A stretch of DNA of 64,000 nucleotides from Neptunicoccus cionae. GTDB lineage: Bacteria; Pseudomonadota; Alphaproteobacteria; Rhodobacterales; Rhodobacteraceae. Shown here in pieces: positions 1 to 64,000 of the stretch (positions within the stretch are counted from its first letter, which is position 1; each line of letters opens with the position of its first letter). The stretch is taken from positions 744,001-808,000 of the forward strand of contig NZ_BMKA01000002.1 in assembly GCF_014643735.1 (NCBI RefSeq). The letters are read 5' to 3'. The notes below the pieces were generated by a model. That model searched no databases, was not told where the DNA came from, and saw only the letters and a program-made list of their open reading frames with translations. The translations under genes and the position numbers were made by a program.

Positions 1-1382
1 ACAATGTCATGGGTGAGTTCGTAATTCTCGGTGGTGCGGGCCACGTCCTCACGCACGGTTTGCAGCGCAACCGCCACAACCTGCCGGGACAGGGCTTCGT
101 CAATCGGAGACAGATCTTCAAGACCCAGCCAGCGGATCACCCGGCGCAGCGTGGTGCCCTGCACCAGCAGCGTAAACAGCGTAAACCCGGTGGCCAGAAT
201 CCCGACCACCCGCTGAATATCATTGGGCACACGGAAGCTCTCCGTCACAGCCAGCGCCAGCGCCAATGTGACCGCACCGCGCAGACCACCCCACAGGATC
301 GCCGTGCGATAGGGTCGTTCAACTTTGGGCGACAAGCGGAATTTATGCAGGATTGGCATCAACACGAACAGGATCACCGCCCGCGCGGTTATGGCTGCAA
401 GGATCACCACCCCGACCAGCAAGAAATCGTGCACCCGCACATCTGCGAGAAAACGGGGAATTAGAAAAGCAGCCAGAATAAAAATCAGCGCCCCCGCCCA
501 ATGGGCCAATACATCCCAAAGTTCACGCAGGTTAATCCACGCCTGCGGCAACAACCGCCCCGGTCCCGCAAGGTTCAGTGTAAGACCTGCTGCAACCACC
601 GCAATCACGCCAGAGGCGCCGATGCTTTGTTCTGCACCGATGTAAACCAGATAAGGCAGCGCCACGGAGATCGAAATCTGCGCCAGTTCAAATTGCGGAA
701 AGGCCGCCATCACCCAAATGGCAATCCGCGCCACGACCCAGCCGACCAGCACACCGCCCGCAATCAAAAGGGGAAACTGTGCCAGCGCATCCGCGAGTGT
801 CGGGTCAGGCACGCCCAGCATCACAAACCCCATGAACAGGCCGAACAAGGCGATTGCCGCGGCATCATTCAGTAGGCTTTCGCCTTCAATAATCCGCGCA
901 ACCCTTCGCGGCGCGGAAATAGAGCGGAAGATCGAAACCACGGCCGAGGGATCGGTTGTGGACACAATCGCCCCGATCAACAAGCACGCCGCCAGCGGCA
1001 GCGTAGTCGCCCAAGACAGCGCATAACCGACGAACAGTGTCGCAACGACAACAGCCACCACCGCGAGCACCAGAATCGGCACCCAATCATCCAGCATCCG
1101 CCGAAGGTTCATACCCAAAGTCGCTTGAAACAACAGGGTCGGCAGAAAGACATAAAGGAACACATTAGAACGGATTGGGAAGCCGAGGATCACCTCTGCC
1201 ACCGGATTGAGCGCGTCCGTCAGATCCGTTCTCATGAAGAAGATTGCCGTCACGCTGACCAGAATACCAATCACAGCCAGAAGCGCACTGTAAGGCATCC
1301 TCAAGCGCGCAGCCAGAGGCTCGGCAACCCCGATCACAACGAACAGGGTTGCGACAATTGTGGTGATTAAAACTATGTCCAT
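1..1382 (-). CDS. CPA1-type Na+/H+ (cation/proton) antiporter, 3' end outside the window
   Basis: Read on the minus strand from an ATG at 1382, an open frame runs unbroken to the window edge, so the C-terminus is missing. It starts MDIVLITTIVATLFVVIGVA and continues as a chain of hydrophobic segments. The CPA1/NhaP signatures are visible: STTDPSAVVSIF (the paired-acid TDP transport motif in the middle of the membrane domain) followed by EGESLLNDAAAIALFG. Family members exchange Na+ or K+ for protons across the inner membrane. The extreme C-terminal part inside the window (VVAVALQTVREDVARTTENYELTHD) is hydrophilic, suggesting the cytoplasmic tail begins there. All plus-strand ORFs in this interval are antisense shadows. 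Substrate ion is not readable from sequence. Confidence 0.85.
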   Translation of the reverse strand, partial: MDIVLITTIVATLFVVIGVAEPLAARLRMPYSALLAVIGILVSVTAIFFMRTDLTDALNPVAEVILGFPIRSNVFLYVFLPTLLFQATLGMNLRRMLDDWVPILVLAVVAVVVATLFVGYALSWATTLPLAACLLIGAIVSTTDPSAVVSIFRSISAPRRVARIIEGESLLNDAAAIALFGLFMGFVMLGVPDPTLADALAQFPLLIAGGVLVGWVVARIAIWVMAAFPQFELAQISISVALPYLVYIGAEQSIGASGVIAVVAAGLTLNLAGPGRLLPQAWINLRELWDVLAHWAGALIFILAAFLIPRFLADVRVHDFLLVGVVILAAITARAVILFVLMPILHKFRLSPKVERPYRTAILWGGLRGAVTLALALAVTESFRVPNDIQRVVGILATGFTLFTLLVQGTTLRRVIRWLGLEDLSPIDEALSRQVVAVALQTVREDVARTTENYELTHDI

Positions 1383-1775
1383 ATTATTGAAATACCACAG
1401 CAATCATCGGGCGCACTGTTAAAATTCAGCGATTGAAGAAACAATTGGCAAAACCTCGTGAGCCATAGAACGCCTTTATCGAATCCTGACTTCAGACGAA
1501 ATTTGGCAGGAGTGACACTGCGCAACGGGGCGTGGAGACCTCGGCGCGCACGGCCAGTTAGAATTGTCTGAAAACTGTTTGTATTTAATCTGCTCTTGAG
1601 GTTGGGGCGCGCAAACACCAGTCGAAATTGATTGAACAGCCCTAATCGACCCAGGGATCCTGGCCGGATGAAATCTGCCGTGCGGGGCAAATGGCCATTC
1701 GAAAGGAATCCTTAAGATACATGGTCCTATACTTCAGGGACTATGGTTTGCCTGCTGGATAGCTCGTAAATCCTG
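1383..1775. other. Intergenic stretch, no convincing gene
   Basis: This is the divergent gap between the antiporter and the large secreted protein, so both promoters should lie here. A 105-codon minus-strand ORF (1373-1690) overlaps the antiporter start and has a basic, low-complexity composition with no recognisable motif, so it is not called. No clear promoter hexamers, hairpins or repeats stand out. Confidence 0.5.
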
Positions 1776-4700
1776 ATGACCTGTTCAATTGACTTCGAAT
1801 TTGCTTACACGCCCATGACCTTCAAATTTAACGTACCTGCGCCAACGCAACTGCCCGCCCCACGCTGCGGGTGTACACTAAAAACGCGCCTGACAGGACG
1901 GGATGTAGCCCTTTGGTTCATCCAGTACTGCATCGTGATAATTCTCGGCCTTCTCCTTATGATCGCCAAAACCGGCGGGGCATGGGCACAACAACTCATC
2001 CTTAATCCAACCGGCGCACCCACAGTACTGGGAAGCGGTGTCGGCAAACGCGGAATCTGGCGCAATGTCGGGACGGTGAACGGGGTAAATGTTGATATCG
2101 TCGGAATAATGACCTTCGCGACACGCGACCACCGGTTTGCCACCGGTAACGGCCAAATCATGATTACTTCAGTCGGGCAAGATCCGCATTTCGCAGATTT
2201 CTATATATACGAGGCTGGAACCCACAACATCTTCTCAAACACTGGCGGTGTTCCGGTCGTCGCCGATGTGGAAATCCAGATCAACGACATCGATGGCCCT
2301 TTGAACGAACAGGTCTACGTTAACCTTTGCGACGGAACAGTTGAATACATCCGCGTTGACCGTTCTGCCACCACGTATCGCGGCTATGTCGAAGGGCCTG
2401 ACCCTAGCCTTGGCACAGAAACATTCTACCTCGCTGGCGATCGGGGTTATGCAAACCAGCCGGTCTCCGGACTGGAAATTTTCTACCCGCAAACCTCAAC
2501 CTTCAGCTTTGGCCGAACAGCAAACAACGGTTTTCTGGTCCTGCTTGCAAACCCGACATACGATGCCTCCCAAACCTACGAGCTAAAATGCGGTGACTTC
2601 AAGGCGCCAGTTTTGCAGGACGATATAAAGGAACAGGTTCTTGGCGAACCCGTGACTGTGAACATCCTGTTCAACGACTCTGTCGCAACAGAAAATGATA
2701 ACGCACCCGCAAACAACTCGCTACAGCCCAGCGAATACGCGATGCAGGCGATTGACCTCGTTCCACCCGCAGGCGCACTGAATATCGTGACTGACAGCAA
2801 CGGCCACCGCGTTGCCTTTGATGTTATCGGCGAAGGAACATGGAGCTATGATGACATCACGGGCGAACTGACCTTCACCCCGTTCGTCGCTTTCTTCGCT
2901 GCACCGACCCCGATCGAATACCGCTTTCAATCCCCCATCATCCTGCCAAGCGAACCGCAAGCTTATTCCGCCCCCGCGCAGGTCTCAATCGATGTCGGTT
3001 CCGTGGGCCTGTTGAAGCTGGCCCAACTGGTCGACACCAATCTCAACGGGTACGCTGACCCCGGTGAAACCATCGCTTACGTGTTCACCGCTGAAAACTT
3101 CGGCAATGTCGATCTCACCAATGTCCAGCTTGCCGAAACCCAATTCAGCGGTGCCGGCATCCCCCCCGTAATAACCTTTCAGGCCGCAACTTCATTGTCG
3201 CCGGAAGGCACCCTCTTGGTTGGGGAAAAGGCGGTCTACACAGCCACTTATACTTTGGTCCCCGAAGACATGGACACCACGATTTCCAATCAGGCGGAAG
3301 CCACCGCACAAACACCCGGCGGCACCACTGTCTCTGACCTATCGGATTCCGAAAATCCGTCAGACGGTGATGGAGTTGCACAAAATGGTCCGGGGGATGG
3401 GCGGGATGACCCCACAACCATCTATGCCGGTTCCGGCCCTGATCGCGGCGACGCGCCGATCACCTATGGCGACCCGCAACATGCCGATACATCCGCTTAC
3501 TGGATTGGCGCGTTGAACGGCGATGGCGACAGCTCTGCGCAACATTCCGTAGACGGAACTGGCGATGATTCAGATGGAAAAGATGACGAAAGCGATGAGA
3601 GTTTCCCCCAACTTTACGGCGATCTGACCCGCACAATCACGATCCCGGTTAGTGAGCCCACACCCGGATCAGGGTATCTGCAGGCGTTTGTCGATTTTGG
3701 CGGCGATGGAACATTTCTGTCGCTCGGCGATCAGGTAGCATCTGACATTCGCGACGGCGGACCGCAGGACCTTGACGGCACCATCAACGGAGAGATCAGC
3801 TTTGCAATTTCGGTGCCCGCGACTGCGGTTCTCACCCCGACTTTTGCACGGCTGCGCTGGTCAAGCGTTGCCAGTCTCACAGCAATTTCAACCGCCACAG
3901 ACGGAGAAGTCGAAGACTATGGCATTACCATAAAGACCCCGCCGGATGCTGATCGTGGCGATGCTCCGGCCAGCTATGGCGATCCCCAGCATATCATCGA
4001 AGGCCCAGCCGCACCTGAAATATACCTAGGCTCTGTCCCACCAGACATCGATTTGATCGCCCAAAACAGTGCAACGGCCTCCGGCGACGATCTAGACGGG
4101 AGCGATGATGAAGACGGTGTCGTTCTACCAACGCTTTATTTGGGGGGATTGGCCGAGATTACGGTAACGGTCAATGATCTGGGCAGTCCGCCCCAGAAAT
4201 CAGCATACCTTCAGGCCTTCATCGATTTTGACGGCGATGGCACGTTTTTGCAGGCGGGGGAACAAGTGGCCACCAATCTTCAGGACGGTGACGCGCTGGA
4301 CAAAGACGGGGCCACGAACGGTTCCATCCGATTTGAAGTCGCTGTCCCCTCAGGCGCCACCACAGCGCCAACCTTCGCCCGCTTCCGCTGGTCTAGGGAT
4401 ACCACCGCGCAAACCACCGCCTTTGAGGGAGAGGTTGAAGATTACACCCTTACCATATCCAGCGATCCACCACCCTTCCTGTGCGATGGCAGTCTCTACC
4501 GATATGATAGTGATAGAGTGGTGCGGCGGCTAACCTTTACAGCCAGTGGTGCAAATTATGTGATCGGATTTCAAGACATAGGAAATGCGCCACAAAACCT
4601 GAATGCCAACTGGGGTTACAACGCGCTGGACGGTTATATGTACGCTTTACGCCCAGGCCGCCGCGATCTGTACAGACTTGACGGTGCGGGGGATTTTGTC

Positions 4701-7067
4701 GACCTTGCCAACCTGCCCGATGGGACCGCTGTCGGCTCGACTGCGGGCGATATCCTGCCAAACGGCACGATGGTTTACGTTGACAACGCATCCACATGGC
4801 AACTGATAAGCTTGGTGGACGCAAGCAACCCCGTCAATCTCGGTTCTCTCAACCTCAGCCAAGCGATCAACACTGAAGACATCGCCTACAATCCGGTCGA
4901 CGGGCTGATCTATGGCATCAACCAATCTACAGGGCGCGCCTTCAAACTTGATCCCAATGGCGGGCTTCCTGGCGCCGTAACAGTTGTTGAGTTCGGACCC
5001 GCCATCTACGTGGGAATATTCGGTTCAATTTGGTTTGATGAGGACGGTCGTTTTTATGTTTACAGTAACTCCACCAACAACCTTTATCTAACGAGCACCG
5101 ACACCGGTGAAGCGCAGTTTATCGCCAACAGCTCTGTCGATGAATTGGGAGATAGCGATGGCATGTCATGCAGGGGTCCCGCCCCCATCCCGTTCGGTGC
5201 AATAGCCGGAAATGTTTACAACGATACGAATGCTTCGGACAGTAAGGACAATGGCGAAACCAATCTAGGAGGGGGCATCGGCATCTCTGTCTTTGATGAC
5301 GGAGGGACGCCAGCTGACACTAGCGATGATCTGTTCCTGATCACAACCGACACAGAGGCAGATGGCACATACGCCGTTGAAGACCTTCTGGTTAACACCA
5401 CATACCGCGTTGAACTTGATGAGACAGATCCGGATCTTGGTGGTGGAACCACCATCGGCACCTCAAATCCCCGTCTCGGGGTGGGTACAACCGCGGGGGA
5501 AGTCACGACCGACCAGGATTTCGGCTTTGACGCTGCGGCCAGCGATCTGGAATTGTCAAAATACGCCGCCTTAACAGGCACAACCACTCCGGTGACAAAT
5601 GTTTCCGAAGGCGATGTTATCGACTGGATCATAACCGTCTCTAACGTCAGTGGGGGATCTCCCTCCGGCGTTAAAGTCATCGACCTAATACCAAGCGGAT
5701 TTGCCTACGTGTCTGACAGCGCACCTTCTGCGGGCGATACATATGATCCGGATACCGGACTGTGGTTTGTCGATGAAATTCTGACCGGCGCAAGCGAGAC
5801 ACTTGTGATTACCACCACGGTGCTTGACAGCGGGGAGCTGACCAATACGGCAGAAATCATATACAGTTCCCTTCCCGACCCCGATAGCGATCCGGCAACC
5901 GGGCCGCTGACGGACGATCTGTTCGACCAGATCGCAGATGATGACGAAGCGTCCTATTCGGTCAATCTCGCGACCGGCGACAGGGTCTTCACAGGTCGAA
6001 TATTCAACGACAACGGTGCGTCGGGTGGTACAGCACATGATGCGGAAACCAATGGGGGTGAAGCTGGACTATTCTCGGCAGTCTTGGAAATTCTTGATGG
6101 TACGGGGACTGTTATCGCAACGCCGGATGTCGCTTCTGACGGGTCATGGACCTATGCGTTGCCGTCGTCCCACACAGGGGAGCTTACAATCCGCACGATA
6201 CCAGCCAACGGTTATCGCGCCATTTCTGAAGCAACAACCGGCTTGCCCGGTCTGACCAACCCCGACCCCCACGACGGGTCTTTTACTTTCACGCCGGACC
6301 CCTTTGGAAATCTTGTCGGCCTGAACTTTGGACTGTTGGAAATTCCCGTCCTCGCCCAAGATCAGGTCAGCACGGTGGGACGAGGACAGGTCGTAACTTT
6401 GGCCCACCTTTATACCGCAACATCCGATGGGGATGTAACCTTCTCGCTTGCAGACAGCACCGCGGTGCCAACGGGCGCATTTAGTGCTGCGCTATATTAT
6501 GATGCCGGATGTAGCGGAGCACCGGGCGTCCCCTTGACCGGGCCGCTGGCCGTCAGTGCAGGACAGACGGTTTGCATTCAATCCCGCGTTTCAGCCGGTG
6601 CAGGCGCGGGAACGGGTAGCAGGTTCACCTATAAAATCATCGCCACAACGGCCTTCACTGACACCACCGCCGTTAGCAGCGCAAGCAACACGGATGAAGT
6701 TAAAGTCGTCGCCCAAAGCGGACAGGTCCAGTTGACGAAGACGGTCGAGAATGAAACTGCAGGAACCCCCGAAGCGACCTCCAACCTGGGCGGCGCAAAC
6801 GATGTGTTGCTGTACCGGATTTATCTTGAAAATACGGACACAGCACCCGTTAGCAACGTCAAGGTTTTCGATAGAACGCCACCCTATACTGCCCTGGCAG
6901 AGCCCATCGCCGACCCCCAAATCCTGTCATCGAACCTGACTTGCAATTTGGCGAAACCTGTTGCCAATGCCGCGAACTATTCAGGATCGGTTGAGTGGAA
7001 TTGCTCCGGAAACTTCCTCCCTGGTGAGGTCGGCGCCCTCCAATTCAGGGTGGCGATTACCCCGTAA
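1776..7067 (+). CDS. Giant secreted multidomain repeat protein (CshA-like, GEVED, DUF11 and SdrD B-like domains)
   Basis: This predicted exported protein has 1763 residues. A hydrophobic segment at about residues 44-64 ends in an AWA|QQ signal-cleavage-like site, but about 43 residues precede it, so either the leader is unusually long or translation starts later (Met14 is the next candidate). After that come a CshA-like repeat (about 275-400), a DUF11/DUF7507-like Ig domain (about 403-540) and two GEVED domains (about 554-725 and 725-895). Each GEVED copy opens DRGDAP.(T/S)YGDPQH and ends in GEVEDY. Next is a propeller-like DUF6923-type region (about 900-1136), an SdrD B-like domain (about 1140-1255), DUF11 (about 1254-1380), a second SdrD-like unit (about 1404-1520) and a terminal DUF11-like domain. 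Asp-rich DGDGTF motifs suggest calcium binding. No LPXTG, autotransporter barrel or type I signal is visible. The role is inferred to be an extracellular or surface structural/adhesive protein. Confidence 0.8.
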   Translation: MTCSIDFEFAYTPMTFKFNVPAPTQLPAPRCGCTLKTRLTGRDVALWFIQYCIVIILGLLLMIAKTGGAWAQQLILNPTGAPTVLGSGVGKRGIWRNVGTVNGVNVDIVGIMTFATRDHRFATGNGQIMITSVGQDPHFADFYIYEAGTHNIFSNTGGVPVVADVEIQINDIDGPLNEQVYVNLCDGTVEYIRVDRSATTYRGYVEGPDPSLGTETFYLAGDRGYANQPVSGLEIFYPQTSTFSFGRTANNGFLVLLANPTYDASQTYELKCGDFKAPVLQDDIKEQVLGEPVTVNILFNDSVATENDNAPANNSLQPSEYAMQAIDLVPPAGALNIVTDSNGHRVAFDVIGEGTWSYDDITGELTFTPFVAFFAAPTPIEYRFQSPIILPSEPQAYSAPAQVSIDVGSVGLLKLAQLVDTNLNGYADPGETIAYVFTAENFGNVDLTNVQLAETQFSGAGIPPVITFQAATSLSPEGTLLVGEKAVYTATYTLVPEDMDTTISNQAEATAQTPGGTTVSDLSDSENPSDGDGVAQNGPGDGRDDPTTIYAGSGPDRGDAPITYGDPQHADTSAYWIGALNGDGDSSAQHSVDGTGDDSDGKDDESDESFPQLYGDLTRTITIPVSEPTPGSGYLQAFVDFGGDGTFLSLGDQVASDIRDGGPQDLDGTINGEISFAISVPATAVLTPTFARLRWSSVASLTAISTATDGEVEDYGITIKTPPDADRGDAPASYGDPQHIIEGPAAPEIYLGSVPPDIDLIAQNSATASGDDLDGSDDEDGVVLPTLYLGGLAEITVTVNDLGSPPQKSAYLQAFIDFDGDGTFLQAGEQVATNLQDGDALDKDGATNGSIRFEVAVPSGATTAPTFARFRWSRDTTAQTTAFEGEVEDYTLTISSDPPPFLCDGSLYRYDSDRVVRRLTFTASGANYVIGFQDIGNAPQNLNANWGYNALDGYMYALRPGRRDLYRLDGAGDFVDLANLPDGTAVGSTAGDILPNGTMVYVDNASTWQLISLVDASNPVNLGSLNLSQAINTEDIAYNPVDGLIYGINQSTGRAFKLDPNGGLPGAVTVVEFGPAIYVGIFGSIWFDEDGRFYVYSNSTNNLYLTSTDTGEAQFIANSSVDELGDSDGMSCRGPAPIPFGAIAGNVYNDTNASDSKDNGETNLGGGIGISVFDDGGTPADTSDDLFLITTDTEADGTYAVEDLLVNTTYRVELDETDPDLGGGTTIGTSNPRLGVGTTAGEVTTDQDFGFDAAASDLELSKYAALTGTTTPVTNVSEGDVIDWIITVSNVSGGSPSGVKVIDLIPSGFAYVSDSAPSAGDTYDPDTGLWFVDEILTGASETLVITTTVLDSGELTNTAEIIYSSLPDPDSDPATGPLTDDLFDQIADDDEASYSVNLATGDRVFTGRIFNDNGASGGTAHDAETNGGEAGLFSAVLEILDGTGTVIATPDVASDGSWTYALPSSHTGELTIRTIPANGYRAISEATTGLPGLTNPDPHDGSFTFTPDPFGNLVGLNFGLLEIPVLAQDQVSTVGRGQVVTLAHLYTATSDGDVTFSLADSTAVPTGAFSAALYYDAGCSGAPGVPLTGPLAVSAGQTVCIQSRVSAGAGAGTGSRFTYKIIATTAFTDTTAVSSASNTDEVKVVAQSGQVQLTKTVENETAGTPEATSNLGGANDVLLYRIYLENTDTAPVSNVKVFDRTPPYTALAEPIADPQILSSNLTCNLAKPVANAANYSGSVEWNCSGNFLPGEVGALQFRVAITP

Positions 7068-7459
7068 TGCGCGTCTTGGAATTTTTGTGCGTTGGCAAAT
7101 GGAATGTTAAATCAAATTCTTCCATGCGATCGCCGAAACCATCGTCAGGGCGGGTGACGTTTCGGCCTGCTAACTTCGGACCGGCGCGTCCCAACTTTGG
7201 TTTATCCCCGCCGCGCGGATTTTATGGCCACATAAATGCCGCGCGGCGGCGGTTTATAGAATTCCGGAACGTTGCGGGCATCGACGCAACAGGGACCCGC
7301 GCGAACTTCCGTGGCAAAGCCTATGCGCCACGCAGGTAAGGCCTGACCAGAAGCTCCCATTAATCAACCTTTGCGAGGGAGCGAATAAACCAAAAAATTA
7401 TCCACGGGATTTTTTCCGTGCCCCGTATAAGGTTCTGTAGCCAATAAGAAAACCGCTTG
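7068..7459. other. Intergenic stretch with a strong hairpin, no convincing gene
   Basis: A 90-codon ORF overlaps the stop of the preceding gene (7067-7339), but it runs straight through a GC-rich hairpin, is rich in Arg/Pro and has no recognisable domain, so it is not called. The only structured element is the hairpin listed separately. The last 100 bases are AT-rich and may hold the promoter of the next small ORF. Confidence 0.5.
7208..7249 (+). terminator. Two-tier hairpin downstream of the giant secreted protein
   Basis: An 11-bp perfect stem (CCGCCGCGCGG at 7208-7218 with CCGCGCGGCGG at 7239-7249) encloses an inner 6-bp stem, TTTATG/CATAAA, around a GCCA tetraloop. Only two mismatched positions separate the tiers. 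No T-run follows, so it may be a transcript-end stabiliser or a factor-dependent terminator, or a chromosomal palindrome with another role. Confidence 0.45.
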
Positions 7460-7735
7460 ATGCTTAACAAAACCTTCTCTCTCATCGCGTCCGGCAGCCT
7501 CGCGCCGCTGGCCGCCTTTGCCTACCTTGATGCCCACAGCATCGCCGACACCACGCTAAAACAACCGGTAAAGATCGGGAATTGCGCGCTTGATACTGGC
7601 GCAGAAGTGACGATCCCGGCATTAATTCTTATCGCACCCCAAATGGCCGGCGCGCCGACAGCACTTGGCAAAGTGGCCAAGCGTCTTAGGATCGCACAGG
7701 AAGATTTCGAAGCCGCAACACCGAAACCTCCCTGA
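7460..7735 (+). CDS. Small hypothetical protein, possibly exported
   Basis: The 91-codon ORF starts MLNKTFSLIASGSLAPLAAF, an N-terminus that could act as a signal or membrane segment. The rest is moderately hydrophobic (a VTIPALILIAP stretch) with a single Cys, and ends in KPP. Ribosome-binding evidence is weak. An in-frame TTG directly precedes the ATG. I recognise no family. It could equally be a fortuitous ORF in a poorly coding gap. Confidence 0.3.
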   Translation: MLNKTFSLIASGSLAPLAAFAYLDAHSIADTTLKQPVKIGNCALDTGAEVTIPALILIAPQMAGAPTALGKVAKRLRIAQEDFEAATPKPP

Positions 7736-7922
7736 CGCAAAACACCAGATTTTAAAGACGTTCAGTCCCAAAAGGGGCAGAACCAAGCTGGCGTGCAGAA
7801 CCCTTGGTCGGTGGCCGAATTATTACTCAGAGGGTTGTGTTGTTTCTTTGAACCGATAACGTATCGTATGCTCCGGCTTTTTAGGACCCTAGCGCGCTGG
7901 AATCCCGCAGAAATGTAGTTGC

Positions 7923-8825
7923 ATGACCCACAAAGATTTCCTCAAGTCGCTCTCGACCGAGAACAAGGCCGCGCTGACCGCGCGCAGCGACAGCGCGGGG
8001 CTTTGGCATTTGGCAATGCACGCAGGGTTAATTCTGCTTTGCGGTGTTCTGATTACGTTAAAGATACCGTTTTGGTGGGCGCTGCTGTTGCCGCAAGGCA
8101 TTCTGATCGCGTTTCTTTTTACCTTACAACACGAAGCTACGCACAAGACCCCTTTCAGGAACGAGCAGCTAAATGAATGGGTGGGCTGGGCCTGTGGTCT
8201 GCTGATCTTTCAACCGTTCTTGTGGTTTCGTTACTTTCACCTCATGCACCACCGCTACACCAATGATCCCGAAAATGATCCAGAGCTTGCAGGCCTGCCC
8301 AAACCGGGTAACTGGCCCGCATTCCTGTGGCATTTATCCACAATTGGTTACTGGGGCGCAAAGGCGAGTCTTTTTTGGACCCTGTGTTTTCGCAACTTCG
8401 ACAGCCCCTATCTGCCACAGCGGGCACATCCGCGCATTCGCAAGGAAGCCCGCGGTCTGCTGGCGATCTATGCGGTTGCGCTGGCTTTTACCCTTTTTGT
8501 GCATTCAGTGCTATTCTGGGTTTGGATACTGCCCCTGATCTTCGGCTTTCCGGTGCTGCGGCTCTATCTGCTCGCAGAACACGGGCGCTGCCCTACGGTT
8601 GCTGATATGTTCATCAATACCCGCACGACCTATACCAATCGCCTTGTGCGAATGCTGGCTTGGAACATGCCTTATCATGTTGAACACCACACTTTTCCGC
8701 AGGTTCCGTTTCACCAGTTGCCCGCATTCCACGTCGCGATCCGCGATCATCTGGCCATCACCAGCCCGGGCTATGCTTCCTTTGCAAAAGACTATGTTGC
8801 AGCCTTTGACAGAGATCAGGGATGA
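7923..8825 (+). CDS. Fatty acid desaturase family membrane di-iron protein
   Basis: The 300-residue polytopic protein carries the three histidine boxes of membrane desaturases/hydroxylases: HEATH (about residue 65), HLMHH (about 105) and HVEHH (about 257). Hydrophobic pairs flank them. Members of the FA_desaturase superfamily use a di-iron centre to desaturate or hydroxylate acyl chains, or act as carotenoid ketolase-like enzymes, at the inner membrane. Box spacing and length fit the short bacterial desaturase group. The gene stands alone between a small ORF and the copper operon, so substrate cannot be inferred from neighbours. Confidence 0.85.
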   Translation: MTHKDFLKSLSTENKAALTARSDSAGLWHLAMHAGLILLCGVLITLKIPFWWALLLPQGILIAFLFTLQHEATHKTPFRNEQLNEWVGWACGLLIFQPFLWFRYFHLMHHRYTNDPENDPELAGLPKPGNWPAFLWHLSTIGYWGAKASLFWTLCFRNFDSPYLPQRAHPRIRKEARGLLAIYAVALAFTLFVHSVLFWVWILPLIFGFPVLRLYLLAEHGRCPTVADMFINTRTTYTNRLVRMLAWNMPYHVEHHTFPQVPFHQLPAFHVAIRDHLAITSPGYASFAKDYVAAFDRDQG

Positions 8826-8975
8826 CTGGCCGGTGCGTCATCAGCGCTCCGTCCAGCGCATCGGGGCGACCGCTTTGCACTCTTCGTACCCATTGGTAAG
8901 CCCTCTGGCCGAGAGAGCGGGCACGGACGCGCGATGCGCGAAATTCGCCAACCAGCCCCATTGAAACTGAAAATT

Positions 8976-9001
8976 CTGAACTGACCGCTTCGCCAGTTCA
9001 G
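8976..9001. other. Small perfect inverted repeat upstream of the copper operon
   Basis: CTGAACTG at 8976-8983 pairs with CAGTTCAG at 8994-9001 across a 10-base loop. It lies in the roughly 280-base gap between the desaturase and the first gene of the copper operon. It has no T-run, so an operator or transcript-end hairpin is as likely as a terminator. Confidence 0.3.
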
Positions 9002-9108
9002 CATCCACCACATCACAGTTGCGTGAGCTTCCACCTGCTGGACGTCGTCTTTGCTCTTGACGGCATGCCGGGTCGATGTGTCTAAGAACGCAGGTAAAAG
9101 GAAACATC

Positions 9109-9459
9109 GTGATCGGTCGAATCTTCATCTTTATCGTTGCGTTACAGCTCGCTATGACGAGTGCGTTTTCGCATGTGATGGCGATGACCGAGCATTGCGC
9201 AGAGCCGATAGCCCTGCATGTGCAATGTGGGGATTCCTTTGGCGTTCAGGAACAAGCCACAGATGTAGCTGAGGACACTGAACAAGATTCCAAAGCGTCC
9301 GGGATGGTCTATTGCACAGGCAATATCTGTACGGAACAGTTGGCCAACCTTGCGCCAGCGTTACTGGAAACCGTTTCCAACGCCGACCTTTACCCAGCCG
9401 AGCCACAGATGGCTTTGCAGTCGGTTTTTCTGTCCCAACTTCGGCCACCGCTCGTTTGA
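9109..9459 (+). CDS. Small exported hypothetical protein leading the copper operon
   Basis: I start this 116-codon frame at GTG 9109 because AAAAGGA sits 6-7 bases upstream. The product then begins with a clear signal-peptide-like stretch (VIGRIFIFIVALQLAMTSAF). The mature part contains several Cys and His residues (EHCAEPIALHVQCGD, YCTGNICTEQL), compatible with metal binding or a disulphide. It immediately precedes copA and probably belongs to the same transcript. I do not recognise the family. Small CopL- or DUF2946-like proteins occupy this position in other copper operons, but that equivalence is inference. Confidence 0.55.
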   Translation: MIGRIFIFIVALQLAMTSAFSHVMAMTEHCAEPIALHVQCGDSFGVQEQATDVAEDTEQDSKASGMVYCTGNICTEQLANLAPALLETVSNADLYPAEPQMALQSVFLSQLRPPLV

Positions 9460-9641
9460 AAACGCCGCTCTGGCGTTGATTGCAGTATCGCCTGAACTGG
9501 CGGGCGCGGCAATCTGATCTGATGCGGCCATTGCGGGATCTGTCCCGTGGCGCATCCGATCCTCTCCTCTTCACTGACACTGCCTATGCAGTGACCATCT
9601 TTTCGCGTGGCCAGTCATTGGTCTACGCATATGGAAAACAC

Positions 9642-11396
9642 ATGAAACACACGAATATTCTGCGGCCTTTGGCCGTCATGCTGGGGCTTGCCCTTAGCAC
9701 TGCCGCGCAGGCAGGCACCTATGACATCACTGTCGACAAAATCCGGATCGACACCGGCACCTTCAAAAAGAAAGGGATCGGTTATAACGGCAGCCAGACC
9801 CCGACCATCCTGAATTTTCAGGAAGGCGAAGATGTGGTGATCCGCGTAAAGAACAATCTGCGCGAAAGCACTTCGATCCACTGGCATGGTCTTATTCTGC
9901 CATTCCAGCAGGACGGCGTTCCCGGCATCAGCTTTAGCGGCATTAAGCCGGGCGAGACCTTCACCTATCGCTTCCCGATCGAACAGGCGGGCACCTACTG
10001 GTTCCACAGTCACTCTAAATTTCAGGAACCGGACGGTGCTTACGGGGCTATTGTGATTGCGCCGAAAGGCGGCGAGGCGGTGCCCACGCAGCGCGATTAT
10101 GTGGTCCAGCTGACAGACAAACATCCACACAGCGGTTCGCGGATTTTCCGCAACCTCAAAGGCTCGGCGGATTATTACAACCGTGCGCAGCGCACAGTGC
10201 AGGATCTGATCGAAGACGCAGGTGCTGATGGCCTGAAAGCCGCTCTGCAGAATCGCAAGATGTGGGGGGCAATGCGAATGATGCCCACGGACATCGAGGA
10301 CGTTCAGGGTTTCACACCTCTCATCAACGGTGAGAGCACATCTCAGAACTGGACAGGCATTTTCAAGCCGGGCGAGAAGGTCCGCCTGCGGCTGATCAAC
10401 TCGTCGGCCACAACGTATTTTGACGTGCGCGTTCCCGGTCTCAAGATGACTGTCGTACAAGCGGACGGCAATGACGTTAAACCGGTACGGGTGGACGAAC
10501 TGCGCATTGCCGTGGCTGAAACCTACGATGTGATCGTCCAGCCGCGCGAGGCTAAGGCCTATTCGATTATTGGAGAAAGCGCAGGGCGAACCGCAATGGT
10601 GCGTGGCACATTGGCCCCGTCCGCAAACATGGTCGGCCCTTTCTACAAGATGCGCCCCAAGCCACTTTTGACCATGGCCGACATGGGCGGGATGATGTCT
10701 GGCATGGACCACTCCGGTATGGATATGTCAGCATCCGACAATTCCGAAATAGACATGAGCGGCTTTGATATGTCAGGCATGGATCACTCTGGCCACGATA
10801 TGAGCGGAATGGACATGTCCGGCATGGACCACTCCGGCCACGATATGGGCGGAATGGAAATGTCAGGCATGGATATGGGAGGCGACTTGCCTGTGGTTCC
10901 GGCCGAAGGGGCAGCGGGCGCGTCCTTCTACGCACCGGGAAGCGGTCTCATCCCGACAGCGGCGAGTAGCGGTAAGTTTCTTGGCTACGAAGATCTCGCA
11001 GCACGCAAACCGCTGTATCGCGACCGACCCGCCACGCGCGAGATCGAGATCCGCCTGACCGGCAACATGGAGCGCTACATCTGGTCCATCGACGGCGTCA
11101 AATACGAGGACGCAGATCCGATCCGGCTCAAGTACGGGGAGCGTGTGCGCTTTAAGTTCGTCAACGAAACCATGATGGCACACCCGATGCACCTGCACGG
11201 CATGTGGACGATCATCGACACCGGCAAAGGTGCCTACGACCCCGTGAAGCATACGGTAAGCGTAGCACCCGGTACGACGCTTTACACAGAAACCGAAGTC
11301 GATGCGCCGGGTCAGTGGGCCTTTCACTGTCACCTCTCTTATCACATGGCTGGCGGGATGTTCCGCAAGGTCATCGTCGAAGGCGGCCCCGCCTGA
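9642..11396 (+). CDS. copA: Periplasmic multicopper oxidase CopA
   Basis: A 584-residue copper-resistance oxidase that converts Cu(I) to the less toxic Cu(II) in the periplasm. Copper-ligand motifs are HWHGLILPFQQDG (about residue 85), WFHSHSKFQEPDGAYG (about 120), HPMHLHGMW (about 513) and the C-terminal AFHCHLSYHMAGGM (about 563), which supplies the type 1 site with an axial Met. A Met/His/Asp-rich insert at about 344-416 (repeated MDHSGHDMSGMDMSG) is typical of CopA/PcoA and likely sequesters copper. I chose ATG 9642 because a Sec-like signal (LRPLAVMLGLALSTAAQA) follows. Most CopA proteins are Tat-exported, yet no twin-arginine is visible here, even with the upstream in-frame extension. 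Confidence 0.93.
   Translation: MKHTNILRPLAVMLGLALSTAAQAGTYDITVDKIRIDTGTFKKKGIGYNGSQTPTILNFQEGEDVVIRVKNNLRESTSIHWHGLILPFQQDGVPGISFSGIKPGETFTYRFPIEQAGTYWFHSHSKFQEPDGAYGAIVIAPKGGEAVPTQRDYVVQLTDKHPHSGSRIFRNLKGSADYYNRAQRTVQDLIEDAGADGLKAALQNRKMWGAMRMMPTDIEDVQGFTPLINGESTSQNWTGIFKPGEKVRLRLINSSATTYFDVRVPGLKMTVVQADGNDVKPVRVDELRIAVAETYDVIVQPREAKAYSIIGESAGRTAMVRGTLAPSANMVGPFYKMRPKPLLTMADMGGMMSGMDHSGMDMSASDNSEIDMSGFDMSGMDHSGHDMSGMDMSGMDHSGHDMGGMEMSGMDMGGDLPVVPAEGAAGASFYAPGSGLIPTAASSGKFLGYEDLAARKPLYRDRPATREIEIRLTGNMERYIWSIDGVKYEDADPIRLKYGERVRFKFVNETMMAHPMHLHGMWTIIDTGKGAYDPVKHTVSVAPGTTLYTETEVDAPGQWAFHCHLSYHMAGGMFRKVIVEGGPA
10776..10865 (+). repeat. Two tandem 45-bp units in the CopA Met-rich insert
   Basis: Units at 10776-10820 and 10821-10865 are near-identical and encode a 15-residue module of the type GMDHSGHDMSGMDMS. 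Shorter, more degenerate versions lie on either side. In-frame tandem duplication of a copper-binding module suggests the copy number can expand or contract. Confidence 0.8.
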
Positions 11397-11425
11397 TGGG
11401 CGCGTATTTCAAGGAAAACAAAGAC

Positions 11426-12142
11426 ATGAAAAAACTGCTACTTGGACTGGCTTTCGGGCCGTTGTTCGCGCTGCCTTTTGCCCCAGCTGCTCTGGCCGAT
11501 GTGGGTGTTTCCCCAACAGTCTGGGGCGTGCGCACCGACAAGCTTGAATACCGGTTTGGCGATGATGAAAAGTCCCTCGCCTGGGAACTCCAGGCTTGGG
11601 TCGGCAATGACGAACTGCGGCTCGCATTTCTAAGCGAAGGCGTGAAGATCGAAGGCGGTGACTTTGAGGAGATGGACACCCAGATCCGGCTTCAAAAACC
11701 GATTACAGATTTCTTCGACGGCTTCGTCGGGGTCGCCGCGTCAACGCCGGATGGAGTGCCCGAACGCTATTACGGGACTCTCGGTGTAACCGGACTTGCT
11801 CCGCAGTGGTTTGAGGTCGAAGCGGCAATCTACGTGTCCGAATACTCCTATATCGGGGCAGAGGTCGAATACGAAGGCCTGTTGACCAACCGGCTGATCC
11901 TGACGCCTTCCATCGAACTCAGCGTGCCGCTGGTGGATGATCCTGAAAGGGGGACCGCAGCGTGGGCACCCAGTGTCGAATTGGGGCTGCGCCTTGGTTA
12001 CGATCTGATCGGACGCAGCGTCTCCCCCTATATCGGCGTGAACTACGAGCGCGATTTTGGTGGGACAGCCAGCATTAGCCGCAATGCCGGCGAAAGCGTC
12101 GAAGAATTGTCCGGCGTGATCGGCATAAACTTCAACTTCTGA
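11426..12142 (+). CDS. copB: Copper resistance outer-membrane protein CopB
   Basis: The 238-residue product has a signal peptide (MKKLLLGLAFGPLFALPFAP..ALA) and then a beta-rich, aromatic-alternating sequence ending in a terminal Phe (GVIGINFNF), as expected of an outer-membrane barrel. It matches the CopB/PcoB family, which works with CopA in copper tolerance. Length is at the short end because the Met-rich N-terminal region of many CopB proteins is absent. An upstream in-frame ATG overlaps the copA stop (TGATG). I prefer 11426 because AAGGA precedes it and the signal peptide starts there. It probably shares a transcript with copA and copC. Confidence 0.85.
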   Translation: MKKLLLGLAFGPLFALPFAPAALADVGVSPTVWGVRTDKLEYRFGDDEKSLAWELQAWVGNDELRLAFLSEGVKIEGGDFEEMDTQIRLQKPITDFFDGFVGVAASTPDGVPERYYGTLGVTGLAPQWFEVEAAIYVSEYSYIGAEVEYEGLLTNRLILTPSIELSVPLVDDPERGTAAWAPSVELGLRLGYDLIGRSVSPYIGVNYERDFGGTASISRNAGESVEELSGVIGINFNF

Positions 12143-12229
12143 TTTTCCCGTGTCCCCTTTGGTATTGCCACACAAGCAATCCTGAGGGGGGCGCAGTCTA
12201 GCAACTTGAACCTAACTAAGGAAAAACCA

Positions 12230-12592
12230 ATGAAACTTCGCAATATCTTCAGCTCTGCAATTGTCTCGGCCAGCCTTGTTCTTGGCGGTGGTGCTGCACT
12301 GGCCCACAGCAAAGGCATGATGACGATGCCAAGCAACGGCCAAACCGTCAGCACAGGCACCAAAGTGATGCACCTGATGTTTACCGAACCCATGAAGATC
12401 ACGACCGTTAAGATGAAGGCGCCTGATGGGAAGACCTATAAAATCAGCGGTCCCGCAGCGGGCAAAGCCGTGAAAACCTGGGAAGGTAAACTGCCCAAGC
12501 TCGCCCCTGGCAGCTATAAGATTGATTGGCGCGGCATGTCACCGGACGGTCATCCAATGAACGGCGATTTCGCGTTCAAAGTGGCTAAGTGA
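12230..12592 (+). CDS. copC: Periplasmic copper-binding protein CopC
   Basis: The 120-residue protein has a signal peptide ending ALA|HSKGMM. The mature N-terminal His and a later (S)PDGHPMNGDFAF motif are the Cu(II)-site features of the CopC/YcnJ domain, and the predicted fold is the small CopC beta barrel. ATG 12230 is preceded by AAGGA at a good distance. It sits directly upstream of copD with stop/start overlap, matching the known CopC-CopD pair in which CopC hands copper to the membrane protein CopD. Confidence 0.9.
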   Translation: MKLRNIFSSAIVSASLVLGGGAALAHSKGMMTMPSNGQTVSTGTKVMHLMFTEPMKITTVKMKAPDGKTYKISGPAAGKAVKTWEGKLPKLAPGSYKIDWRGMSPDGHPMNGDFAFKVAK

Positions 12593-12594
12593 TC

Positions 12595-13473
12595 ATGGGC
12601 GGAGTTCTTGCCGCACTGGAACCGGTGCAGATCGCCTCGATCCTTGTCAAAGCCGGGATGTACATCAGTGTTCTGCTGGCGGCGGGCTCCGTCATTAATC
12701 TCTGGCTCCTTTCGGAGCTGGATACCGATGCAAGCCGCCGTCTGAGGCGGCTTGCAGCATGGAGTGCCGTGACGGGCATCCTGTTCAGCGCGCTGAACAT
12801 TCCTGTCCGTGCGGCGTTTTTTTATGGTGGAGTTGAAGGCGTTTTTGACGCCACGATGCTTCAGATCGCTGTGTTCAGCCCGCTTGGGTATTCCGTTATG
12901 GTCGATACTTTGGGGCTTGCGGCCATTGCTACCGTTGTGCTCAATCGGAATTGGCTACGACCCATCGCTTATTTGGGTGTCGCCCTTGTTGCCATCAGTT
13001 TTACGATGCGGGGACATGCGACCAATGATCCAAGATGGGCGCTTTCGACGCTTCTGGTGATGCACATTATCGCAGCCAGTTTCTGGATCGGGGGGTTCTT
13101 TCCGCTTTACGATATGGCCGGTCGTGGCAATGCAGCAGCGGTACGCACCGTCGAACGGTTCGGGAAAGCGGCGCTGGTTATGGTGGGTCTGCTGATCACT
13201 GCAGGCGTTGTGATCCTTGTGATTTTGGCGGGCGATCCGATCGCGGTTCTAACCCAGCCATGGGGACAGTTTCTGGCGCTTAAGCTGGTTGTGGTGTCCG
13301 TGCTGATCGGCCTTGCCGGTCTGAACAAGCTGCGCTTAACACCGGCGTTGGCAGATAGCGGGGATGGCACGCCATTGCGCAAATCCATCCAATGGGAAAT
13401 GGCGGCCTTTATCATGATCCTTCTCATAACCGCGACTTTCACCTCAACGGTTGCTCCTGATCATGTCGGATAA
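12595..13473 (+). CDS. copD: Inner-membrane copper resistance/transport protein CopD
   Basis: About 292 residues with roughly eight hydrophobic segments. The CopD-family core is visible as MHIIAASFWIGGFFPL with its membrane histidine, plus RGHATNDPR. CopD is thought to move copper across the inner membrane with CopC. An alternative GTG start at 12589 overlaps the copC stop; I chose the ATG six bases later. This is the last gene of the copper operon, and no terminator is obvious after it. Confidence 0.88.
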   Translation: MGGVLAALEPVQIASILVKAGMYISVLLAAGSVINLWLLSELDTDASRRLRRLAAWSAVTGILFSALNIPVRAAFFYGGVEGVFDATMLQIAVFSPLGYSVMVDTLGLAAIATVVLNRNWLRPIAYLGVALVAISFTMRGHATNDPRWALSTLLVMHIIAASFWIGGFFPLYDMAGRGNAAAVRTVERFGKAALVMVGLLITAGVVILVILAGDPIAVLTQPWGQFLALKLVVVSVLIGLAGLNKLRLTPALADSGDGTPLRKSIQWEMAAFIMILLITATFTSTVAPDHVG

Positions 13474-13903
13474 CACCAAAAATAATGCAGGTATCAGGAA
13501 AATATCATACCTCCTAAACGCCAAAGGGTGGCCGTCAGCGGGCAGATTTCTAAACTCACTTAGGGTTCACTTTTGCGCGTTTCTCGACAAAGGCGAACGG
13601 AACGCCACGGCCATCCTCACAGCCCAGCTGTTATTCGGCAGCGGTTTGCAATGCAAACCACAACAGGCCAATGACGGTTAGCTTTATAAGGTTACGGAAA
13701 CGGTCCAATGGAGACCTTGGTGCAGTCGGCAGCGAATGGCGACAACGAGCCCGATTTCAACCATCGCTGCGATCGTCTCAAATGGCTACTTCATCTTGGG
13801 TCACAACTTGACAACACATCAATATGTGCTCTTTCAAGTTCGTAATACGAGAGTTTAGGTGCAGCGGAACGTGATAGCGAAGTCCGCTGATCTCGCTAAC
13901 GTT
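13474..13903. other. Intergenic stretch with traces of a decayed small gene
   Basis: This is the convergent gap between copD and the IclR gene. No intact gene is convincing. On the minus strand, reading from about 13700 down to 13556, one frame gives a coherent membrane-like segment (LIKLTVIGLLWFALQTAAE), then a single stop, then QLGCEDGRGVPFAFVEKR and a stop. That looks like the remains of a small membrane protein gene broken by a nonsense codon, but I recognise no family and the run is short. The rest shows nothing. Confidence 0.35.
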
Positions 13904-14659
13904 TCATTGCATTTCCGAAATCCGCAATGCGCAATTGCGTACTTGTTCAATCTGAGCCTCTGTTGGACGCAGCTGATTACGGTGGCCGGAAATGTTAATG
14001 GCTCCGATCACATGCTTTGACCGATCAAAAATAGGCGCAGCAATTGCAACCGTACCTTCAGCGAGTTGCGACGCCTGTGCTACGTAACCACGCTTCCGGT
14101 CAGCGGTCAGGGCGGCCTTCAATTCCGTCAGAGTTTCTATCGTGCCATCCGTGAATTTCTCAAACGCATAGCCTTCAAACCGGCGATCAAGTTCGGCTGT
14201 GCTGAGATGTGCCAACATGATGCGACCCATAGAGGTCGCAAAGGCCGGAAGGCGGGAGCCGACGGGGATGTTTGAAACCATTGGACTGGCTGACATCGCC
14301 CGGTAAATGTAAACCGCTTCGGTATTTTCAAGCACTGCAACATGTACGGAAAATCCCGAAACGTCGCGCAGTGAACGTGCATGCAACGCCGCCACATCGC
14401 CTAGATCAAGAGATTTGATATAACTGTAACCCAGCTCCATCACGCGCGGAGCAAGTCGGAAACTGCGGGATTTCTCATCTTTTACCAAAAACCCCTCTTG
14501 TTCCAAAGTATGGACAAATCGAAAAGCTGCAGAGCTGGTGACAGATATTTCCTCAGCAATCTGGGACAGAGTCATACCCGCCCTGCCGGCGCCGAAAGCT
14601 TCGAGAATTTTTAGCCCCCGAAGTAGAGAGTTCGATTGGTATTTATTGCCTTTTGTCAT
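13904..14659 (-). CDS. IclR-family transcriptional regulator
   Basis: The 251-residue protein has an N-terminal winged helix (about residues 8-70: SLLRGLKILEAFG, then LSQIAEEISVTSSAAFRFVHTL) and the IclR effector domain (about 80-250, including GTVAIAAPIF and INISG). IclR proteins bind promoters as dimers or tetramers and respond to small aromatic or carboxylic metabolites. Just downstream on the same strand-facing side lie the hutF remnant, hutG and the divergent TAXI importer. Control of N-formylglutamate or importer genes is therefore a reasonable inference. Confidence 0.88.
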   Translation of the reverse strand: MTKGNKYQSNSLLRGLKILEAFGAGRAGMTLSQIAEEISVTSSAAFRFVHTLEQEGFLVKDEKSRSFRLAPRVMELGYSYIKSLDLGDVAALHARSLRDVSGFSVHVAVLENTEAVYIYRAMSASPMVSNIPVGSRLPAFATSMGRIMLAHLSTAELDRRFEGYAFEKFTDGTIETLTELKAALTADRKRGYVAQASQLAEGTVAIAAPIFDRSKHVIGAINISGHRNQLRPTEAQIEQVRNCALRISEMQ

Positions 14660-14666
14660 GCATCAG

Positions 14667-14921
14667 TCATAGTTTTTGCGCCCACCGCTGCATAGTAGAA
14701 ATATAACTAGCGTCGTTTCCGGCCTGCTGAGGGTGTTGGAAAGAGTTGCTCTGCAGGTTCGGCATGCCAGGCACAACCGGGTTTTCAATCACCGAATAAC
14801 AGCTCGGATTGTCACCCTGAACCAGCGTTTCAATATTACCGGTATCGGTAACGGTTGCGGGTACGTTCTGACGCCAACCTTGGTCCATCAGCGCTTGCTT
14901 GAAATGAAAACCCGTTGTCAT
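14667..14921 (-). pseudogene. hutF: N-terminal remnant of formimidoylglutamate deiminase
   Basis: The 84-codon ORF starts like HutF-type amidohydrolases, with a beta-rich N-terminal domain and VVPGMPNLQSNSFQH, where functional family members have a metal-binding (N/H)xHxHxFQ motif. Here His has become Gln and Asn. After FQH the catalytic barrel, about 370 residues, is gone and replaced by a short tail (AGNDASYISTMQRWAQKL). This therefore looks like a decayed fragment by large internal deletion. It adjoins hutG, whose product acts directly after HutF in histidine degradation. The assignment rests on motif resemblance only. Confidence 0.5.
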
Positions 14922-15001
14922 TTGCCTTCCTTTGTTCCTGCACCGGAGCAGTGGTTGTCAGTATCTGTAGGGCAGCAGCGTCGGGGCTGAGTACCCACTG
15001 G

Positions 15002-15802
15002 TCAGGAATTGGTGTCAATTTCGTCCAGCAACGTGGATACCAGATCTTTAATGGCGATCTTCAACTTGTCCGCTTTTCCGTGCACGAGATCCCACGGAGC
15101 ACGTTCTTCCATATAGGTCGCCTGCGCGATTTCGAGTTGCAGCGCGTGAACGTTCTCGTTGGGCTGGCCGTAATGTCTGGTAATGTAACCACCTTTGAAG
15201 CGACCATTTTTCACAAAGCTATAACGACCTGACTGAAGAGAGTTTTCGGCGCGGGCCTCAAAGCGGGCATCAGTGCTCTCGCCGCTGTTGGTTCCCAGAT
15301 TGAAGTCTGGCAGCACGCCATCAAACAGTCTGGGCACCTGTGACCGGATGGAATGCAGATCAACCAGAATACATATTCCGAACTGCGCCTTGATCCGCTG
15401 GATTTCAGCATCCAAAGCCTGATGATAAGGCACCCAGTATGATTGAACACGCGCATGCACATCATCTGTGTCTGGCGTCTGGCCCTCCCGATAAAGTGGA
15501 CTACCATCAAAGTCGATTTGCGACACCAGGCCAGTTGTCGGCCCCGCATAAAGCGGCGTGTCTTCGTCGGAGCGGTTCAGATCCACTACATAGCGTGAAT
15601 AGTTCGCGGCAACGACGCTGACCCCCAGATCGGTGCAGGCCAACGCCATCTGATCCATGTGCCAATCCGTGTCTTTCAGCTCCAGCGCGTCTTCCCGCAG
15701 TCGGCTTTTGATACCGCTGGGCAGGAGTGTTCCAGCATGTGGCACATTCAGCAAAACAGGCTTGGACCCCGTCACGAGTGTCATCAGGTTTGAAGCCGCC
15801 AT
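15002..15802 (-). CDS. hutG: N-formylglutamate amidohydrolase (deformylase)
   Basis: The 266-residue zinc enzyme of the N-formylglutamate amidohydrolase family hydrolyses N-formyl-L-glutamate to glutamate and formate in the last step of one histidine-degradation branch. Family motifs include LLNVPHAGTLLP near the N-terminus, YVVDLNRSDEDTPLY, LVDLHSI and GGYITRHYG followed by LQLEIAQATYMEE. I start at the ATG at 15802 because AAAGGACAGGCA precedes it; a longer in-frame start exists 13 codons upstream. It is divergent from the TAXI importer operon, and the rest of the hut pathway is absent here except the adjacent hutF remnant. Confidence 0.88.
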   Translation of the reverse strand: MAASNLMTLVTGSKPVLLNVPHAGTLLPSGIKSRLREDALELKDTDWHMDQMALACTDLGVSVVAANYSRYVVDLNRSDEDTPLYAGPTTGLVSQIDFDGSPLYREGQTPDTDDVHARVQSYWVPYHQALDAEIQRIKAQFGICILVDLHSIRSQVPRLFDGVLPDFNLGTNSGESTDARFEARAENSLQSGRYSFVKNGRFKGGYITRHYGQPNENVHALQLEIAQATYMEERAPWDLVHGKADKLKIAIKDLVSTLLDEIDTNS

Positions 15803-15916
15803 TGCCTGTCCTTTTTCATAATTGAAATTCATCTTTGACATTTGAAACTGGTTGAGTCAATGATCCACCTGCCGGGTCGCGAGATGAATCCCGGTTGGCA
15901 TCAACAGGAGGACAAA

Positions 15917-16894
15917 ATGCTTACTCGCAGAACCCTTATGCTTTCAGCAGCAGCCGCGCCCTTAGCTGGGCTTACCGGCCAAGTAGCCAGCGCGCAGTCG
16001 CGCTCTTTCTTCGGCATCGCAACCGGCGGTACCGGCGGCACCTACTATCCGCTCGGCGGCATGCTTGCTCAGCTGATTTCAAATACTGCTGAACTGCCCG
16101 GTACCAAGCTGTCGGCAACGGCGGAAACCGGCAACGCTTCGGTGGCGAACACCAAACTCTTAAGCCGTGGTGAAATCGAAAGCGCCTTTGCCGCCGCAGA
16201 TATCTTGGACGCGGCCTACAAAGGCACCGGCCAGTTCGAAGATGGTAAAGTTGAGAACATCCGTGCAATCGGCGCTCTGTATCCGGAAACCGTGCAGCTG
16301 GTTGTTCGTGCGGACTCGGGCATTGAAAAGTTCGAAGATCTGGTGGGCAAGTCGATTTCGTCCGGTTCGCCGGGCTCTGGCCAATGGCAGCTTCTGGGCG
16401 ATCTGATCGAGGCCCATGGCATGTCGCGTGAGGATGTATCCGAAGACTATTCTTCTTTCTCGCAATCGGTAGAGAAGATCAAAGACGGCAATCTGGACGC
16501 ATCGTTGATTACCGCGGGCGCGCCGACATCTTCCGTGACCGAACTGGCCAACGGCCATGAAATCCGCATCGTGCCGCTGACCGGGCCTGCAATTGCCAAG
16601 CTGCAGGAAACACAGCCCTATTATGTCAGCTCGATCCTACCTGCCGGGTCGTATAAAGGTGTCGACGCTGAGGTGGAAACACTGGCGGTTCGCGCGATCT
16701 GGGCCACTCATGCTGATGTGCCCGAGGACATTATCTATGCTGTGACCAAAGCTCTGTATGAAAACACCGAGACTTTGGGAAAGGTGCACCCGAAGGGCCG
16801 AGAAATCGCCGCTGCGACGGCATTGCAGAGTGTCTCTATCCCGGTCCACCCTGGTGCGGCCAAATATTACCAAGAAATCGGTGTTGGGCAGTAA
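15917..16894 (+). CDS. TAXI-family TRAP transporter substrate-binding protein
   Basis: The 325-residue periplasmic binding protein has a twin-arginine-like signal (MLTRRTLMLSAAAAPLAG). The TAXI hallmark IATGGTGGTYYPLGG follows the signal, and TAETGNASVANTKLL comes next. ATG 15917 has AGGAGG upstream. TAXI proteins pair with a fused DctQM permease and take up glutamate or other carboxylates driven by an ion gradient. The permease is encoded two genes downstream. Divergent orientation from hutG suggests the cargo may be glutamate-like or N-formylglutamate. Confidence 0.92.
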   Translation: MLTRRTLMLSAAAAPLAGLTGQVASAQSRSFFGIATGGTGGTYYPLGGMLAQLISNTAELPGTKLSATAETGNASVANTKLLSRGEIESAFAAADILDAAYKGTGQFEDGKVENIRAIGALYPETVQLVVRADSGIEKFEDLVGKSISSGSPGSGQWQLLGDLIEAHGMSREDVSEDYSSFSQSVEKIKDGNLDASLITAGAPTSSVTELANGHEIRIVPLTGPAIAKLQETQPYYVSSILPAGSYKGVDAEVETLAVRAIWATHADVPEDIIYAVTKALYENTETLGKVHPKGREIAAATALQSVSIPVHPGAAKYYQEIGVGQ

Positions 16895-17369
16895 CACCCA
16901 TAAATTTGGCACTTGGAGGCTCGCTTTTTTAGCGGGCCTTCTTCTATTGCCATATGCGGCCGTGAGTGAGCCAGCCGTTGACAACCTGTGTATCTACCAA
17001 GGCTATTCCGACACAGTGCTTGCAAAATATTCACCGGACCGATCCGGAGTTTTCTCGTTATCCTTTGTGCATTCGGTCTCGCTCACACCGGTCGTTGATG
17101 TTTACGAAATAAGACCGGCGGGAATCCATCAGGTTGCGGAAATTTTTGAAGCGCATGGCGCTGGGCTCCCATCGTTTGATGGCGATGTCGGCGAAACCGG
17201 CTGGCGTTTTGAAAACGGAAAATTCATTGTGGAAATGGACAGGGAATTCCAACGCATACAGCTGCGGATACAGCGCGAATATCTCAACACGCTGCACATA
17301 GCGGAACAGAAAATCATACTTGCTGATTTTGAAGCCAAATCCATTGGGCTCCAAATCTGCAGGAAGTAG
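16881..17369 (+). CDS. DUF1850 protein of the TAXI-TRAP operon
   Basis: This protein begins at GTG 16881 (or TTG three bases on), overlapping the end of the binding-protein gene by 14 bases. The N-terminus has a signal/anchor stretch (LAFLAGLLLLPYAAV). The core contains FSLSFVHSVSLTPVVDVYEI and AHGAGLPSF, the DUF1850 signature with conserved His-Ser and Gly motifs. DUF1850 proteins are regularly encoded between TAXI binding proteins and their fused permeases, so a role as an accessory periplasmic component is likely. Their exact function is unknown. Confidence 0.75.
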   Translation: MLGSNTHKFGTWRLAFLAGLLLLPYAAVSEPAVDNLCIYQGYSDTVLAKYSPDRSGVFSLSFVHSVSLTPVVDVYEIRPAGIHQVAEIFEAHGAGLPSFDGDVGETGWRFENGKFIVEMDREFQRIQLRIQREYLNTLHIAEQKIILADFEAKSIGLQICRK

Positions 17370-17381
17370 GGAGACTAGACG

Positions 17382-19604
17382 ATGTCACAACAAAACGAAA
17401 AAGCGATGCTGGCTGATGCCGAGCAAACGCTTTCACCCGAAGAAATCGAGGCGATGATCAAGGAGTTCGACTCTGAATCTAACTTTCGCAATATTGCAGG
17501 CCCCATCGCGGTTCTTGTAACAGTCACCTCTGTCGTCCTGTCTCTTTTCCATCTTTATACAGCTGGATTCGGCCTTCTAAACGAGGTCATGCACCGTACC
17601 GTCCACCTCGCTTTTGTGATGGGGTTGGTGTTTCTGGTTTTCCCACGCAAACGCGCCGCACCGACCCCAGCCATGTGGCGGACATCTATTGCGTTCGCCG
17701 CATTCTATCTTTTCCTGATCTTTGACCTGTTTGAACAATTACCCGCAACTGCATCGACCTACATTTTCAGTGCTGGAATGGTCGCGCTGGCGGCCCTGAC
17801 TTTGCCAATAAATGGGAAAGACGCGAAACCGGGCCGGATTGCGTTGCGCGACTGGCTGTTTGCCGCGCTCGGGGCAGGTTTCTCGGCCTATCTGGCGGTG
17901 TTTTTCAAAGATATCTTCATCGTGAATGTAGGCGACCCACGTCCACAAGAATACATGATGGGTTTAATCGCCATCGTGATGACGCTCGAGGCCACCCGGC
18001 GTACTATGGGTCCGACACTGGCTTATATCGGCGCGTTTTGCATTCTTTATGCCATGTTCGGCCCATCTATGCCCGGCATTCTGGCCCACCGCGGCTATGG
18101 CATTGATCGCATTATCAATCACCTCTTTGTTGGAACCGAAGGCATCTACGGTGTGGCCGTCGGCGTGGTTGCGACCTATGTGTTCCATTTTGTCCTGTTT
18201 GGCATCCTCGCCCAAATGAGCGGACTGGGGCAGTTGTTTATTGATCTGGCAACGATCATCGCAGGTCGCCATTCTGGCGGAAGCGCAAAAGTTTCAGTCG
18301 TGTCCTCGGGTTTCTTTGGCATGATTTCAGGCTCGCCCATCGCCAACACCGTTACAACTGGTGCCTTCACCATTCCCTTGATGAAAAGGATGGGGTTTTC
18401 GGGCCGCTTTGCCGGGGCGGTTGAGGCCTCTGCCTCTTGCGGCGGTCAGGTGACGCCGCCCATCATGGGGGCATCTGCATTTGTCATGACCGAAATGCTT
18501 GGCGTGCCCTATAACGAGATCATCCTGATCGCCATCATTCCGGCTGCCTTTCACTATCTGGCCATTCTTCTGATGGTCCACCTTGAATCCAAAAGGCTGG
18601 GGCTGGCAGGTATGTCGGCTGACAAAATCCCGCAGATGGCGCAGGTCCTCAAGCGGTCCTGGCACTTGTTGGTCCCGCTGGGCGTTATGGTGACTCTGCT
18701 GCTGATGCAATACACGCCATTCCTTGCTGCCTTCTGGGGCATTCTGCTGACCATTGGCTTTTCCTATATTCCACTAGTGGCGCATAAGTTGGGTAACCGG
18801 GATATGGATTTGGATACTGTGCTCACGCCGAGACGTCTGGTTATTGGATTCGAGGATGGGGCAAAGTTTGCGCTGGCGATTGGCGCCGCCTGTGCCTGTG
18901 TTGGTTTCCTTCTGGGGGTCACAACCCTGACGGGCCTCGGGTTCAAATTCTCAGCCGCCGTTGTTCAGCTGGCTTATGATCTCGCCGCCCTTGTGACCGC
19001 ATTGGATTTCACAGGATTGCTGTCCGAAAAATCCATTGCGCTGTTCTTTGGGCTCGTCTTTGTGGCCATCGCCTGCATTTTGATGGGGGCAGGCATTCCA
19101 ACCACGCCAACCTACATCATTCTGGCCTCTATCGCGGCGCCCGCCCTGACGGAATTTGATGTGCCCTTGATCGCAACCCACTTCTTTGTGTTCTACTTCG
19201 GCGTGCTTGCGGATGTGACGCCACCTGTTGCCCTTGCAGCTTATGCCGCCGCAGGCCTTTCGCGTGCAGATCCCATGCGTACAGGCACAACAGCGTTCAG
19301 GCTGTCGATGGGCAAGGCCTTGGTGCCTTTCATGTTCATCTATGCACCAAGCCTGCTGTTTGTCGATTTCTCACCGCTGGAGTTTGTGTTGGCCCTGACC
19401 AGCGGCATCCTCGCGATCCTTGCGTTGTCGGCGGCCTATATCGGGTTCTGGAAGCGGGATCTGGTCCTTTTCGAAAAGGTGCTGCTGACGCTGGGTGGAC
19501 TGGTATTGATCTCCAACAACCTTATCGCGATAGCTGTCGGAACTGTGGTCGTGTTGGGCATTTTGGCGCGTACCAAAGCTCCATCAGAGACCAAAGCTGC
19601 CTGA
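17382..19604 (+). CDS. TRAP transporter fused permease (DctQ-DctM, TAXI type)
   Basis: The 740-residue integral membrane protein combines a small 4-TM region (about residues 38-160) with a large 12-TM-like DctM region. The DctM core is visible in SGGSAKVSVVSSGFFGMISGSPIANTVTTG (cited by position about 303-332) and in the second conserved loop around MGAGIPTTPTYII. It forms the membrane part of the importer with the TAXI protein encoded upstream. The fused architecture is standard for TAXI systems. ATG 17382 lies 13 bases after the DUF1850 stop. Confidence 0.92.
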   Translation: MSQQNEKAMLADAEQTLSPEEIEAMIKEFDSESNFRNIAGPIAVLVTVTSVVLSLFHLYTAGFGLLNEVMHRTVHLAFVMGLVFLVFPRKRAAPTPAMWRTSIAFAAFYLFLIFDLFEQLPATASTYIFSAGMVALAALTLPINGKDAKPGRIALRDWLFAALGAGFSAYLAVFFKDIFIVNVGDPRPQEYMMGLIAIVMTLEATRRTMGPTLAYIGAFCILYAMFGPSMPGILAHRGYGIDRIINHLFVGTEGIYGVAVGVVATYVFHFVLFGILAQMSGLGQLFIDLATIIAGRHSGGSAKVSVVSSGFFGMISGSPIANTVTTGAFTIPLMKRMGFSGRFAGAVEASASCGGQVTPPIMGASAFVMTEMLGVPYNEIILIAIIPAAFHYLAILLMVHLESKRLGLAGMSADKIPQMAQVLKRSWHLLVPLGVMVTLLLMQYTPFLAAFWGILLTIGFSYIPLVAHKLGNRDMDLDTVLTPRRLVIGFEDGAKFALAIGAACACVGFLLGVTTLTGLGFKFSAAVVQLAYDLAALVTALDFTGLLSEKSIALFFGLVFVAIACILMGAGIPTTPTYIILASIAAPALTEFDVPLIATHFFVFYFGVLADVTPPVALAAYAAAGLSRADPMRTGTTAFRLSMGKALVPFMFIYAPSLLFVDFSPLEFVLALTSGILAILALSAAYIGFWKRDLVLFEKVLLTLGGLVLISNNLIAIAVGTVVVLGILARTKAPSETKAA

Positions 19605-19610
19605 CTAACT

Positions 19611-19638
19611 TGGGGCAGACAGCACGATGTCTGCCCCA
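19611..19638 (+). terminator. Hairpin terminator after the TAXI-TRAP operon
   Basis: An 11-bp perfect stem (TGGGGCAGACA with TGTCTGCCCCA) closes a six-base loop seven bases after the permease stop. The downstream bases are A-rich rather than a T-run, so it may be a weak intrinsic terminator or a 3' stabiliser. Confidence 0.6.
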
Positions 19639-20094
19639 GTAAAAATGACGAACTACAGGCTTGGAAAGAACCGGGGCAAGCGCCCCGAAAAAGTGCGGAT
19701 CAGAGGCATAAGGTATTCCGCCAAGCAGTTGACTCTATCTTTGGAAACGTTCGCATGGGTCTTGCTATGTTCGATATGCCTATTTCCGTTCCTGACAGCA
19801 GGAAATAGATATTGAAAAGCAAAGGCCAAACGACCAGTTCGACAAAGGTTTGTGGCTGCTATCAGCGTGAGCTGCAGGGGCGACGAATCCGATCAAGAGG
19901 AATTTTGGCGACAGACGGCACTGCGCTGGCCATATCGCGAAGATGACTTGGAAAGTTCGTGTCCTTTTTTGCCGCTGTAAGCGTGTTGTTGCATCTTTTG
20001 CCGCTGTAAGCGTGTTGTTGCATCGGATTGTTGGAAAAGGCCGCATTGACTGGTACTGCGCCCGCGCAAATCAGGGTCGGGTTTTCTTCTTGTA
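19639..20094. other. Gene-poor degenerate stretch
   Basis: No gene is convincing. A plus-strand 62-codon ORF begins inside the terminator hairpin and is rejected. Several minus-strand ORFs exist only because they read the 29-bp tandem duplication, and none shows a known motif. The stretch borders the IS91 remnant and is likely debris from the same event. Confidence 0.5.
19967..20024. repeat. Perfect 29-bp tandem duplication
   Basis: Positions 19967-19995 and 19996-20024 are identical, directly adjacent copies beginning TTTTGCCGCTGTAAGCG and ending GCATC. There is no spacer, so this is not a CRISPR. It lies just outside the IS91 remnant. Confidence 0.9.
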
Positions 20095-20525
20095 TCATGC
20101 GGCATCCGCCCATGGTGAAGTGCAGCTTTCTCGCTTAGTGCAGTTTGGCCAACCCTTCGCGGGGCAAACACCAGAACAGCCGCGACAACACCTTCACCGG
20201 CAGGAAGAACCAAGGTCTGCAGGCGGTCCAGCGGGGACCATCCGGCGACCGGCAAAAGGTCGTGCTTGCGCGCCTGCATCCAGTCGTGCCCCGCAGAACA
20301 CCTTGGCATTTCGGGCGGTGTCAACTGCAGCACGAGTTATAGGCGATGTGCTGATGATCACACTTGATGCAGGCCGCGACGTGACCACCTAGGGGGCGGT
20401 GCGACAGGTCTCTACGGCAGACATCACCTTCACCTGCCGCAGGTTTAGTTGCCGAGCATGTTCAAGAAGATAAGCTGGCCCATAGGCGCGGAAGATGTCG
20501 CGACCTCCAGTTTGGGACGAAGCAT
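20095..20525 (-). pseudogene. IS91-family transposase, multiply frameshifted and internally deleted
   Basis: From the ATG at 20525 the minus strand reads MLRPKLEVA. A frame change then gives DIFRAYGPAYLLEHARQL and QVKVMSAVETCRTA. A second change gives PLGGHVAACIKCDHQHIAYN and, past a stop, HRPKCQG. This is the transposase zinc-finger region, whose functional form is CxxC...CRNRHCPKCQ. After a large deletion the frame continues SPDGPRWTACRPWFFLPVKV and LSRLFWCLPREGLAKLH, a stop, then ARKLHF. These are the conserved IS91 middle blocks. The catalytic C-terminal half is missing. Certainly non-functional. Confidence 0.75.
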
Positions 20526-20537
20526 CAGTAGCTAGGC

Positions 20538-20715
20538 TTAGCTACAGCCTCCCTTTCGTTGCACACGCAGATCAAGCGGGATGGTCACGCCCTGGATCGT
20601 TTTTGTCGCCACCTCTGTAAAGATCGTCGTGGCTCCCAGCTTGGGATGCCCCAGCAGCACCTGAATCACCCGAATGTCGGTCTGTCTGACGTCAGCGCCT
20701 ATGGGTCCAAACAGC
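20538..20715 (-). pseudogene. C-terminal fragment of a tyrosine recombinase
   Basis: The minus-strand frame ending at 20538 reads ADVRQTDIRVIQVLLGHPKL, then GATTIFTEVATKTIQGVTIP and LDLRVQRKGGCS. This matches the C-terminal block of phage-type integrases (xIRxIQxLLGHxxLxTTxxYT), where the Tyr nucleophile should follow. Here TTALYT has become TTIFTE, so the catalytic Tyr is lost. Nothing upstream continues the domain. It is the usual companion of IS91-like transposases in this group. Confidence 0.65.
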
Positions 20716-20780
20716 GTTATTTGCTAAGAGCAGGGTTTATTGCCCGGGCCAAATAATAAAGTTTTATAGCTAATCTCATC

Positions 20781-21038
20781 TTAAAGTGCATTGTTAAGCA
20801 ACTCGGCCTCACGTTCCTTCAAATCAGCTCTACTGGGATATTCTTAATAGACAGTAATTGGATCAAAACGTTCTTGGTTTTCTGGCATTGAATCAATCTC
20901 AGACTCATTCCCAAAGGCTAACATCCATTGGACCCCGTCCTCTTTTTGCAAGAAGGTTTTGACTTCTTCAACTATCTCATCGAATGGCAAATTCTGAGAT
21001 TTATCATCGTTGAACAAACTTTTCTTCGTTCGCTCCAT
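20781..21038 (-). pseudogene. Small AT-rich gene interrupted by an in-frame stop
   Basis: From ATG 21038, preceded by CCGGAG, 64 codons read MERTKKSLFNDDKSQNLPFD and on to RFDPITVY, ending at a TAA (20844-20846). The same frame then continues for 20 coherent codons (EYPSRADLKEREAELLNNAL) to a second TAA at 20781. Composition is acidic and AT-rich compared with neighbours. Either the protein is 64 residues long or an 85-residue protein has been cut by a nonsense mutation. I recognise no family. Its position beside the IS91 debris and the tRNA suggests acquired DNA. Confidence 0.4.
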
Positions 21039-21216
21039 CAACTCCGGCGGTTAGTAAGTCGTCCTTAATGTCACTTTGTTTAATCTCAGTGACTTACACA
21101 CGATACGTTAAGCCATGAAAGAATTTGCAATGCTAACGACGCTTGCCTCATAGGGGGACAGAAATGGGGACGACGCACCACAACCCCTGGTAATCTAATG
21201 ATTTTCTTATGTGTGA

Positions 21217-21306
21217 TGGCGGAGACGAAGGGATTCGAACCCTCGAGACCCTTCCGAGCCTACTCCCTTAGCAGGGGAGCGCCTTCGACCACTCGGCCAC
21301 GTCTCC
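21217..21306 (-). tRNA. tRNA-Ser (anticodon GCT)
   Basis: The minus strand gives a complete type II tRNA. The acceptor GGAGACG pairs with CGTCTCC, the D-arm reads GTGGCCGAGTGGT, the anticodon loop CTGCTAA carries GCT, and a long variable arm follows (GTAGGCTCGGAAGGGTCTC). The T-loop is GGTTCGAATCC and CCA is encoded. It decodes AGC/AGT. It is the only RNA gene I can support in the window. Confidence 0.96.
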
Positions 21307-21316
21307 GTTGGCGTGT

Positions 21317-21913
21317 TTATTGGGATTGGGCGGCGGGGGCAAGGGGTTTATTTGGGCTACATCGCAGAGTAATGGAAACTCGGCGTTTTCGGGCAATTGT
21401 GATGCCGTGGCGTTGGTCGGAATGTCGGCCGGCAATGCCGTGGGTCCAGCTGTCCCGCGCAGCACCTTGGAACAGCAGTAGCGAGCGTGGTTCGAGGTAA
21501 AGGTGATGTCTGCGACCCGATGGTTCGATAAAACGCATTTCAGCGCCAGAGCCCATAGACACGGATATCACCTTCCCACCGGTCTGATCGGCGCGGTCCA
21601 CGTGATCTGCTATGCCCTGTCCGGGAAGGTATTCATTTATCAGGGCTTTTTGCGGCACATAGGGCAACAGACCTTCGCTGTGAATCCGCGTCGCGAGCCT
21701 TATGATTGCGGCTGGCATCAACAGGGGCCGGACATTCGGCACCCCCTGATAGGCCTTACCATAGTGTTTCCGCCGTCTGGCGTAGGTCAAATCCCACGGG
21801 CCTTGTTCGATCGCATCAAACAGGCGTTGTTCTTCCTTCAGGCTCAGAAACTCTGGCAAGTAGGTGAGGCCACGGGGCAAAACAATCGGGAAGAGGTCTT
21901 CGGATAGCAGCAT
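21317..21913 (-). CDS. AlkB-like 2-oxoglutarate/Fe(II) dioxygenase
   Basis: The 198-residue protein of the 2OG-Fe(II) oxygenase superfamily shows the metal ligands HVD (in GQGIADHVDRAD, about residue 103) and a distal His in SWTHGI (about 157). The 2OG-binding Arg is in RRVSITLR (about 182). NEYLPGQGI and the P-x-G-containing N-terminal part fit the AlkB group, which removes alkyl lesions from nucleic acids by oxidative demethylation. Some relatives act on RNA or protein. The gene ends 11 bases from the tRNA 5' end. Confidence 0.82.
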   Translation of the reverse strand: MLLSEDLFPIVLPRGLTYLPEFLSLKEEQRLFDAIEQGPWDLTYARRRKHYGKAYQGVPNVRPLLMPAAIIRLATRIHSEGLLPYVPQKALINEYLPGQGIADHVDRADQTGGKVISVSMGSGAEMRFIEPSGRRHHLYLEPRSLLLFQGAARDSWTHGIAGRHSDQRHGITIARKRRVSITLRCSPNKPLAPAAQSQ

Positions 21914-22035
21914 GATTCCGGTTTATTAAAACAAGAACAAAATAGCAACATTTATCCTAACCGCCTCTGGTGAGGGCGCACAGAAAAACGGCGCCGGAAA
22001 CCCCGACGCCGTTCTGTTCTGCAAAGCCGCTGAAT

Positions 22036-23805
22036 TTATTGCGGACGCATGTCGTCTTTGCTGATGCCAGCCACGGAAACCGGCTTTTTCATAGCATCGC
22101 GGCGGAAAGGTTCACCCAGCTCTTGGTTGAGCAGTACTTCGATGAAGGTTGTTTTGCCCTCTTTCATCTGCGCCTTAATCGCTGTGTCCAGCTTGTCTGT
22201 CAGGTCTTCCATAGAAGTCGCCTGCACGCCGACCAAACCACAAGCCTGCGCGATACCGGCGTAGGACACGTTGGTGTCCAGTTCGGTGCCGACGAAGTTA
22301 TCGTCGAACCACAGGGTGGTGTTGCGCTTTTCTGCGCCCCACTGGTAGTTGCGGAAGATGATCATGGTGATCGGCGGCCAGTCATCACGGCCACAGGAAA
22401 CCATTTCGTTCATGGAAATCCCGAAGGCACCGTCACCGGCAAAGCCCACCACAGGCACGTCAGGTTGGGCCACTTTCGCACCGCAAATCGCTGGGAAGCC
22501 ATAGCCACACGGACCAAACAGGCCAGGTGCAAGGTATTTGCGTCCTTCTTCGAAGGTTGGGTAAGCGTTACCGATGGCACAGTTGTTGCCGATGTCCGAG
22601 GAAATGATCGCCTCTTTGGGCAGGGCAGACTGGATCGCACGCCATGCCATGCGCGGGGACATTTTGGCTGGTTCGCGGTCGCGGGCGCGTTCGTTCCATG
22701 TGGTGCCCGGATCGTCGTCCTCGTGGTCCATAGAGGTCAGTTCCTGCGCCCATGCGGATTTCGTCTTGGCGATAGTGGCTTTGCGTTCGTCGCGGTTGGT
22801 ATCGCCTGCGCCGTCATCCAGACGGGCCAGTAGTTCCTGCGCCACTTTCTTCGCATCGCCCTGAATGGCAACTGCCACGTCTTTTGTCAGGCCGATCCGG
22901 TCGGAATTGATATCCACCTGAATAACAGCCGCATCTTTAGGCCAGTAATCAATGCCATAGCCTGGCAGTGTGGAGAACGGGTTCAACCGTGTCCCAAGTG
23001 CGAGAACAACATCCGCTTTGGAGATCAGTTCCATCGCTGCTTTGGACCCGTTGTAGCCCAGCGGACCCGCCGCCAGAGGGTGCGAACCGGGGAACGCATC
23101 GTTGTGCTGGTAGCCCGAACAAACCGGCGCGTCGAGCGCTTCGGCCAGTTTGGCACTGTCTTCGATCGCACCGGCAAGGATCACGCCAGCGCCGTTCAGG
23201 ATGACTGGGAACTTCGCGGTGGACAGCAGTTTGGCAGCTTCGCTCAGCGCAGTTTCACCACCGGCGGGGCGTTCCAGACGGACGATTTTTGGCAGGTCGA
23301 TGTCGATCACTTGTGTCCAGTAATCGCGCGGGATGTTGATTTGCGCAGGAGCAGAAGCGCGGAAGGCGTTTTCGATCACGCGGTTCAGAACTTCGGCAAT
23401 CCGGCTCGGGTCGCGGACTTCTTCTTGATAGGCCACCATATCTTCGAACAGTTTCATCTGCTCTACTTCTTGGAAACCACCCTGCCCGATTGTTTTGTTG
23501 GCCGCTTGCGGTGTGACCAGCAAAAGCGGTGTGTGGTTCCAGTAAGCTGTCTTAACAGGAGTGACGAAATTGGTGATCCCCGGACCGTTTTGCGCAACCA
23601 TCATAGACATTTTGCCAGAGGAACGGGTGTAACCGTCAGACATCATACCGGCGTTGCATTCATGGGCACAGTCCCAGAACTTGATCCCCGCTTCTGGAAA
23701 CAGGTCGGAAATTGGCATCATCGCCGAACCGATAATCCCGAACGCATGTTCGATACCGTGCATTTGCAAGACTTTTACAAAGGCTTCTTCTGTTGTCATT
23801 TTCAT
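22036..23805 (-). CDS. xsc: Sulfoacetaldehyde acetyltransferase
   Basis: The 589-residue thiamine-diphosphate enzyme converts sulfoacetaldehyde and phosphate to acetyl phosphate and sulfite, the key desulfonation step for taurine and related sulfonates. The three ThDP-enzyme domains are present: the N-terminal PYR domain (MTTEEAFVKVLQMHGIEHAFG, CAHECNAGMMSDGYTRSSGK), a central domain, and the PP domain with VGFAGDGAFGISMNEM. Length matches Xsc. I start at ATG 23805 with AAGGAA upstream. No pta, taurine transporter or tauR is adjacent, unlike many Roseobacter xsc loci. The nearest upstream gene on the strand is an aminotransferase 226 bases away. Confidence 0.9.
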   Translation of the reverse strand: MKMTTEEAFVKVLQMHGIEHAFGIIGSAMMPISDLFPEAGIKFWDCAHECNAGMMSDGYTRSSGKMSMMVAQNGPGITNFVTPVKTAYWNHTPLLLVTPQAANKTIGQGGFQEVEQMKLFEDMVAYQEEVRDPSRIAEVLNRVIENAFRASAPAQINIPRDYWTQVIDIDLPKIVRLERPAGGETALSEAAKLLSTAKFPVILNGAGVILAGAIEDSAKLAEALDAPVCSGYQHNDAFPGSHPLAAGPLGYNGSKAAMELISKADVVLALGTRLNPFSTLPGYGIDYWPKDAAVIQVDINSDRIGLTKDVAVAIQGDAKKVAQELLARLDDGAGDTNRDERKATIAKTKSAWAQELTSMDHEDDDPGTTWNERARDREPAKMSPRMAWRAIQSALPKEAIISSDIGNNCAIGNAYPTFEEGRKYLAPGLFGPCGYGFPAICGAKVAQPDVPVVGFAGDGAFGISMNEMVSCGRDDWPPITMIIFRNYQWGAEKRNTTLWFDDNFVGTELDTNVSYAGIAQACGLVGVQATSMEDLTDKLDTAIKAQMKEGKTTFIEVLLNQELGEPFRRDAMKKPVSVAGISKDDMRPQ

Positions 23806-24031
23806 GAGGCGGTTCCTTAAGTTATCACGCGATGCGCTTTTGTCGAAACCAAGCGGGGACGCAGAATAAGCACCCGTTGGATTTGCGTCAGTTAAAGCGA
23901 TAAAGCTGTGCAGGACTGTAGGGCCAGTTACCTCATCACGTGATTCCAGATAAGCGCACCTGCTGCAACAAACCGTTCGTGAATTGCCGTTTTTGGGACT
24001 CCACACCTCAATATCCGGTTAAAGCGAACAG

Positions 24032-25273
24032 TTACTCTATCGCGCCCCGCAGCAGCGCTCCAAGTTTGGCAATCCCGCCTTCGATCGCGGATACCGGTGG
24101 CAGACTAAAGCTGAGCCGTAGGGTATTACGCCCTGATCCATCCGCGTAAAATGCATGGCCGGGAACATAGGCAACACGGGCCTCTTCGACAGACTGTTGC
24201 AGCAAGGCAGTCGCGTCGAGACCTTCAGGAAGTGTGACCCAGATAAACAGCCCACCTTCCGGTTTGCTCCACTTTACGCCCTTGGGCATGTGCTGCTCCA
24301 GCGCGGACAGCATCGCGTCCCGTTTCTCACGGTAATGGGCGATGCCCTCGGCCACCTGTTGATCAAACCGTGTGGAGGCAAGCGTCGCGATGACCCGTTG
24401 GTTAATGGCAGAACTGCTGAGGTCAGAGGCCTGTTTCATCAGGGTCACCTTGCCGATCACGTCTGAAGGGGCGCAAATCCAGCCGACCCGCAGACCGGGG
24501 GTGAAGACCTTGGAAAAAGACCCGAGGCTAACCACGCGCGATGCCTCGATCCCGCCCTGCTCCGCGCAATCAAGCGCCTGAAGCATCGGAACTTCTTCCC
24601 CATCATAGCGTAGGGCCACATAGGGGCTGTCCTCGATCACCGGAATGTCCAGATCCCGCGCGAATTGCAACAGTTCTCTCCGTTCCCCGATATTCAGGGT
24701 GTGGCCGGTCGGGTTGGCAAAGTCCGGCACCACATAAGCAAATTTCAGACCACCACCAGCAGCTTCTGCCGTGTCTCGGTAGGACGCAGCCGTGCGGTTG
24801 GTCGCGCCGGTGGGCAGCGTGTCATACACGGGTTCCATCGCTGAAAACGCCTGCAACGCCCCGAGGTATGTTGGCGCTTCGACCAGCGCCGTGTCTTTTG
24901 GCGAAAGGAACATGCGGCCCAGAAACTCCAGCGCCTGCTGGGAGCCGTTGGTGATCAGAATATTTTCCGGACCACAGACCACATCCCGTTTCGCCATGTA
25001 ACCGACGATCCACTGGCGCAGACCCGCATCCCCTTCGGAGACGGAATATTGCAATGCCGCATCAAACTGAGCGCGGTCGCCGCAAATTTGCGCGTAGATT
25101 TGCGCGATTTCCGCTTGGGGAAACAGTGCCGGATCAGGTATCCCACCGGCGAAAGAGACGATGTCCGGCTGGTCCACCAGCTTCAGCAACTCGCGGATTT
25201 CGGATGCTTTCATACCGGCCATGCGCGCAGCATAGCGGGTGCCCCAGTCCAAGGGTGTCTCTTGTGATGTCAT
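24032..25273 (-). CDS. PLP-dependent fold-type I aminotransferase (LysN/2-aminoadipate aminotransferase-like)
   Basis: The 413-residue enzyme lacks the DNA-binding domain of MocR proteins. Motifs are ITNGSQQALEFLGRMF, VPDFANPTGHTLN (cofactor Asn/Pro loop), and VSLGSFSKVFTPGLRVGW, with the PLP lysine in SFSK. Close families transfer amino groups from 2-aminoadipate, aromatic or branched amino acids; substrate cannot be fixed. It is transcribed toward xsc, so it could be co-transcribed. A palindromic operator overlaps its promoter. ATG 25273 is preceded by AGGAGG. Confidence 0.85.
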   Translation of the reverse strand: MTSQETPLDWGTRYAARMAGMKASEIRELLKLVDQPDIVSFAGGIPDPALFPQAEIAQIYAQICGDRAQFDAALQYSVSEGDAGLRQWIVGYMAKRDVVCGPENILITNGSQQALEFLGRMFLSPKDTALVEAPTYLGALQAFSAMEPVYDTLPTGATNRTAASYRDTAEAAGGGLKFAYVVPDFANPTGHTLNIGERRELLQFARDLDIPVIEDSPYVALRYDGEEVPMLQALDCAEQGGIEASRVVSLGSFSKVFTPGLRVGWICAPSDVIGKVTLMKQASDLSSSAINQRVIATLASTRFDQQVAEGIAHYREKRDAMLSALEQHMPKGVKWSKPEGGLFIWVTLPEGLDATALLQQSVEEARVAYVPGHAFYADGSGRNTLRLSFSLPPVSAIEGGIAKLGALLRGAIE

Positions 25274-25286
25274 AGGTCTGTCCTCC

Positions 25287-25323
25287 TGACCTATTTAGGT
25301 CAGCAATACGGACATACTGTCAA
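25287..25323 (-). promoter_or_regulatory. Promoter with palindromic operator for the aminotransferase gene
   Basis: On the minus strand TTGACA (25318-25323) is followed about 17 bases later by ACCTAA. That falls inside TGACCTAAATAGGTCA (25287-25302), a palindrome with perfect 7-bp arms. The Shine-Dalgarno AGGAGG follows directly. An operator over the -10 and transcription start points to repression by a dimeric regulator not encoded next door. Confidence 0.6.
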
Positions 25324-25370
25324 GACATTTAGCAGAACTGGTCCGAAATTCCGGCGATGGGGTCGGCGCT

Positions 25371-26060
25371 TTATCCTGTTAACCAGCGGAAGGCCCGTTT
25401 CAGATAGGCGGCGGCATCAACAGTCACCAGATCACCGTGCGCCATTAACACAGATTGCGCCGGCCAGTTGAGGATACGCGCTATCGCCTTTCGTGCCTTA
25501 TCGCGCCGTATGAACGCTATACGAAATTTGCGCGGCACTGTTGGTTCTGCTTCAACCATCAGATCCAGCCGCGCTACCACACGCCGCCAGCCGGTGTGCC
25601 AATCTTGGGGAAATTGCTGCAACAGATCGGTAAACAGCACTGTGCTGCTTTGACGATGAAAGAAAACCACCTCTTGCGTGATCAGATTGCCAGTAACAAT
25701 GGTCTGATCCAGCTCCCCCTGCCACGCTGCATTTGCGCCTTCGATCAGGTCCTCGTCAAACGTCAGATCCTTGCGCTTGTTCCGTAGCCCCGGCGGCGCA
25801 TAAAGCCGTGCTTCCCGATACGCGGCGGTCCACTCTGCGAGCCAAAGATGGTGCAGCGAATTGGGGGCAATGATGTGACAAACAGGGCCAAGGGCATCGA
25901 CGGCAGCGCGCAGACTGTCAGTCAGGGAAACCGGAGACCAGATCATCAGGTCGCCGCTGTTCAAACGGATCACGGCCATGCGGGTTGGATAGCGAAAGCC
26001 AGAAACATCAATGGTGTCGCCCGCCGCGATCCATATGTTTTCCCCGAATTTTTCTAGCAT
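25371..26060 (-). CDS. DUF4336 family protein (metallo-beta-lactamase-like fold)
   Basis: The 229-residue protein begins MLEKFGENIWIAAGDTIDVS and contains the DUF4336 landmarks HIIAPNSLHHLWLAEW and VLFTDLLQQFP, ending SVLMAHGDLV. DUF4336 proteins resemble metallo-beta-lactamase hydrolases with an altered metal site. No substrate is known. I use the ATG at 26060 (GAGGG upstream) rather than the longer in-frame ORF. It lies 13 bases downstream of serB on the same strand, so it may be the second gene of the serB transcript. Confidence 0.75.
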   Translation of the reverse strand: MLEKFGENIWIAAGDTIDVSGFRYPTRMAVIRLNSGDLMIWSPVSLTDSLRAAVDALGPVCHIIAPNSLHHLWLAEWTAAYREARLYAPPGLRNKRKDLTFDEDLIEGANAAWQGELDQTIVTGNLITQEVVFFHRQSSTVLFTDLLQQFPQDWHTGWRRVVARLDLMVEAEPTVPRKFRIAFIRRDKARKAIARILNWPAQSVLMAHGDLVTVDAAAYLKRAFRWLTG

Positions 26061-26073
26061 CGCGCCCTCTTGG

Positions 26074-26952
26074 TTATACGCCCACAAACTCTTCCGATTT
26101 ATAGCCTTGAAGATACAGCAGACCCGTCAGGTCTGCATAGTTCAGCCGAAGGTTCACTTCAGCCGCGACAACAGGCTTGGCATGAAGCGCCACGCCTGAC
26201 CCTGCCAGATGTAGCATCCCCAGATCATTGGCCCCGTCACCGACAGCTATCACGTCATCCGGTGTCAACCCCTTGGCAGCCGTAATTTCGTTCAACGCAT
26301 CCACCTTGGCCTGCTTCCCAAGCACCGGAACACCGTGTTCGCCGGTCAGTTTGCCATCTTCCTGCAACAACGTATTGGCGCGGTTCTCGTCAAACCCCAG
26401 CTTGTCCGCAACAGCCTCGGTGAAACTGGTAAAGCCGCCGGAAACCAGCGCCGCATAAGCCCCGTTCGCCCGCATGGTCGCCACCAGTTCAGGCCCGCCT
26501 GGCATCAGGGTAATCCGATCTTTCAGAACTTTTTCGATTACACCAACTGGCAGACCTTTCAACAGGCCGACCCTTTCCTTCAACGCAGCCTCAAAATCCA
26601 GCTCACCGTTCATCGCCCGCGCGGTGATTTCGGCAACCCGGTCACCGACGCCAGCCTCTGCCGCCAGTTCGTCGATGCACTCCTGCTGGATCATCGTGCT
26701 GTCCATATCCGCGAGAAGCACCTTCTTACGACGACCCTCCACCGGCTGAACGCAAAAGTCGATTCGCATCCGCTCCAACCCGCGCCAGAACACATCAAAG
26801 CCGCTGATTTCGGCGTCAAAATAGACATCACAGGCGATGCCATCGGCCAGCCAATCCGCTTTAGATCCGTTCAGACGCGATTTTATAGAAGACACCAGTT
26901 CGGGTGTAACACGGGCGTCTTCGGGCTTGGAAATAAGGGTCGCAACGTACAT
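26074..26952 (-). CDS. serB: Phosphoserine phosphatase
   Basis: The 292-residue HAD-superfamily enzyme catalyses the last step of L-serine synthesis. The catalytic motif LLADMDSTMIQQECIDELA lies at about residue 87, ALVSGGFTSFTEAVA supplies the second motif Ser, and AVGDGANDLGML is the Mg-binding motif. An N-terminal ACT-like region of about 80 residues precedes the catalytic domain, as in other SerB proteins. It is divergent from serC, so all three serine-pathway genes lie within 4 kb. The start at 26952 gives the family's usual length. Confidence 0.93.
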   Translation of the reverse strand: MYVATLISKPEDARVTPELVSSIKSRLNGSKADWLADGIACDVYFDAEISGFDVFWRGLERMRIDFCVQPVEGRRKKVLLADMDSTMIQQECIDELAAEAGVGDRVAEITARAMNGELDFEAALKERVGLLKGLPVGVIEKVLKDRITLMPGGPELVATMRANGAYAALVSGGFTSFTEAVADKLGFDENRANTLLQEDGKLTGEHGVPVLGKQAKVDALNEITAAKGLTPDDVIAVGDGANDLGMLHLAGSGVALHAKPVVAAEVNLRLNYADLTGLLYLQGYKSEEFVGV

Positions 26953-27066
26953 CTGAGCACTCTGTTTTGGGTCAACTTGCGGCGCTTTATTCGCCAAAAA
27001 CGTCAAAATGACCAGTGTTTCCTGTTGCGATGCAGCAAAAACTAACTTAGATGCGGCGGTGGGACA

Positions 27067-27084
27067 CCTCTCCCCAACGAGAGG
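27067..27084 (+). promoter_or_regulatory. Leader hairpin upstream of serC
   Basis: CCTCTC and GAGAGG form a 6-bp stem with a CCCAAC loop, 25 bases before the serC start and just ahead of its ribosome-binding region (TAAGGA). A conserved RNA element named the serC motif has been described in front of serC in Alphaproteobacteria. Whether this sequence matches that model needs a covariance search. Confidence 0.4.
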
Positions 27085-27108
27085 CTTATATCTGTAAGGA
27101 TACCACTG

Positions 27109-28248
27109 ATGACGACATCTCAGCCGGGCGCACGCCCGCAAAATCCCCGTTTTAGCTCTGGCCCCTGTACGAAACCACCAACGTGGTCACTGGATGCGTT
27201 GCGCGATGCGCCGCTTGGCCGTTCCCACCGCGCCGCCGTGGGCAAAGACAAGCTGAAAGCCGCAATCGAAACCACCCGCGACATTCTGGGCGTTCCGGCC
27301 GATTACAAAATCGGCATCGTTCCTGCATCCGACACCGGTGCGGTTGAAATGGCGCTTTGGTCCATGCTCGGCGCGCGGGGTGTGACCATGCTGTCGTGGG
27401 AAAGCTTCGGCGCCGGTTGGGTCACGGATGTAACCAAACAACTTAAACTGGACGTGACGCATCTGAATGCGGATTACGGCCAGCTTCCCGACCTTTCAGC
27501 GATCAATTTTGACGACGACGTGGTGTTCACATGGAACGGCACAACATCCGGTGTGCGTGTGCCGAACGGTGACTTCATTCCGGCAGACCGTGCTGGCCTG
27601 ACCATCTGCGATGCAACCTCTGCGGCCTTTGCGCAAGACCTGCCTTGGGACAAACTGGATGTGACGACTTTCTCATGGCAGAAAGTTCTGGGCGGCGAAG
27701 CGGCCCACGGTGTGCTGATCCTGTCGCCCCGCGCTGTGGAGCGTCTGGAAAACTACACCCCGCCGTGGCCCCTGCCAAAAATCTTCCGCATGACCAAAGG
27801 CGGCAAGCTGATCGACGGTATTTTCACCGGTGCTACGATCAACACGCCGTCCATGCTTTGTGTCGAAGATTACCTCTTCGCGCTGGATTGGGCGAAATCT
27901 GTTGGCGGTCAAACAGGGCTGAAAGCCCGCGCCGATGCGAACCTTGCCGAGATTGAAGCTTTTGTCGCGGCAAACGACTGGATCGATTTTCTGGCCGAAA
28001 CACCCGAGACCCGTTCCAACACTTCTGTCTGCCTGAAGTTCACAGATGGCCGGATCACAGACGGTGCAGCCTTTGCCAAGGCGGTTGCGAAGCGGCTGGA
28101 AGCTGAAGGTGTTGCGCTGGACATCGGGGCGTACCGTGATGCCCCTGCGGGCCTGCGCATCTGGTGCGGCGGAACTGTTGAAACAGCCGACATTGCAGCA
28201 CTGCTGCCGTGGCTGGACTGGGCGTTTAACGCCGAGATTTCCCAATAA
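27109..28248 (+). CDS. serC: Phosphoserine aminotransferase
   Basis: The 379-residue class V aminotransferase converts 3-phosphohydroxypyruvate and glutamate to phosphoserine and 2-oxoglutarate. Family features are [13 protein letters not shown] at the N-terminus, [16 protein letters not shown], and [17 protein letters not shown] with the PLP lysine. The C-terminal [20 protein letters not shown] is typical of the alphaproteobacterial SerC type. It is followed by serA after a 64-base gap containing a hairpin. Confidence 0.94.
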
Positions 28249-28255
28249 GCTATTC

Positions 28256-28276
28256 GCCCCGCGCCTGACGCGGGGC
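28256..28276 (+). terminator. GC-rich hairpin between serC and serA
   Basis: GCCCCGCG pairs with CGCGGGGC across a CCTGA loop, seven bases after the serC stop. There is no T-run, so it more likely protects or partly attenuates a serC-serA transcript than ends it. Confidence 0.45.
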
Positions 28277-28312
28277 CACTCCATACATATTTATACACAA
28301 GGAACGCCCAAA

Positions 28313-29908
28313 ATGGCACCTAAAGTACTCGTCTCTGACAAACTCAGCCCGACCGCCGTGCAAATCTTCCGTGACAACGGCATCGAAGTGGATTTCGAAC
28401 CGGATCTGGGCAAAGACAAAGTAGAACTGATGAAACGCATCGGGGAATACGACGGTCTTGCCATTCGTTCGGCCACCAAAGTCACCGAGAAAATCCTCGA
28501 AAACGCGACAAACCTGAAGGTTATCGGGCGCGCTGGTATCGGTGTGGACAACGTGGACCTGAATGCCGCATCGCGCAAGGGTGTGATCGTGATGAACACG
28601 CCGTTTGGCAACTCTATCACCACCGCAGAACACGCGATTGCGATGATGTTTGCTGTGGCCCGTCAAATCCCCGAAGCATCGGCATCGACCCATGCGGGCA
28701 AATGGGAAAAGTCCAAGTTCATGGGGGTCGAGCTGACGAATAAGACCCTTGGTCTGATCGGCTCCGGCAACATCGGCTCCATCGTTGCCAGCCGTGCGCT
28801 GGGTCTGAAAATGAAGGTTGTGGCCTATGACCCCTTCCTGTCCGAAGAGCGTGCCGCCGAACTGGGCGTGAAGAAAGTAGAGCTGGACGAGATGTTGGCC
28901 CAAGCCGATTTCATCACGTTGCACGTTCCAAAAACCGAAAAAACCGCAGGTATGCTGGACGCGGCGGCCATCGCCAAAATGAAAAAAGGCGTGCGCATCG
29001 TGAACTGTGCTCGTGGTGGTTTGGTCGACGAAGACGCACTGGTAGAGGCGCTGAAATCCGGTCATGTCGCTGGCGCTGCTTTTGACGTGTTCGCGGTAGA
29101 ACCCGCAACAGACAGCCCGCTGTTCAACCTGCCCAACGTGGTTGTGACCCCGCACCTTGGCGCGGCGACCACCGAAGCACAGGAGAACGTTGCGATCCAA
29201 GTGGCGGAGCAGATTTCAGACTACCTGCTGAACGGCGCTGTGACCAATGCGATCAACATGCCGTCGATCACTGCCGAAGAAGCACCAGTGCTGAGCCCGT
29301 TTGTAAAGCTTGCCTCCCATCTGGGGGCGTTCATCGGCCAGATGACCGAAGAAGCGATCGAAAGCGTGAACATTCTTTATGATGGTAAGGTGTCCGAAAT
29401 GAACACCAAGGCGCTGTCCTCGGCGGCGATTGCCGGTGTGATGAAGGCGCAAAATCCCGATGTGAACATGGTATCTGCCCCTGTGGTTGCTGCTGAACGT
29501 GGCATCCAGTGTTCCACCACCACGCAGGAAAAATCAGGTGTGTTTGACAGCTACATCAAGCTGACCGTGAAAACCGCAAAGAAAGAGCGTTCCATCGCAG
29601 GGACGGTCTTTTCGGACGGGAAGCCACGGTTCATCCAGATCAAAGGCATCAACATTGACGCCGAAGTTGGCCGTCACATGCTTTACACCACCAACGACGA
29701 TATGCCGGGCATCATCGGGACGCTGGGCCAGACAATGGGCGAGAGCGACGTAAACATCGCGAACTTTACCCTTGGCCGGTCCGAAGCGGGCGCCAACGCG
29801 ATTGCGCTGCTTTACCTCGATGCACAGCCGCCGGTTCCGGTTCTGGAGAAGCTGCGTCAGACAGGCATGTTCCAGCAGGTTAAACCACTGGAATTCGACG
29901 TAGAATAA
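28313..29908 (+). CDS. serA: D-3-phosphoglycerate dehydrogenase
   Basis: The 531-residue NAD-dependent enzyme performs the first committed step of serine synthesis. The substrate-binding domain (MAPKVLVSDKLSPTAV onward) wraps a Rossmann domain with GLIGSGNIGSIVASRALG (about residue 147) and the catalytic His region VTPHLGAATTEAQENVA. An intervening domain and a C-terminal ACT domain (DDMPGIIGTLGQTMGESDVN) make this the long form with possible serine feedback. AAGGAACGCCCAAA precedes ATG 28313. A strong terminator follows. Confidence 0.95.
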   Translation: MAPKVLVSDKLSPTAVQIFRDNGIEVDFEPDLGKDKVELMKRIGEYDGLAIRSATKVTEKILENATNLKVIGRAGIGVDNVDLNAASRKGVIVMNTPFGNSITTAEHAIAMMFAVARQIPEASASTHAGKWEKSKFMGVELTNKTLGLIGSGNIGSIVASRALGLKMKVVAYDPFLSEERAAELGVKKVELDEMLAQADFITLHVPKTEKTAGMLDAAAIAKMKKGVRIVNCARGGLVDEDALVEALKSGHVAGAAFDVFAVEPATDSPLFNLPNVVVTPHLGAATTEAQENVAIQVAEQISDYLLNGAVTNAINMPSITAEEAPVLSPFVKLASHLGAFIGQMTEEAIESVNILYDGKVSEMNTKALSSAAIAGVMKAQNPDVNMVSAPVVAAERGIQCSTTTQEKSGVFDSYIKLTVKTAKKERSIAGTVFSDGKPRFIQIKGINIDAEVGRHMLYTTNDDMPGIIGTLGQTMGESDVNIANFTLGRSEAGANAIALLYLDAQPPVPVLEKLRQTGMFQQVKPLEFDVE

Positions 29909-29930
29909 ATCTCTGCCATAATTGAATTAA

Positions 29931-29973
29931 GGCCTGCGGATATCCTTGTGATACCCGCAGGCCTTTTCGTTTC
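29931..29973 (+). terminator. Rho-independent terminator after serA
   Basis: GGCCTGCGG pairs with CCGCAGGCC around an inner TATC/GATA stem and a short loop, followed by TTTTCGTTTCTT. It ends the serC-serA transcript and sits just before the convergent alkane monooxygenase gene. Confidence 0.92.
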
Positions 29974-29998
29974 TTATACCTGACAAAGGTTAACAGCC

Positions 29999-31132
29999 CT
30001 AACGCGGCAACGGATTCAGCGCCTTGTTGTACGGGGTCCAGTCCTTCACATCCGGATAATACTTGCGTCGCCACGCCCGCACTTTGGGGTTCATGTAGCG
30101 CCGCCAGAACGGTGGCATCATCGCCATAATCGTCATTATGGGATAACTGTATGGCAGTTGGGGTGCCTCATCCGCATCGTAGGTTTGCAGCAGCGGAAAA
30201 CGGCGGCTCGGCTTGTAGTGATGGTCCGAGTGGCGCTGCAGGTTGATCAGCACAAAGTTCGTGACACGGTGCGCCGCGTTCCATGAATGGCGGGGCAGGA
30301 CGTGTTCATATTTGCCCTCCCCCAGATGGCGGCGGGTCAGACCGTAGTGCTCAACGTAATTGACCAGCTCCAACTGCCAGATCGCCACAAAAGCTTGCAG
30401 GCAGAACATGCCCACGCCGGTCCATCCCCCGATCATATAGGCCAGCAACAGCCACCCCGCCTGCCACGCCGCGTATCGCCAGAACGGGTTGCTGCGATGG
30501 GATGCGGGAAGACCCTTACGCGCCAGCATCGCCTTCTCCGCCCCAAAGGCAGAGTGGAAGCAGGACACAAGCACACGGCGGAAAAAGCGGTGGAACCCTT
30601 CGTTGTAGCGCGCGGTCACAGGATCACGCGGCGTTCCCACATAGCGGTGATGCACCAGCAGGTGTTCGCTGCGAAAATGACCGTACAGTACCATTGTCAT
30701 CAGCATATCGCCCAGAAACCGTTCAAAACGGGACTTCTGGTGCATCAATTCATGGGCATAGTTGATCCCGATGGTTCCGCTGGCAATGCCAACTGTCGCC
30801 ATAAAAATCCAGCTTTCCCGCGTGCTTAGCCGATCAGTCCAACTGACATAGGCCAGTGATCCGAACACCAGAACCACCTGCAAAAACGGCCAGATCAGGG
30901 TGATCAACGTGTACCAGCGCAGACTGTTATCCGGTGTTTCTGTGTCCATATTGTCCGTGCGCAAACCGCCAACCACATCCACCAGAGACATGGCCCACCA
31001 GCCAAACAGCGGGGTCAGCGCCAGCCACCAGCCGCCCTGCCAACCAGCCAGAGCGAGCACAGGCAGATAGCCAAGCGACAGCCAGAACGGCAGCGCTGCA
31101 AGAAAATTGGTGCGGATGGGATCGCCAGACAT
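29999..31132 (-). CDS. Alkane 1-monooxygenase (AlkB family, integral membrane)
   Basis: The 377-residue polytopic di-iron protein carries the AlkB histidine boxes: HELMHQ (about residue 127), EHLLVHHRYVGTPRDPVTA (about 158), NYVEHYGL and LQRHSDHH (about 298). AlkB hydroxylates the terminal carbon of alkanes and needs rubredoxin and rubredoxin reductase. Neither is encoded nearby, so electrons must come from elsewhere. GGAG precedes ATG 31132. Related enzymes act on other hydrocarbons or lipids, so alkane use is a family inference. Confidence 0.88.
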   Translation of the reverse strand: MSGDPIRTNFLAALPFWLSLGYLPVLALAGWQGGWWLALTPLFGWWAMSLVDVVGGLRTDNMDTETPDNSLRWYTLITLIWPFLQVVLVFGSLAYVSWTDRLSTRESWIFMATVGIASGTIGINYAHELMHQKSRFERFLGDMLMTMVLYGHFRSEHLLVHHRYVGTPRDPVTARYNEGFHRFFRRVLVSCFHSAFGAEKAMLARKGLPASHRSNPFWRYAAWQAGWLLLAYMIGGWTGVGMFCLQAFVAIWQLELVNYVEHYGLTRRHLGEGKYEHVLPRHSWNAAHRVTNFVLINLQRHSDHHYKPSRRFPLLQTYDADEAPQLPYSYPIMTIMAMMPPFWRRYMNPKVRAWRRKYYPDVKDWTPYNKALNPLPR

Positions 31133-31255
31133 GAATGCTCCGGTAGTTTTTCGCAATCTGGCACGAAAGGCGGGAACACACAATTCAAACGGTGGGGAAG
31201 GTTGGCCGCGCAGCAACGGGCGGCCAACCTTCGGATCAGAAGCATTCAGTCGGGT

Positions 31256-32608
31256 TTAGCCCGCAGCGGTGATACCGGCGTCGACCGCGTTCAGAATGGT
31301 ATCCACCTCGGCTTCGCTGATCACCAACCCCGGAGACAGCAGGATATTCGCACCGGAAACCCGCAGCATCGCGCCATTCTCATAGGCGACCTTGGCGACC
31401 TTGGCGCCAAAATCCGGTGCCATCTGCTTTTTGCTCTCGCGGTCGGATACAAATTCAATCGCAGTCATCAACCCGTGGCCACCGCGGACATCCCCGATAA
31501 CACTGTGTTTTTCCTTCAGGCGCTGCACGCCTTCAAACATCTGCGTCCCCCGCGCGGCGGCGTTGACCCGCACGTCCAGGCGCTGGGTTTCTTTCAGACA
31601 GGCAACCGCAGCAGCCGCCCCGACCGGATGGCCGGAATAGGTGTAACCGTGGCCGATAGACCCTTCGGGTCCGGCTTTTTCAAACACTTCGGTCATGCTT
31701 TCCGCAATCATACAAGCACCGAACGGGTAGTATCCGTTGGTGATCGCTTTGGCGGTACACATCATATCAGGCTGCACACCCCAGTGCCGCGAACCGGACC
31801 AGTCGCCTGTGCGACCAAAGGCGGTGATCACCTCATCCGCGATCATCAGGATACCGTGGCGGGAACAGATCTCGCGCATGCCGGGCATGAATGTTTCGTG
31901 TGGCACCATGATGCCACCGGCCCCAAGGATCGGCTCCATGATGAAGGCCGCGATGGTGTTTGGCCCTTGGAAAGCGATCTCGTCTTCGGCGGCTTGTAGG
32001 ATCAATTGGGTCAGCTTGGCGGGGTCAGATTCATTGAACGGGTTGCGATAGGCATAGGGTGCCGGCAGGTGGCGACAGCCAGGAAGCAGCGGTTCATAGG
32101 CGGTGCGGAAGCGGTTGTTACCATTCACCGAAGCGCCGCCGAAGTGGGTGCCGTGATAGCCTTTCTTCAGGCTTAGGAACTTGGTGCGCTGGGTCTCACC
32201 ACGGATTTTGTGATACTGACGGGCCAAACGCAGGCTGGTTTCAACGGAATCGGACCCGCCGCTGGTGAAGAACGCACGCCCCATGCCTTCGGGCTGAAAA
32301 AACTCGCGCAACATGTAGGACAGCTCAATCGCTGCATCATTAGACGTGCCAGCGAAGGTGGAATAATAGGGCAGCTGGTTCAGCTGGTTAGAGATCGCCT
32401 CTTTCACCGGATCACAGGAATAACCGAGGTTTACGTTCCACAACCCGCCAACTGCATCGATGGTTTCGTGACCGTCGATATCGGTGATCTTAACGCCCTG
32501 AGCACCGGTGATAATTGCCGGAGGGTTGTCTTGCTGGCCGCCGGGATGGGCCATCGGGTGCCACATGTGTTTTGCGTTATTTTCCTTAAGGAAGTTATCG
32601 TCTTTCAT
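31256..32608 (-). CDS. Class III PLP-dependent aminotransferase
   Basis: About 450 residues of the omega-amino-acid/pyruvate aminotransferase family. Motifs are FFTSGGSDSVETSLRLARQY, SLKKGYHGTHFGGASVNGN, LMIADEVITAFGRTGDW with the PLP-binding Asp, and TAKAITNGYYPFGA with the PLP Lys. Family members move amino groups from taurine, beta-alanine, GABA or diamines to pyruvate. A taurine:pyruvate role is tempting because xsc is 8 kb away, but nothing here proves it. It lies downstream of the IclR gene on the same strand, probably co-regulated with the divergent transporter operon. An upstream in-frame TTG could extend it by eight residues. Confidence 0.87.
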   Translation of the reverse strand: MKDDNFLKENNAKHMWHPMAHPGGQQDNPPAIITGAQGVKITDIDGHETIDAVGGLWNVNLGYSCDPVKEAISNQLNQLPYYSTFAGTSNDAAIELSYMLREFFQPEGMGRAFFTSGGSDSVETSLRLARQYHKIRGETQRTKFLSLKKGYHGTHFGGASVNGNNRFRTAYEPLLPGCRHLPAPYAYRNPFNESDPAKLTQLILQAAEDEIAFQGPNTIAAFIMEPILGAGGIMVPHETFMPGMREICSRHGILMIADEVITAFGRTGDWSGSRHWGVQPDMMCTAKAITNGYYPFGACMIAESMTEVFEKAGPEGSIGHGYTYSGHPVGAAAAVACLKETQRLDVRVNAAARGTQMFEGVQRLKEKHSVIGDVRGGHGLMTAIEFVSDRESKKQMAPDFGAKVAKVAYENGAMLRVSGANILLSPGLVISEAEVDTILNAVDAGITAAG

Positions 32609-32662
32609 CTTTCCGATCCTTTTTTTGGTCAAAGCCCGTTCGGGCAGGTTCAGGGTTGGGGC

Positions 32663-33436
32663 TTATTCGGCCGCATCGAGCACCGGCTGACGCCGTGCTC
32701 CGTAAAGTCTGGAAATAGCTTGTGCCGCTTCGTCGATGTTCAGCGCGATGCAGTCGCGGACCCGATCATCAAAACGGGACATGGGCGTGGCCACGGCAAC
32801 AGCGCCGCAAACCGTGTCAGTGTGATCGAAAACCGGCGCGGCCATACCCACGACATCAGCTTCGAATGTTCCGAACATCAAAGCATGCCCCGCCGCCTGC
32901 GCCTGCTCCACCAGTGCCAGCACTGATTCGCGCTCCAGCGGGGTTTCGGTGGTGATCCGCTCAAGCACACGGTTTAAAATCCGGTCGCGCTTGGCTGCGT
33001 CAAGACAGCTTAAATAGGCGATGCCCGATGCGGTGGCGTGGAAGGGCAAAATTTCAGCCGGATCAATATAGACCCGCGTGGCCCTGACCGAAGTTTCCAC
33101 AATGGCTACCTCGCTCAATCCATTCTTTTGATGGTGGCTTAGATGCGCGGTTTCTCCGGTTTTCTCTACCAGATCAGATAAAACGTTTTTTGCTGCGATC
33201 TCAATGGGATATGTCAAGTTTCGCACAGACGCCAGCCGCGTTACGGCAGGACCGAGGTGGTAGGTTTTGCTCAGCGGGTCTTGCTCCAGAAACCCTTGGG
33301 CCTCCAGCGCGGTCAGGTATCTTTGGACGGTCGCTTTATCCCGTTTCAACAACCGTGCTGCTTCTGACAAACCGATAGACGGACGGGCGGTATGGAACAG
33401 GTCCAGTATCTCCAAAGCCTTCTCTACAGTGCTCAT
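32663..33436 (-). CDS. IclR-family transcriptional regulator
   Basis: The 257-residue protein begins MSTVEKALEILDLFHTARPS with the winged helix (LSEAARLLKRDKATVQRYLTAL) and has an IclR effector domain ending QAISRLYGARRQP. It sits between the class III aminotransferase it precedes and the divergent tctC operon. A near-perfect palindrome lies in the intervening promoter region. That arrangement argues that it controls both sides in response to the imported compound or a product. An alternative GTG is one codon upstream. Confidence 0.9.
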   Translation of the reverse strand: MSTVEKALEILDLFHTARPSIGLSEAARLLKRDKATVQRYLTALEAQGFLEQDPLSKTYHLGPAVTRLASVRNLTYPIEIAAKNVLSDLVEKTGETAHLSHHQKNGLSEVAIVETSVRATRVYIDPAEILPFHATASGIAYLSCLDAAKRDRILNRVLERITTETPLERESVLALVEQAQAAGHALMFGTFEADVVGMAAPVFDHTDTVCGAVAVATPMSRFDDRVRDCIALNIDEAAQAISRLYGARRQPVLDAAE

Positions 33437-33472
33437 CACTTACCCTATCGTTGCAAATGCATCGTTTTTTGT

Positions 33473-33530
33473 TTGACACTGATCCTGCTTTGAAGCAATC
33501 ATTATTTCAACCGACGGATTGAATAATGAT
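33473..33530 (+). promoter_or_regulatory. Promoter and likely IclR operator for the tctCBA operon
   Basis: TTGACA at 33473-33478 is followed 17-18 bases later by a weak -10 (AATCAT). The inverted repeat ATCATTATTTCAA (33498-33510) and TTGAATAATGAT (33519-33530) has 12 matching positions with one extra T and an 8-base spacer. It overlaps the -10 and start region, as expected for a regulator-controlled promoter. Confidence 0.6.
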
Positions 33531-33576
33531 CCACGGTCATGACTTGGAACACAAGACATCGGACAGGGAGTCCCTT

Positions 33577-34518
33577 ATGAAACATTTTCTTACCATAGCA
33601 GCTACGGCCGCATTAACGGCTGGTGCCATCGGCGCGCCTGCATTGGCTGAATACCCCGAGAAACCCGTAAACTTTATCGTGCCGTGGCCTCCGGGTGATC
33701 TGGAAGACGTGCTGACCCGCATGATCGCCGAAGATTTCCAAAAGGAATACGGCGTAGCAGCGGCAGTGGTGAACAAGCCGGGCGGCGGTGGTGGCCCGTT
33801 CCCGGGTGCCATTGATGTGGCGACTGCTCCGGCGGACGGCTATACCATCGGTTCATTCGTGATCGGCGTTCCGCTGATCGGCCACGAGATCGGTATCGAC
33901 GAACTAACCCCCGCGAAATTCGACCCGCTGGGCATTTTCCTGACCTACCCGTTTGTTCTGGCAACATCCGGTGACGCGCCATTCAAGACGATTGAAGAAA
34001 TGGCCGAACATGCCAAATCCAACGATCTGGCGCTGGGGCATTTCGGTGCGCCGCTGACACCGACCAAAGTGTCACTGGCCTATGCCAAAACCGCCGGTTT
34101 TGAATGGGGATCCGAAGCTGCGTTTGATGCGCTTGACTGTAACACGCTGGCCTCTGGCGATGCGGATGTGATCAACACAACACTGCAACTGGTTCTGCCA
34201 TGTCTCGACAGCATCACCGTTCTGGCGACCATGACAGACGAGCGTATTTCCCTTACACCGGATGCACCGACAATGGCCGAAGTGAACCCCGAGCTGGGTA
34301 TCTCTTTGTGGAACGGTCTGTTCGTCACCAAAGACACCCCGCAAGACGTGCGCGAAAAGATCATCGCGGTTGCGAAGAAAACCGTTATGTCCGAGCGCGC
34401 CCAGAAACTGGCCGCTGAGACAGGTGCCGGTGTCTATTGGCAGGATGCTGACACATCTGCCGGTCGGATCGAAACCGACACAGGCAAACTGGCGACAGTG
34501 AACGGTCTGATAGAGTAA
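33577..34518 (+). CDS. Tripartite tricarboxylate transporter substrate-binding protein (TctC family)
   Basis: The 313-residue periplasmic protein has a signal peptide (MKHFLTIAATAALTAGAIGA..ALA) followed by EYPEKPVNFIVPWPPG, the standard opening of TctC/Bug proteins. VVNKPGGGGG is the ligand-loop motif. These proteins feed carboxylates and other small molecules to a TctAB permease. Two cysteines in the C-terminal lobe (DALDCNTLA, VLPCLDS) could form a disulphide. A terminator-like hairpin separates it from tctB, fitting excess production of the binding protein. Confidence 0.92.
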   Translation: MKHFLTIAATAALTAGAIGAPALAEYPEKPVNFIVPWPPGDLEDVLTRMIAEDFQKEYGVAAAVVNKPGGGGGPFPGAIDVATAPADGYTIGSFVIGVPLIGHEIGIDELTPAKFDPLGIFLTYPFVLATSGDAPFKTIEEMAEHAKSNDLALGHFGAPLTPTKVSLAYAKTAGFEWGSEAAFDALDCNTLASGDADVINTTLQLVLPCLDSITVLATMTDERISLTPDAPTMAEVNPELGISLWNGLFVTKDTPQDVREKIIAVAKKTVMSERAQKLAAETGAGVYWQDADTSAGRIETDTGKLATVNGLIE

Positions 34519-34539
34519 ACCGTTTCCGATAAAGACCCG

Positions 34540-34565
34540 AACCGGCCCCTTCGGGCCGGTTTTTC
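34540..34565 (+). terminator. Attenuating terminator between tctC and tctB
   Basis: AACCGGCCC and GGGCCGGTT form a 9-bp stem with a CTTC loop, followed by a short T-run. The permease genes continue 23 bases later on the same strand, so it probably lets only part of the transcripts through. Confidence 0.8.
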
Positions 34566-34587
34566 TGAACCTGCGAGGGAGACCGCA

Positions 34588-35106
34588 ATGAGCACCGAAC
34601 CGACGAAAGCCAAACCCGGAGAGATGCTGTTTGTGGGTCTGTTCTTCGCAGTTTCCGCCTATTTGCTGACCCAAATCGGGGATCAGGCCAAGTTCTCGGC
34701 CAAAGGCAAACTTTTCGCACAGCCCGCATTCTGGCCGGGTGTTGGCGTGATTGGGATGGTTGGATTTACCGCACTGCATTTGCTGACCCACATGAAACAA
34801 CGGGCGAAAAGCGGGCTTGGCAGTGAAGTGGTGATCTGGCTGCGGGCCTTTGAATTTGTCGGGTGGTTCATGATCTACGTGATCGCCGTACCGCGCATCG
34901 GCTACCTGCCAAGCACGGTTCTGTTTACCTTCCTCCTTGCCCTTCGCATGGGGTATCGCAGTCTGGCAATGCTGGGCTGGTCCGCTGCATCGGGTGTAGC
35001 GATTGTCATCATCTTCAAGACACTTCTAGGCGTGAAAATCCCCGGAGGTGCGCTTTATGAGCATCTGCCCGACGGATTGCGCAACTTCATGATTATGGGC
35101 TTCTGA
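34588..35106 (+). CDS. Tripartite tricarboxylate transporter small membrane subunit (TctB family)
   Basis: The 172-residue protein with four hydrophobic segments (near residues 13-30, 49-67, 85-103 and 120-150) fits the TctB family in length and in the ending GVKIPGGALYEHLP, a recognisable TctB tail. It acts with TctA in the inner membrane. GAGGGAG precedes the start, and the stop is one base before the tctA start region. Confidence 0.9.
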   Translation: MSTEPTKAKPGEMLFVGLFFAVSAYLLTQIGDQAKFSAKGKLFAQPAFWPGVGVIGMVGFTALHLLTHMKQRAKSGLGSEVVIWLRAFEFVGWFMIYVIAVPRIGYLPSTVLFTFLLALRMGYRSLAMLGWSAASGVAIVIIFKTLLGVKIPGGALYEHLPDGLRNFMIMGF

Positions 35107-35107
35107 T

Positions 35108-36592
35108 ATGGATCTGTTTTTCTCCAGTTTAGAGATCCTCGCCCGTTGGGATGTGCTGATCGCCCTTATCGTCGGCTCTGTCGGGGGCGTGATTATCGGC
35201 GCAATTCCAGGTGTCGGGGCGGCTGTGGCCATCGCGATTCTGCTGCCCGCAACCTTTTCGCTTGATCCCATCGTCGGACTGACCGCGCTTTTGGGGATTT
35301 ACGGCAGTTCCATGTATGGCGGTGCGATTCCCGCAATTCTGGTGAACACACCGGGGACGGCGGTGAACGCGCTGACGACCTACGACGGCTATCCGATGAC
35401 CCAGCGGGGCGAGGGCCGACGCGCCCTGTCGCTCGCGTATTCTGCAAGCTTCTTCGGGGGTGTTTTTGCGGTTGTCTGCCTGATTTTTCTCTCTCCAATA
35501 CTAGCAGCCATCGCCCCCCATTTCGGCAGCCGCGAGATTTTCCTCGCGTCCTTGCTCGGGATTATTCTGGTGGTGCTGGCCCATCGCGGGCAAATCCTGA
35601 TCGCTGGCGCACTGGCCTGTTTCGGCATCTGGCTGAACACCATCGGGCTGGAGCCGATCCAGTATTCAAAGCGCTACACCTTCGGGCAAAGCTGGCTGTC
35701 TGGCGGCGTCGATCTGATCGTGGTGGTGCTGGGGCTGTTTGCCATATCACAGGCAATCGTCCTTTTGGTGGACGAGAACCGCGCGCCGCGCACAGGCACC
35801 CTGTCGGGGGGGCTGTTCCAAGGCTTTAAAGAACTGTTCCAACACAAACGGGTCGCAAGCGTCAGTGCATCCTTCGGGGTGATGATGGGGATGATACCCG
35901 GTGTCGGGGAATTTACCGCGCAATTTATGTCCTATACGGCTGCGCGGCGCGGATCGAAAACGCCAGAGCTGTTTGGCAACGGCGCACCGGAAGGTTTGAT
36001 CGCCTCCGAAGCCTCTAACAATGCCGTGCCCGCCGCAGCGATGATACCGCTGCTGGCTCTTGGCATTCCGGGCGAAGCGCTGACCGCGATGATGTTGTCG
36101 GTGTTTTATGTGCATAACGTGGTGCCCGGACCGCAATTGTTCCAAAACCAGATGGATTTCGTTGTCGCGCTTTATATTGCGCTGCTGTTGCTGAACGTGA
36201 TGGTTGTCATATTCCTGCTGTTTTCGACCAACCTGCTGCTGAAAATCATCCAGATCCCGACCCGTTTTCTGGGCATTATCATTCTGACCCTGTCGTTTGT
36301 CGGGGTCTATTCCCTGCGCAATTCCACCATCGACTGCGCCATAGCGGCGGGGTTCGGCGTGTTCGGGTTTATTCTGAAACGTCTGAACCTGCCCATCGTA
36401 CCGATTATCCTTGGCATGGTTCTTGGCGGGATCATGGAAGCCAAACTGCGCACCTCTATGATGCGGGTCAAAACCCCATTCGACATGATCGACCGCCCTA
36501 TCGCCTTTATCCTGTTTCTCCTGATCCTCGCCGTGCTCGGCTCTCATGTCTGGCGCATGTGGAAGGATCGCAATTCGACGGAAGACCTATGA
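35108..36592 (+). CDS. Tripartite tricarboxylate transporter large permease (TctA family)
   Basis: The 494-residue membrane protein holds the TctA repeats: IGAIPGVGAAVAIAILLPAT near residue 35 and the partner MMGMIPGVGEFTAQF in the second half. The GSSMYGGAIPAILVNTPGT motif is also characteristic. It carries out ion-driven import with TctB and TctC. Its TGA overlaps the ATG of the aldehyde dehydrogenase gene (ATGA), implying coupled translation and tying the transporter to the enzymes downstream. Confidence 0.93.
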   Translation: MDLFFSSLEILARWDVLIALIVGSVGGVIIGAIPGVGAAVAIAILLPATFSLDPIVGLTALLGIYGSSMYGGAIPAILVNTPGTAVNALTTYDGYPMTQRGEGRRALSLAYSASFFGGVFAVVCLIFLSPILAAIAPHFGSREIFLASLLGIILVVLAHRGQILIAGALACFGIWLNTIGLEPIQYSKRYTFGQSWLSGGVDLIVVVLGLFAISQAIVLLVDENRAPRTGTLSGGLFQGFKELFQHKRVASVSASFGVMMGMIPGVGEFTAQFMSYTAARRGSKTPELFGNGAPEGLIASEASNNAVPAAAMIPLLALGIPGEALTAMMLSVFYVHNVVPGPQLFQNQMDFVVALYIALLLLNVMVVIFLLFSTNLLLKIIQIPTRFLGIIILTLSFVGVYSLRNSTIDCAIAAGFGVFGFILKRLNLPIVPIILGMVLGGIMEAKLRTSMMRVKTPFDMIDRPIAFILFLLILAVLGSHVWRMWKDRNSTEDL

Positions 36593-38073
36593 CCACACAA
36601 TCGCAAATCGACGCCCTGCGCAGCGAAACCGTTGCAGCGCAATCCCTGTTCATCGACAACGCCACCGTAGAAGGCACTGCCGAACCGATGGCTGTGACCT
36701 CCCCAATTGACGGCACGCAGCTGACCACCATCGCCAATGCCACATCGGGCGAGGTTGATCTGGCCGTTGCATCAGCCCGCACTGCGTTCAATGACGGGCG
36801 CTGGTCCCGTCTGGCCCCTGCCGCGCGCAAGAAAATCCTGTTCGCGGTGGCCGATGCGATTGAAGCCGATGCGCTGGCGCTGTCCGTGCTTGGCATCCGC
36901 GACAACGGGACCGAGTTCGCGATGGCCTATAAAGCCGAGGCCGGTTCCGCCGCCGCCACCTTCCGCTATTACGCTGAAGCCATCGACAAAACACCGGGGG
37001 AAATCGCCCCTACAGCGCCCGGCACGCTGGGTCTGGTGCATCACGAACCTGTCGGCGTGGTCGGTGCGATCATCCCGTGGAACTTCCCGCTGATGATTGG
37101 CGCATGGAAAATCGCCCCTGCCATTGCAGCGGGCAATTCAATCGTTGTGAAGCCTGCCGAAACCGCATCCCTGTCCTTGTTGCGACTGGCTGAAATTGCA
37201 GCCGGTGCTGGCCTGCCTGCGGGCGTGCTGAATGTTGTTACAGGCGATGGCCGTATTGCGGGGGATGCGCTGGCGCGGTCTATGGATGTCGATGTGCTGG
37301 CCTTTACCGGATCGGGCATGACGGGGCGCAAACTGCTAGAAGCATCGGCCCAATCGAACCTCAAACGGGTTTATCTTGAGCTGGGCGGGAAATCCCCGAA
37401 CGTGGTTTTTGCCGATGCGCCGGATCTCGACAAAGCGGCGGCTGTTTCTGCTGGTGGTATCTTTCGCAATGCGGGGCAGGTCTGCGTGGCTGCATCCCGC
37501 TTGCTGGTAGAACGTAGCATCCATGATGATTTTGTCGCGGCGCTGAAATCCCATGCCGAAGCGTTTAAGGTTGGTGATCCGCTGGACCTGAACACCCAAA
37601 TCGGTGCGGTAAATTCCGAAACCCAACTGGCCGGAAACCTGCGACTAACCGAGGCAGCGATCAGTGAAGGGGCAGAGTGTATCACAGGGGGCAACCGCAT
37701 CCTTGAAGACACTGGCGGCAGCTATATGGCGCCTACAATCCTGTCCGGTGTGACACCCACCAACACCGTGTTCCGCAAAGAGGTCTTCGGGCCGGTTCTC
37801 GCAGTAACGCCATTTGACACCGAAGAAGAAGCCGTCCAGCTTGCCAATGACAGCGACCTTGGCCTTGCGGCAGGTGTCTGGACCTCGAACCTGTCGCGCG
37901 CCCACAATATGATCAGCGCGATCAACGCCGGTGTGGTGCATGTGAACACCTACGGCGGGCCGGATAACACCGTGCCGCTGACAGGTCATAAACAATCGGG
38001 CAACGGTTCGGACAAATCGCTTCATGCGCTTGATAAATACACCAACCTGAAAACCGCATGGATACAGCTATGA
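36589..38073 (+). CDS. Aldehyde dehydrogenase (NAD(P)-dependent)
   Basis: The 494-residue ALDH-superfamily enzyme has the cofactor loop VVGAIIPWNFPLMIGAWKIA, GNSIVVKPAE, the active-site Glu region LELGGKSPNVVF and the catalytic Cys in FRNAGQVCVAASR. It resembles gamma-glutamyl/betaine aldehyde and semialdehyde dehydrogenases. ATGA overlaps join it to tctA upstream and to the class III PLP gene downstream. In this setting it should oxidise the aldehyde or semialdehyde made by its neighbour. Confidence 0.92.
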   Translation: MTTQSQIDALRSETVAAQSLFIDNATVEGTAEPMAVTSPIDGTQLTTIANATSGEVDLAVASARTAFNDGRWSRLAPAARKKILFAVADAIEADALALSVLGIRDNGTEFAMAYKAEAGSAAATFRYYAEAIDKTPGEIAPTAPGTLGLVHHEPVGVVGAIIPWNFPLMIGAWKIAPAIAAGNSIVVKPAETASLSLLRLAEIAAGAGLPAGVLNVVTGDGRIAGDALARSMDVDVLAFTGSGMTGRKLLEASAQSNLKRVYLELGGKSPNVVFADAPDLDKAAAVSAGGIFRNAGQVCVAASRLLVERSIHDDFVAALKSHAEAFKVGDPLDLNTQIGAVNSETQLAGNLRLTEAAISEGAECITGGNRILEDTGGSYMAPTILSGVTPTNTVFRKEVFGPVLAVTPFDTEEEAVQLANDSDLGLAAGVWTSNLSRAHNMISAINAGVVHVNTYGGPDNTVPLTGHKQSGNGSDKSLHALDKYTNLKTAWIQL

Positions 38074-39350
38074 CCTCGCTCAGCAAATCTTTACTTGCAC
38101 GGCGTGATGCGGTGCTCGGCCCCAATATGTCCACCTTTTATCAAGAGCCTGTGCATCTGGTAAAAGGGGAAGGCGTTTGGGTCTGGGACCATGACGGGAA
38201 AAAGTATCTCGACTGCTACAATAATGTGCCCCACGTGGGTCACTGCCACCCCCATGTGGTGAAAGCCATGTCAGATCAGGCGGCAACGCTGAACACGCAT
38301 ACGCGGTACTTGCACGAAGGCATCGTCGATTATGCCGAGAAGCTGACGGCGACCTTTGATGACCCGCTGAACACGGCGCTGCTGTGCTGCACCGGATCGG
38401 AAGCCAACGATGTTGCCCTGCGCATGGCCGAGGCTGTGACCGGAAAGACCGGCATTATCGTCACCAACCACACCTATCACGGCAACACGACGGCTGTGTC
38501 GGCTCTGTCCACGACCAACCCGTCGAAGTTCGGCAAATCGAGCCATATTCGTCATGTGCCTGCACCCGACAGCTATCGCCCGCCCGAAGGCGATGCAGGT
38601 GAATATTTCGCAGAGCAAGTGAAAGCGAAAATTGCAGAACTGGAAGACAGCGAACACGGTTTCGCCGCCCTGCTGATCGACCCGTTCTTTGCGAACGAGG
38701 GCTTTCCCGACCTGCCCGCCGGATTTCTAAACGCGACCATGAAAGTCGTGCATGACGCCGGAGGCATCCTGATCGCGGATGAGGTCCAACCCGGTTTCGG
38801 GCGTACCGGCAGCCATATGTGGGGACATCAGTACCAAGGAATCACGCCTGATGTGGTGACGCTGGGCAAACCGATGGGCAACGGTCATCCGGTGGCTGGC
38901 GTGGTCACAACGGCTGCGATCATGCACGAGTTTCGCACGGCATTCCGCTACTTCAACACCTTCGGCGGCAACCCTGTGTCCTGCGCCACTGCGCTGGCCG
39001 TGCTTGAGGTGATTGAACAGGAAGGTCTGATGCAGCAAGCCGCCGATGTGGGCGCCTATGCCAAGGGTCGTCTGCAGGAACTGGCGGAAAAGCACAGCGT
39101 TATCGGCGATGTGCGCGGGCGCGGCATGTTTTTCGGAGCAGAACTGGTAACCGACCGCACCACCAAAGCCCCCGCAACGGATTACATCCTGCGTGTGATC
39201 GAAGAACTGCGCAATCGGGGCATACTGCTGAATAAAATCGGCATCCATTACAACACCCTGAAAATTCGCCCGAATCTGCAATTCACGCGGGACGACGCGG
39301 ACCTTCTGATCGACACGCTGGATCAGGTTCTATCGGACGTGCAGCCATGA
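38070..39350 (+). CDS. Class III PLP enzyme, AGXT2L/phospholyase-like aminotransferase
   Basis: The 426-residue fold-I enzyme shows VHLVKGEGVWVWDHDGKKYL, CCTGSEANDVALRMAEAVTG, ILIADEVQPGFGRTGSHMWG and VTLGKPMGNGHPVAG with the PLP Lys. The FEP/HGNT-type loop (NHTYHGNTTAVSAL) and general layout resemble the AGXT2L group, which cleaves O-phosphorylated amino alcohols (phosphoethanolamine, 5-phosphohydroxylysine) to aldehyde, ammonia and phosphate. The next gene encodes an APH-fold kinase, as in known kinase/phospholyase pairs. Transamination remains possible. Start overlaps the ALDH stop and its stop overlaps the kinase start. Confidence 0.85.
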   Translation: MTSLSKSLLARRDAVLGPNMSTFYQEPVHLVKGEGVWVWDHDGKKYLDCYNNVPHVGHCHPHVVKAMSDQAATLNTHTRYLHEGIVDYAEKLTATFDDPLNTALLCCTGSEANDVALRMAEAVTGKTGIIVTNHTYHGNTTAVSALSTTNPSKFGKSSHIRHVPAPDSYRPPEGDAGEYFAEQVKAKIAELEDSEHGFAALLIDPFFANEGFPDLPAGFLNATMKVVHDAGGILIADEVQPGFGRTGSHMWGHQYQGITPDVVTLGKPMGNGHPVAGVVTTAAIMHEFRTAFRYFNTFGGNPVSCATALAVLEVIEQEGLMQQAADVGAYAKGRLQELAEKHSVIGDVRGRGMFFGAELVTDRTTKAPATDYILRVIEELRNRGILLNKIGIHYNTLKIRPNLQFTRDDADLLIDTLDQVLSDVQP

Positions 39351-40294
39351 CGGATGCGCTGGCACAACTGGCCATTGCCCGATGGGATGTGGACGCCACT
39401 TCGGTTGAACTCGTGGCAGAGCGGGAAAATCGCGTTTTCCGCGTGATAACACCGGACGCTACCTATGCTTTGCGCCAACATCGCAGCGGCTATCGCACTG
39501 ATGCGCAGCTAAGCTCTGAACTGGCTTGGATGAAATCGCTCGACACGGCGGGTCTGTCGCTGCCCCGCCCGATCGCGGGTTCGGATGGGGCCCACCTGCA
39601 ACTGGTGAACGAAGCGCAGTTTGATCTGCTGACTTGGCTGAGTGGCCGTCAGCTCGGGGCATTCGGCACGCCACTTGATCTGGACGATCCCGAACGCACG
39701 TTCCACGACCTCGGTCAGGCAATGGCGCGACTGCATAAAGCGTCTGATGCTTGGACCGTTCCCGCAGGTTTCACCCGTCCCCGCTGGGATGCGGATGGTC
39801 TGATCGGAGAGACACCGCAGTGGGGGCGGTTCTGGGAAAACCCGACCCTGACGCCAGACCAAAAGACCCTGTTTGAAACCTTCCGGGCGGAAGCCACTGC
39901 GACACTGTCGGAGGGTCAGCACGACTTTGGCCTGATCCACGCCGATCTGTTGCGGGAGAATATCCTGATCGACGGGCGAGACCTGCATCTGATCGACTTT
40001 GACGATGGCGGGCCGGGGTATCGGCTGTTTGAACTGGCCACCACAATTTTCCGCATCCGCGAAGAAACAAATGCACCGGTCCTGCAATCCGCACTGATCG
40101 AGGGCTACCAGTCCGAGCGTACAATTAACATCACACACCTGCCCCTGTTCATCGCCCTGCGGGCCTGCACCTATGTGGGCTGGATCGTCACGCGAATGGA
40201 GCTTCAGGGCGCGCAGGAGCGCAACAAGCAGCACATTAACAATGCGACCCAAGTGGTTACAAACTGGCTTAATTCGGGAGGCACTCATGTCTGA
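39347..40294 (+). CDS. APH-fold small-molecule kinase (hydroxylysine kinase/homoserine kinase II-like)
   Basis: The 315-residue protein of the aminoglycoside-phosphotransferase/choline-kinase superfamily has the Brenner motif HADLLRENILI (about residue 198: catalytic Asp, Asn ligand) and the metal-binding LIDFDDGG (about 217). The N-lobe reads NRVFRVITPDATYALRQHR with the expected Arg/Lys region. Relatives phosphorylate choline, ethanolamine, hydroxylysine or homoserine. Being wedged between a phospholyase-like gene and a Tm-1-like gene, with overlaps on both sides, it probably phosphorylates the imported amino alcohol. Confidence 0.87.
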   Translation: MTDALAQLAIARWDVDATSVELVAERENRVFRVITPDATYALRQHRSGYRTDAQLSSELAWMKSLDTAGLSLPRPIAGSDGAHLQLVNEAQFDLLTWLSGRQLGAFGTPLDLDDPERTFHDLGQAMARLHKASDAWTVPAGFTRPRWDADGLIGETPQWGRFWENPTLTPDQKTLFETFRAEATATLSEGQHDFGLIHADLLRENILIDGRDLHLIDFDDGGPGYRLFELATTIFRIREETNAPVLQSALIEGYQSERTINITHLPLFIALRACTYVGWIVTRMELQGAQERNKQHINNATQVVTNWLNSGGTHV

Positions 40295-41522
40295 CAAGAC
40301 TATTCTAGTCGTCGGAACCTACGACACCAAAGACGACGAGTTGAACTATATGGCAGAGCGGATCACCGCAATGGGCGGCGGCGTTCTGACGATGGATGTC
40401 AGCGTTCTTGGCGACCCGTCAGAGCCTTGCGACCATTCCAAACACGCAGTGGCAGAGGCCGCAGGCAGTTCCATTAAGGCGGCGATTGATTCAGGCGATG
40501 AAAACACCGCGATGCAGATCATGGCGCGGGGCGCGTCGCAGCTTGCAGCGCAGCTTTACCGTGACGGCGCTTTTGATGGTGTGGTCATTCTGGGCGGCAC
40601 GATGGGCACTGATCTGGCGCTGGATGTCTGTCAGGCGCTGCCGATGGGGGTGCCGAAATACGTGGTGTCTACGGTGTCTTTCTCGCCAATTATCCCACCC
40701 GAACGACTGTCTGCGGATATTCAGATGATCCTTTGGGCCGGTGGGCTTTACGGTCTGAACTCTGTCTGCAAGGCCTCCCTGTCCCAAGCGGCAGGCGCGG
40801 TGTTGGGCGCGGCCCGTGCGGTGGAACCACCCTCTACGGATCGACCCATCGTCGGGATGACATCGCTTGGATCGTCCTGTCTGAAATATATGAAAAAGCT
40901 GAAACCTGCACTGGAAGAGCGGGGCTATGAGGTTGCGATTTTCCACGCCACAGGAATGGGCGGCATGGCGTTTGAATCCCTTGCCTCGCAAGGGCGGTTT
41001 TGTTGCGTCATGGATTTCGGCCTGTCGGAACTCGGCAACTTGATTGCAGGCTCTGTGGTGAACAGCGGCAGTCAAAGGATGCTGAACGCTGGGCAGGCTG
41101 GCATCCCCCAGATGGTCGCCCCCGGCTGTTTCGATCTGGTGGATTTCGCAGGTTGGCAGGACATCCCCGAAAACTACCGCGACCGTCCGTTTCACGAACA
41201 TAACCGCCTGATCAAGTCGTCTGCTTTCAACGCCGAGGAACGCCGCGAATCCGCCCGCGAGGTGGCCAAGCGTCTGGCGAAAGCCAAAGCACCCACCCAT
41301 TTTATCATGCCGCTGCAAGGGGTTGAGGAATGGGACAAAGAAGGCGATGTGGCCCATGATCCCGAAGGGCTCGCCGCGTTTACGGATGAGGCGCGCAAGG
41401 TGATGACAGACCCTATCGGCTATTCCGAAGTAGACGCCCATATTAACGATCAGGCCTTCGCTGACAAAGCGCTGGAAATCTTTGACGCTTGGGTCGCGGA
41501 CGGGACGATCCGCAAGGATTAA
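40287..41522 (+). CDS. Tm-1-like ATP-binding (UPF0261) protein
   Basis: The 411-residue protein matches the UPF0261 family: ILVVGTYDTKDDELNYMAER at the N-terminus, VVILGGTMGTDLALDVC, and GMTSLGSSCLKYMKKL. The N-terminal half of plant resistance protein Tm-1 belongs here and binds ATP. Bacterial members are often paired with a phosphoenolpyruvate-mutase-like TIM-barrel protein, which is absent in this operon. Function in bacteria is unproven. It overlaps the kinase gene by eight bases and is the last gene of the operon. Confidence 0.85.
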   Translation: MSDKTILVVGTYDTKDDELNYMAERITAMGGGVLTMDVSVLGDPSEPCDHSKHAVAEAAGSSIKAAIDSGDENTAMQIMARGASQLAAQLYRDGAFDGVVILGGTMGTDLALDVCQALPMGVPKYVVSTVSFSPIIPPERLSADIQMILWAGGLYGLNSVCKASLSQAAGAVLGAARAVEPPSTDRPIVGMTSLGSSCLKYMKKLKPALEERGYEVAIFHATGMGGMAFESLASQGRFCCVMDFGLSELGNLIAGSVVNSGSQRMLNAGQAGIPQMVAPGCFDLVDFAGWQDIPENYRDRPFHEHNRLIKSSAFNAEERRESAREVAKRLAKAKAPTHFIMPLQGVEEWDKEGDVAHDPEGLAAFTDEARKVMTDPIGYSEVDAHINDQAFADKALEIFDAWVADGTIRKD

Positions 41523-41538
41523 TCCCCCGTCACAGGGT

Positions 41539-42570
41539 CTAGCGGCAGAGATCCCACGCTTTGCGCATCACCGTGGGCAGATCGGCAGGGGAAAACCGCT
41601 CCCGCGGGAGGAAGCTGCCCACCTCCGGCGTGCCGCGTACGTCCTGTGCAAAACGGACCTGAAGGCGCAGGTGGAAGTGGGTGAAGGTGTGCCGCACCTC
41701 GCCCCTGTCCTGCCAGTCCGCATCCACTGGCGGGTCCATATCGTGGGGCATCTCCTGCCACACGCTGCCGGGCCAGCCGAGCATTCCACCCAGAAGCCCC
41801 TTATCGGGACGGCGTTCCAGTAACACCGCGCCGTCTGCCCGTTCGGCCACATAGGCCACGCCCAGCCGGATCGGTTTCGCCGCTTTGGGTGTCTTGCGCG
41901 GCAGGCTCGCCGCATCACCAGCCAATCGCGCAGCGCAATCTGTCATCCACGGGCAAATCCCGCAGGCCGGCGAACGCGGCGTGCAGATCGTGGCCCCCAG
42001 ATCCATAACCGCCTGGGCGTAATCTCCGCAACGCCTGTCAGGGGTCAGCCCGTCCGCAAGGGCACGAAGAGTCTCTTTTGAAGCGGGCAAAGGGTCTAAG
42101 ACCCTGTAATACCGCGCCATAACCCGTTCCACATTTCCATCGAGCACCACTGCACGGCGGCCGAAGGCGATCGCTGACACGGCGGCGGCTGTGTAAGGTC
42201 CGATACCCGGCAACTTTAACAAGGCCTCGTAAGTATCGGGAAAGACGCCGCCATATTCTTGCGCCACCACGCGGGCGCATTTCAGCAGGTTTCGGGCCCG
42301 CGCGTAATAGCCAAGCCCTGCCCAAGCTGCCATGACATCGCCGTCCTCAGCATTTGCCAGATCACTGACAGCGGGCCAGCGCGTGACAAATTTAACGAAA
42401 TAATCCTTCACCGCTGCGACCGTTGTTTGCTGTAGCATCACCTCTGACAGCCAAATGTGATAAGGGTCGGGTCGCACCCCGTCCTGGCGCGCAGCGGGGC
42501 CGACACGCCACGGCATTTCGCGGGCGTGAATATCGTACCAGTCCAGCAAATCTGCGGCCTGCTGTGTCAT
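41539..42570 (-). CDS. mutY: A/G-specific adenine glycosylase
   Basis: The 343-residue DNA repair enzyme removes adenine mispaired with 8-oxoguanine. The helix-hairpin-helix LPGIGPYTAAAVSAIAFG is followed by the catalytic Asp in VVLDGNVERVMAR. The iron-sulfur motif C-x6-C-x2-C-x5-C is intact (CTPRSPACGICPWMTDC). The C-terminal NUDIX-like domain (VLLERRPDKGLLGGMLGWPG to FTHFHLRLQV) recognises 8-oxoG. I start at ATG 42570; a TTG four codons upstream is possible. It is divergent from the dciA-like gene. Confidence 0.93.
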   Translation of the reverse strand: MTQQAADLLDWYDIHAREMPWRVGPAARQDGVRPDPYHIWLSEVMLQQTTVAAVKDYFVKFVTRWPAVSDLANAEDGDVMAAWAGLGYYARARNLLKCARVVAQEYGGVFPDTYEALLKLPGIGPYTAAAVSAIAFGRRAVVLDGNVERVMARYYRVLDPLPASKETLRALADGLTPDRRCGDYAQAVMDLGATICTPRSPACGICPWMTDCAARLAGDAASLPRKTPKAAKPIRLGVAYVAERADGAVLLERRPDKGLLGGMLGWPGSVWQEMPHDMDPPVDADWQDRGEVRHTFTHFHLRLQVRFAQDVRGTPEVGSFLPRERFSPADLPTVMRKAWDLCR

Positions 42571-42665
42571 CTTCTCACACAAGTTTTATCACCTCTTTAC
42601 CACCAATTCGCTGGCATCCGTCCTTTGCCTGCGTAAGATAACCTGAATCAAAGGTTAAGACAGCC

Positions 42666-43205
42666 ATGGCCGCTACAAAATCGAAGAAATCTCCGCCCAA
42701 ACCCGCGTTTACGCGGCGCAAGGCCCGTGGATTTCTGCAAACCGGCGGTATCCTTGGCACCCAAATCCGCAAGGCTTCGGAAAAGCGGGGGTTCTCTGAG
42801 ACCCGTCTGCTAACCCATTGGGCCGAAATCGCCGGAGAATCCGTCGCGCGGATCGCCCGCCCTGTGAAAGTCGGCTACACCCGTCAGGGCATGGGGGCAA
42901 CGCTGACCCTACTGACCACGGGGGCCAATGCGCCGATGGTGCAGATGCAACTGCCCCAGATTAAAGACCGCGTGAACGCCACTTACGGTTATGCCGCGAT
43001 CAGCCGTATCCATATCACCCAGACATCCCCGACCGGTTTTGCCGATAAACAGGCGGATTTCCACCACGATCGCCCCGAAAAACCACCCCTCAGCCCCGAA
43101 AAGAAAGAGGTGCTTGCCCGAACCGTGTCTGACGTGTCAGACGGTGGGTTAAAAGCAGCCCTTGCTGCGCTGGGTGAAAACATCCTGAAGAAACAAAAAC
43201 ACTAA
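42666..43205 (+). CDS. DciA-like DUF721 protein
   Basis: The 179-residue basic protein contains the DUF721 core (about residues 35-130: RGFSETRLLTHWAEIAGESV, LTLLTTGANAPMVQMQLPQI). In bacteria lacking DnaC, the DUF721 protein DciA loads or assists the replicative helicase DnaB. An N-terminal Lys/Arg tail and an acidic-polar C-terminus flank the domain. It is followed 17 bases later by a DsbA-like gene, a common alphaproteobacterial order. Confidence 0.8.
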   Translation: MAATKSKKSPPKPAFTRRKARGFLQTGGILGTQIRKASEKRGFSETRLLTHWAEIAGESVARIARPVKVGYTRQGMGATLTLLTTGANAPMVQMQLPQIKDRVNATYGYAAISRIHITQTSPTGFADKQADFHHDRPEKPPLSPEKKEVLARTVSDVSDGGLKAALAALGENILKKQKH

Positions 43206-43222
43206 TCCAAGAGGTTCCCGTT

Positions 43223-43828
43223 ATGATTACCCGCCGCACCGCACTGGCCACACTGGCCGCGACCACTCTGCCCGGCTCTTTTGCATTTGCACAGGACGAA
43301 ACCATCACCGTTCCGGACATGCGTCTTGGCAACGAGCTGGCCAAAGTAACGGTGACAGAATACGCATCCTTCACATGCCCCCACTGCGCAAGCTTCCACG
43401 CCAACACCTATCCGCAGCTTAAGGCGAATTACATCGACACGGATAAGATCAACTTCGTTTACCGCGAAGTCTATTTCGACCGTTTCGGCCTGTGGGGCGC
43501 GATGATCGCGCGGTGTGACCCGTCCAAATTCTTCGGCATCTCCGATATGCTTTACAAGCGTCAGGCGGAATGGTCCCGTGCTGGTGAACCTGCTGAAATC
43601 GTGGCGGAAATGCGTAAAATTGGCAAGATTGCGGGCTTGTCGGACGACCAGCTTGACGAATGTCTGAACAACCAGAAAATGGCCGAAGCTATGGTTGCCC
43701 GTTTTCAGGAAACCTCTACCGCGGATGAAGTGAACTCTACACCGACCCTGTTCGTGAACGGCACCAAATATGGCAACCTGCCTTACGCAGAACTGGCCGA
43801 GATCATCGAAGCCGAGCTTGGTAGCTGA
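43223..43828 (+). CDS. DsbA family thiol-disulphide oxidoreductase
   Basis: The 201-residue periplasmic protein has a Tat-like signal (MITRRTALATLAATTLPGSFAFA) and the active site SFTCPHCASFH (CPHC). The cis-Pro loop is VNSTPTLFVNGTKYG. It introduces or rearranges disulphides in exported proteins. The insertion is short, as in the BdbD/DsbA-like single-domain group. It is 17 bases after the DUF721 gene and three bases before the CoA-transferase gene. Confidence 0.9.
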   Translation: MITRRTALATLAATTLPGSFAFAQDETITVPDMRLGNELAKVTVTEYASFTCPHCASFHANTYPQLKANYIDTDKINFVYREVYFDRFGLWGAMIARCDPSKFFGISDMLYKRQAEWSRAGEPAEIVAEMRKIGKIAGLSDDQLDECLNNQKMAEAMVARFQETSTADEVNSTPTLFVNGTKYGNLPYAELAEIIEAELGS

Positions 43829-43831
43829 TCC

Positions 43832-44974
43832 ATGTCGAATACACCATTGCATGGCCTGCGGGTTGTAGAACTCGCCCGTATTTTGGCCGGTCCTTGGGCT
43901 GGCCAGACACTTGCCGATCTAGGGGCCGAGGTCGTTAAGATCGAAGCACCGGACGGGGATGACACGCGCAAATGGGGCCCGCCCTTCATTGATCGCGGTG
44001 ACGATGTTGCTGCGGGGTATTTCCACGCCTGCAATCGCGGCAAGAAGTCAGTGGTGGTGGATTTTCGCACCCCCGAAGGCAAAGCGGACCTGCTGGGCCT
44101 GATTGCCGAGGCCGATGTACTGATCGAGAATTTCAAGGTCGGCGGGCTGGCGAAATACGGGCTGGATTACGAGAGCCTGAAAGAGGCCAATCCCCGTCTG
44201 GTCTATTGTTCTGTCACTGGCTTTGGACAGACCGGCCCTTATGCGCCCCGCGCGGGCTATGACTTTTTGATGCAGGGCATGTCGGGTCTGATGTCCATTA
44301 CCGGCGAACCCGGTGGCGAACCGCAGAAATGCGGCGTAGCAATCACGGACCTGTTCACAGGGCTTTATTCCGTGATCGCCGTTCAGGCCGCATTGGCCCA
44401 TCGTGAAAGAACCGGCAAAGGGCAGCATATTGATATGTCCCTGCTGGACGTGGCCGCGGCTGTTACCGCCAATCAGGCGTGGAACTACCTTGCAACGGGC
44501 AATCCGCCCGGACTGTCGGGCAACGCCCATCCGAATATTGTGCCTTATCAGGTGCTACCCACATCGGATGGTCACGTGATTATCGCATGTGGCAATGACG
44601 GCCAGTACCGCCGCTTTTGCGATATTCTCGGCCGCCCTGATCTGGCGAGCCATGATGATTACGTCACCAATCCCCTGCGTGTGAAACACCGCGATGTCTT
44701 GGTGCCGATCTTGCAAGAAGAAACCCTCAAGCACACCAAGGCCGGTTTGTTGGCGGCTTGTGACGCGAATACAGTGCCTGCTGGTCCGATCAACAACATG
44801 AAAGAGCTGTTCGAAGATCCTCATATCCAATCCCGCGGTATGAAGATCGAACTGGACGGGCTGCCCGGTGTGCGCTCTCCGATGCGGTTCTCGGGTTCTG
44901 ATCTGGCCACCAAAGACGCGGCACCGAGACTTGGCGCGCATACCGAAGAGCTGCTTGGTACAAAGCCGCGCTAG
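43832..44974 (+). CDS. Family III CoA transferase (CaiB/BaiF type)
   Basis: The 380-residue enzyme has the family opening LHGLRVVELARILAGPWAGQTLADLGAEVVKIE (cited by position about residues 5-37) and the DPN/RGKKSV loop (FHACNRGKKSVVVDFR). The catalytic-Asp segment is GKGQHIDMSLLDVAAAV. These enzymes move CoA between carboxylic acids such as succinate, formate, oxalate or carnitine. No partner dehydrogenase is adjacent, so substrate is unknown. It ends four bases from the convergent DUF1906 gene. Confidence 0.9.
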   Translation: MSNTPLHGLRVVELARILAGPWAGQTLADLGAEVVKIEAPDGDDTRKWGPPFIDRGDDVAAGYFHACNRGKKSVVVDFRTPEGKADLLGLIAEADVLIENFKVGGLAKYGLDYESLKEANPRLVYCSVTGFGQTGPYAPRAGYDFLMQGMSGLMSITGEPGGEPQKCGVAITDLFTGLYSVIAVQAALAHRERTGKGQHIDMSLLDVAAAVTANQAWNYLATGNPPGLSGNAHPNIVPYQVLPTSDGHVIIACGNDGQYRRFCDILGRPDLASHDDYVTNPLRVKHRDVLVPILQEETLKHTKAGLLAACDANTVPAGPINNMKELFEDPHIQSRGMKIELDGLPGVRSPMRFSGSDLATKDAAPRLGAHTEELLGTKPR

Positions 44975-44978
44975 GCGG

Positions 44979-45986
44979 TTATTTATAAGCTGGCATCTGC
45001 GCTGAAGTGGTCAACACTTCGGCGCGGACATAGCCTGCAATCCGGTCCGTCCCGTCCAGTGACACCGCATGCCAGTCCTTGATGGATTTCAGCACAATCG
45101 GGTTGTAGGCCAGCGTCAACGACCGAACCACCTTCGCATTCGTGTCCGGCTTGGCATAAACCGCAGCCTTGCGCCGGCTGGAAAAATAGAACTGGTCTTT
45201 CAATAAAAACGCCGTTCCAAAGTCCGCAGGTTGCCCGACAGAGCTGCGCGAGAAATCCCCGAAGTCCGGCGCAACCGGATTGATCACATTTCCGTCCACC
45301 TGATTTTTGCCAAACCACAGATGGTGGGAAAACTGGAACAGGTTCCACCGCTCCTGATTGTAGAACTGCCGCGTGCCGGGCCACCCCCGCGACAGGGCAA
45401 GCCACGTCAGGTCCGCCAGCCCCGCATCCAGCAACCGCCCAAGCACGAGCCCCGATCCGTATGCTCCGACACGGTAGCGGTTGCCATTCTGCTGAAACAC
45501 ACGGCGCACCGCTTCGAAATAGGCCATAACACCGGCCAGTTGCGCCGCCCCGTTCCAGCTGCCATCCACCCCGAAATAGATCGCCGATCCTGCGGGCTGT
45601 CCGATGGTGTTCTGTGCATAATCGAGCGCATGTTCCGCATCGGCCTGTCCCCGCTTGGGCGTGATGCTTTCCAGCTTGTCGTTGTTAAATTGGAACACCG
45701 CACCGATGTTGATGCCCGCGCCCCACAGGGCCTTTGCCTCGTGGCGGCGCAGGACTTTATGAGGCAGATTACGTTCCGGCTGGTCCTTATAGGCGTAGTA
45801 GCGGAACACGGTGCGCACCTTGCGCGCCACCAACATTTCCATCATGCCCGTGCGCCGTGTCATATCAAAGGCGGCGTCAATCACGGCTGTGGGGATGAAA
45901 GCAGGCAGAACCTCGGCCATTGCGGTGACAGGGCTGGCGAGCCCCGCGCCCGTGAGTGCCATCATCTGCCGCCGTGTCAGCTTCAT
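44979..45986 (-). CDS. Exported DUF1906 glycoside-hydrolase-like protein
   Basis: The 335-residue protein has a twin-arginine signal (MKLTRRQMMALTGAGLASPV). A DUF1906/Rv2525c-like TIM-barrel domain (about residues 35-245) begins VIDAAFDMTRRTGM and contains IYFGVDGSWN and YRVGAYGSGLVLGRLLDAGL. The Asp of the FGVDG strand is the expected conserved acid. The C-terminal 80 residues (AAVYAKPDTNAKVVRSLTLA) resemble a bacterial SH3 domain. The combination suggests a cell-wall-acting or wall-binding enzyme. Substrate is not known. Confidence 0.7.
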   Translation of the reverse strand: MKLTRRQMMALTGAGLASPVTAMAEVLPAFIPTAVIDAAFDMTRRTGMMEMLVARKVRTVFRYYAYKDQPERNLPHKVLRRHEAKALWGAGINIGAVFQFNNDKLESITPKRGQADAEHALDYAQNTIGQPAGSAIYFGVDGSWNGAAQLAGVMAYFEAVRRVFQQNGNRYRVGAYGSGLVLGRLLDAGLADLTWLALSRGWPGTRQFYNQERWNLFQFSHHLWFGKNQVDGNVINPVAPDFGDFSRSSVGQPADFGTAFLLKDQFYFSSRRKAAVYAKPDTNAKVVRSLTLAYNPIVLKSIKDWHAVSLDGTDRIAGYVRAEVLTTSAQMPAYK

Positions 45987-45987
45987 G

Positions 45988-46407
45988 TTACCCCTCTGCC
46001 AGTGGTTCTAACACATTTCGCAGAGGCTCGGGCCAAAACACCGCATTTTTCTTAATAAAATCCACGCAAACAAGGGTAATTCGCGCAGTCAGTCGCGGCT
46101 CCCCTCTGCAAACCGTTTCAATCGAGAGATCCAGACTTCGTTCGCCCAGACGTGTGACGCGCAGTTGGAAATCAAGAACATCCTCCAACCGCGAGATTGC
46201 GATGAAATCGGTTTCGATATGAACCGTTGGTACGGACGTGTTTAACTCCTCGTGCATCCGGTGAAACGACCAGCCGGTGACTTGCTCGAAGAATTCCTCC
46301 ACTGTCAGGTTCAGCATCTCGAAGTAGCGGGGATAAAAGACGATCCGCGCCGGATCGCAATGCTGAAACCGGACAACTTGGGTTGTGGTGTGAACAGGGT
46401 CAGCCAT
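45988..46407 (-). CDS. Acyl-CoA thioesterase (4-hydroxybenzoyl-CoA thioesterase/YbgC family)
   Basis: The 139-residue hotdog-fold protein has VVRFQHCDPARIVFYPRYFE, which carries the catalytic Asp of the CDPA(R/G)IVFYPRYF motif. ATG 46407 overlaps the stop of the upstream FadB-like gene by eight bases, so the two are translationally coupled and probably act together on acyl-CoA intermediates. The 3' end is one base from the DUF1906 gene. Confidence 0.88.
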   Translation of the reverse strand: MADPVHTTTQVVRFQHCDPARIVFYPRYFEMLNLTVEEFFEQVTGWSFHRMHEELNTSVPTVHIETDFIAISRLEDVLDFQLRVTRLGERSLDLSIETVCRGEPRLTARITLVCVDFIKKNAVFWPEPLRNVLEPLAEG

Positions 46408-48379
46408 TACCCTGTTCCGCCACCTTGGCAGCAAACATCGGCCCGCCCCGCCACCGCGGAAAGCCGTAGCCGTTAATCATCACCACATCAATCGCCTCGG
46501 GGCTGGCGGCGATACCTTCTTCCAGTATGGCCCGGCCTTCGGACACCATCGCGCCAAGAATACGATCCATGATCTCCTCGGCGGTGAAATCGCGCTGTTC
46601 AATTCCGTTCTTCGCCGCTTCCTCTGCGATGATATTCTCCACCAGCGGGTCGGGTTCGCCCCTGCGGCTGCCTTCGGGGTAGTTAAACCAGCCTGCGCCG
46701 GTTTTCTGACCGAAACGGCCCAGTTCGCACAGGCGATCCGCGATAGAAACGTATCTTTCTTTTGGATCACGGGTCGGGGCACGGCGTTTGCGGGCCGCCC
46801 AGCCGATGTCCAGTCCGGCCATATCCTGCATTGCAAATATACCCATCGGGAACCCATAGGCTTTCATCGCGCTGTCCACTTCTTGCGGGGTGGCACCATC
46901 TTCGACCATATAGTCACACTCCCGCCGGTACGCCGACAGAATGCGATTGCCGATGAACCCGTCGCAGACACCCGCAGGCACCGCGATCTTACCCAACTGC
47001 CGCCCAAGCGCAAAGCCCGTGGCCAGCACATCGTCCGCCACCTGATCGGGGCGCACGATTTCCAGCAGCTTCATCACATGGGCCGGTGAAAAGAAATGCA
47101 ACCCCAGCACGCGGGAAGGGTCAGCCACGCTGGCGGCGATTTCGTTCACATCAAGATAGGACGTGTTTGTCGCCAGCACCGCATCCGGCCGTGTCGCCGC
47201 ATCAAGTGCTGCAAACACCTGTTTCTTAACATCCATATCTTCAAACACGGCTTCGATCACCAGGTCGGCCTGCGCCAGCGCGTCATATCCGGTCGAACCG
47301 ATGAACCCTTTCAACAGCGTGTCCCGCTTGTCGGGCGAAATCAGCCCCCGTTTGACGCTGGCCATCAGTGTATCTGCCACACGGCCCTGACCGGCGGCCA
47401 GCGCGTCTTCATCCCGTTCGATCATAATCACATGCAGGCCGGACAACAGCAGCGCCACGGCGATACCTGCCCCCATCGTACCACCGCCAATGACGCCAAC
47501 TTGGGACAACGGTCGGGGATCAACGCCGCGCAACTCGGGCAATTTACCAACAGACCGTTCAGCAAAAAAGACATGGCGCAGAGCGGCGGATTGAGGGTCT
47601 TGCATCAGCTCTGTGAAAATCTGCCGCTCCACCGCAAGGGCCGCCGTGCCATCCAGTTGGACGGCCTCGCCAATGGCATCCACAGCGCGAAGTACTGAAT
47701 TCTGCCCCCGTGCTTTTGACACCAGCTTGCCTGCGATCTCGCGCCATTTTTCCTCGTCCGGTGCATCCACCGGCGCGCGGTTCACAAGCGCTTCGGGCAG
47801 GGGGTCACCGGCGATGTCACCGGCAAAAGCAATCGCATCCACCCGCAAATCACCGTCGGATTTCCGATCCGCTAACCCGATCTGCACCGCATCTTGGGCG
47901 CGGATGGGACGACCGGTTGCCACCATTTCCGCAGCACGGGCCACGGGCACAACACGGGGCAAACGCACCGTGCCACCGGCACCCGGAATAAGCCCGAGAT
48001 GCACTTCAGGCAAACCCAGTTTTGCGCGCGCATCCACGATCCGATAATGGCACCCCAGCGCCACTTCCAGACCACCACCAAGGGCAGTGCCGTGGATCGC
48101 CGCGACCCAAGGTTTGCGGGCTGACTCTATCGACAGAACGACATCCGGCAGGCCCGGGTCCTGCATCGGCTTGCCGAATTCCTTGATCTCGGCCCCGGCC
48201 ATGAACGTCCGCCCCGCTGCAATCAGCACCACAGCACGCACACTGTCATCGCCGTCGGTTTGTGCCACTGCATCCGCCAATCCCTGACGCACATCATAGC
48301 CCAGCGCATTGACCGGAGGATTGTCCACCGTGACCACGGCAATACCGTCGGTTATTTCTGTTGTTACTGCCGTCGTCAT
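46400..48379 (-). CDS. Bifunctional enoyl-CoA hydratase/3-hydroxyacyl-CoA dehydrogenase (FadB/FadJ-like)
   Basis: The 659-residue fusion begins with a crotonase domain (about residues 1-185, with HGTALGGGLEVALGCHYRI for the oxyanion hole and HLGLIPGAGGTVRLPR). A linker is followed by the NAD-binding 3-hydroxyacyl-CoA dehydrogenase (GVIGGGTMGAGIAVALLLSG at about 292, FFSPAHVMKLLEIVR). It ends with the duplicated C-terminal dehydrogenase domains. It catalyses two steps of beta-oxidation. It is shorter than E. coli FadB and is encoded without an adjacent thiolase. Confidence 0.93.
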   Translation of the reverse strand: MTTAVTTEITDGIAVVTVDNPPVNALGYDVRQGLADAVAQTDGDDSVRAVVLIAAGRTFMAGAEIKEFGKPMQDPGLPDVVLSIESARKPWVAAIHGTALGGGLEVALGCHYRIVDARAKLGLPEVHLGLIPGAGGTVRLPRVVPVARAAEMVATGRPIRAQDAVQIGLADRKSDGDLRVDAIAFAGDIAGDPLPEALVNRAPVDAPDEEKWREIAGKLVSKARGQNSVLRAVDAIGEAVQLDGTAALAVERQIFTELMQDPQSAALRHVFFAERSVGKLPELRGVDPRPLSQVGVIGGGTMGAGIAVALLLSGLHVIMIERDEDALAAGQGRVADTLMASVKRGLISPDKRDTLLKGFIGSTGYDALAQADLVIEAVFEDMDVKKQVFAALDAATRPDAVLATNTSYLDVNEIAASVADPSRVLGLHFFSPAHVMKLLEIVRPDQVADDVLATGFALGRQLGKIAVPAGVCDGFIGNRILSAYRRECDYMVEDGATPQEVDSAMKAYGFPMGIFAMQDMAGLDIGWAARKRRAPTRDPKERYVSIADRLCELGRFGQKTGAGWFNYPEGSRRGEPDPLVENIIAEEAAKNGIEQRDFTAEEIMDRILGAMVSEGRAILEEGIAASPEAIDVVMINGYGFPRWRGGPMFAAKVAEQGNG

Positions 48380-48427
48380 CGTGCTGTTTCCTCATCTTAT
48401 CCTGTTAGACTGTTTCTGTGCCCGTGC

Positions 48428-49546
48428 TCAGACCACCGCATCCAGCGCCTTGCGCAGCTTGGCCACAGCACCGTCCACATCGTGCAGCTTGTCCAAACCG
48501 AACAGCCCCAGCCGGAAGGATTTGTAATCCGCTGGCTCGTCACACATCAGCGGCACTCCGGCTGCGATCTGCATACCTTGTGCTGCAAATTTGCTGCCAT
48601 TCTGGATATCCGGATCATCAGTGTAGCTCACCACAACACCCGGCGCACCGAAACCGTCAGCTGCCACACTGGTAAAGCCTTTTTCCGCCAACAGATCACG
48701 CACCGCAGCACCAAGGGCCAGTTGCTCTGCGCATACTTTATCAAAGCCGTAGTCTTTGGTTTCCAACATGGTATCGCGGAAGGAGCGCAACGCATCTGTT
48801 GGCATCGTCGCATGATAGGCATGGCCGCCGTTTTCATAGGCCTGCATGATCGAGTACCACTTGCCCAGATCACACGCGAAAGAGCTGCTCTGCGTTTCGC
48901 CAATCTTGGCCAATGCCCGCTCTCCCATCATCACCAACCCAGCGGACGGTGAAGCGGACCAACCTTTTTGAGGCGCGGAAATCAGAATATCCACACCGGT
49001 TTTCTGCATATCCACCCAGACACAGCCCGAAGCGATGCAATCCAGAACAAACAGACCGCCATAGGCATGAACAGCCTCCGCCACCGCAGTGATATAATCA
49101 TTCGGCAGGATCATCCCGCTAGAGGTCTCCACATGGGGCGCAAAAACCACATCGGGCTGTTCCTCTGCGATTTTTGCCACCACTTCACCAATCGGCGCAG
49201 GCGCAAAAGGAGACGCAGTTTCATTGGCGACAGGACGGGCTTTCATCACGGTTTCGCTGGCCGGAATGCCACCTGCCTCAAAAATCTGGGTCCAACGATA
49301 GGAAAACCAGCCATTGCGGATCACCAGCGCCTTCTTGCCAGCAGCGAACTGGCGGGCCACAGCCTCCATCCCGTAGGTGCCACCGCCCGGAACAATCGCA
49401 ACGCCTTCTGCCTTGTAAACCTCCTTCAACATGCCGGAAATATCCAGCATGACCTGCTGGAATGTCTGGCTCATGTGGTTCAGGGACCGGTCGGTGAATA
49501 CCACCGAAAATTCCATCAAACCATCGGGGTCAACTGCACTGTTCAT
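48428..49546 (-). CDS. Class V aminotransferase (alanine-glyoxylate aminotransferase-like)
   Basis: The 372-residue PLP enzyme has IVPGGGTYGMEAVARQF near the N-terminus and FAPHVETSSGMILPNDYI, where the substrate-loop Glu-Thr-Ser-Ser fits the AGAT/serine-pyruvate group. FVLDCIASGCVWVDM precedes ISAPQKGWSASPSAG, which contains the PLP Lys. Its likely reaction is transamination of small 2-oxo acids such as glyoxylate or pyruvate. AAGGA precedes ATG 49546. The gap to the upstream lipid A operon is about 195 bases. Confidence 0.8.
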   Translation of the reverse strand: MNSAVDPDGLMEFSVVFTDRSLNHMSQTFQQVMLDISGMLKEVYKAEGVAIVPGGGTYGMEAVARQFAAGKKALVIRNGWFSYRWTQIFEAGGIPASETVMKARPVANETASPFAPAPIGEVVAKIAEEQPDVVFAPHVETSSGMILPNDYITAVAEAVHAYGGLFVLDCIASGCVWVDMQKTGVDILISAPQKGWSASPSAGLVMMGERALAKIGETQSSSFACDLGKWYSIMQAYENGGHAYHATMPTDALRSFRDTMLETKDYGFDKVCAEQLALGAAVRDLLAEKGFTSVAADGFGAPGVVVSYTDDPDIQNGSKFAAQGMQIAAGVPLMCDEPADYKSFRLGLFGLDKLHDVDGAVAKLRKALDAVV

Positions 49547-49741
49547 CACTTCAATCCTTCTGCAAATGCGTTTGCGCGTAGGCTACGCAGCCCAGTTCAA
49601 AGCGCAAGGCGATTATGGACCAAACTTCTTCCAATCCCCATATAACAGATTTTAACTGCCCCAGCGCTCCAAGCCCTACGCTCAGGCTTCTTCTGGCTAA
49701 AAATATCCAAAACCGTCATTGTTCAACACCGCGAAACGGTC

Positions 49742-50740
49742 TTAGTCACGCGCGACTACAGGCTCCAGCAGCGCACTCAGACGCTCTGGCTCTTGCACGG
49801 ACAGGCGCACGGGCAAGGTCACGACCTTGTGGCGAAAATTACGGGGCAGCCGCACCGCATCCTTTTCGGTTGTGACCATCTGCGCCCCCAGACTCTCGGC
49901 CTCGCTTTCCATCCGTTTCAACAATGTGTCCGAAAGGGTTTCATGATCCCCGAAAGAGCGTGTCGCCACGACCGTCGCACCGCTCGTCCGCAGAGTGTCA
50001 AAGAACTTCTCGGGGCGGCCGATTCCAGCAAAGGCAAAAGCCCGCAAGTCGTGCCAGAGCATTCCTGTTTCCAGCGGTTTTAACTCGGCCCGCAAATGAG
50101 GCACCCCTCGCAGATCAGGCCAGTTGGTTGCAAACGCCTTCTGCGCTTCTGACGGGCCGATAGATAGGACCATATCCGCCTGTGCCAAACCGCTTTGAAG
50201 GGTCTGACGCAAGGGACCTGCGGGCAAAACCCGCCCGTTGCCAAAGCCCACTGCCGCATCCACAACAACAATCGTGAAGTCCTTCACCAGATCGGGGTTC
50301 TGCATGCCATCGTCTAGTATGATCACGTCTGCACCAGCCGCCAAGGCTGCCTCGGCGCCAGCTGCGCGGTCTTTAGCCACCCAGCACGGACCAAACGCGG
50401 CCAGCAGCAACGGTTCGTCTCCGACATCGCTGGCGGTGTGTTTCACCTCATCCACGCGCAGCGGCCCGACCGCCTGCCCGCCATAGCCTTTGGACACCAC
50501 ATGCGGGCGCATCCCCATATCGGCCAAAAGCCCCATCAGGGCAATCACAGTAGGCGTCTTTCCGGTCCCGCCGATATTGATATTGCCAACGCAAATAATC
50601 GGAACCCGAACCCGAAGATGCCGCCCTTTAGCGTGCCGCCGTGACGCCCCGAAGCGCCAGAGCGCAGACAGCGGCGCCAGCACACGCGGCCAGAGACCCG
50701 GCGCAGTTTGTGGCGCGGACCAGAAAGCGGGTGGCTTCAT
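49742..50740 (-). CDS. lpxK: Tetraacyldisaccharide 4'-kinase
   Basis: The 332-residue inner-membrane kinase phosphorylates the lipid A precursor at the 4' position. The Walker A-like loop IICVGNINIGGTGKTPTVIA and the catalytic region DVIILDDGMQNPDLVKDFTI (DDG(M/F)Q) are clear. ATTEKDAVRLP near the C-terminus is the usual LpxK closing motif. The ATG overlaps the stop of the waaA-like gene (ATGA), so the two are coupled in one lipid A operon. Confidence 0.93.
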   Translation of the reverse strand: MKPPAFWSAPQTAPGLWPRVLAPLSALWRFGASRRHAKGRHLRVRVPIICVGNINIGGTGKTPTVIALMGLLADMGMRPHVVSKGYGGQAVGPLRVDEVKHTASDVGDEPLLLAAFGPCWVAKDRAAGAEAALAAGADVIILDDGMQNPDLVKDFTIVVVDAAVGFGNGRVLPAGPLRQTLQSGLAQADMVLSIGPSEAQKAFATNWPDLRGVPHLRAELKPLETGMLWHDLRAFAFAGIGRPEKFFDTLRTSGATVVATRSFGDHETLSDTLLKRMESEAESLGAQMVTTEKDAVRLPRNFRHKVVTLPVRLSVQEPERLSALLEPVVARD

Positions 50741-52020
50741 AAGGGGGCTCCCATTGGTATCATGTCCCAAAGCACATCAACCAGTTCATCCGTGGCATCG
50801 GCCCCTTCGGAACAGACATGCCAACCCGCGTGGGCCATTTCAGCGGCGCGATCCGGTACGATCAGCTCGCTTACCGCTTCGGCCAGTGACGGGACGGAAT
50901 GAACTTCAATCGCGGCTCCTGCCTGTTGCAAGCGCAGATAAGTATCGGCGTAATTGTCCACGTGGGGTCCGTGGATGATCGCAGAACCGAGCCCTGCGGC
51001 CTCTAGCGGGGTATGCCCGCCCCGCTCCACCAAAGACCCGCCCAGAAAACACACGGCAGCCAATTGGTACCACAAACCAAGCCCGTCGAGCCCCCGCGCA
51101 ATGATCACATCCGTACGGGGCGGAAGTTCATCAAGGTCATCGCTACACCGCCACACAATTCCGGCTTCGCCACAGGCGGACTTCACAGCCTCAACGTCGT
51201 CGCGACTGGCGGGCACAATAATCAACAGCAGACGGTGCGTCATCCGCATGGCGTGGCTGTGGGCATCAAGCACTTTTTCGATCTCGGCCTGCGCCACTTT
51301 TGCAGCCAACCAGACAGGCCGCCCGTCCAATTGCCGCGAGAGCCGGGCGCGGCGAGCTTCATCATGGGGTAAGGCAAGGGCTTCTTCGCAAAGATGCCCC
51401 ATCACGTTGGCCTCCGCCCCGAAACCGCGCACCGCTTTGGCCGTTGCCTCGTCTGCGGTGAGGATGGTTTCAAAACTGTGCAGCGCGGATTTGGAAACCC
51501 GTGATATCCAGCGAAACTGCGGGCCGCTGCTGCCTACATTGCCAAGATCCGCCAGCACAGAAGGGATGCCCCGTCGTGTACTCGCGGTGTTGAGCACCGG
51601 CATCAGCAAATCATCGGTCCACAGACACAGATCCGGCTGCCAGTGGTCCAGAAACCGGTCCACCGCCGCCAGTTTGTCCAGCGGCGCATATTGGTGCAGG
51701 GTGCGCGCGGGCATCCGCATGGCGAAAACGTAGTCTTGTATCCGCATCTGCGTTGTAACCAGAAAGGTGATCTCGGGCAGTTCCGCGTGGATATGGCCGA
51801 TTACCCCGATCAGGTTCAGCGCGCCTTGCATGTCATGGGTATGGCACCAGACCAGCACGCCTTCAGGCCGGACGAGATCGGACTTGCCCTGCCGTTCATG
51901 GGCACGGCTGGCGTCTTCATAGCCACGGGCCACGCGACGGGCGAGTTCGTGTTGCATTAACGGCTCGGTAATGCGCGCGGCACTTCGGATCAGGGTCTCA
52001 CCAAGGCTCTTGCTGGGCAT
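50737..52020 (-). CDS. Kdo transferase-like glycosyltransferase (WaaA paralogue with altered active site)
   Basis: The 427-residue protein has the WaaA/KdtA layout: Glycos_transf_N domain (about residues 50-230) then a GT-B C-terminal half with RPVWLAA and CFLGGSLVERGGHTPLEAA. The nucleotide-sugar region is conserved. However, the N-terminal motif normally HAASVGE, whose Glu is the catalytic base, reads WCHTHDMQGA. The usual ESELWP segment reads TDDLLMPV. It is therefore either a diverged Kdo or other sugar transferase, or inactive. It is coupled to lpxK and follows the cysQ-like gene, consistent with lipopolysaccharide work. Confidence 0.8.
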   Translation of the reverse strand: MPSKSLGETLIRSAARITEPLMQHELARRVARGYEDASRAHERQGKSDLVRPEGVLVWCHTHDMQGALNLIGVIGHIHAELPEITFLVTTQMRIQDYVFAMRMPARTLHQYAPLDKLAAVDRFLDHWQPDLCLWTDDLLMPVLNTASTRRGIPSVLADLGNVGSSGPQFRWISRVSKSALHSFETILTADEATAKAVRGFGAEANVMGHLCEEALALPHDEARRARLSRQLDGRPVWLAAKVAQAEIEKVLDAHSHAMRMTHRLLLIIVPASRDDVEAVKSACGEAGIVWRCSDDLDELPPRTDVIIARGLDGLGLWYQLAAVCFLGGSLVERGGHTPLEAAGLGSAIIHGPHVDNYADTYLRLQQAGAAIEVHSVPSLAEAVSELIVPDRAAEMAHAGWHVCSEGADATDELVDVLWDMIPMGAPL

Positions 52021-52137
52021 AATCGGCTCCGCCGGATTTCGTTTTTAAGCTGTGCCAGTGGCGCAGACGGGAGAACGGGTATAAGTCTGGTCTGAATTTA
52101 GGGGCTGGCAGCGGCGCTTGCAATCACCCCGTGGACT

Positions 52138-52914
52138 CTATCCCGTTACATGCGACAGCAGACTGTCCCTGATACGCGGGGCGCAAGCGATCATTCCGGC
52201 GGTCTTTGCACCACGGGAATTATAAACCGGCACCTTCCCCTTTGTGTCAAAGACGCTTGCACCGGCTTCGGTACAGATCAGATCACCGGCGGCCACGTCC
52301 CATTCCCACGCGGGGCGAAATGTGATCATCGCGTCAAACCGGCCATTGGCCACCAGCGACAAACGGTATGCCAGCGAGGACCGGAAATTCCGGCGCAGGG
52401 GTGGCACACCGCCGGGCCAGTAAGACGCATCCATCATCGGTTTGGCGATCAACGCCTCTGCCTGATCCAGCGCTTCTATTGTGCTGGGCGTAATCGGTTC
52501 CCCGTTCAGTGTCGCACCGCCACCAATGGAGGCCGCGAACGTCAGGCTTTTGGCGGGCATATGCACGACCGCCGCAGTCACCACACCGTTTTTGGCCACA
52601 GCAAGGGAATGTGCGAAGTTTTCGTGTCCGGCAATGAACGAGCGTGTGCCATCAATGGGATCAATGATGAACGTACGCTCGCACTCCAGCCGCTCGGGAT
52701 CGTCGGGGCTTTCTTCTGACAACCAACCATAGTCTGGTCGCGCCGCTTGAAGACGGAACTCCAGCATGCGGTTCACCTCTAAGTCAGCCACAGACACCGG
52801 CCCCTGTTCACCGGGTTTGTCCCAGTGTTCAGGGTCTTGCTGGAAATGCTTCAAAGCGATGTTGCCTGCTTCTTCTGCCACATCCAGCAGGAGTTCCAGA
52901 TCACGCACCGGCAA
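52138..52914 (-). CDS. 3'(2'),5'-bisphosphate nucleotidase / inositol monophosphatase family protein
   Basis: The roughly 258-residue protein of the Li-sensitive phosphatase family has metal-binding motifs GWLSEESPDD and FIIDPIDGTRSFIAG (about residues 82-96), and the C-terminal WEWDVAAGDLICTEAGA. CysQ-type members clear 3'-phosphoadenosine 5'-phosphate from sulfate assimilation; others dephosphorylate inositol phosphates. No ATG fits: translation starts at TTG 52914 or GTG 52908, inside the end of the TldE/PmbA gene, so the two are coupled. Confidence 0.85.
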   Translation of the reverse strand: MPVRDLELLLDVAEEAGNIALKHFQQDPEHWDKPGEQGPVSVADLEVNRMLEFRLQAARPDYGWLSEESPDDPERLECERTFIIDPIDGTRSFIAGHENFAHSLAVAKNGVVTAAVVHMPAKSLTFAASIGGGATLNGEPITPSTIEALDQAEALIAKPMMDASYWPGGVPPLRRNFRSSLAYRLSLVANGRFDAMITFRPAWEWDVAAGDLICTEAGASVFDTKGKVPVYNSRGAKTAGMIACAPRIRDSLLSHVTG

Positions 52915-54247
52915 TGGTCAACCCCTCTACCAAAAGACTGGGCACAACGCGGCTTAGGTGGGGGCGTCCGTCATTGGCCGGTGTGATATTCATCAGCATA
53001 TCCCGCAGGTTACCTGCCACAGTGCATTCGTTCACCGGACCTGTAATTTCGCCGTTCTCCACCCAGAAGCCCGAAGCGCCACGGGAATAGTCTCCGGTAT
53101 TGGGGTTGATGGTAGACCCGATCATCGAAGTGATCACCAGCCCTGTTCCCATTTGGGCAATCAGGTCTTCGCGGGTCACATCGCCGGGCGTCAGAGCCAG
53201 ATTGCCGAGCGAAGGCGATGGCGGCGTCGAGACACCACGGCTTGCGTTGCCGGTGCTGTCCATGCCCAACTTGCGCCCCGTTGCCAGATCAAGCGTCCAG
53301 CCTTGCAGGATACCGTCCTTCACCAGTGCGCGCTCCTGAACCGGCAGGCCTTCCCCATCAAAAGGACGGCTGCCCGCCACGCGGGGACGGTGGGGGTTTT
53401 CGATCAGAGACAGGCTGGCAGGCAGAACCTGTTCGCCCAGCGCGTCCTTCAGAAAGCTGGCACCGCGCACGATGGCAGAGCCGTTAATCGCCCCAACCAG
53501 ATGGCCGATCAGCGAAGCTGCGATCCGTTCGTCAAACAGCACCGGATAGGCGCCGGTTGGTGGACGGGTAGAACCGGCGCGCGCGGCGGCGCGTTCACCG
53601 GCGGTGCGTCCAATGCTGCGCGGATCCGGCAGATCGGCGTAGTGGCTGCGGGCCTCTCCGTGATAGTCACGCTCCATCGAAAGGCCCTCACCGGAAATCG
53701 CCACGCAAGATGTGGAATACGCCCCACGGCGATAGCCGCCGGAAAATCCGTTGCTGGCGGCCAGATGCAAAGAGGTCTCGCTGTAGCCGGAACTTGCGCC
53801 CTGCACCTGATCCACGCCAGACACTTCCAGCGCGGCGGCTTCGGCTTCCAGCGCGAGTTGTTCCAGATCCGCAGGGCTTGGCGCGGCGCGGTCGTCATAT
53901 AACTCCAGCGCGGCCACATCCCATTCGGTGGCAAGCTGATCGGGTCGTGCCAAACCGCAAGTGGGATCGTCAGGCGCTTCGCGGGCCATCGCAACCGCCC
54001 GTTCCGCCATCGTGGCAATGCTGGCTTCGCTGTCGTCGGAAATAGACACACAGGCCTGTTTCGCACCACACAAAACCCGCAACCCCAGATCCACCCCTTC
54101 AGAGCGTTCCGCATGTTCCAAAGCGCCCGTGCGCATCTCGATGGAAATGGAGGTCCCTTCCATCACCAGCGTATCCGCGCTATCCGCGCCCGCCCGTTTT
54201 GCGGCTGCCAACACCTGTTGCGCCAAATCCGACAATCTGCCTGTCAT
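52901..54247 (-). CDS. pmbA: TldE/PmbA-family metalloprotease subunit
   Basis: The 448-residue protein of the TldD/PmbA family begins LSDLAQQVLAAAKRAGADSA and has the family's VDLGLRVLCGAKQACVSISD. The central GAYPVLFDERIAASLIGHLV, the GNASRGVSTPPSPSLGNLAL block and the C-terminal (SRGASGFWVENGEITGPVNE) follow. TldD/TldE form a heterodimeric protease acting on modified peptides and CcdA. This copy lacks the HExxxH zinc motif of TldD, which fits TldE/PmbA. It heads the cysQ-waaA-lpxK run on the minus strand. Confidence 0.9.
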   Translation of the reverse strand: MTGRLSDLAQQVLAAAKRAGADSADTLVMEGTSISIEMRTGALEHAERSEGVDLGLRVLCGAKQACVSISDDSEASIATMAERAVAMAREAPDDPTCGLARPDQLATEWDVAALELYDDRAAPSPADLEQLALEAEAAALEVSGVDQVQGASSGYSETSLHLAASNGFSGGYRRGAYSTSCVAISGEGLSMERDYHGEARSHYADLPDPRSIGRTAGERAAARAGSTRPPTGAYPVLFDERIAASLIGHLVGAINGSAIVRGASFLKDALGEQVLPASLSLIENPHRPRVAGSRPFDGEGLPVQERALVKDGILQGWTLDLATGRKLGMDSTGNASRGVSTPPSPSLGNLALTPGDVTREDLIAQMGTGLVITSMIGSTINPNTGDYSRGASGFWVENGEITGPVNECTVAGNLRDMLMNITPANDGRPHLSRVVPSLLVEGLTIAGA

Positions 54248-54289
54248 GCTGCTCCGCCTTCATTTGTCTGTGATAGACACCTAGAACAA

Positions 54290-54315
54290 ACGGCAGGGCT
54301 GCAAAACCCTGCCGT
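54290..54315. terminator. Bidirectional-looking hairpin between the DUF2125 gene and pmbA
   Basis: ACGGCAGGG and CCCTGCCGT form a 9-bp stem around an 8-base loop. On the plus strand TTCCGTTTTT follows, and on the minus strand a TTTGTTCT tail follows. The minus-strand reading ends the DUF2125 transcript before pmbA. Confidence 0.75.
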
Positions 54316-54340
54316 TCCGTTTTTACCTGCATTGAAGCGG

Positions 54341-55783
54341 TTATTTGACCCGCTGGCCATTGGCCAGAATGGAGCCGTCTGCGTTCATTTCGATTTTAGA
54401 CACCAAATGATCCGTTCCATTGCCACCGGGTACTGTGAACATGCCCGACATCATCTTGATCATCTGTCCCTGTTGTTGGGGCACCATTCCAAGCGCAACC
54501 AGTTTATCAAGCAAGCCAACGCCGCCCCTAAGATCCATATTCACCTCGCCGACAGGCATCGGTGGGAAGGTCGCGTTGTTCAGTTTGGCCTCCCCGCTTC
54601 CGTTCAGGGCGGCACCCGCGATGCTCAGGGTTACATCGTTGATTTTTACACTGTCGACCTCAACCGGAACCGACTTGGCTTCTGCCGCGCTCAGCGCTTC
54701 AACCAGCCATTTGATCTGCGCGCTCAGATCGATGTTCAGCCTGGCTGCTTCTCGTGGCAGGGAACCGGTGGGATCAAACATGCCCCAAACCGTGTCTGAC
54801 AGTTCCAGCCCGTCAAACCCCATCTGTATCCGTGCCGGCAGCGGCGCGTCTACTTTCTTCAGCGGCAGCTTGACCTGCGTTGTGGCTTCTTTGATCTGTG
54901 CAGAAAACGGCGGAAGGGGGATGTCCTTTAGCTGGACATTATAGGCCACATCCTGCGCCGTGCCGCCCAAATCAAATATGCCGTCCTTAACAGAAAAGCT
55001 GCCATCCGCGCTGCTGGCCTTAGTGTCTATAACCATAGCTGATTGCGGTGCTGTAATATCGGTGGAGCCCGTCATCTTGCCCATCTGATAGCTGACAGAC
55101 AGATTGCGGCTACCTGCGAACAACTCATCCAGAGACGCCTCGTTCACCGCATCCATATCAAAGGTGGCGGACAGATCGTCGTAGCTGCCGGTCGAAGACA
55201 TCTTCGTTTTGCCGTCGTCCAGATCATAGCGCAGTTCCAGATTGGCCGCTTTCAGGCTGCCCTCATAGTGGGGCGTATCCGCACCGGTGCTGACCTGATT
55301 GACCACCACATCATTCGCAGCCATCTCCATCGAAAACGGCGGCTCAAAGGTGGAGGTTTCAACCGCTATCCGGCTGGCGGTGATGTCATGATTCCGCGCC
55401 GATTTTTCACCCGACACGATATGGGTGATACCTTCCGTGCGCACAACGACATCCGCTTTGGGCTTCTCCCCCTTGGGATCAATGGAAATTTTCACTTCTG
55501 GGGGATAGCTGAGAGACACTTTACCGCCGCCCAGTTCTTCTGCCCGCATGAACTCCAGCGTGTAACTGCCTTCATCCTCTGGCAGCCCGATCATGATATC
55601 GCGCCATTCAACTGTGGAACCTGACACGGTCTCTTGTCCCGGTGACACAGTCATACCGCTTGCGCGCAACTCGTCGAAGTATTCGGCCACCACTTCCTGT
55701 GCCAGTTCCTGCGCAAGCACAGGAGAGCAGAGGGCGGTGGACAGTAGCAAAGTGGTGGAAAAATTTTTAAAGGAAAATGGCAT
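54341..55783 (-). CDS. Exported DUF2125 protein
   Basis: The 480-residue secreted protein has a signal peptide (MPFSFKNFSTTLLLSTALCSPVLA) and the DUF2125 pattern of repeated beta strands with DL/KV turns. It ends KIEMNADGSILANGQRVK, a tail typical of alphaproteobacterial members. DUF2125 proteins are probably envelope proteins, perhaps lipid- or AsmA-like carriers, but none is well characterised. A strong AGGAGG precedes ATG 55783. The plus-strand ORFs across it are shadows. Confidence 0.85.
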   Translation of the reverse strand: MPFSFKNFSTTLLLSTALCSPVLAQELAQEVVAEYFDELRASGMTVSPGQETVSGSTVEWRDIMIGLPEDEGSYTLEFMRAEELGGGKVSLSYPPEVKISIDPKGEKPKADVVVRTEGITHIVSGEKSARNHDITASRIAVETSTFEPPFSMEMAANDVVVNQVSTGADTPHYEGSLKAANLELRYDLDDGKTKMSSTGSYDDLSATFDMDAVNEASLDELFAGSRNLSVSYQMGKMTGSTDITAPQSAMVIDTKASSADGSFSVKDGIFDLGGTAQDVAYNVQLKDIPLPPFSAQIKEATTQVKLPLKKVDAPLPARIQMGFDGLELSDTVWGMFDPTGSLPREAARLNIDLSAQIKWLVEALSAAEAKSVPVEVDSVKINDVTLSIAGAALNGSGEAKLNNATFPPMPVGEVNMDLRGGVGLLDKLVALGMVPQQQGQMIKMMSGMFTVPGGNGTDHLVSKIEMNADGSILANGQRVK

Positions 55784-55957
55784 GAAGCCTCCTGAAATTT
55801 GTGGAATTCATATGCGGACCGCTCCGGTTGTAGGGGACTTGAGCATATACGGAATCGGCACGGGTGTTAGTTTCTCATAGTTCGGAACCGGTTGCAATTT
55901 AGCCCGCCCCGCGTGGGTCGACTGTCCGGATTCGCACAAATTGACCGGCAATCACAG

Positions 55958-56683
55958 TTACAACATACGAATGACATCCCGATCAATCGACAGGGTATAG
56001 CCCTTGCGGCTGATGTTCTTGACCAGAAGATGGGACACCAACTGATTGCCAAGCTGGTCTCGCAAGCGTTTGATCCGCGTCGCCCCCGCTGCTTCTTCGC
56101 AATCGGCAGCGTTCTTGCCGGAAATCATGGATTCCAGCTCCGCGCCGGTGATGACCTCGTCATCCAGACGCGCCTCGCACAGGACCGACAGGGTTTCGCA
56201 AATGCTCTCGGTCAGATCGAACTCCATGTTATTGATATAGACCACCCGTTCATCGCGGCTGACAATCAGGCTGGTAATGTGGATACCGAACTGTTCGATT
56301 TCATCCAACCGGCGGGACAACCCATAGTTTGTGAACAGGAAGTATAGGGCTGACAGCAACAGCGCCGATGCCAGCAGCAGCAGGATAAAAATGATCAGCC
56401 GGTAACTTTGCAGCACATCGGCAAAGGCCGTGCCTGACTGGGCGAGGATCTCCAACAGCTTGATCTGCTCTCCGGTGGTCAGGGCGTCATTTTCCGCAAA
56501 TATCCGCGCCACGCGATCATTGAACGCATTTGCATCGGGCAGCGCCATAAACAGCACCACCGCTGTCACAAGGATCAGCAGCAAAACCAGTACGGAACCG
56601 GAGACCACCACATTGCGGGGTTTCAACCGGTGCAGCAGGCGGGTCGGTGCAGCGTCAGTATCTAAGGAAATAGGGTCCGGCAT
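55958..56683 (-). CDS. Membrane-anchored winged-helix protein, C-terminal DNA-binding-like domain
   Basis: The 241-residue protein has two transmembrane segments (about 25-48 and 96-117) around a roughly 47-residue periplasmic loop; basic residues put both termini in the cytoplasm. Residues about 145-235 look like the OmpR/ToxR winged helix. They include the opening strand VVYINNMEFDLTESICETLS, the recognition-helix region TRIKRLRDQLGNQLV and the hairpin KNISRKGYTLSI, matching RLRxKL..GYxL. In ToxR and CadC the DNA-binding domain is N-terminal, so this order is reversed. The start at 56683 has AGGAC upstream and overlaps the partner gene by 29 bases. Confidence 0.65.
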   Translation of the reverse strand: MPDPISLDTDAAPTRLLHRLKPRNVVVSGSVLVLLLILVTAVVLFMALPDANAFNDRVARIFAENDALTTGEQIKLLEILAQSGTAFADVLQSYRLIIFILLLLASALLLSALYFLFTNYGLSRRLDEIEQFGIHITSLIVSRDERVVYINNMEFDLTESICETLSVLCEARLDDEVITGAELESMISGKNAADCEEAAGATRIKRLRDQLGNQLVSHLLVKNISRKGYTLSIDRDVIRML

Positions 56684-56972
56684 TGTCCTGTCTCTGTTGC
56701 AGGCCATTGCGGCCGAATGTGGAAACGATACGCAGCAGGGTCCAACCATCCGGAGCGATCCGGCGGCTCACGGCCTGCTCTGCCCGCCTTGGGGACTGGC
56801 ACGCGCGGGCACCCAGTTCAATCACACCATAGTGCAATTCCAGATTGCCCGACACCGACCGTTTCGCTTTGTAATCTGCGAAACACCCGTTCTGCTGTGC
56901 GCTTACAGGGTGCGCCATGACCAATCCGGCCACAAGCGCACCCAACATCCATATATGTAATACGTGTTTCAT
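56655..56972 (-). CDS. Small exported protein overlapping the membrane winged-helix gene
   Basis: The 105-residue protein has a signal peptide (MKHVLHIWMLGALVAGLVMA..VSA|QQ) and two mature cysteines (GCFADYK, ARACQSP) likely joined by a disulphide. I recognise no family. ATG 56972 has AGGAATTTG upstream. The gene overlaps the winged-helix gene by 29 bases in a different frame, so the two are co-expressed. It may be a periplasmic partner of the membrane protein, as ToxS is for ToxR, but this is inference. Confidence 0.65.
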   Translation of the reverse strand: MKHVLHIWMLGALVAGLVMAHPVSAQQNGCFADYKAKRSVSGNLELHYGVIELGARACQSPRRAEQAVSRRIAPDGWTLLRIVSTFGRNGLQQRQDNAGPYFLRY

Positions 56973-57138
56973 GCCAAATTCCTGCGCAATACTGGCGGGT
57001 AATACAATAACAAAGCCGATTTCGGGGCGTGTTATCCCATAACAATGCGGTGTTTTTGTCTGACAACTGGGGTTTGGGCAGGGTTGGTCCATGTCGCGAT
57101 GCATTCCGCATTGCCCAAGCTCCTAAGAGGAAAACGCC

Positions 57139-57531
57139 ATGTTCCATAAAATGACCCTGACAGGAATTCTCGCCCTTGCCCTTGTTGCAGCGCCGATCAC
57201 CGCACCTGCGGCGCTGGCAAAAGACAACGTGGACCGTCTGTTACTGGGCCTGACCGCACTGGGTGTGATCAGTGTCATCGCCAATGAGGCTAAAAAATCC
57301 GATCACCAGCCGACCTATGTGCGGCCTGCGCCACAACCGCGGCACCATTACAAACCCCATTACCACGGCAAGAAACACTATCAGGCACAACGCCCCGTCA
57401 AACATCACTTCACCCCGCCAGCAAACTGTCTGCGCAAGAAATGGACGCAAAACGGTTGGGTCAAATTCTACAATCAGGCCTGTGTGAATAAATACCGCCC
57501 TGCGAACCACCACGGCCACTACCGCCGCTAA
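57139..57531 (+). CDS. Small exported His-rich protein
   Basis: The 130-residue protein has a signal peptide (MFHKMTLTGILALALVAAPI..ALA|KDN) and a stretch of about 50 residues rich in His, Pro and Tyr (HHYKPHYHGKKHYQAQRP, KHHF), then two Cys and a closing HHGHYRR. Similar small proteins in the group have an RcnB-like or metal-buffering look, but I cannot assign a family. AAGAGGAAAACGCC precedes the ATG. It is divergent from the small exported protein, with about 165 bases of shared promoter region. A terminator follows. Confidence 0.7.
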   Translation: MFHKMTLTGILALALVAAPITAPAALAKDNVDRLLLGLTALGVISVIANEAKKSDHQPTYVRPAPQPRHHYKPHYHGKKHYQAQRPVKHHFTPPANCLRKKWTQNGWVKFYNQACVNKYRPANHHGHYRR

Positions 57532-57555
57532 GCAGGACACAAGAATCAAATTAAG

Positions 57556-57580
57556 CAGCGCCCTGTATCGGGCGCTGTTT
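57556..57580 (+). terminator. Hairpin terminator after the His-rich gene
   Basis: CAGCGCCC and GGGCGCTG form an 8-bp stem with a TGTATC loop, then TTT. It separates the small exported gene from rnhB. Confidence 0.75.
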
Positions 57581-57627
57581 GCACACGGCCGCTTGCCAAA
57601 CCTGCGCACAGACGGCACCTACAGAGA

Positions 57628-58260
57628 ATGATCGATATAAACATAGAACCCGAACTCCGCCGCACACATGGACTCACACGTATCGCCGGTGTCGACGAAG
57701 TGGGACGCGGACCTTGGGCCGGTCCGGTCACGGCTTGCGCCGTGATATTGGACCCTAGACGTATTCCGGACGGGTTGGATGATTCGAAAAAGCTGTCAGC
57801 AAAGCGGCGGGATGCCCTTTTCGATCAGATTGTGGACCAAGCCGATGTTTCCGTTTTTCACGTTAGTGTGGAAGAAATCGATCGGATCAACATCTTGCAA
57901 GCCTCTTTGCTGGCGATGCGGCGCGCCATTGAAGGACTGGCAAATCCAGCCGAATTCGCGCTGATAGATGGCAACAAAACACCACAAGGACTGGCCTGTC
58001 CGTCCGAAACGCTGGTGAAGGGGGACGGACGCTGCCTGTCGATCGCTGCCGCTTCCATTGTGGCGAAAGTGACGCGGGACCGGATGATGGTTGCGCTTTC
58101 GCAACAGTTTCCTGGCTATGGATGGGAAACTAACGCCGGATACGGCACGAAAGCCCACATTGCGGGTCTTGAAACGCTTGGGGTGACACAACATCACCGG
58201 CGGTCCTTTAAGCCGATCCACAACATGTTGTGTTTAGAAGGCTGCCCCAAAAACGTCTAA
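57628..58260 (+). CDS. rnhB: Ribonuclease HII
   Basis: The 210-residue enzyme removes RNA from RNA/DNA hybrids and single ribonucleotides. The catalytic motif [16 protein letters not shown] supplies the Asp-Glu pair (about residue 22). LIDGNK holds the third Asp, and [19 protein letters not shown] is the conserved helix with the fourth acid downstream. It precedes ccrM, an order widespread in Alphaproteobacteria, with a 90-base gap that carries two GANTC sites. Confidence 0.95.
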
Positions 58261-59457
<1,197 letters not shown>

Positions 59458-59506
59458 GAGTTTACCGCCGACGTCCGGGGCCGCCCCCGGGCGCGAAGCC
59501 TGACTA

Positions 59507-59535
59507 GCCCTGCCCTTGTGGCAGGGCCTTTTTTT
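59507..59535 (+). terminator. Rho-independent terminator after ccrM
   Basis: GCCCTGCC pairs with GGCAGGGC across CTTGT, then a run of eight T. It is a textbook intrinsic terminator 50 bases past the ccrM stop. Confidence 0.95.
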
Positions 59536-59573
59536 GGCGTTGTGGCGCAGGCGTCTTAAGACCCTGCGTTTAC

Positions 59574-59611
59574 GAAGCTTCATTTAAGAAGCTTCTTATA
59601 TGAAGCTTCAT
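59574..59611. repeat. Three 14-bp-spaced GAAGCTTC palindromes
   Basis: GAAGCTTC occurs at 59574-59581, 59588-59595 and 59602-59609, each exactly 14 bases from the next. AT-rich spacers (ATTTAA, TTATAT, ATATAT) separate them. The third sits in the 16-bp perfect palindrome ATATGAAGCTTCATAT. A degenerate fourth (ATGAAGCC) follows about 20 bases later. It lies between the convergent ccrM and FAD-oxidoreductase genes. Confidence 0.85.
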
Positions 59612-59714
59612 ATATGCAGTATGATGAAGCCGTTTATGAATTTATTACAAACACTTAAAAAGCTGATTTTTTTGGTGCGTTTTACACACCTACTGCCGGA
59701 TCACAGGCGAGACC

Positions 59715-60890
59715 TCAGCCGGAGATCTTGGCCTTGATGTTCAGCCAAACTGTTCGCGCCATCGTGCGCCACCCGAAACGGGATCGCACAAGCTCTGTCA
59801 TTTCCTGCTCTGACAACCGACCCAACCGCTCGACCGACTTATCCCAACGCTCCGGTGAATATCCGGCGATGCGCGTGTTTACCATAAATCCGAACCTGTA
59901 ATCCCGTTGGAACGCCTGCCGCGCCGCAGCTTCATATCGGCCGAGCGCTTTGTCGTCGCCATTCAAATAGGCCGTCACCTCAGCCCCGAGCAATCGACCG
60001 TATTCAACCGCAATCCTGATCCCTTCGCCCACCGTCGGAGTGGCAAAATTCGCGGAATCCCCCGTGCGCACAACCTTGCCGAATACAAGCTCCGGATCAT
60101 AGGGTTCTGACGGGATAATCCCAGCATTCACTTCATAGTCCTGAGGAATTTCAATTCCGTAACGGGCCGCCTGCCCGCTGGCTTTAAAGTCTTCCATCAC
60201 TTGGCGAGGTGTCAGATCGGTGTCGGGATAGATCACCCCGATCCCCAATCGCAACCGATCCCCCGGCGTTGGGAAAATCCAGCCATACCCGGTGAGCGCG
60301 GACGAACCGACAAACAGAACCGCCCTATTGGGATCAAAGTTACCGATAGGAAACTCGTATTCGATCCCAACCCCGGTGCGCTGCGGTTTGCGCCCCAGAC
60401 CAAGGCTTTCGATCACGGCAGACTGCCAACCGGAGGCATCGATGACCATGGCAGAAAGAATGCTGAAACTGCCCCGCTCCCGCGAGCGGATTTGCGACAG
60501 AAACTGCCCGTCTTCCTGCTCGATGCAGCTCAGGAATTTCGCGCCGGTCATCAATTCACTGCGCTTGCCATCCGACAGACTGGCGAGGTGTTGGTAGACG
60601 GCCGTCACATCCATCACCGCCATTTTATCGTCATCCACCGCGAACCGCGCTTCCGCGTTATCGGAGAAAAAGTCGAGCTGGTCGATCACGCGGTACATCT
60701 GCGGCGGGATGCCCAACGCTTCCATATCACGTTTCCACGTGCCCCCACTGGTGCGCACCGGCAAGCCGATTTCCGCGTCCTGATGCACCACGATGCTGTG
60801 CACCTCATCCCCAAGGTGGGAGGCAACGGACAGGCCGGCAGGCCCGCCACCCACGATCAGAACGTCACATGCTATGATGTCAGTCAGCAT
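59715..60890 (-). CDS. FAD-dependent oxidoreductase (geranylgeranyl reductase/flavin monooxygenase-like)
   Basis: The 391-residue flavoprotein starts with the Rossmann motif VLIVGGGPAGLSVASHLG. A central VIDASGWQSAV follows, and GDSANFATPTVGEGIRIAVEYG is the second FAD-binding block. Layout and length match the geranylgeranyl reductase-like group of the GR2 family, which act on isoprenoid or quinone chains or halogenated substrates. No pathway partner is adjacent. The ATG overlaps the stop of the HAD phosphatase gene by 11 bases. Confidence 0.8.
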   Translation of the reverse strand: MLTDIIACDVLIVGGGPAGLSVASHLGDEVHSIVVHQDAEIGLPVRTSGGTWKRDMEALGIPPQMYRVIDQLDFFSDNAEARFAVDDDKMAVMDVTAVYQHLASLSDGKRSELMTGAKFLSCIEQEDGQFLSQIRSRERGSFSILSAMVIDASGWQSAVIESLGLGRKPQRTGVGIEYEFPIGNFDPNRAVLFVGSSALTGYGWIFPTPGDRLRLGIGVIYPDTDLTPRQVMEDFKASGQAARYGIEIPQDYEVNAGIIPSEPYDPELVFGKVVRTGDSANFATPTVGEGIRIAVEYGRLLGAEVTAYLNGDDKALGRYEAAARQAFQRDYRFGFMVNTRIAGYSPERWDKSVERLGRLSEQEMTELVRSRFGWRTMARTVWLNIKAKISG

Positions 60891-61542
60891 CTAAACCTAA
60901 TAGATCAAACGCTATTTCCGGCACTTCTTCGGGCGCACCAGCCAGTGAATCCGCTTCGGATTGATGCAACTCGTCCGGTTCACCAAAGCCCCACAGCGCG
61001 CCAATGCTCGGGATTTCATTATTGCGTGCGCCAAAAACATCAAACCGCCGGTCGCCAACCATAACGGTCTTGGCCGGATCAGCACCTGTTTCATCCAGCG
61101 CAAATTTCAGCAGGTCGGTTTTGTCGGCGTTTGTCCCGTCCAGTTCTGATCCGAACAGTTGCTCCACATGGGCATGAATACCGAAATGCTCGATAATTTC
61201 CTGCGCATAGACGTGGGGTTTGCTGGTGGTGATGTACATCTTTGCATCGACCTGATGCAAAGCGTCGAACATTTCGCCCACACCGTCATAAACATCGGCC
61301 AGATACATAGCCTCATCCGTGTAAAACGCGCGGTACAGATCCACCGCCTGATCCAGATCGGCACCCGGCCCAAGCAGCACGTCAAAGCTGTTCCACAAAG
61401 GCGGGCCGATGCACCATGTCAGATCATCCGCGTGGGGAACATCAACCATCCCCATTTCGCCGAGCGCGTGTTGAATGGCTTGGGTGATGCCCTCTTTAGG
61501 GTCGATCAGAGTCCCGTCGAGATCAAAGAAGAGTGTAAGCAT
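60880..61542 (-). CDS. HAD-superfamily phosphatase (phosphoglycolate phosphatase-like)
   Basis: The 220-residue protein has motif I FFDLDGTLIDPKEGI at residues 5-19, the second motif Thr/Ser in MYITTSKPHVYAQ and motif IV VMVGDRRFDVFGA. The cap domain lies after motif I (C1-type), as in phosphoglycolate phosphatases. Likely a small-molecule phosphomonoesterase. It is co-transcribed with the FAD-dependent oxidoreductase by overlap. Confidence 0.85.
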   Translation of the reverse strand: MLTLFFDLDGTLIDPKEGITQAIQHALGEMGMVDVPHADDLTWCIGPPLWNSFDVLLGPGADLDQAVDLYRAFYTDEAMYLADVYDGVGEMFDALHQVDAKMYITTSKPHVYAQEIIEHFGIHAHVEQLFGSELDGTNADKTDLLKFALDETGADPAKTVMVGDRRFDVFGARNNEIPSIGALWGFGEPDELHQSEADSLAGAPEEVPEIAFDLLGLDAD

Positions 61543-61658
61543 GATAACCCGCTGCTGGTCCTGTCGCCGCCGTTATCGTTAAAATCGCGACGGATTGCCA
61601 GCCTATACCTTGAAGGAGCAGCGAAAGACCTTGCGTAGGCCCCGAACCCGATGCTGGT

Positions 61659-61982
61659 TCAGTCGTAAAACGGGGTCACTTGCGCCACAACGACAGAGTT
61701 TTCATCGAGCGCCCGCTGCATCAGACCTTCTTCGTCTTCGCTGATGTCATGACCTTCCGCGCGGCGTTCGGCCAATGTGCCATAGCCCGACACGTCCAAA
61801 GGCGCCATGTCCGCCTGCTTTAGGATGGCCACGGTTTCACGCACGGCTTCAGCTTCGTCGATACCGCTGGCAAAACACATCAGCGCCGCACCGGTTGCGT
61901 TTTTGGGCAAGCCGTCACTGTCGCTCCGGCCGACTTCGACCAAAAGGGTGAACACTTGTTGTTTGGAATCTGGTTTTGCCAC
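61659..61982 (-). CDS. Conserved small protein upstream of dapD cluster
   Basis: The 107-residue acidic protein has GTG start (61982) and reads AKPDSKQQVFTLLVEVGRSD, then GAALMCFASGIDEAEAVRET and VVVAQVTPFYD. It is well-formed as a coding frame, with no signal peptide or membrane segment. I recognise the look of a conserved Rhodobacteraceae protein but no named domain. It lies 62 bases downstream of dapD on the same strand. Confidence 0.6.
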   Translation of the reverse strand: MAKPDSKQQVFTLLVEVGRSDSDGLPKNATGAALMCFASGIDEAEAVRETVAILKQADMAPLDVSGYGTLAERRAEGHDISEDEEGLMQRALDENSVVVAQVTPFYD

Positions 61983-62044
61983 AGGTCTTGCCTTTGTTGG
62001 CGCACCACAAGGGGGTGGTGCGCCGTTTTAATGTAATAGACTGC

Positions 62045-62872
62045 TTAGTCGCGCAGCAGCTCGTTGATCGAAGTTTTAGAGCGTGTTTGCGCATCCACCC
62101 GTTTCACAATCACGGCGCAGTACAGGTTCACACCGTTCTTGGACGGCATGGAGCCAGATACCACAACCGAACCGGACGGCACTTCGCCGTACATCACTTC
62201 GCCTGTTTCACGATCTACGATTTTGGTGGACTGGCCGATAAACACCCCCATCCCCAGAACGGACCCTTCGCGCACGATGCAGCCTTCGACCACCTCGGAG
62301 CGCGCACCAATGAAGCAGTTGTCTTCAATAATGGTCGGGCCAGCCTGCATGGGCTCCAGAACGCCGCCGATGCCTACACCACCGGACAGGTGTACGTTTT
62401 TACCGATTTGCGCGCAGCTTCCGACAGTGGCCCAAGTGTCGACCATGGTGCCTGTGTCCACATAGGCGCCAAGGTTCACGAACGACGGCATCAACACCAC
62501 ACCCGGTGCGACATAGGCAGATTTGCGCACGATGCAGTTTGGTACAGCGCGAAAGCCTGCGTCCTTCCACTGCGCATCGTCCCAGCCTTTGAACTTGCTG
62601 TCGACCTTGTCCCACCAACCAGCACCTTGCGGGCCACCGGATTGTTGTTCCATGTCTTTCAGACGAAAGCCCAGCAGAACGGCCTTCTTTGCCCACTGGT
62701 TTACATGCCAGTCACCATTGTCCTGACGCTCTGCAACCCGCAGTTTGCCGCTGTCCAACGCATTCAGCGTATCCTCGATCGCGTCACGGGTTTCGCCCGT
62801 TGTGGCCGGAGTGATCGCGTCACGATCTTCCCAAGCGGCTTCGATGGCGGATTCAAGCTGTGCATTAGACAT
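62045..62872 (-). CDS. dapD: 2,3,4,5-tetrahydropyridine-2,6-dicarboxylate N-succinyltransferase
   Basis: The 275-residue enzyme of lysine/diaminopimelate synthesis uses succinyl-CoA. The N-terminal helical domain is followed by the left-handed beta-helix with hexapeptide repeats, including [40 protein letters not shown] and [20 protein letters not shown]. Length matches the family. I start at ATG 62872; the longer in-frame ORF lacks a good ribosome-binding site. Confidence 0.95.
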
Positions 62873-62938
62873 ATCGGTTTTCCGTTCTGATGGTCTGAAG
62901 TTCCAAGGCGCTATAGCCCTAAAGCGCCCGCCGCGCAA

Positions 62939-63859
62939 TCACCCGAACGGGTCTTCGGACAAGTTGCTGCCGCACAAAAGAACGGCCACCTTCTCATCCG
63001 GTGCAGGCTCGTACGCACCGCACATCAGGGCAGACAAGGCTGTTGCCCCCGCAGGTTCAACCAACTGGCGGGTTTCCTTCCACAAAGCGGCCTGCGCTGT
63101 CAGGATTGCATCATCAGGCACCAAGACACTTTCAACCTGCGTTTCTTGTGCAAGATCAAAACAAATCTGTCCGATTTTACCCGCCCCCAGCGCATTGGCA
63201 GCAACGCCACTCACATCCACTTGGGTCGGCGCGCCTGCGGCCAGCGCGGCGTTCAATGTCGGGGCCAGTGCCGGTTCCACCGCAACGATCTTGCGCCGTT
63301 TACCAAGCCACGCCATCGCGCCACCGATCAGCCCGCCACCGCCAACTGCGATCAAAATAGTGTCTGCATCAAGATCTTGCTCTTCCCATTCCAGTGCAAC
63401 CGTGCCTTGCCCCGCAACAGTTGGGTTCGCGTCATATGCATGCACCTGCATCGCGCCGGTTTCGGCTTCATAGGCTTGTGCCGCCGTCAGTGCGTTGGCA
63501 TAAACGCCGCCGACCACTTCCAGATCCGCACCACATCGTTCGATCAGGCCGATTTTGGCAGGTCCCGCCAGCTCCGGCACAAAAATCTTCGCCCGATGGC
63601 CCAGCTTTTGCGCCGCATAGGCCACGGCTGCGCCGTGGTTCCCACCCGAAGCGGCCACCAGACCTGATTTGGGCACATCCAAAGACAGCAGCGTATTGAA
63701 AGCGCCGCGTGCCTTAAAGCTGCCGGTATGTTGCACCTGCTCCAGTTTGAACGACACGGGATAGCCAAGGCCGAAGCCGTCAACTTCCAGTACCGGCGTG
63801 CGCAGCACATGGGGCGCAACCCGCTGATAGGCTGCGGTAATTTCTGTTTGCCAATTCAT
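62939..63859 (-). CDS. Threonine/serine dehydratase-like PLP enzyme (fold type II)
   Basis: The 306-residue enzyme has the PLP-lysine region KLEQVQHTGSFKARGAFNTL (K51), the substrate loop VAASGGNHGAAVAYAAQKLG and the Gly-rich phosphate site AVGGGGLIGGAMAWLG. It is shorter than biosynthetic IlvA because the C-terminal regulatory ACT-like domain is absent. It therefore resembles catabolic threonine dehydratase or serine racemase-like proteins. ATG 63859 is preferred over an upstream in-frame start. Substrate specificity is uncertain. Confidence 0.85.
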   Translation of the reverse strand: MNWQTEITAAYQRVAPHVLRTPVLEVDGFGLGYPVSFKLEQVQHTGSFKARGAFNTLLSLDVPKSGLVAASGGNHGAAVAYAAQKLGHRAKIFVPELAGPAKIGLIERCGADLEVVGGVYANALTAAQAYEAETGAMQVHAYDANPTVAGQGTVALEWEEQDLDADTILIAVGGGGLIGGAMAWLGKRRKIVAVEPALAPTLNAALAAGAPTQVDVSGVAANALGAGKIGQICFDLAQETQVESVLVPDDAILTAQAALWKETRQLVEPAGATALSALMCGAYEPAPDEKVAVLLCGSNLSEDPFG

Positions 63860-63956
63860 AACTTTAGTCTTCCCGATTTCTTGACCTGACACGGACGTTG
63901 CAAAAGGCTAGACGACAGGCAATGCTGGTGCAACACAGAACCAAGAGGCTTTATCA

Positions 63957-64000
63957 ATGGCACGTAAACAGAATACTTTTCCAAACGCCGAAGACGACAT
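63957..64000 (+). CDS. 5' end of an unidentified gene, cut by the window edge
   Basis: ATG 63957 is preceded by AAGAGG at a suitable distance and opens a frame MARKQNTFPNAEDD that runs off the window. It is divergent from the dehydratase gene. Too little is present to identify the product. Confidence 0.6.
   Translation, partial: MARKQNTFPNAEDD

Follow-up and report, generated by a model that had tools for sequence, protein, structure and literature searches.

The window (the whole stretch of 64,000 nucleotides that was analysed), from a marine bacterium, contains an operon that probably serves, under IclR control, to break down aromatic amines, chiefly beta-hydroxylated arylethylamines of the octopamine and noradrenaline kind. 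As we envisage the pathway, a tripartite tricarboxylate transporter (TTT) whose TctC protein has an acidic loop would bring in the cationic or zwitterionic amine, an APH-fold kinase would phosphorylate the benzylic hydroxyl, a phospholyase would remove phosphate and ammonia to give an arylacetaldehyde, and an aldehyde dehydrogenase (ALDH) would convert this to the arylacetate. The arylacetate would then pass to meta-cleavage of homoprotocatechuate (3,4-dihydroxyphenylacetate) by HpaD-E-F-G-H-I, whose genes, in relatives of the window, lie at other places in the genome, and a divergently encoded transaminase may turn non-hydroxylated analogues (tyramine, dopamine) into the same kind of aldehyde. 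The preliminary description of this DNA had proposed such a kinase/phospholyase/ALDH route for an amino alcohol, with aliphatic candidates prominent; what the present analysis adds is that the substrate is likely aromatic. The features are:

31256..32632, minus strand: class III transaminase of the PRK07481 subfamily, divergent (NCBIfam NF005683, 711 bits against a cut-off of 575)
32663..33439, minus strand: IclR-family regulator, divergent (Pfam HTH_IclR and IclR_C)
33498..33530, no strand: palindrome, putative IclR operator (found as an inverted repeat; kept in relatives)
33577..34518, plus strand: TctC solute-binding protein (Pfam TctC; AF2 model with mean pLDDT 89.4)
34588..35106, plus strand: TctB small membrane subunit (Pfam TctB)
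35108..36592, plus strand: TctA large membrane subunit (Pfam TctA)
36589..38073, plus strand: aldehyde dehydrogenase (Pfam Aldedh; top NCBIfam match PuuC)
38070..39350, plus strand: class III PLP enzyme of phospholyase (AGXT2L/ETNPPL) type (PDB scores, alignments, tree)
39347..40294, plus strand: APH-fold small-molecule kinase (Pfam APH; best PDB match 6ef6)
40287..41522, plus strand: UPF0261/Tm-1-like protein of the PRK02399.1-4 type (NCBIfam NF002676, 627.9 bits against a cut-off of 556)

The open reading frames of the window give the gene order tctC-tctB-tctA-ALDH-PLP-kinase-UPF0261, all on the plus strand, and Pfam together with NCBIfam backs TctC, TctB, TctA, Aldedh, Aminotran_3, APH, the N and C domains of UPF0261, IclR and the second Aminotran_3. 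Coordinates and translations place one base between tctB and tctA, ATGA overlaps at tctA/ALDH (36589-36592), ALDH/PLP (38070-38073) and PLP/kinase (39347-39350), and an 8-base overlap at kinase/UPF0261 (40287-40294), so the families and the overlaps from tctA onward are as first described. The tctC frame opens at 33526, with the start probably at 33577. Strands and inverted repeat likewise bear out the earlier account of an IclR gene and a second class III transaminase that diverge from the operon across a palindrome. The transaminase frame begins with TTG at 32632, and its probable start is the in-frame ATG at 32608; the closest PDB entries to this enzyme are 6s54 and 5lh9, the second of which bears the name omega transaminase. 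The palindrome has 16-nt arms, 81% complementary, around a 1-nt spacer; it is present in all four aligned close relatives (L008-L011), with single arm changes in L008 and L009, and may be the operator of IclR.

The PLP enzyme is nearer in sequence to characterised phospholyases than to transaminases. Its top PDB relatives are the phospholyases 5g4i (410 bits) and 6tor (368 bits), with the next entry at 222, and it aligns with both at GKPMGNGHP (the PLP-lysine loop), NNV.HVGH and GNPVS. GKPM and NGHP occur in 81/83 members of its cluster; the window's own transaminase has AKAITNGYYPFGA there. The kinase carries HxDxxxxN and the metal-binding Asp (H198, D200, N205 and D217, invariant in 6/6 aligned sequences), and its nearest solved relative, 6ef6, we take to be an aminopropanol kinase. 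The ALDH scores under the curated cut-off of every NCBIfam family among the matches listed. The kinase and PLP genes are conserved together, a pairing on which the preliminary description had staked its proposal: a PLP gene is present in 79/80 relatives found via the kinase, and the two genes lie within 60 bp of each other in 67 of the 69 loci with both called. The reading that makes the operon's PLP enzyme an ordinary transaminase and gives the kinase another purpose is very improbable; the fold is common to all class III enzymes and relatives are publicly annotated as aminotransferases, but the bit-score gap, the stretches in common with solved phospholyases and the fixed pairing with the kinase all point the other way. 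Sequence kinship and pairing thus support a kinase, phospholyase and ALDH predicted to work in sequence, the part of the earlier catabolic proposal that stands.

An aromatic amino alcohol now appears a likelier substrate than the aliphatic ones of that proposal, given that homoprotocatechuate or homogentisate ring pathways are repeatedly joined to relatives of the operon. Homoprotocatechuate ring-cleavage genes occur, in several arrangements, in 20/80 kinase loci, a count that varies with threshold (19/80; 18/80 at 45% without HpaE; 20/80 at 40% without HpaE); the other 60/80 have no hpa gene within reach, and 15/80 loci are shorter than 18 kb. Representatives of HpaR, HpaD, HpaD_Fe and HpaH exceed their curated cut-offs. 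One co-directional run reads tctA-ALDH-UPF0261-hpaF-E-D-G-H-PLP-kinase (L015), another reads PLP, kinase, hpaF-E-D(Fe)-G-H (L126), and L088 carries an HpaF-E-D-G-H-I run. A Rhizobium leguminosarum plasmid (L118) brings together an HpaB-like hydroxylase, a flavin reductase, the module and hpaR-F-E-D-gabD-G-H-I. Among the 11 annotated near-clade plasmid loci examined, six have hpa genes (L002, L003, L004, L007, L118, L131), L119 has homogentisate genes, and L001, L005, L006 and L112 have neither; homogentisate genes also adjoin L049 and L051. In L112 a PLP-dependent decarboxylase adjoins the module, and one 62% identical to it lies inside the hpa run of L035. No hpa gene turned up in the window when it was searched by tblastn with HpaD_Fe and seven other Hpa proteins as queries. 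In the PLP tree 26 rows were labelled hpa by hand, and the tool counted 2 label changes with 58 unlabelled rows left out; the scatter over many branches is read from the drawing, and the branch of L113 is long and of uncertain placement.

Genome-wide counts also associate the kinase with ring cleavage. Among 198 related genomes, counted raw regardless of kinship, a ring dioxygenase is present in 27/32 with a strong kinase (at least 300 bits, a line chosen after viewing the score list) versus 46/166 without; in the control, genomes whose best kinase falls below 300 bits, the figures are 15/57 versus 58/141. A ring dioxygenase lies no more than 20 kb away from 10/33 strong-kinase places and from 1/66 weaker ones. 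Of the five genomes that carry the loci nearest to the window's, four have HpaD over its cut-off and the fifth has a partial one; both ring dioxygenases are missing in 5/32 strong-kinase genomes. HpaB_N was found in 0/32 strong-kinase genomes; there, octopamine or any other phenolic substrate would therefore depend on a different ring hydroxylase. HmgA, over its cut-off in 127/198 genomes, says little because it is so common, and homogentisate was rejected as the main outlet on that ground, though some loci adjoin homogentisate genes; UPF0261 lies within 20 kb at five of seven hmgA places (entered by hand).

These data bear on a rather unlikely alternative, in which the route serves an aliphatic amino alcohol (ethanolamine, aminopropanol, hydroxylysine, GABOB or isoserine) and hpa genes are no more than frequent neighbours in catabolic islands. 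Its appeal lies in the solved relatives, the ethanolamine-phosphate phospholyases 6tor and 5g4i together with 6ef6, and in four more distant phospholyase loci that place the kinase first, have ABC, SDR or hydantoinase neighbours and lack any annotated hpa gene over ~15 kb. Against this, the hpa link recurs in differing arrangements and different bacterial orders, and weaker kinase paralogues of the same genomes do not share it.

Because the same gene order recurs in relatives, the grouping in the operon is not due to chance. The genes do not form a single inseparable pathway. At L005, L092 and L111 the stretch has the transporter-transaminase-ALDH-UPF0261 module without kinase or PLP gene, with hpa genes adjacent at the latter two, and kinase and PLP genes occur without that module at L062 and L063. 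Such loci lend some weight to a further possibility, less probable than the aromatic amino-alcohol route although a serious one, that the module mainly serves non-hydroxylated or N-methylated aromatic amines (tyramine, dopamine, N-methyl forms) via the transaminase and ALDH, with kinase and phospholyase as an add-on. The tie of UPF0261 to a ring dioxygenase holds without a strong kinase too (35/42 versus 38/156 of the 198 genomes), and 15/80 loci encode a sarcosine/dimethylglycine-dehydrogenase-like FAD protein, which adjoins UPF0261 in 14 of them. However, UPF0261, TctC, TctA, ALDH and transaminase accompany the kinase in the window and in 35/80 loci, and the window's kinase and PLP genes sit within the same overlapping run.

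TctA, TctB and TctC are all present above their Pfam cut-offs, as expected of a TTT. TctC has an unusual acidic loop, PPGDLEDVLTR, and alignment to PDB relatives did not find in it the PGG..D loop of solved TctC proteins; GDLED thus stands where TphC, Bug27 and BugD carry PGG..D. GDLED is kept in 57/61 cluster members, with one-letter variants in three and the pattern unmatched in one. Fold comparison of TctC gave tied neighbours and indicated no ligand. Known ligands of TTT binding proteins are mainly carboxylates, which counts against the reading that the transporter imports an amine.

The UPF0261 protein is itself tied to ring cleavage, a ring dioxygenase being present in 61/70 of the 198 genomes with a PRK02399.1-4 type protein versus 12/128 without. 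Its AF2 model (mean pLDDT 93.2) shares its whole-length fold with tomato Tm-1 and Saro_1862 (9mpy) at 27-28% identity, whereas the window protein belongs to the stand-alone PRK02399.1-4 subfamily tied to aromatic-catabolism genes. Among the best 50 matches listed there is no other full-length relative, and the remainder cover the N-terminal half. The homologue 9mpy was crystallised with bound acetovanillone. A link of UPF0261 with a VceA-type beta-keto-acid enzyme was considered only as a candidate. Aldolase, PEP-hydrolase or sugar-transport genes neighbour three UPF0261 loci that are more distant, and the aromatic link is therefore claimed for the PRK02399.1-4 type only. At five UPF0261 loci that lack the kinase, beta-oxidation-like genes come next; arylacetate chemistry gives no account of them, and they count against our preferred reading. 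A role as phenol kinase of the acetovanillone pathway was rejected because HpeHI are described in PMC9618137 as homologues of phenylphosphate synthase. The accessible part of the plant Tm-1 paper (PMC5028733) gives no reaction for Tm-1.

Taken more broadly, the operon could exemplify a previously undescribed, phosphorylation-dependent mineralisation of octopamine- and noradrenaline-type compounds in marine and plant-associated Proteobacteria, in which a cation-adapted TTT, a benzylic amino-alcohol kinase, an aryl phospholyase and UPF0261, a protein new to aromatic-amine catabolism, would feed homoprotocatechuate or homogentisate cleavage; we advance this wider scheme tentatively, at slightly under even chances. 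Catecholamine- and octopamine-type signals occur in marine invertebrates, algae and plants. If true, the scheme would have bacteria consuming neurotransmitter-like compounds by a new route, one whose genetics can be tested, and phospholyase chemistry would reach beyond small amino alcohols to aromatic amino alcohols. For the uncharacterised UPF0261 family, kin of the plant virus-resistance protein Tm-1, it would supply a definite metabolic context where its reaction could be sought. Searches of the open-licence literature found no paper joining octopamine to a phospholyase or to homoprotocatechuate, which is not proof of absence from print.

Compared with the amino-alcohol kinase/phospholyase routes (6tor, 5g4i; 6ef6), the window has the same families, a kinase-phospholyase pair and an ALDH in the operon, but adds a TTT importer, UPF0261, IclR and a second transaminase, places the PLP gene before the kinase gene and has relatives in an aromatic ring-cleavage context. 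The ring pathway would be held in common with Hpa (homoprotocatechuate/4-hydroxyphenylacetate meta-cleavage), whether next to the module or at another place in the genome, whereas the proposed kinase/phospholyase entry differs and HpaB_N is missing in the 32 strong-kinase genomes. Arthrobacter synephrinase converts beta-hydroxy amines (synephrine, octopamine) to arylacetaldehydes by direct dehydration, and we know of no phosphorylated intermediate in that route. The overall conversion proposed here is the same, but only our pathway would pass through a phosphorylated intermediate.

ORF and family-profile analysis of the window bore out the nine genes of the preliminary description, with their families, strands and overlaps: tctC, tctB, tctA, an aldehyde dehydrogenase (ALDH), a class III PLP enzyme, an APH-fold kinase and UPF0261 in one direction, and an IclR regulator and a class III transaminase divergently. 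The operon is confirmed, coordinates and translations placing an ATGA or 8-base overlap at each gene junction from tctA onward. The palindrome described between the divergent units is also present and is kept in four of four close relatives aligned, with one arm base differing in each of L008 and L009 (loci of relatives are numbered L, their genomes G); in the same alignment L011 retains it although its flanking sequence has diverged. Features noted in the window outside the nine genes are:

1776-7067 (+): 1763-residue protein with GEVED, DUF7507 and DUF11 domains
29999-31216 (-): fatty-acid-desaturase-family membrane protein adjoining the transaminase
33498-33530: the palindrome

The desaturase-family protein is probably unrelated to the operon because, among the loci, its cluster was seen only in L008-L012 and the window.

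The general kinase/phospholyase chemistry proposed for this operon is well supported by sequence comparison. In the PDB, the best matches of the co-operonic PLP enzyme are two named phospholyases (410 and 368 bits), any other chain reaching at most 222, and alignments reveal NNV.HVGH, GKPMGNGHP and GNPVS as common to it and the solved phospholyases. The closest solved relative of the kinase is 6ef6 (109.9 bits), named in the PDB table only as an aminoglycoside phosphotransferase, which we take to be an aminopropanol kinase. The second class III enzyme, encoded divergently, is distinct: a transaminase-type protein (PRK07481) closest to PDB entries 6s54 and 5lh9.

Genome contigs were scanned with a kinase alignment, and the best 80 loci of a longer list were searched by tblastn with the window's proteins. 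Among these 80, the closest by kinase identity are Neptunicoccus sediminis (L008, 81%), a Rhodobacteraceae MAG (L009, 79%) and Amylibacter cionae (L010, 78%). PLP enzyme and kinase are both present in 79 of the 80, and lie at most 60 bp apart in 67 of the 69 loci where both were gene-called. UPF0261 was found in 57, TctC, TctA and an ALDH closest to the window's in 53 each and the transaminase in 49, the five occurring jointly in 35. Partial sets include L005, where the rest of the module is present but kinase and PLP enzyme are absent, and L062 and L063, with kinase and PLP enzyme but without transporter and UPF0261 within the stretch. On Rhizobiaceae plasmids (L007, L112, L118, L131) an APC permease replaces the TTT importer. 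Elsewhere (L101, L103, L105, L107, L108), a kinase-less UPF0261 module is followed by FadB-like, PimC/PimD-like dehydrogenase and 4HBT thioesterase genes, some of these loci adding thiolase and oxepin-CoA-hydrolase-like genes; a sarcosine/dimethylglycine-dehydrogenase-like FAD and GcvT protein directly adjoins UPF0261 in L013, L017, L018, L030, L032, L034, L036, L039, L041, L044 and L054-L057.

Homoprotocatechuate (hpa) genes recurrently adjoin the module in relatives. On annotated plasmids these are hpaR, hpaE or isomerase in Ruegeria, hpaR in Pseudosulfitobacter and an hpa run in Rhizobium. The R. leguminosarum locus (L118) reads, in order, 4-hydroxyphenylacetate 3-hydroxylase N-terminal domain-containing protein (as annotated), flavin reductase, ALDH, APC permease, IclR, UPF0261, HAD hydrolase, transaminase, PLP enzyme, kinase, hpaR, isomerase, hpaE, hpaD, gabD, a fumarylacetoacetate-hydrolase-family gene, hpaH and hpaI; in Agrobacterium (L131) the module lies between a group of hpaI, hpaH and gabD and a P450. 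Among 11 near-clade annotated plasmid loci, chosen from hit lists rather than drawn at random, six have hpa genes, one (L119) has homogentisate genes and four (L001, L005, L006, L112) have neither. A more distant Sphingobium pair (PLP enzyme 51% identical) lies ~5 kb from a homoprotocatechuate dioxygenase; four other distant PLP/kinase pairs have no annotated hpa gene beside them. Representatives of HpaR, HpaD, HpaH and HpaD_Fe exceeded curated NCBIfam cut-offs, while those of HpaF, HpaG-like, HpaE (a fragment) and HpaI had these families as best match, under cut-off. With HpaE left out, at least one hpa gene at ≥40% identity occurs in 20 of the best 80 kinase loci and none in 60. In a maximum-likelihood phylogeny built from 89 PLP proteins, hand-labelled hpa rows appear by eye to be spread over many branches. 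No hpa genes adjoin the module in the six-member clade that contains the window; in the five genomes behind this clade, HpaD exceeds cut-off in G001-G004 and matches partially in G005, and one of the five carries an HpaF-E-D-G-H-I run (L088).

The association was also evaluated across 198 genomes from the bacterial family that includes G003, which carries L010. A strong kinase (≥300 bits) is present in 32 of them, a UPF0261 of the window's type over cut-off in 70, and a ring dioxygenase, counted as HpaD or HpaD_Fe above cut-off, in 73. The dioxygenase occurs in 27/32 genomes with a strong kinase versus 46/166 without (Fisher p 2e-9) and in 61/70 with UPF0261 versus 12/128 without (p 7e-29); neither these tests nor the counts that follow allow for relatedness, and the genomes are of unstated completeness. 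Where the best kinase falls below 300 bits (57 genomes), there is no positive link to the dioxygenase (15/57 versus 58/141). A ring dioxygenase is found at most 20 kb from 10 of the 33 strong kinase places and from 1 of the 66 weaker ones; for UPF0261 nearby, the counts are 23 of 33 and 0 of 66. The single weaker place, in G183 (L120), may be a true member, since it adjoins PLP enzyme, hpaR and HpaD_Fe.

For the amino alcohol of the preliminary description, we consider an aromatic substrate class somewhat more likely than not. A phospholyase of this type, as in the case of ETNPPL, converts an amine with a phosphate on the neighbouring carbon to an aldehyde. Should that aldehyde lead on to an arylacetate that feeds HpaD, the starting amine has to be a beta-hydroxy arylethylamine. 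HpaB_N matches 0/32 strong-kinase genomes versus 11/73 ring-dioxygenase genomes (62/73 without a match). This points to a noradrenaline-like (catechol) substrate in this bacterial family, or to another hydroxylase; in R. leguminosarum, the adjacent HpaB-like gene fits octopamine. The homogentisate branch in L119, L049 and L051 suggests a second ring pathway through which the acids can exit. In L112 the module adjoins a decarboxylase that is PLP-dependent (Pfam Pyridoxal_deC), and one 62% identical to it lies inside the hpa run of L035; both fit the arylethylamine theme and may act on tyrosine or DOPA.

The binding protein TctC, whose fold is predicted to be TctC-like, differs from its solved relatives at one loop: those aligned have PGG..D or a close variant there, whereas the TctC cluster of the loci has GDLED in 57 of 61 members, a one-letter variant in three and no pattern match in one. 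Such an acidic loop would suit a cationic ligand. The enzyme families of the module are known ones; our search of the open-licence literature found no description of their present combination and setting.
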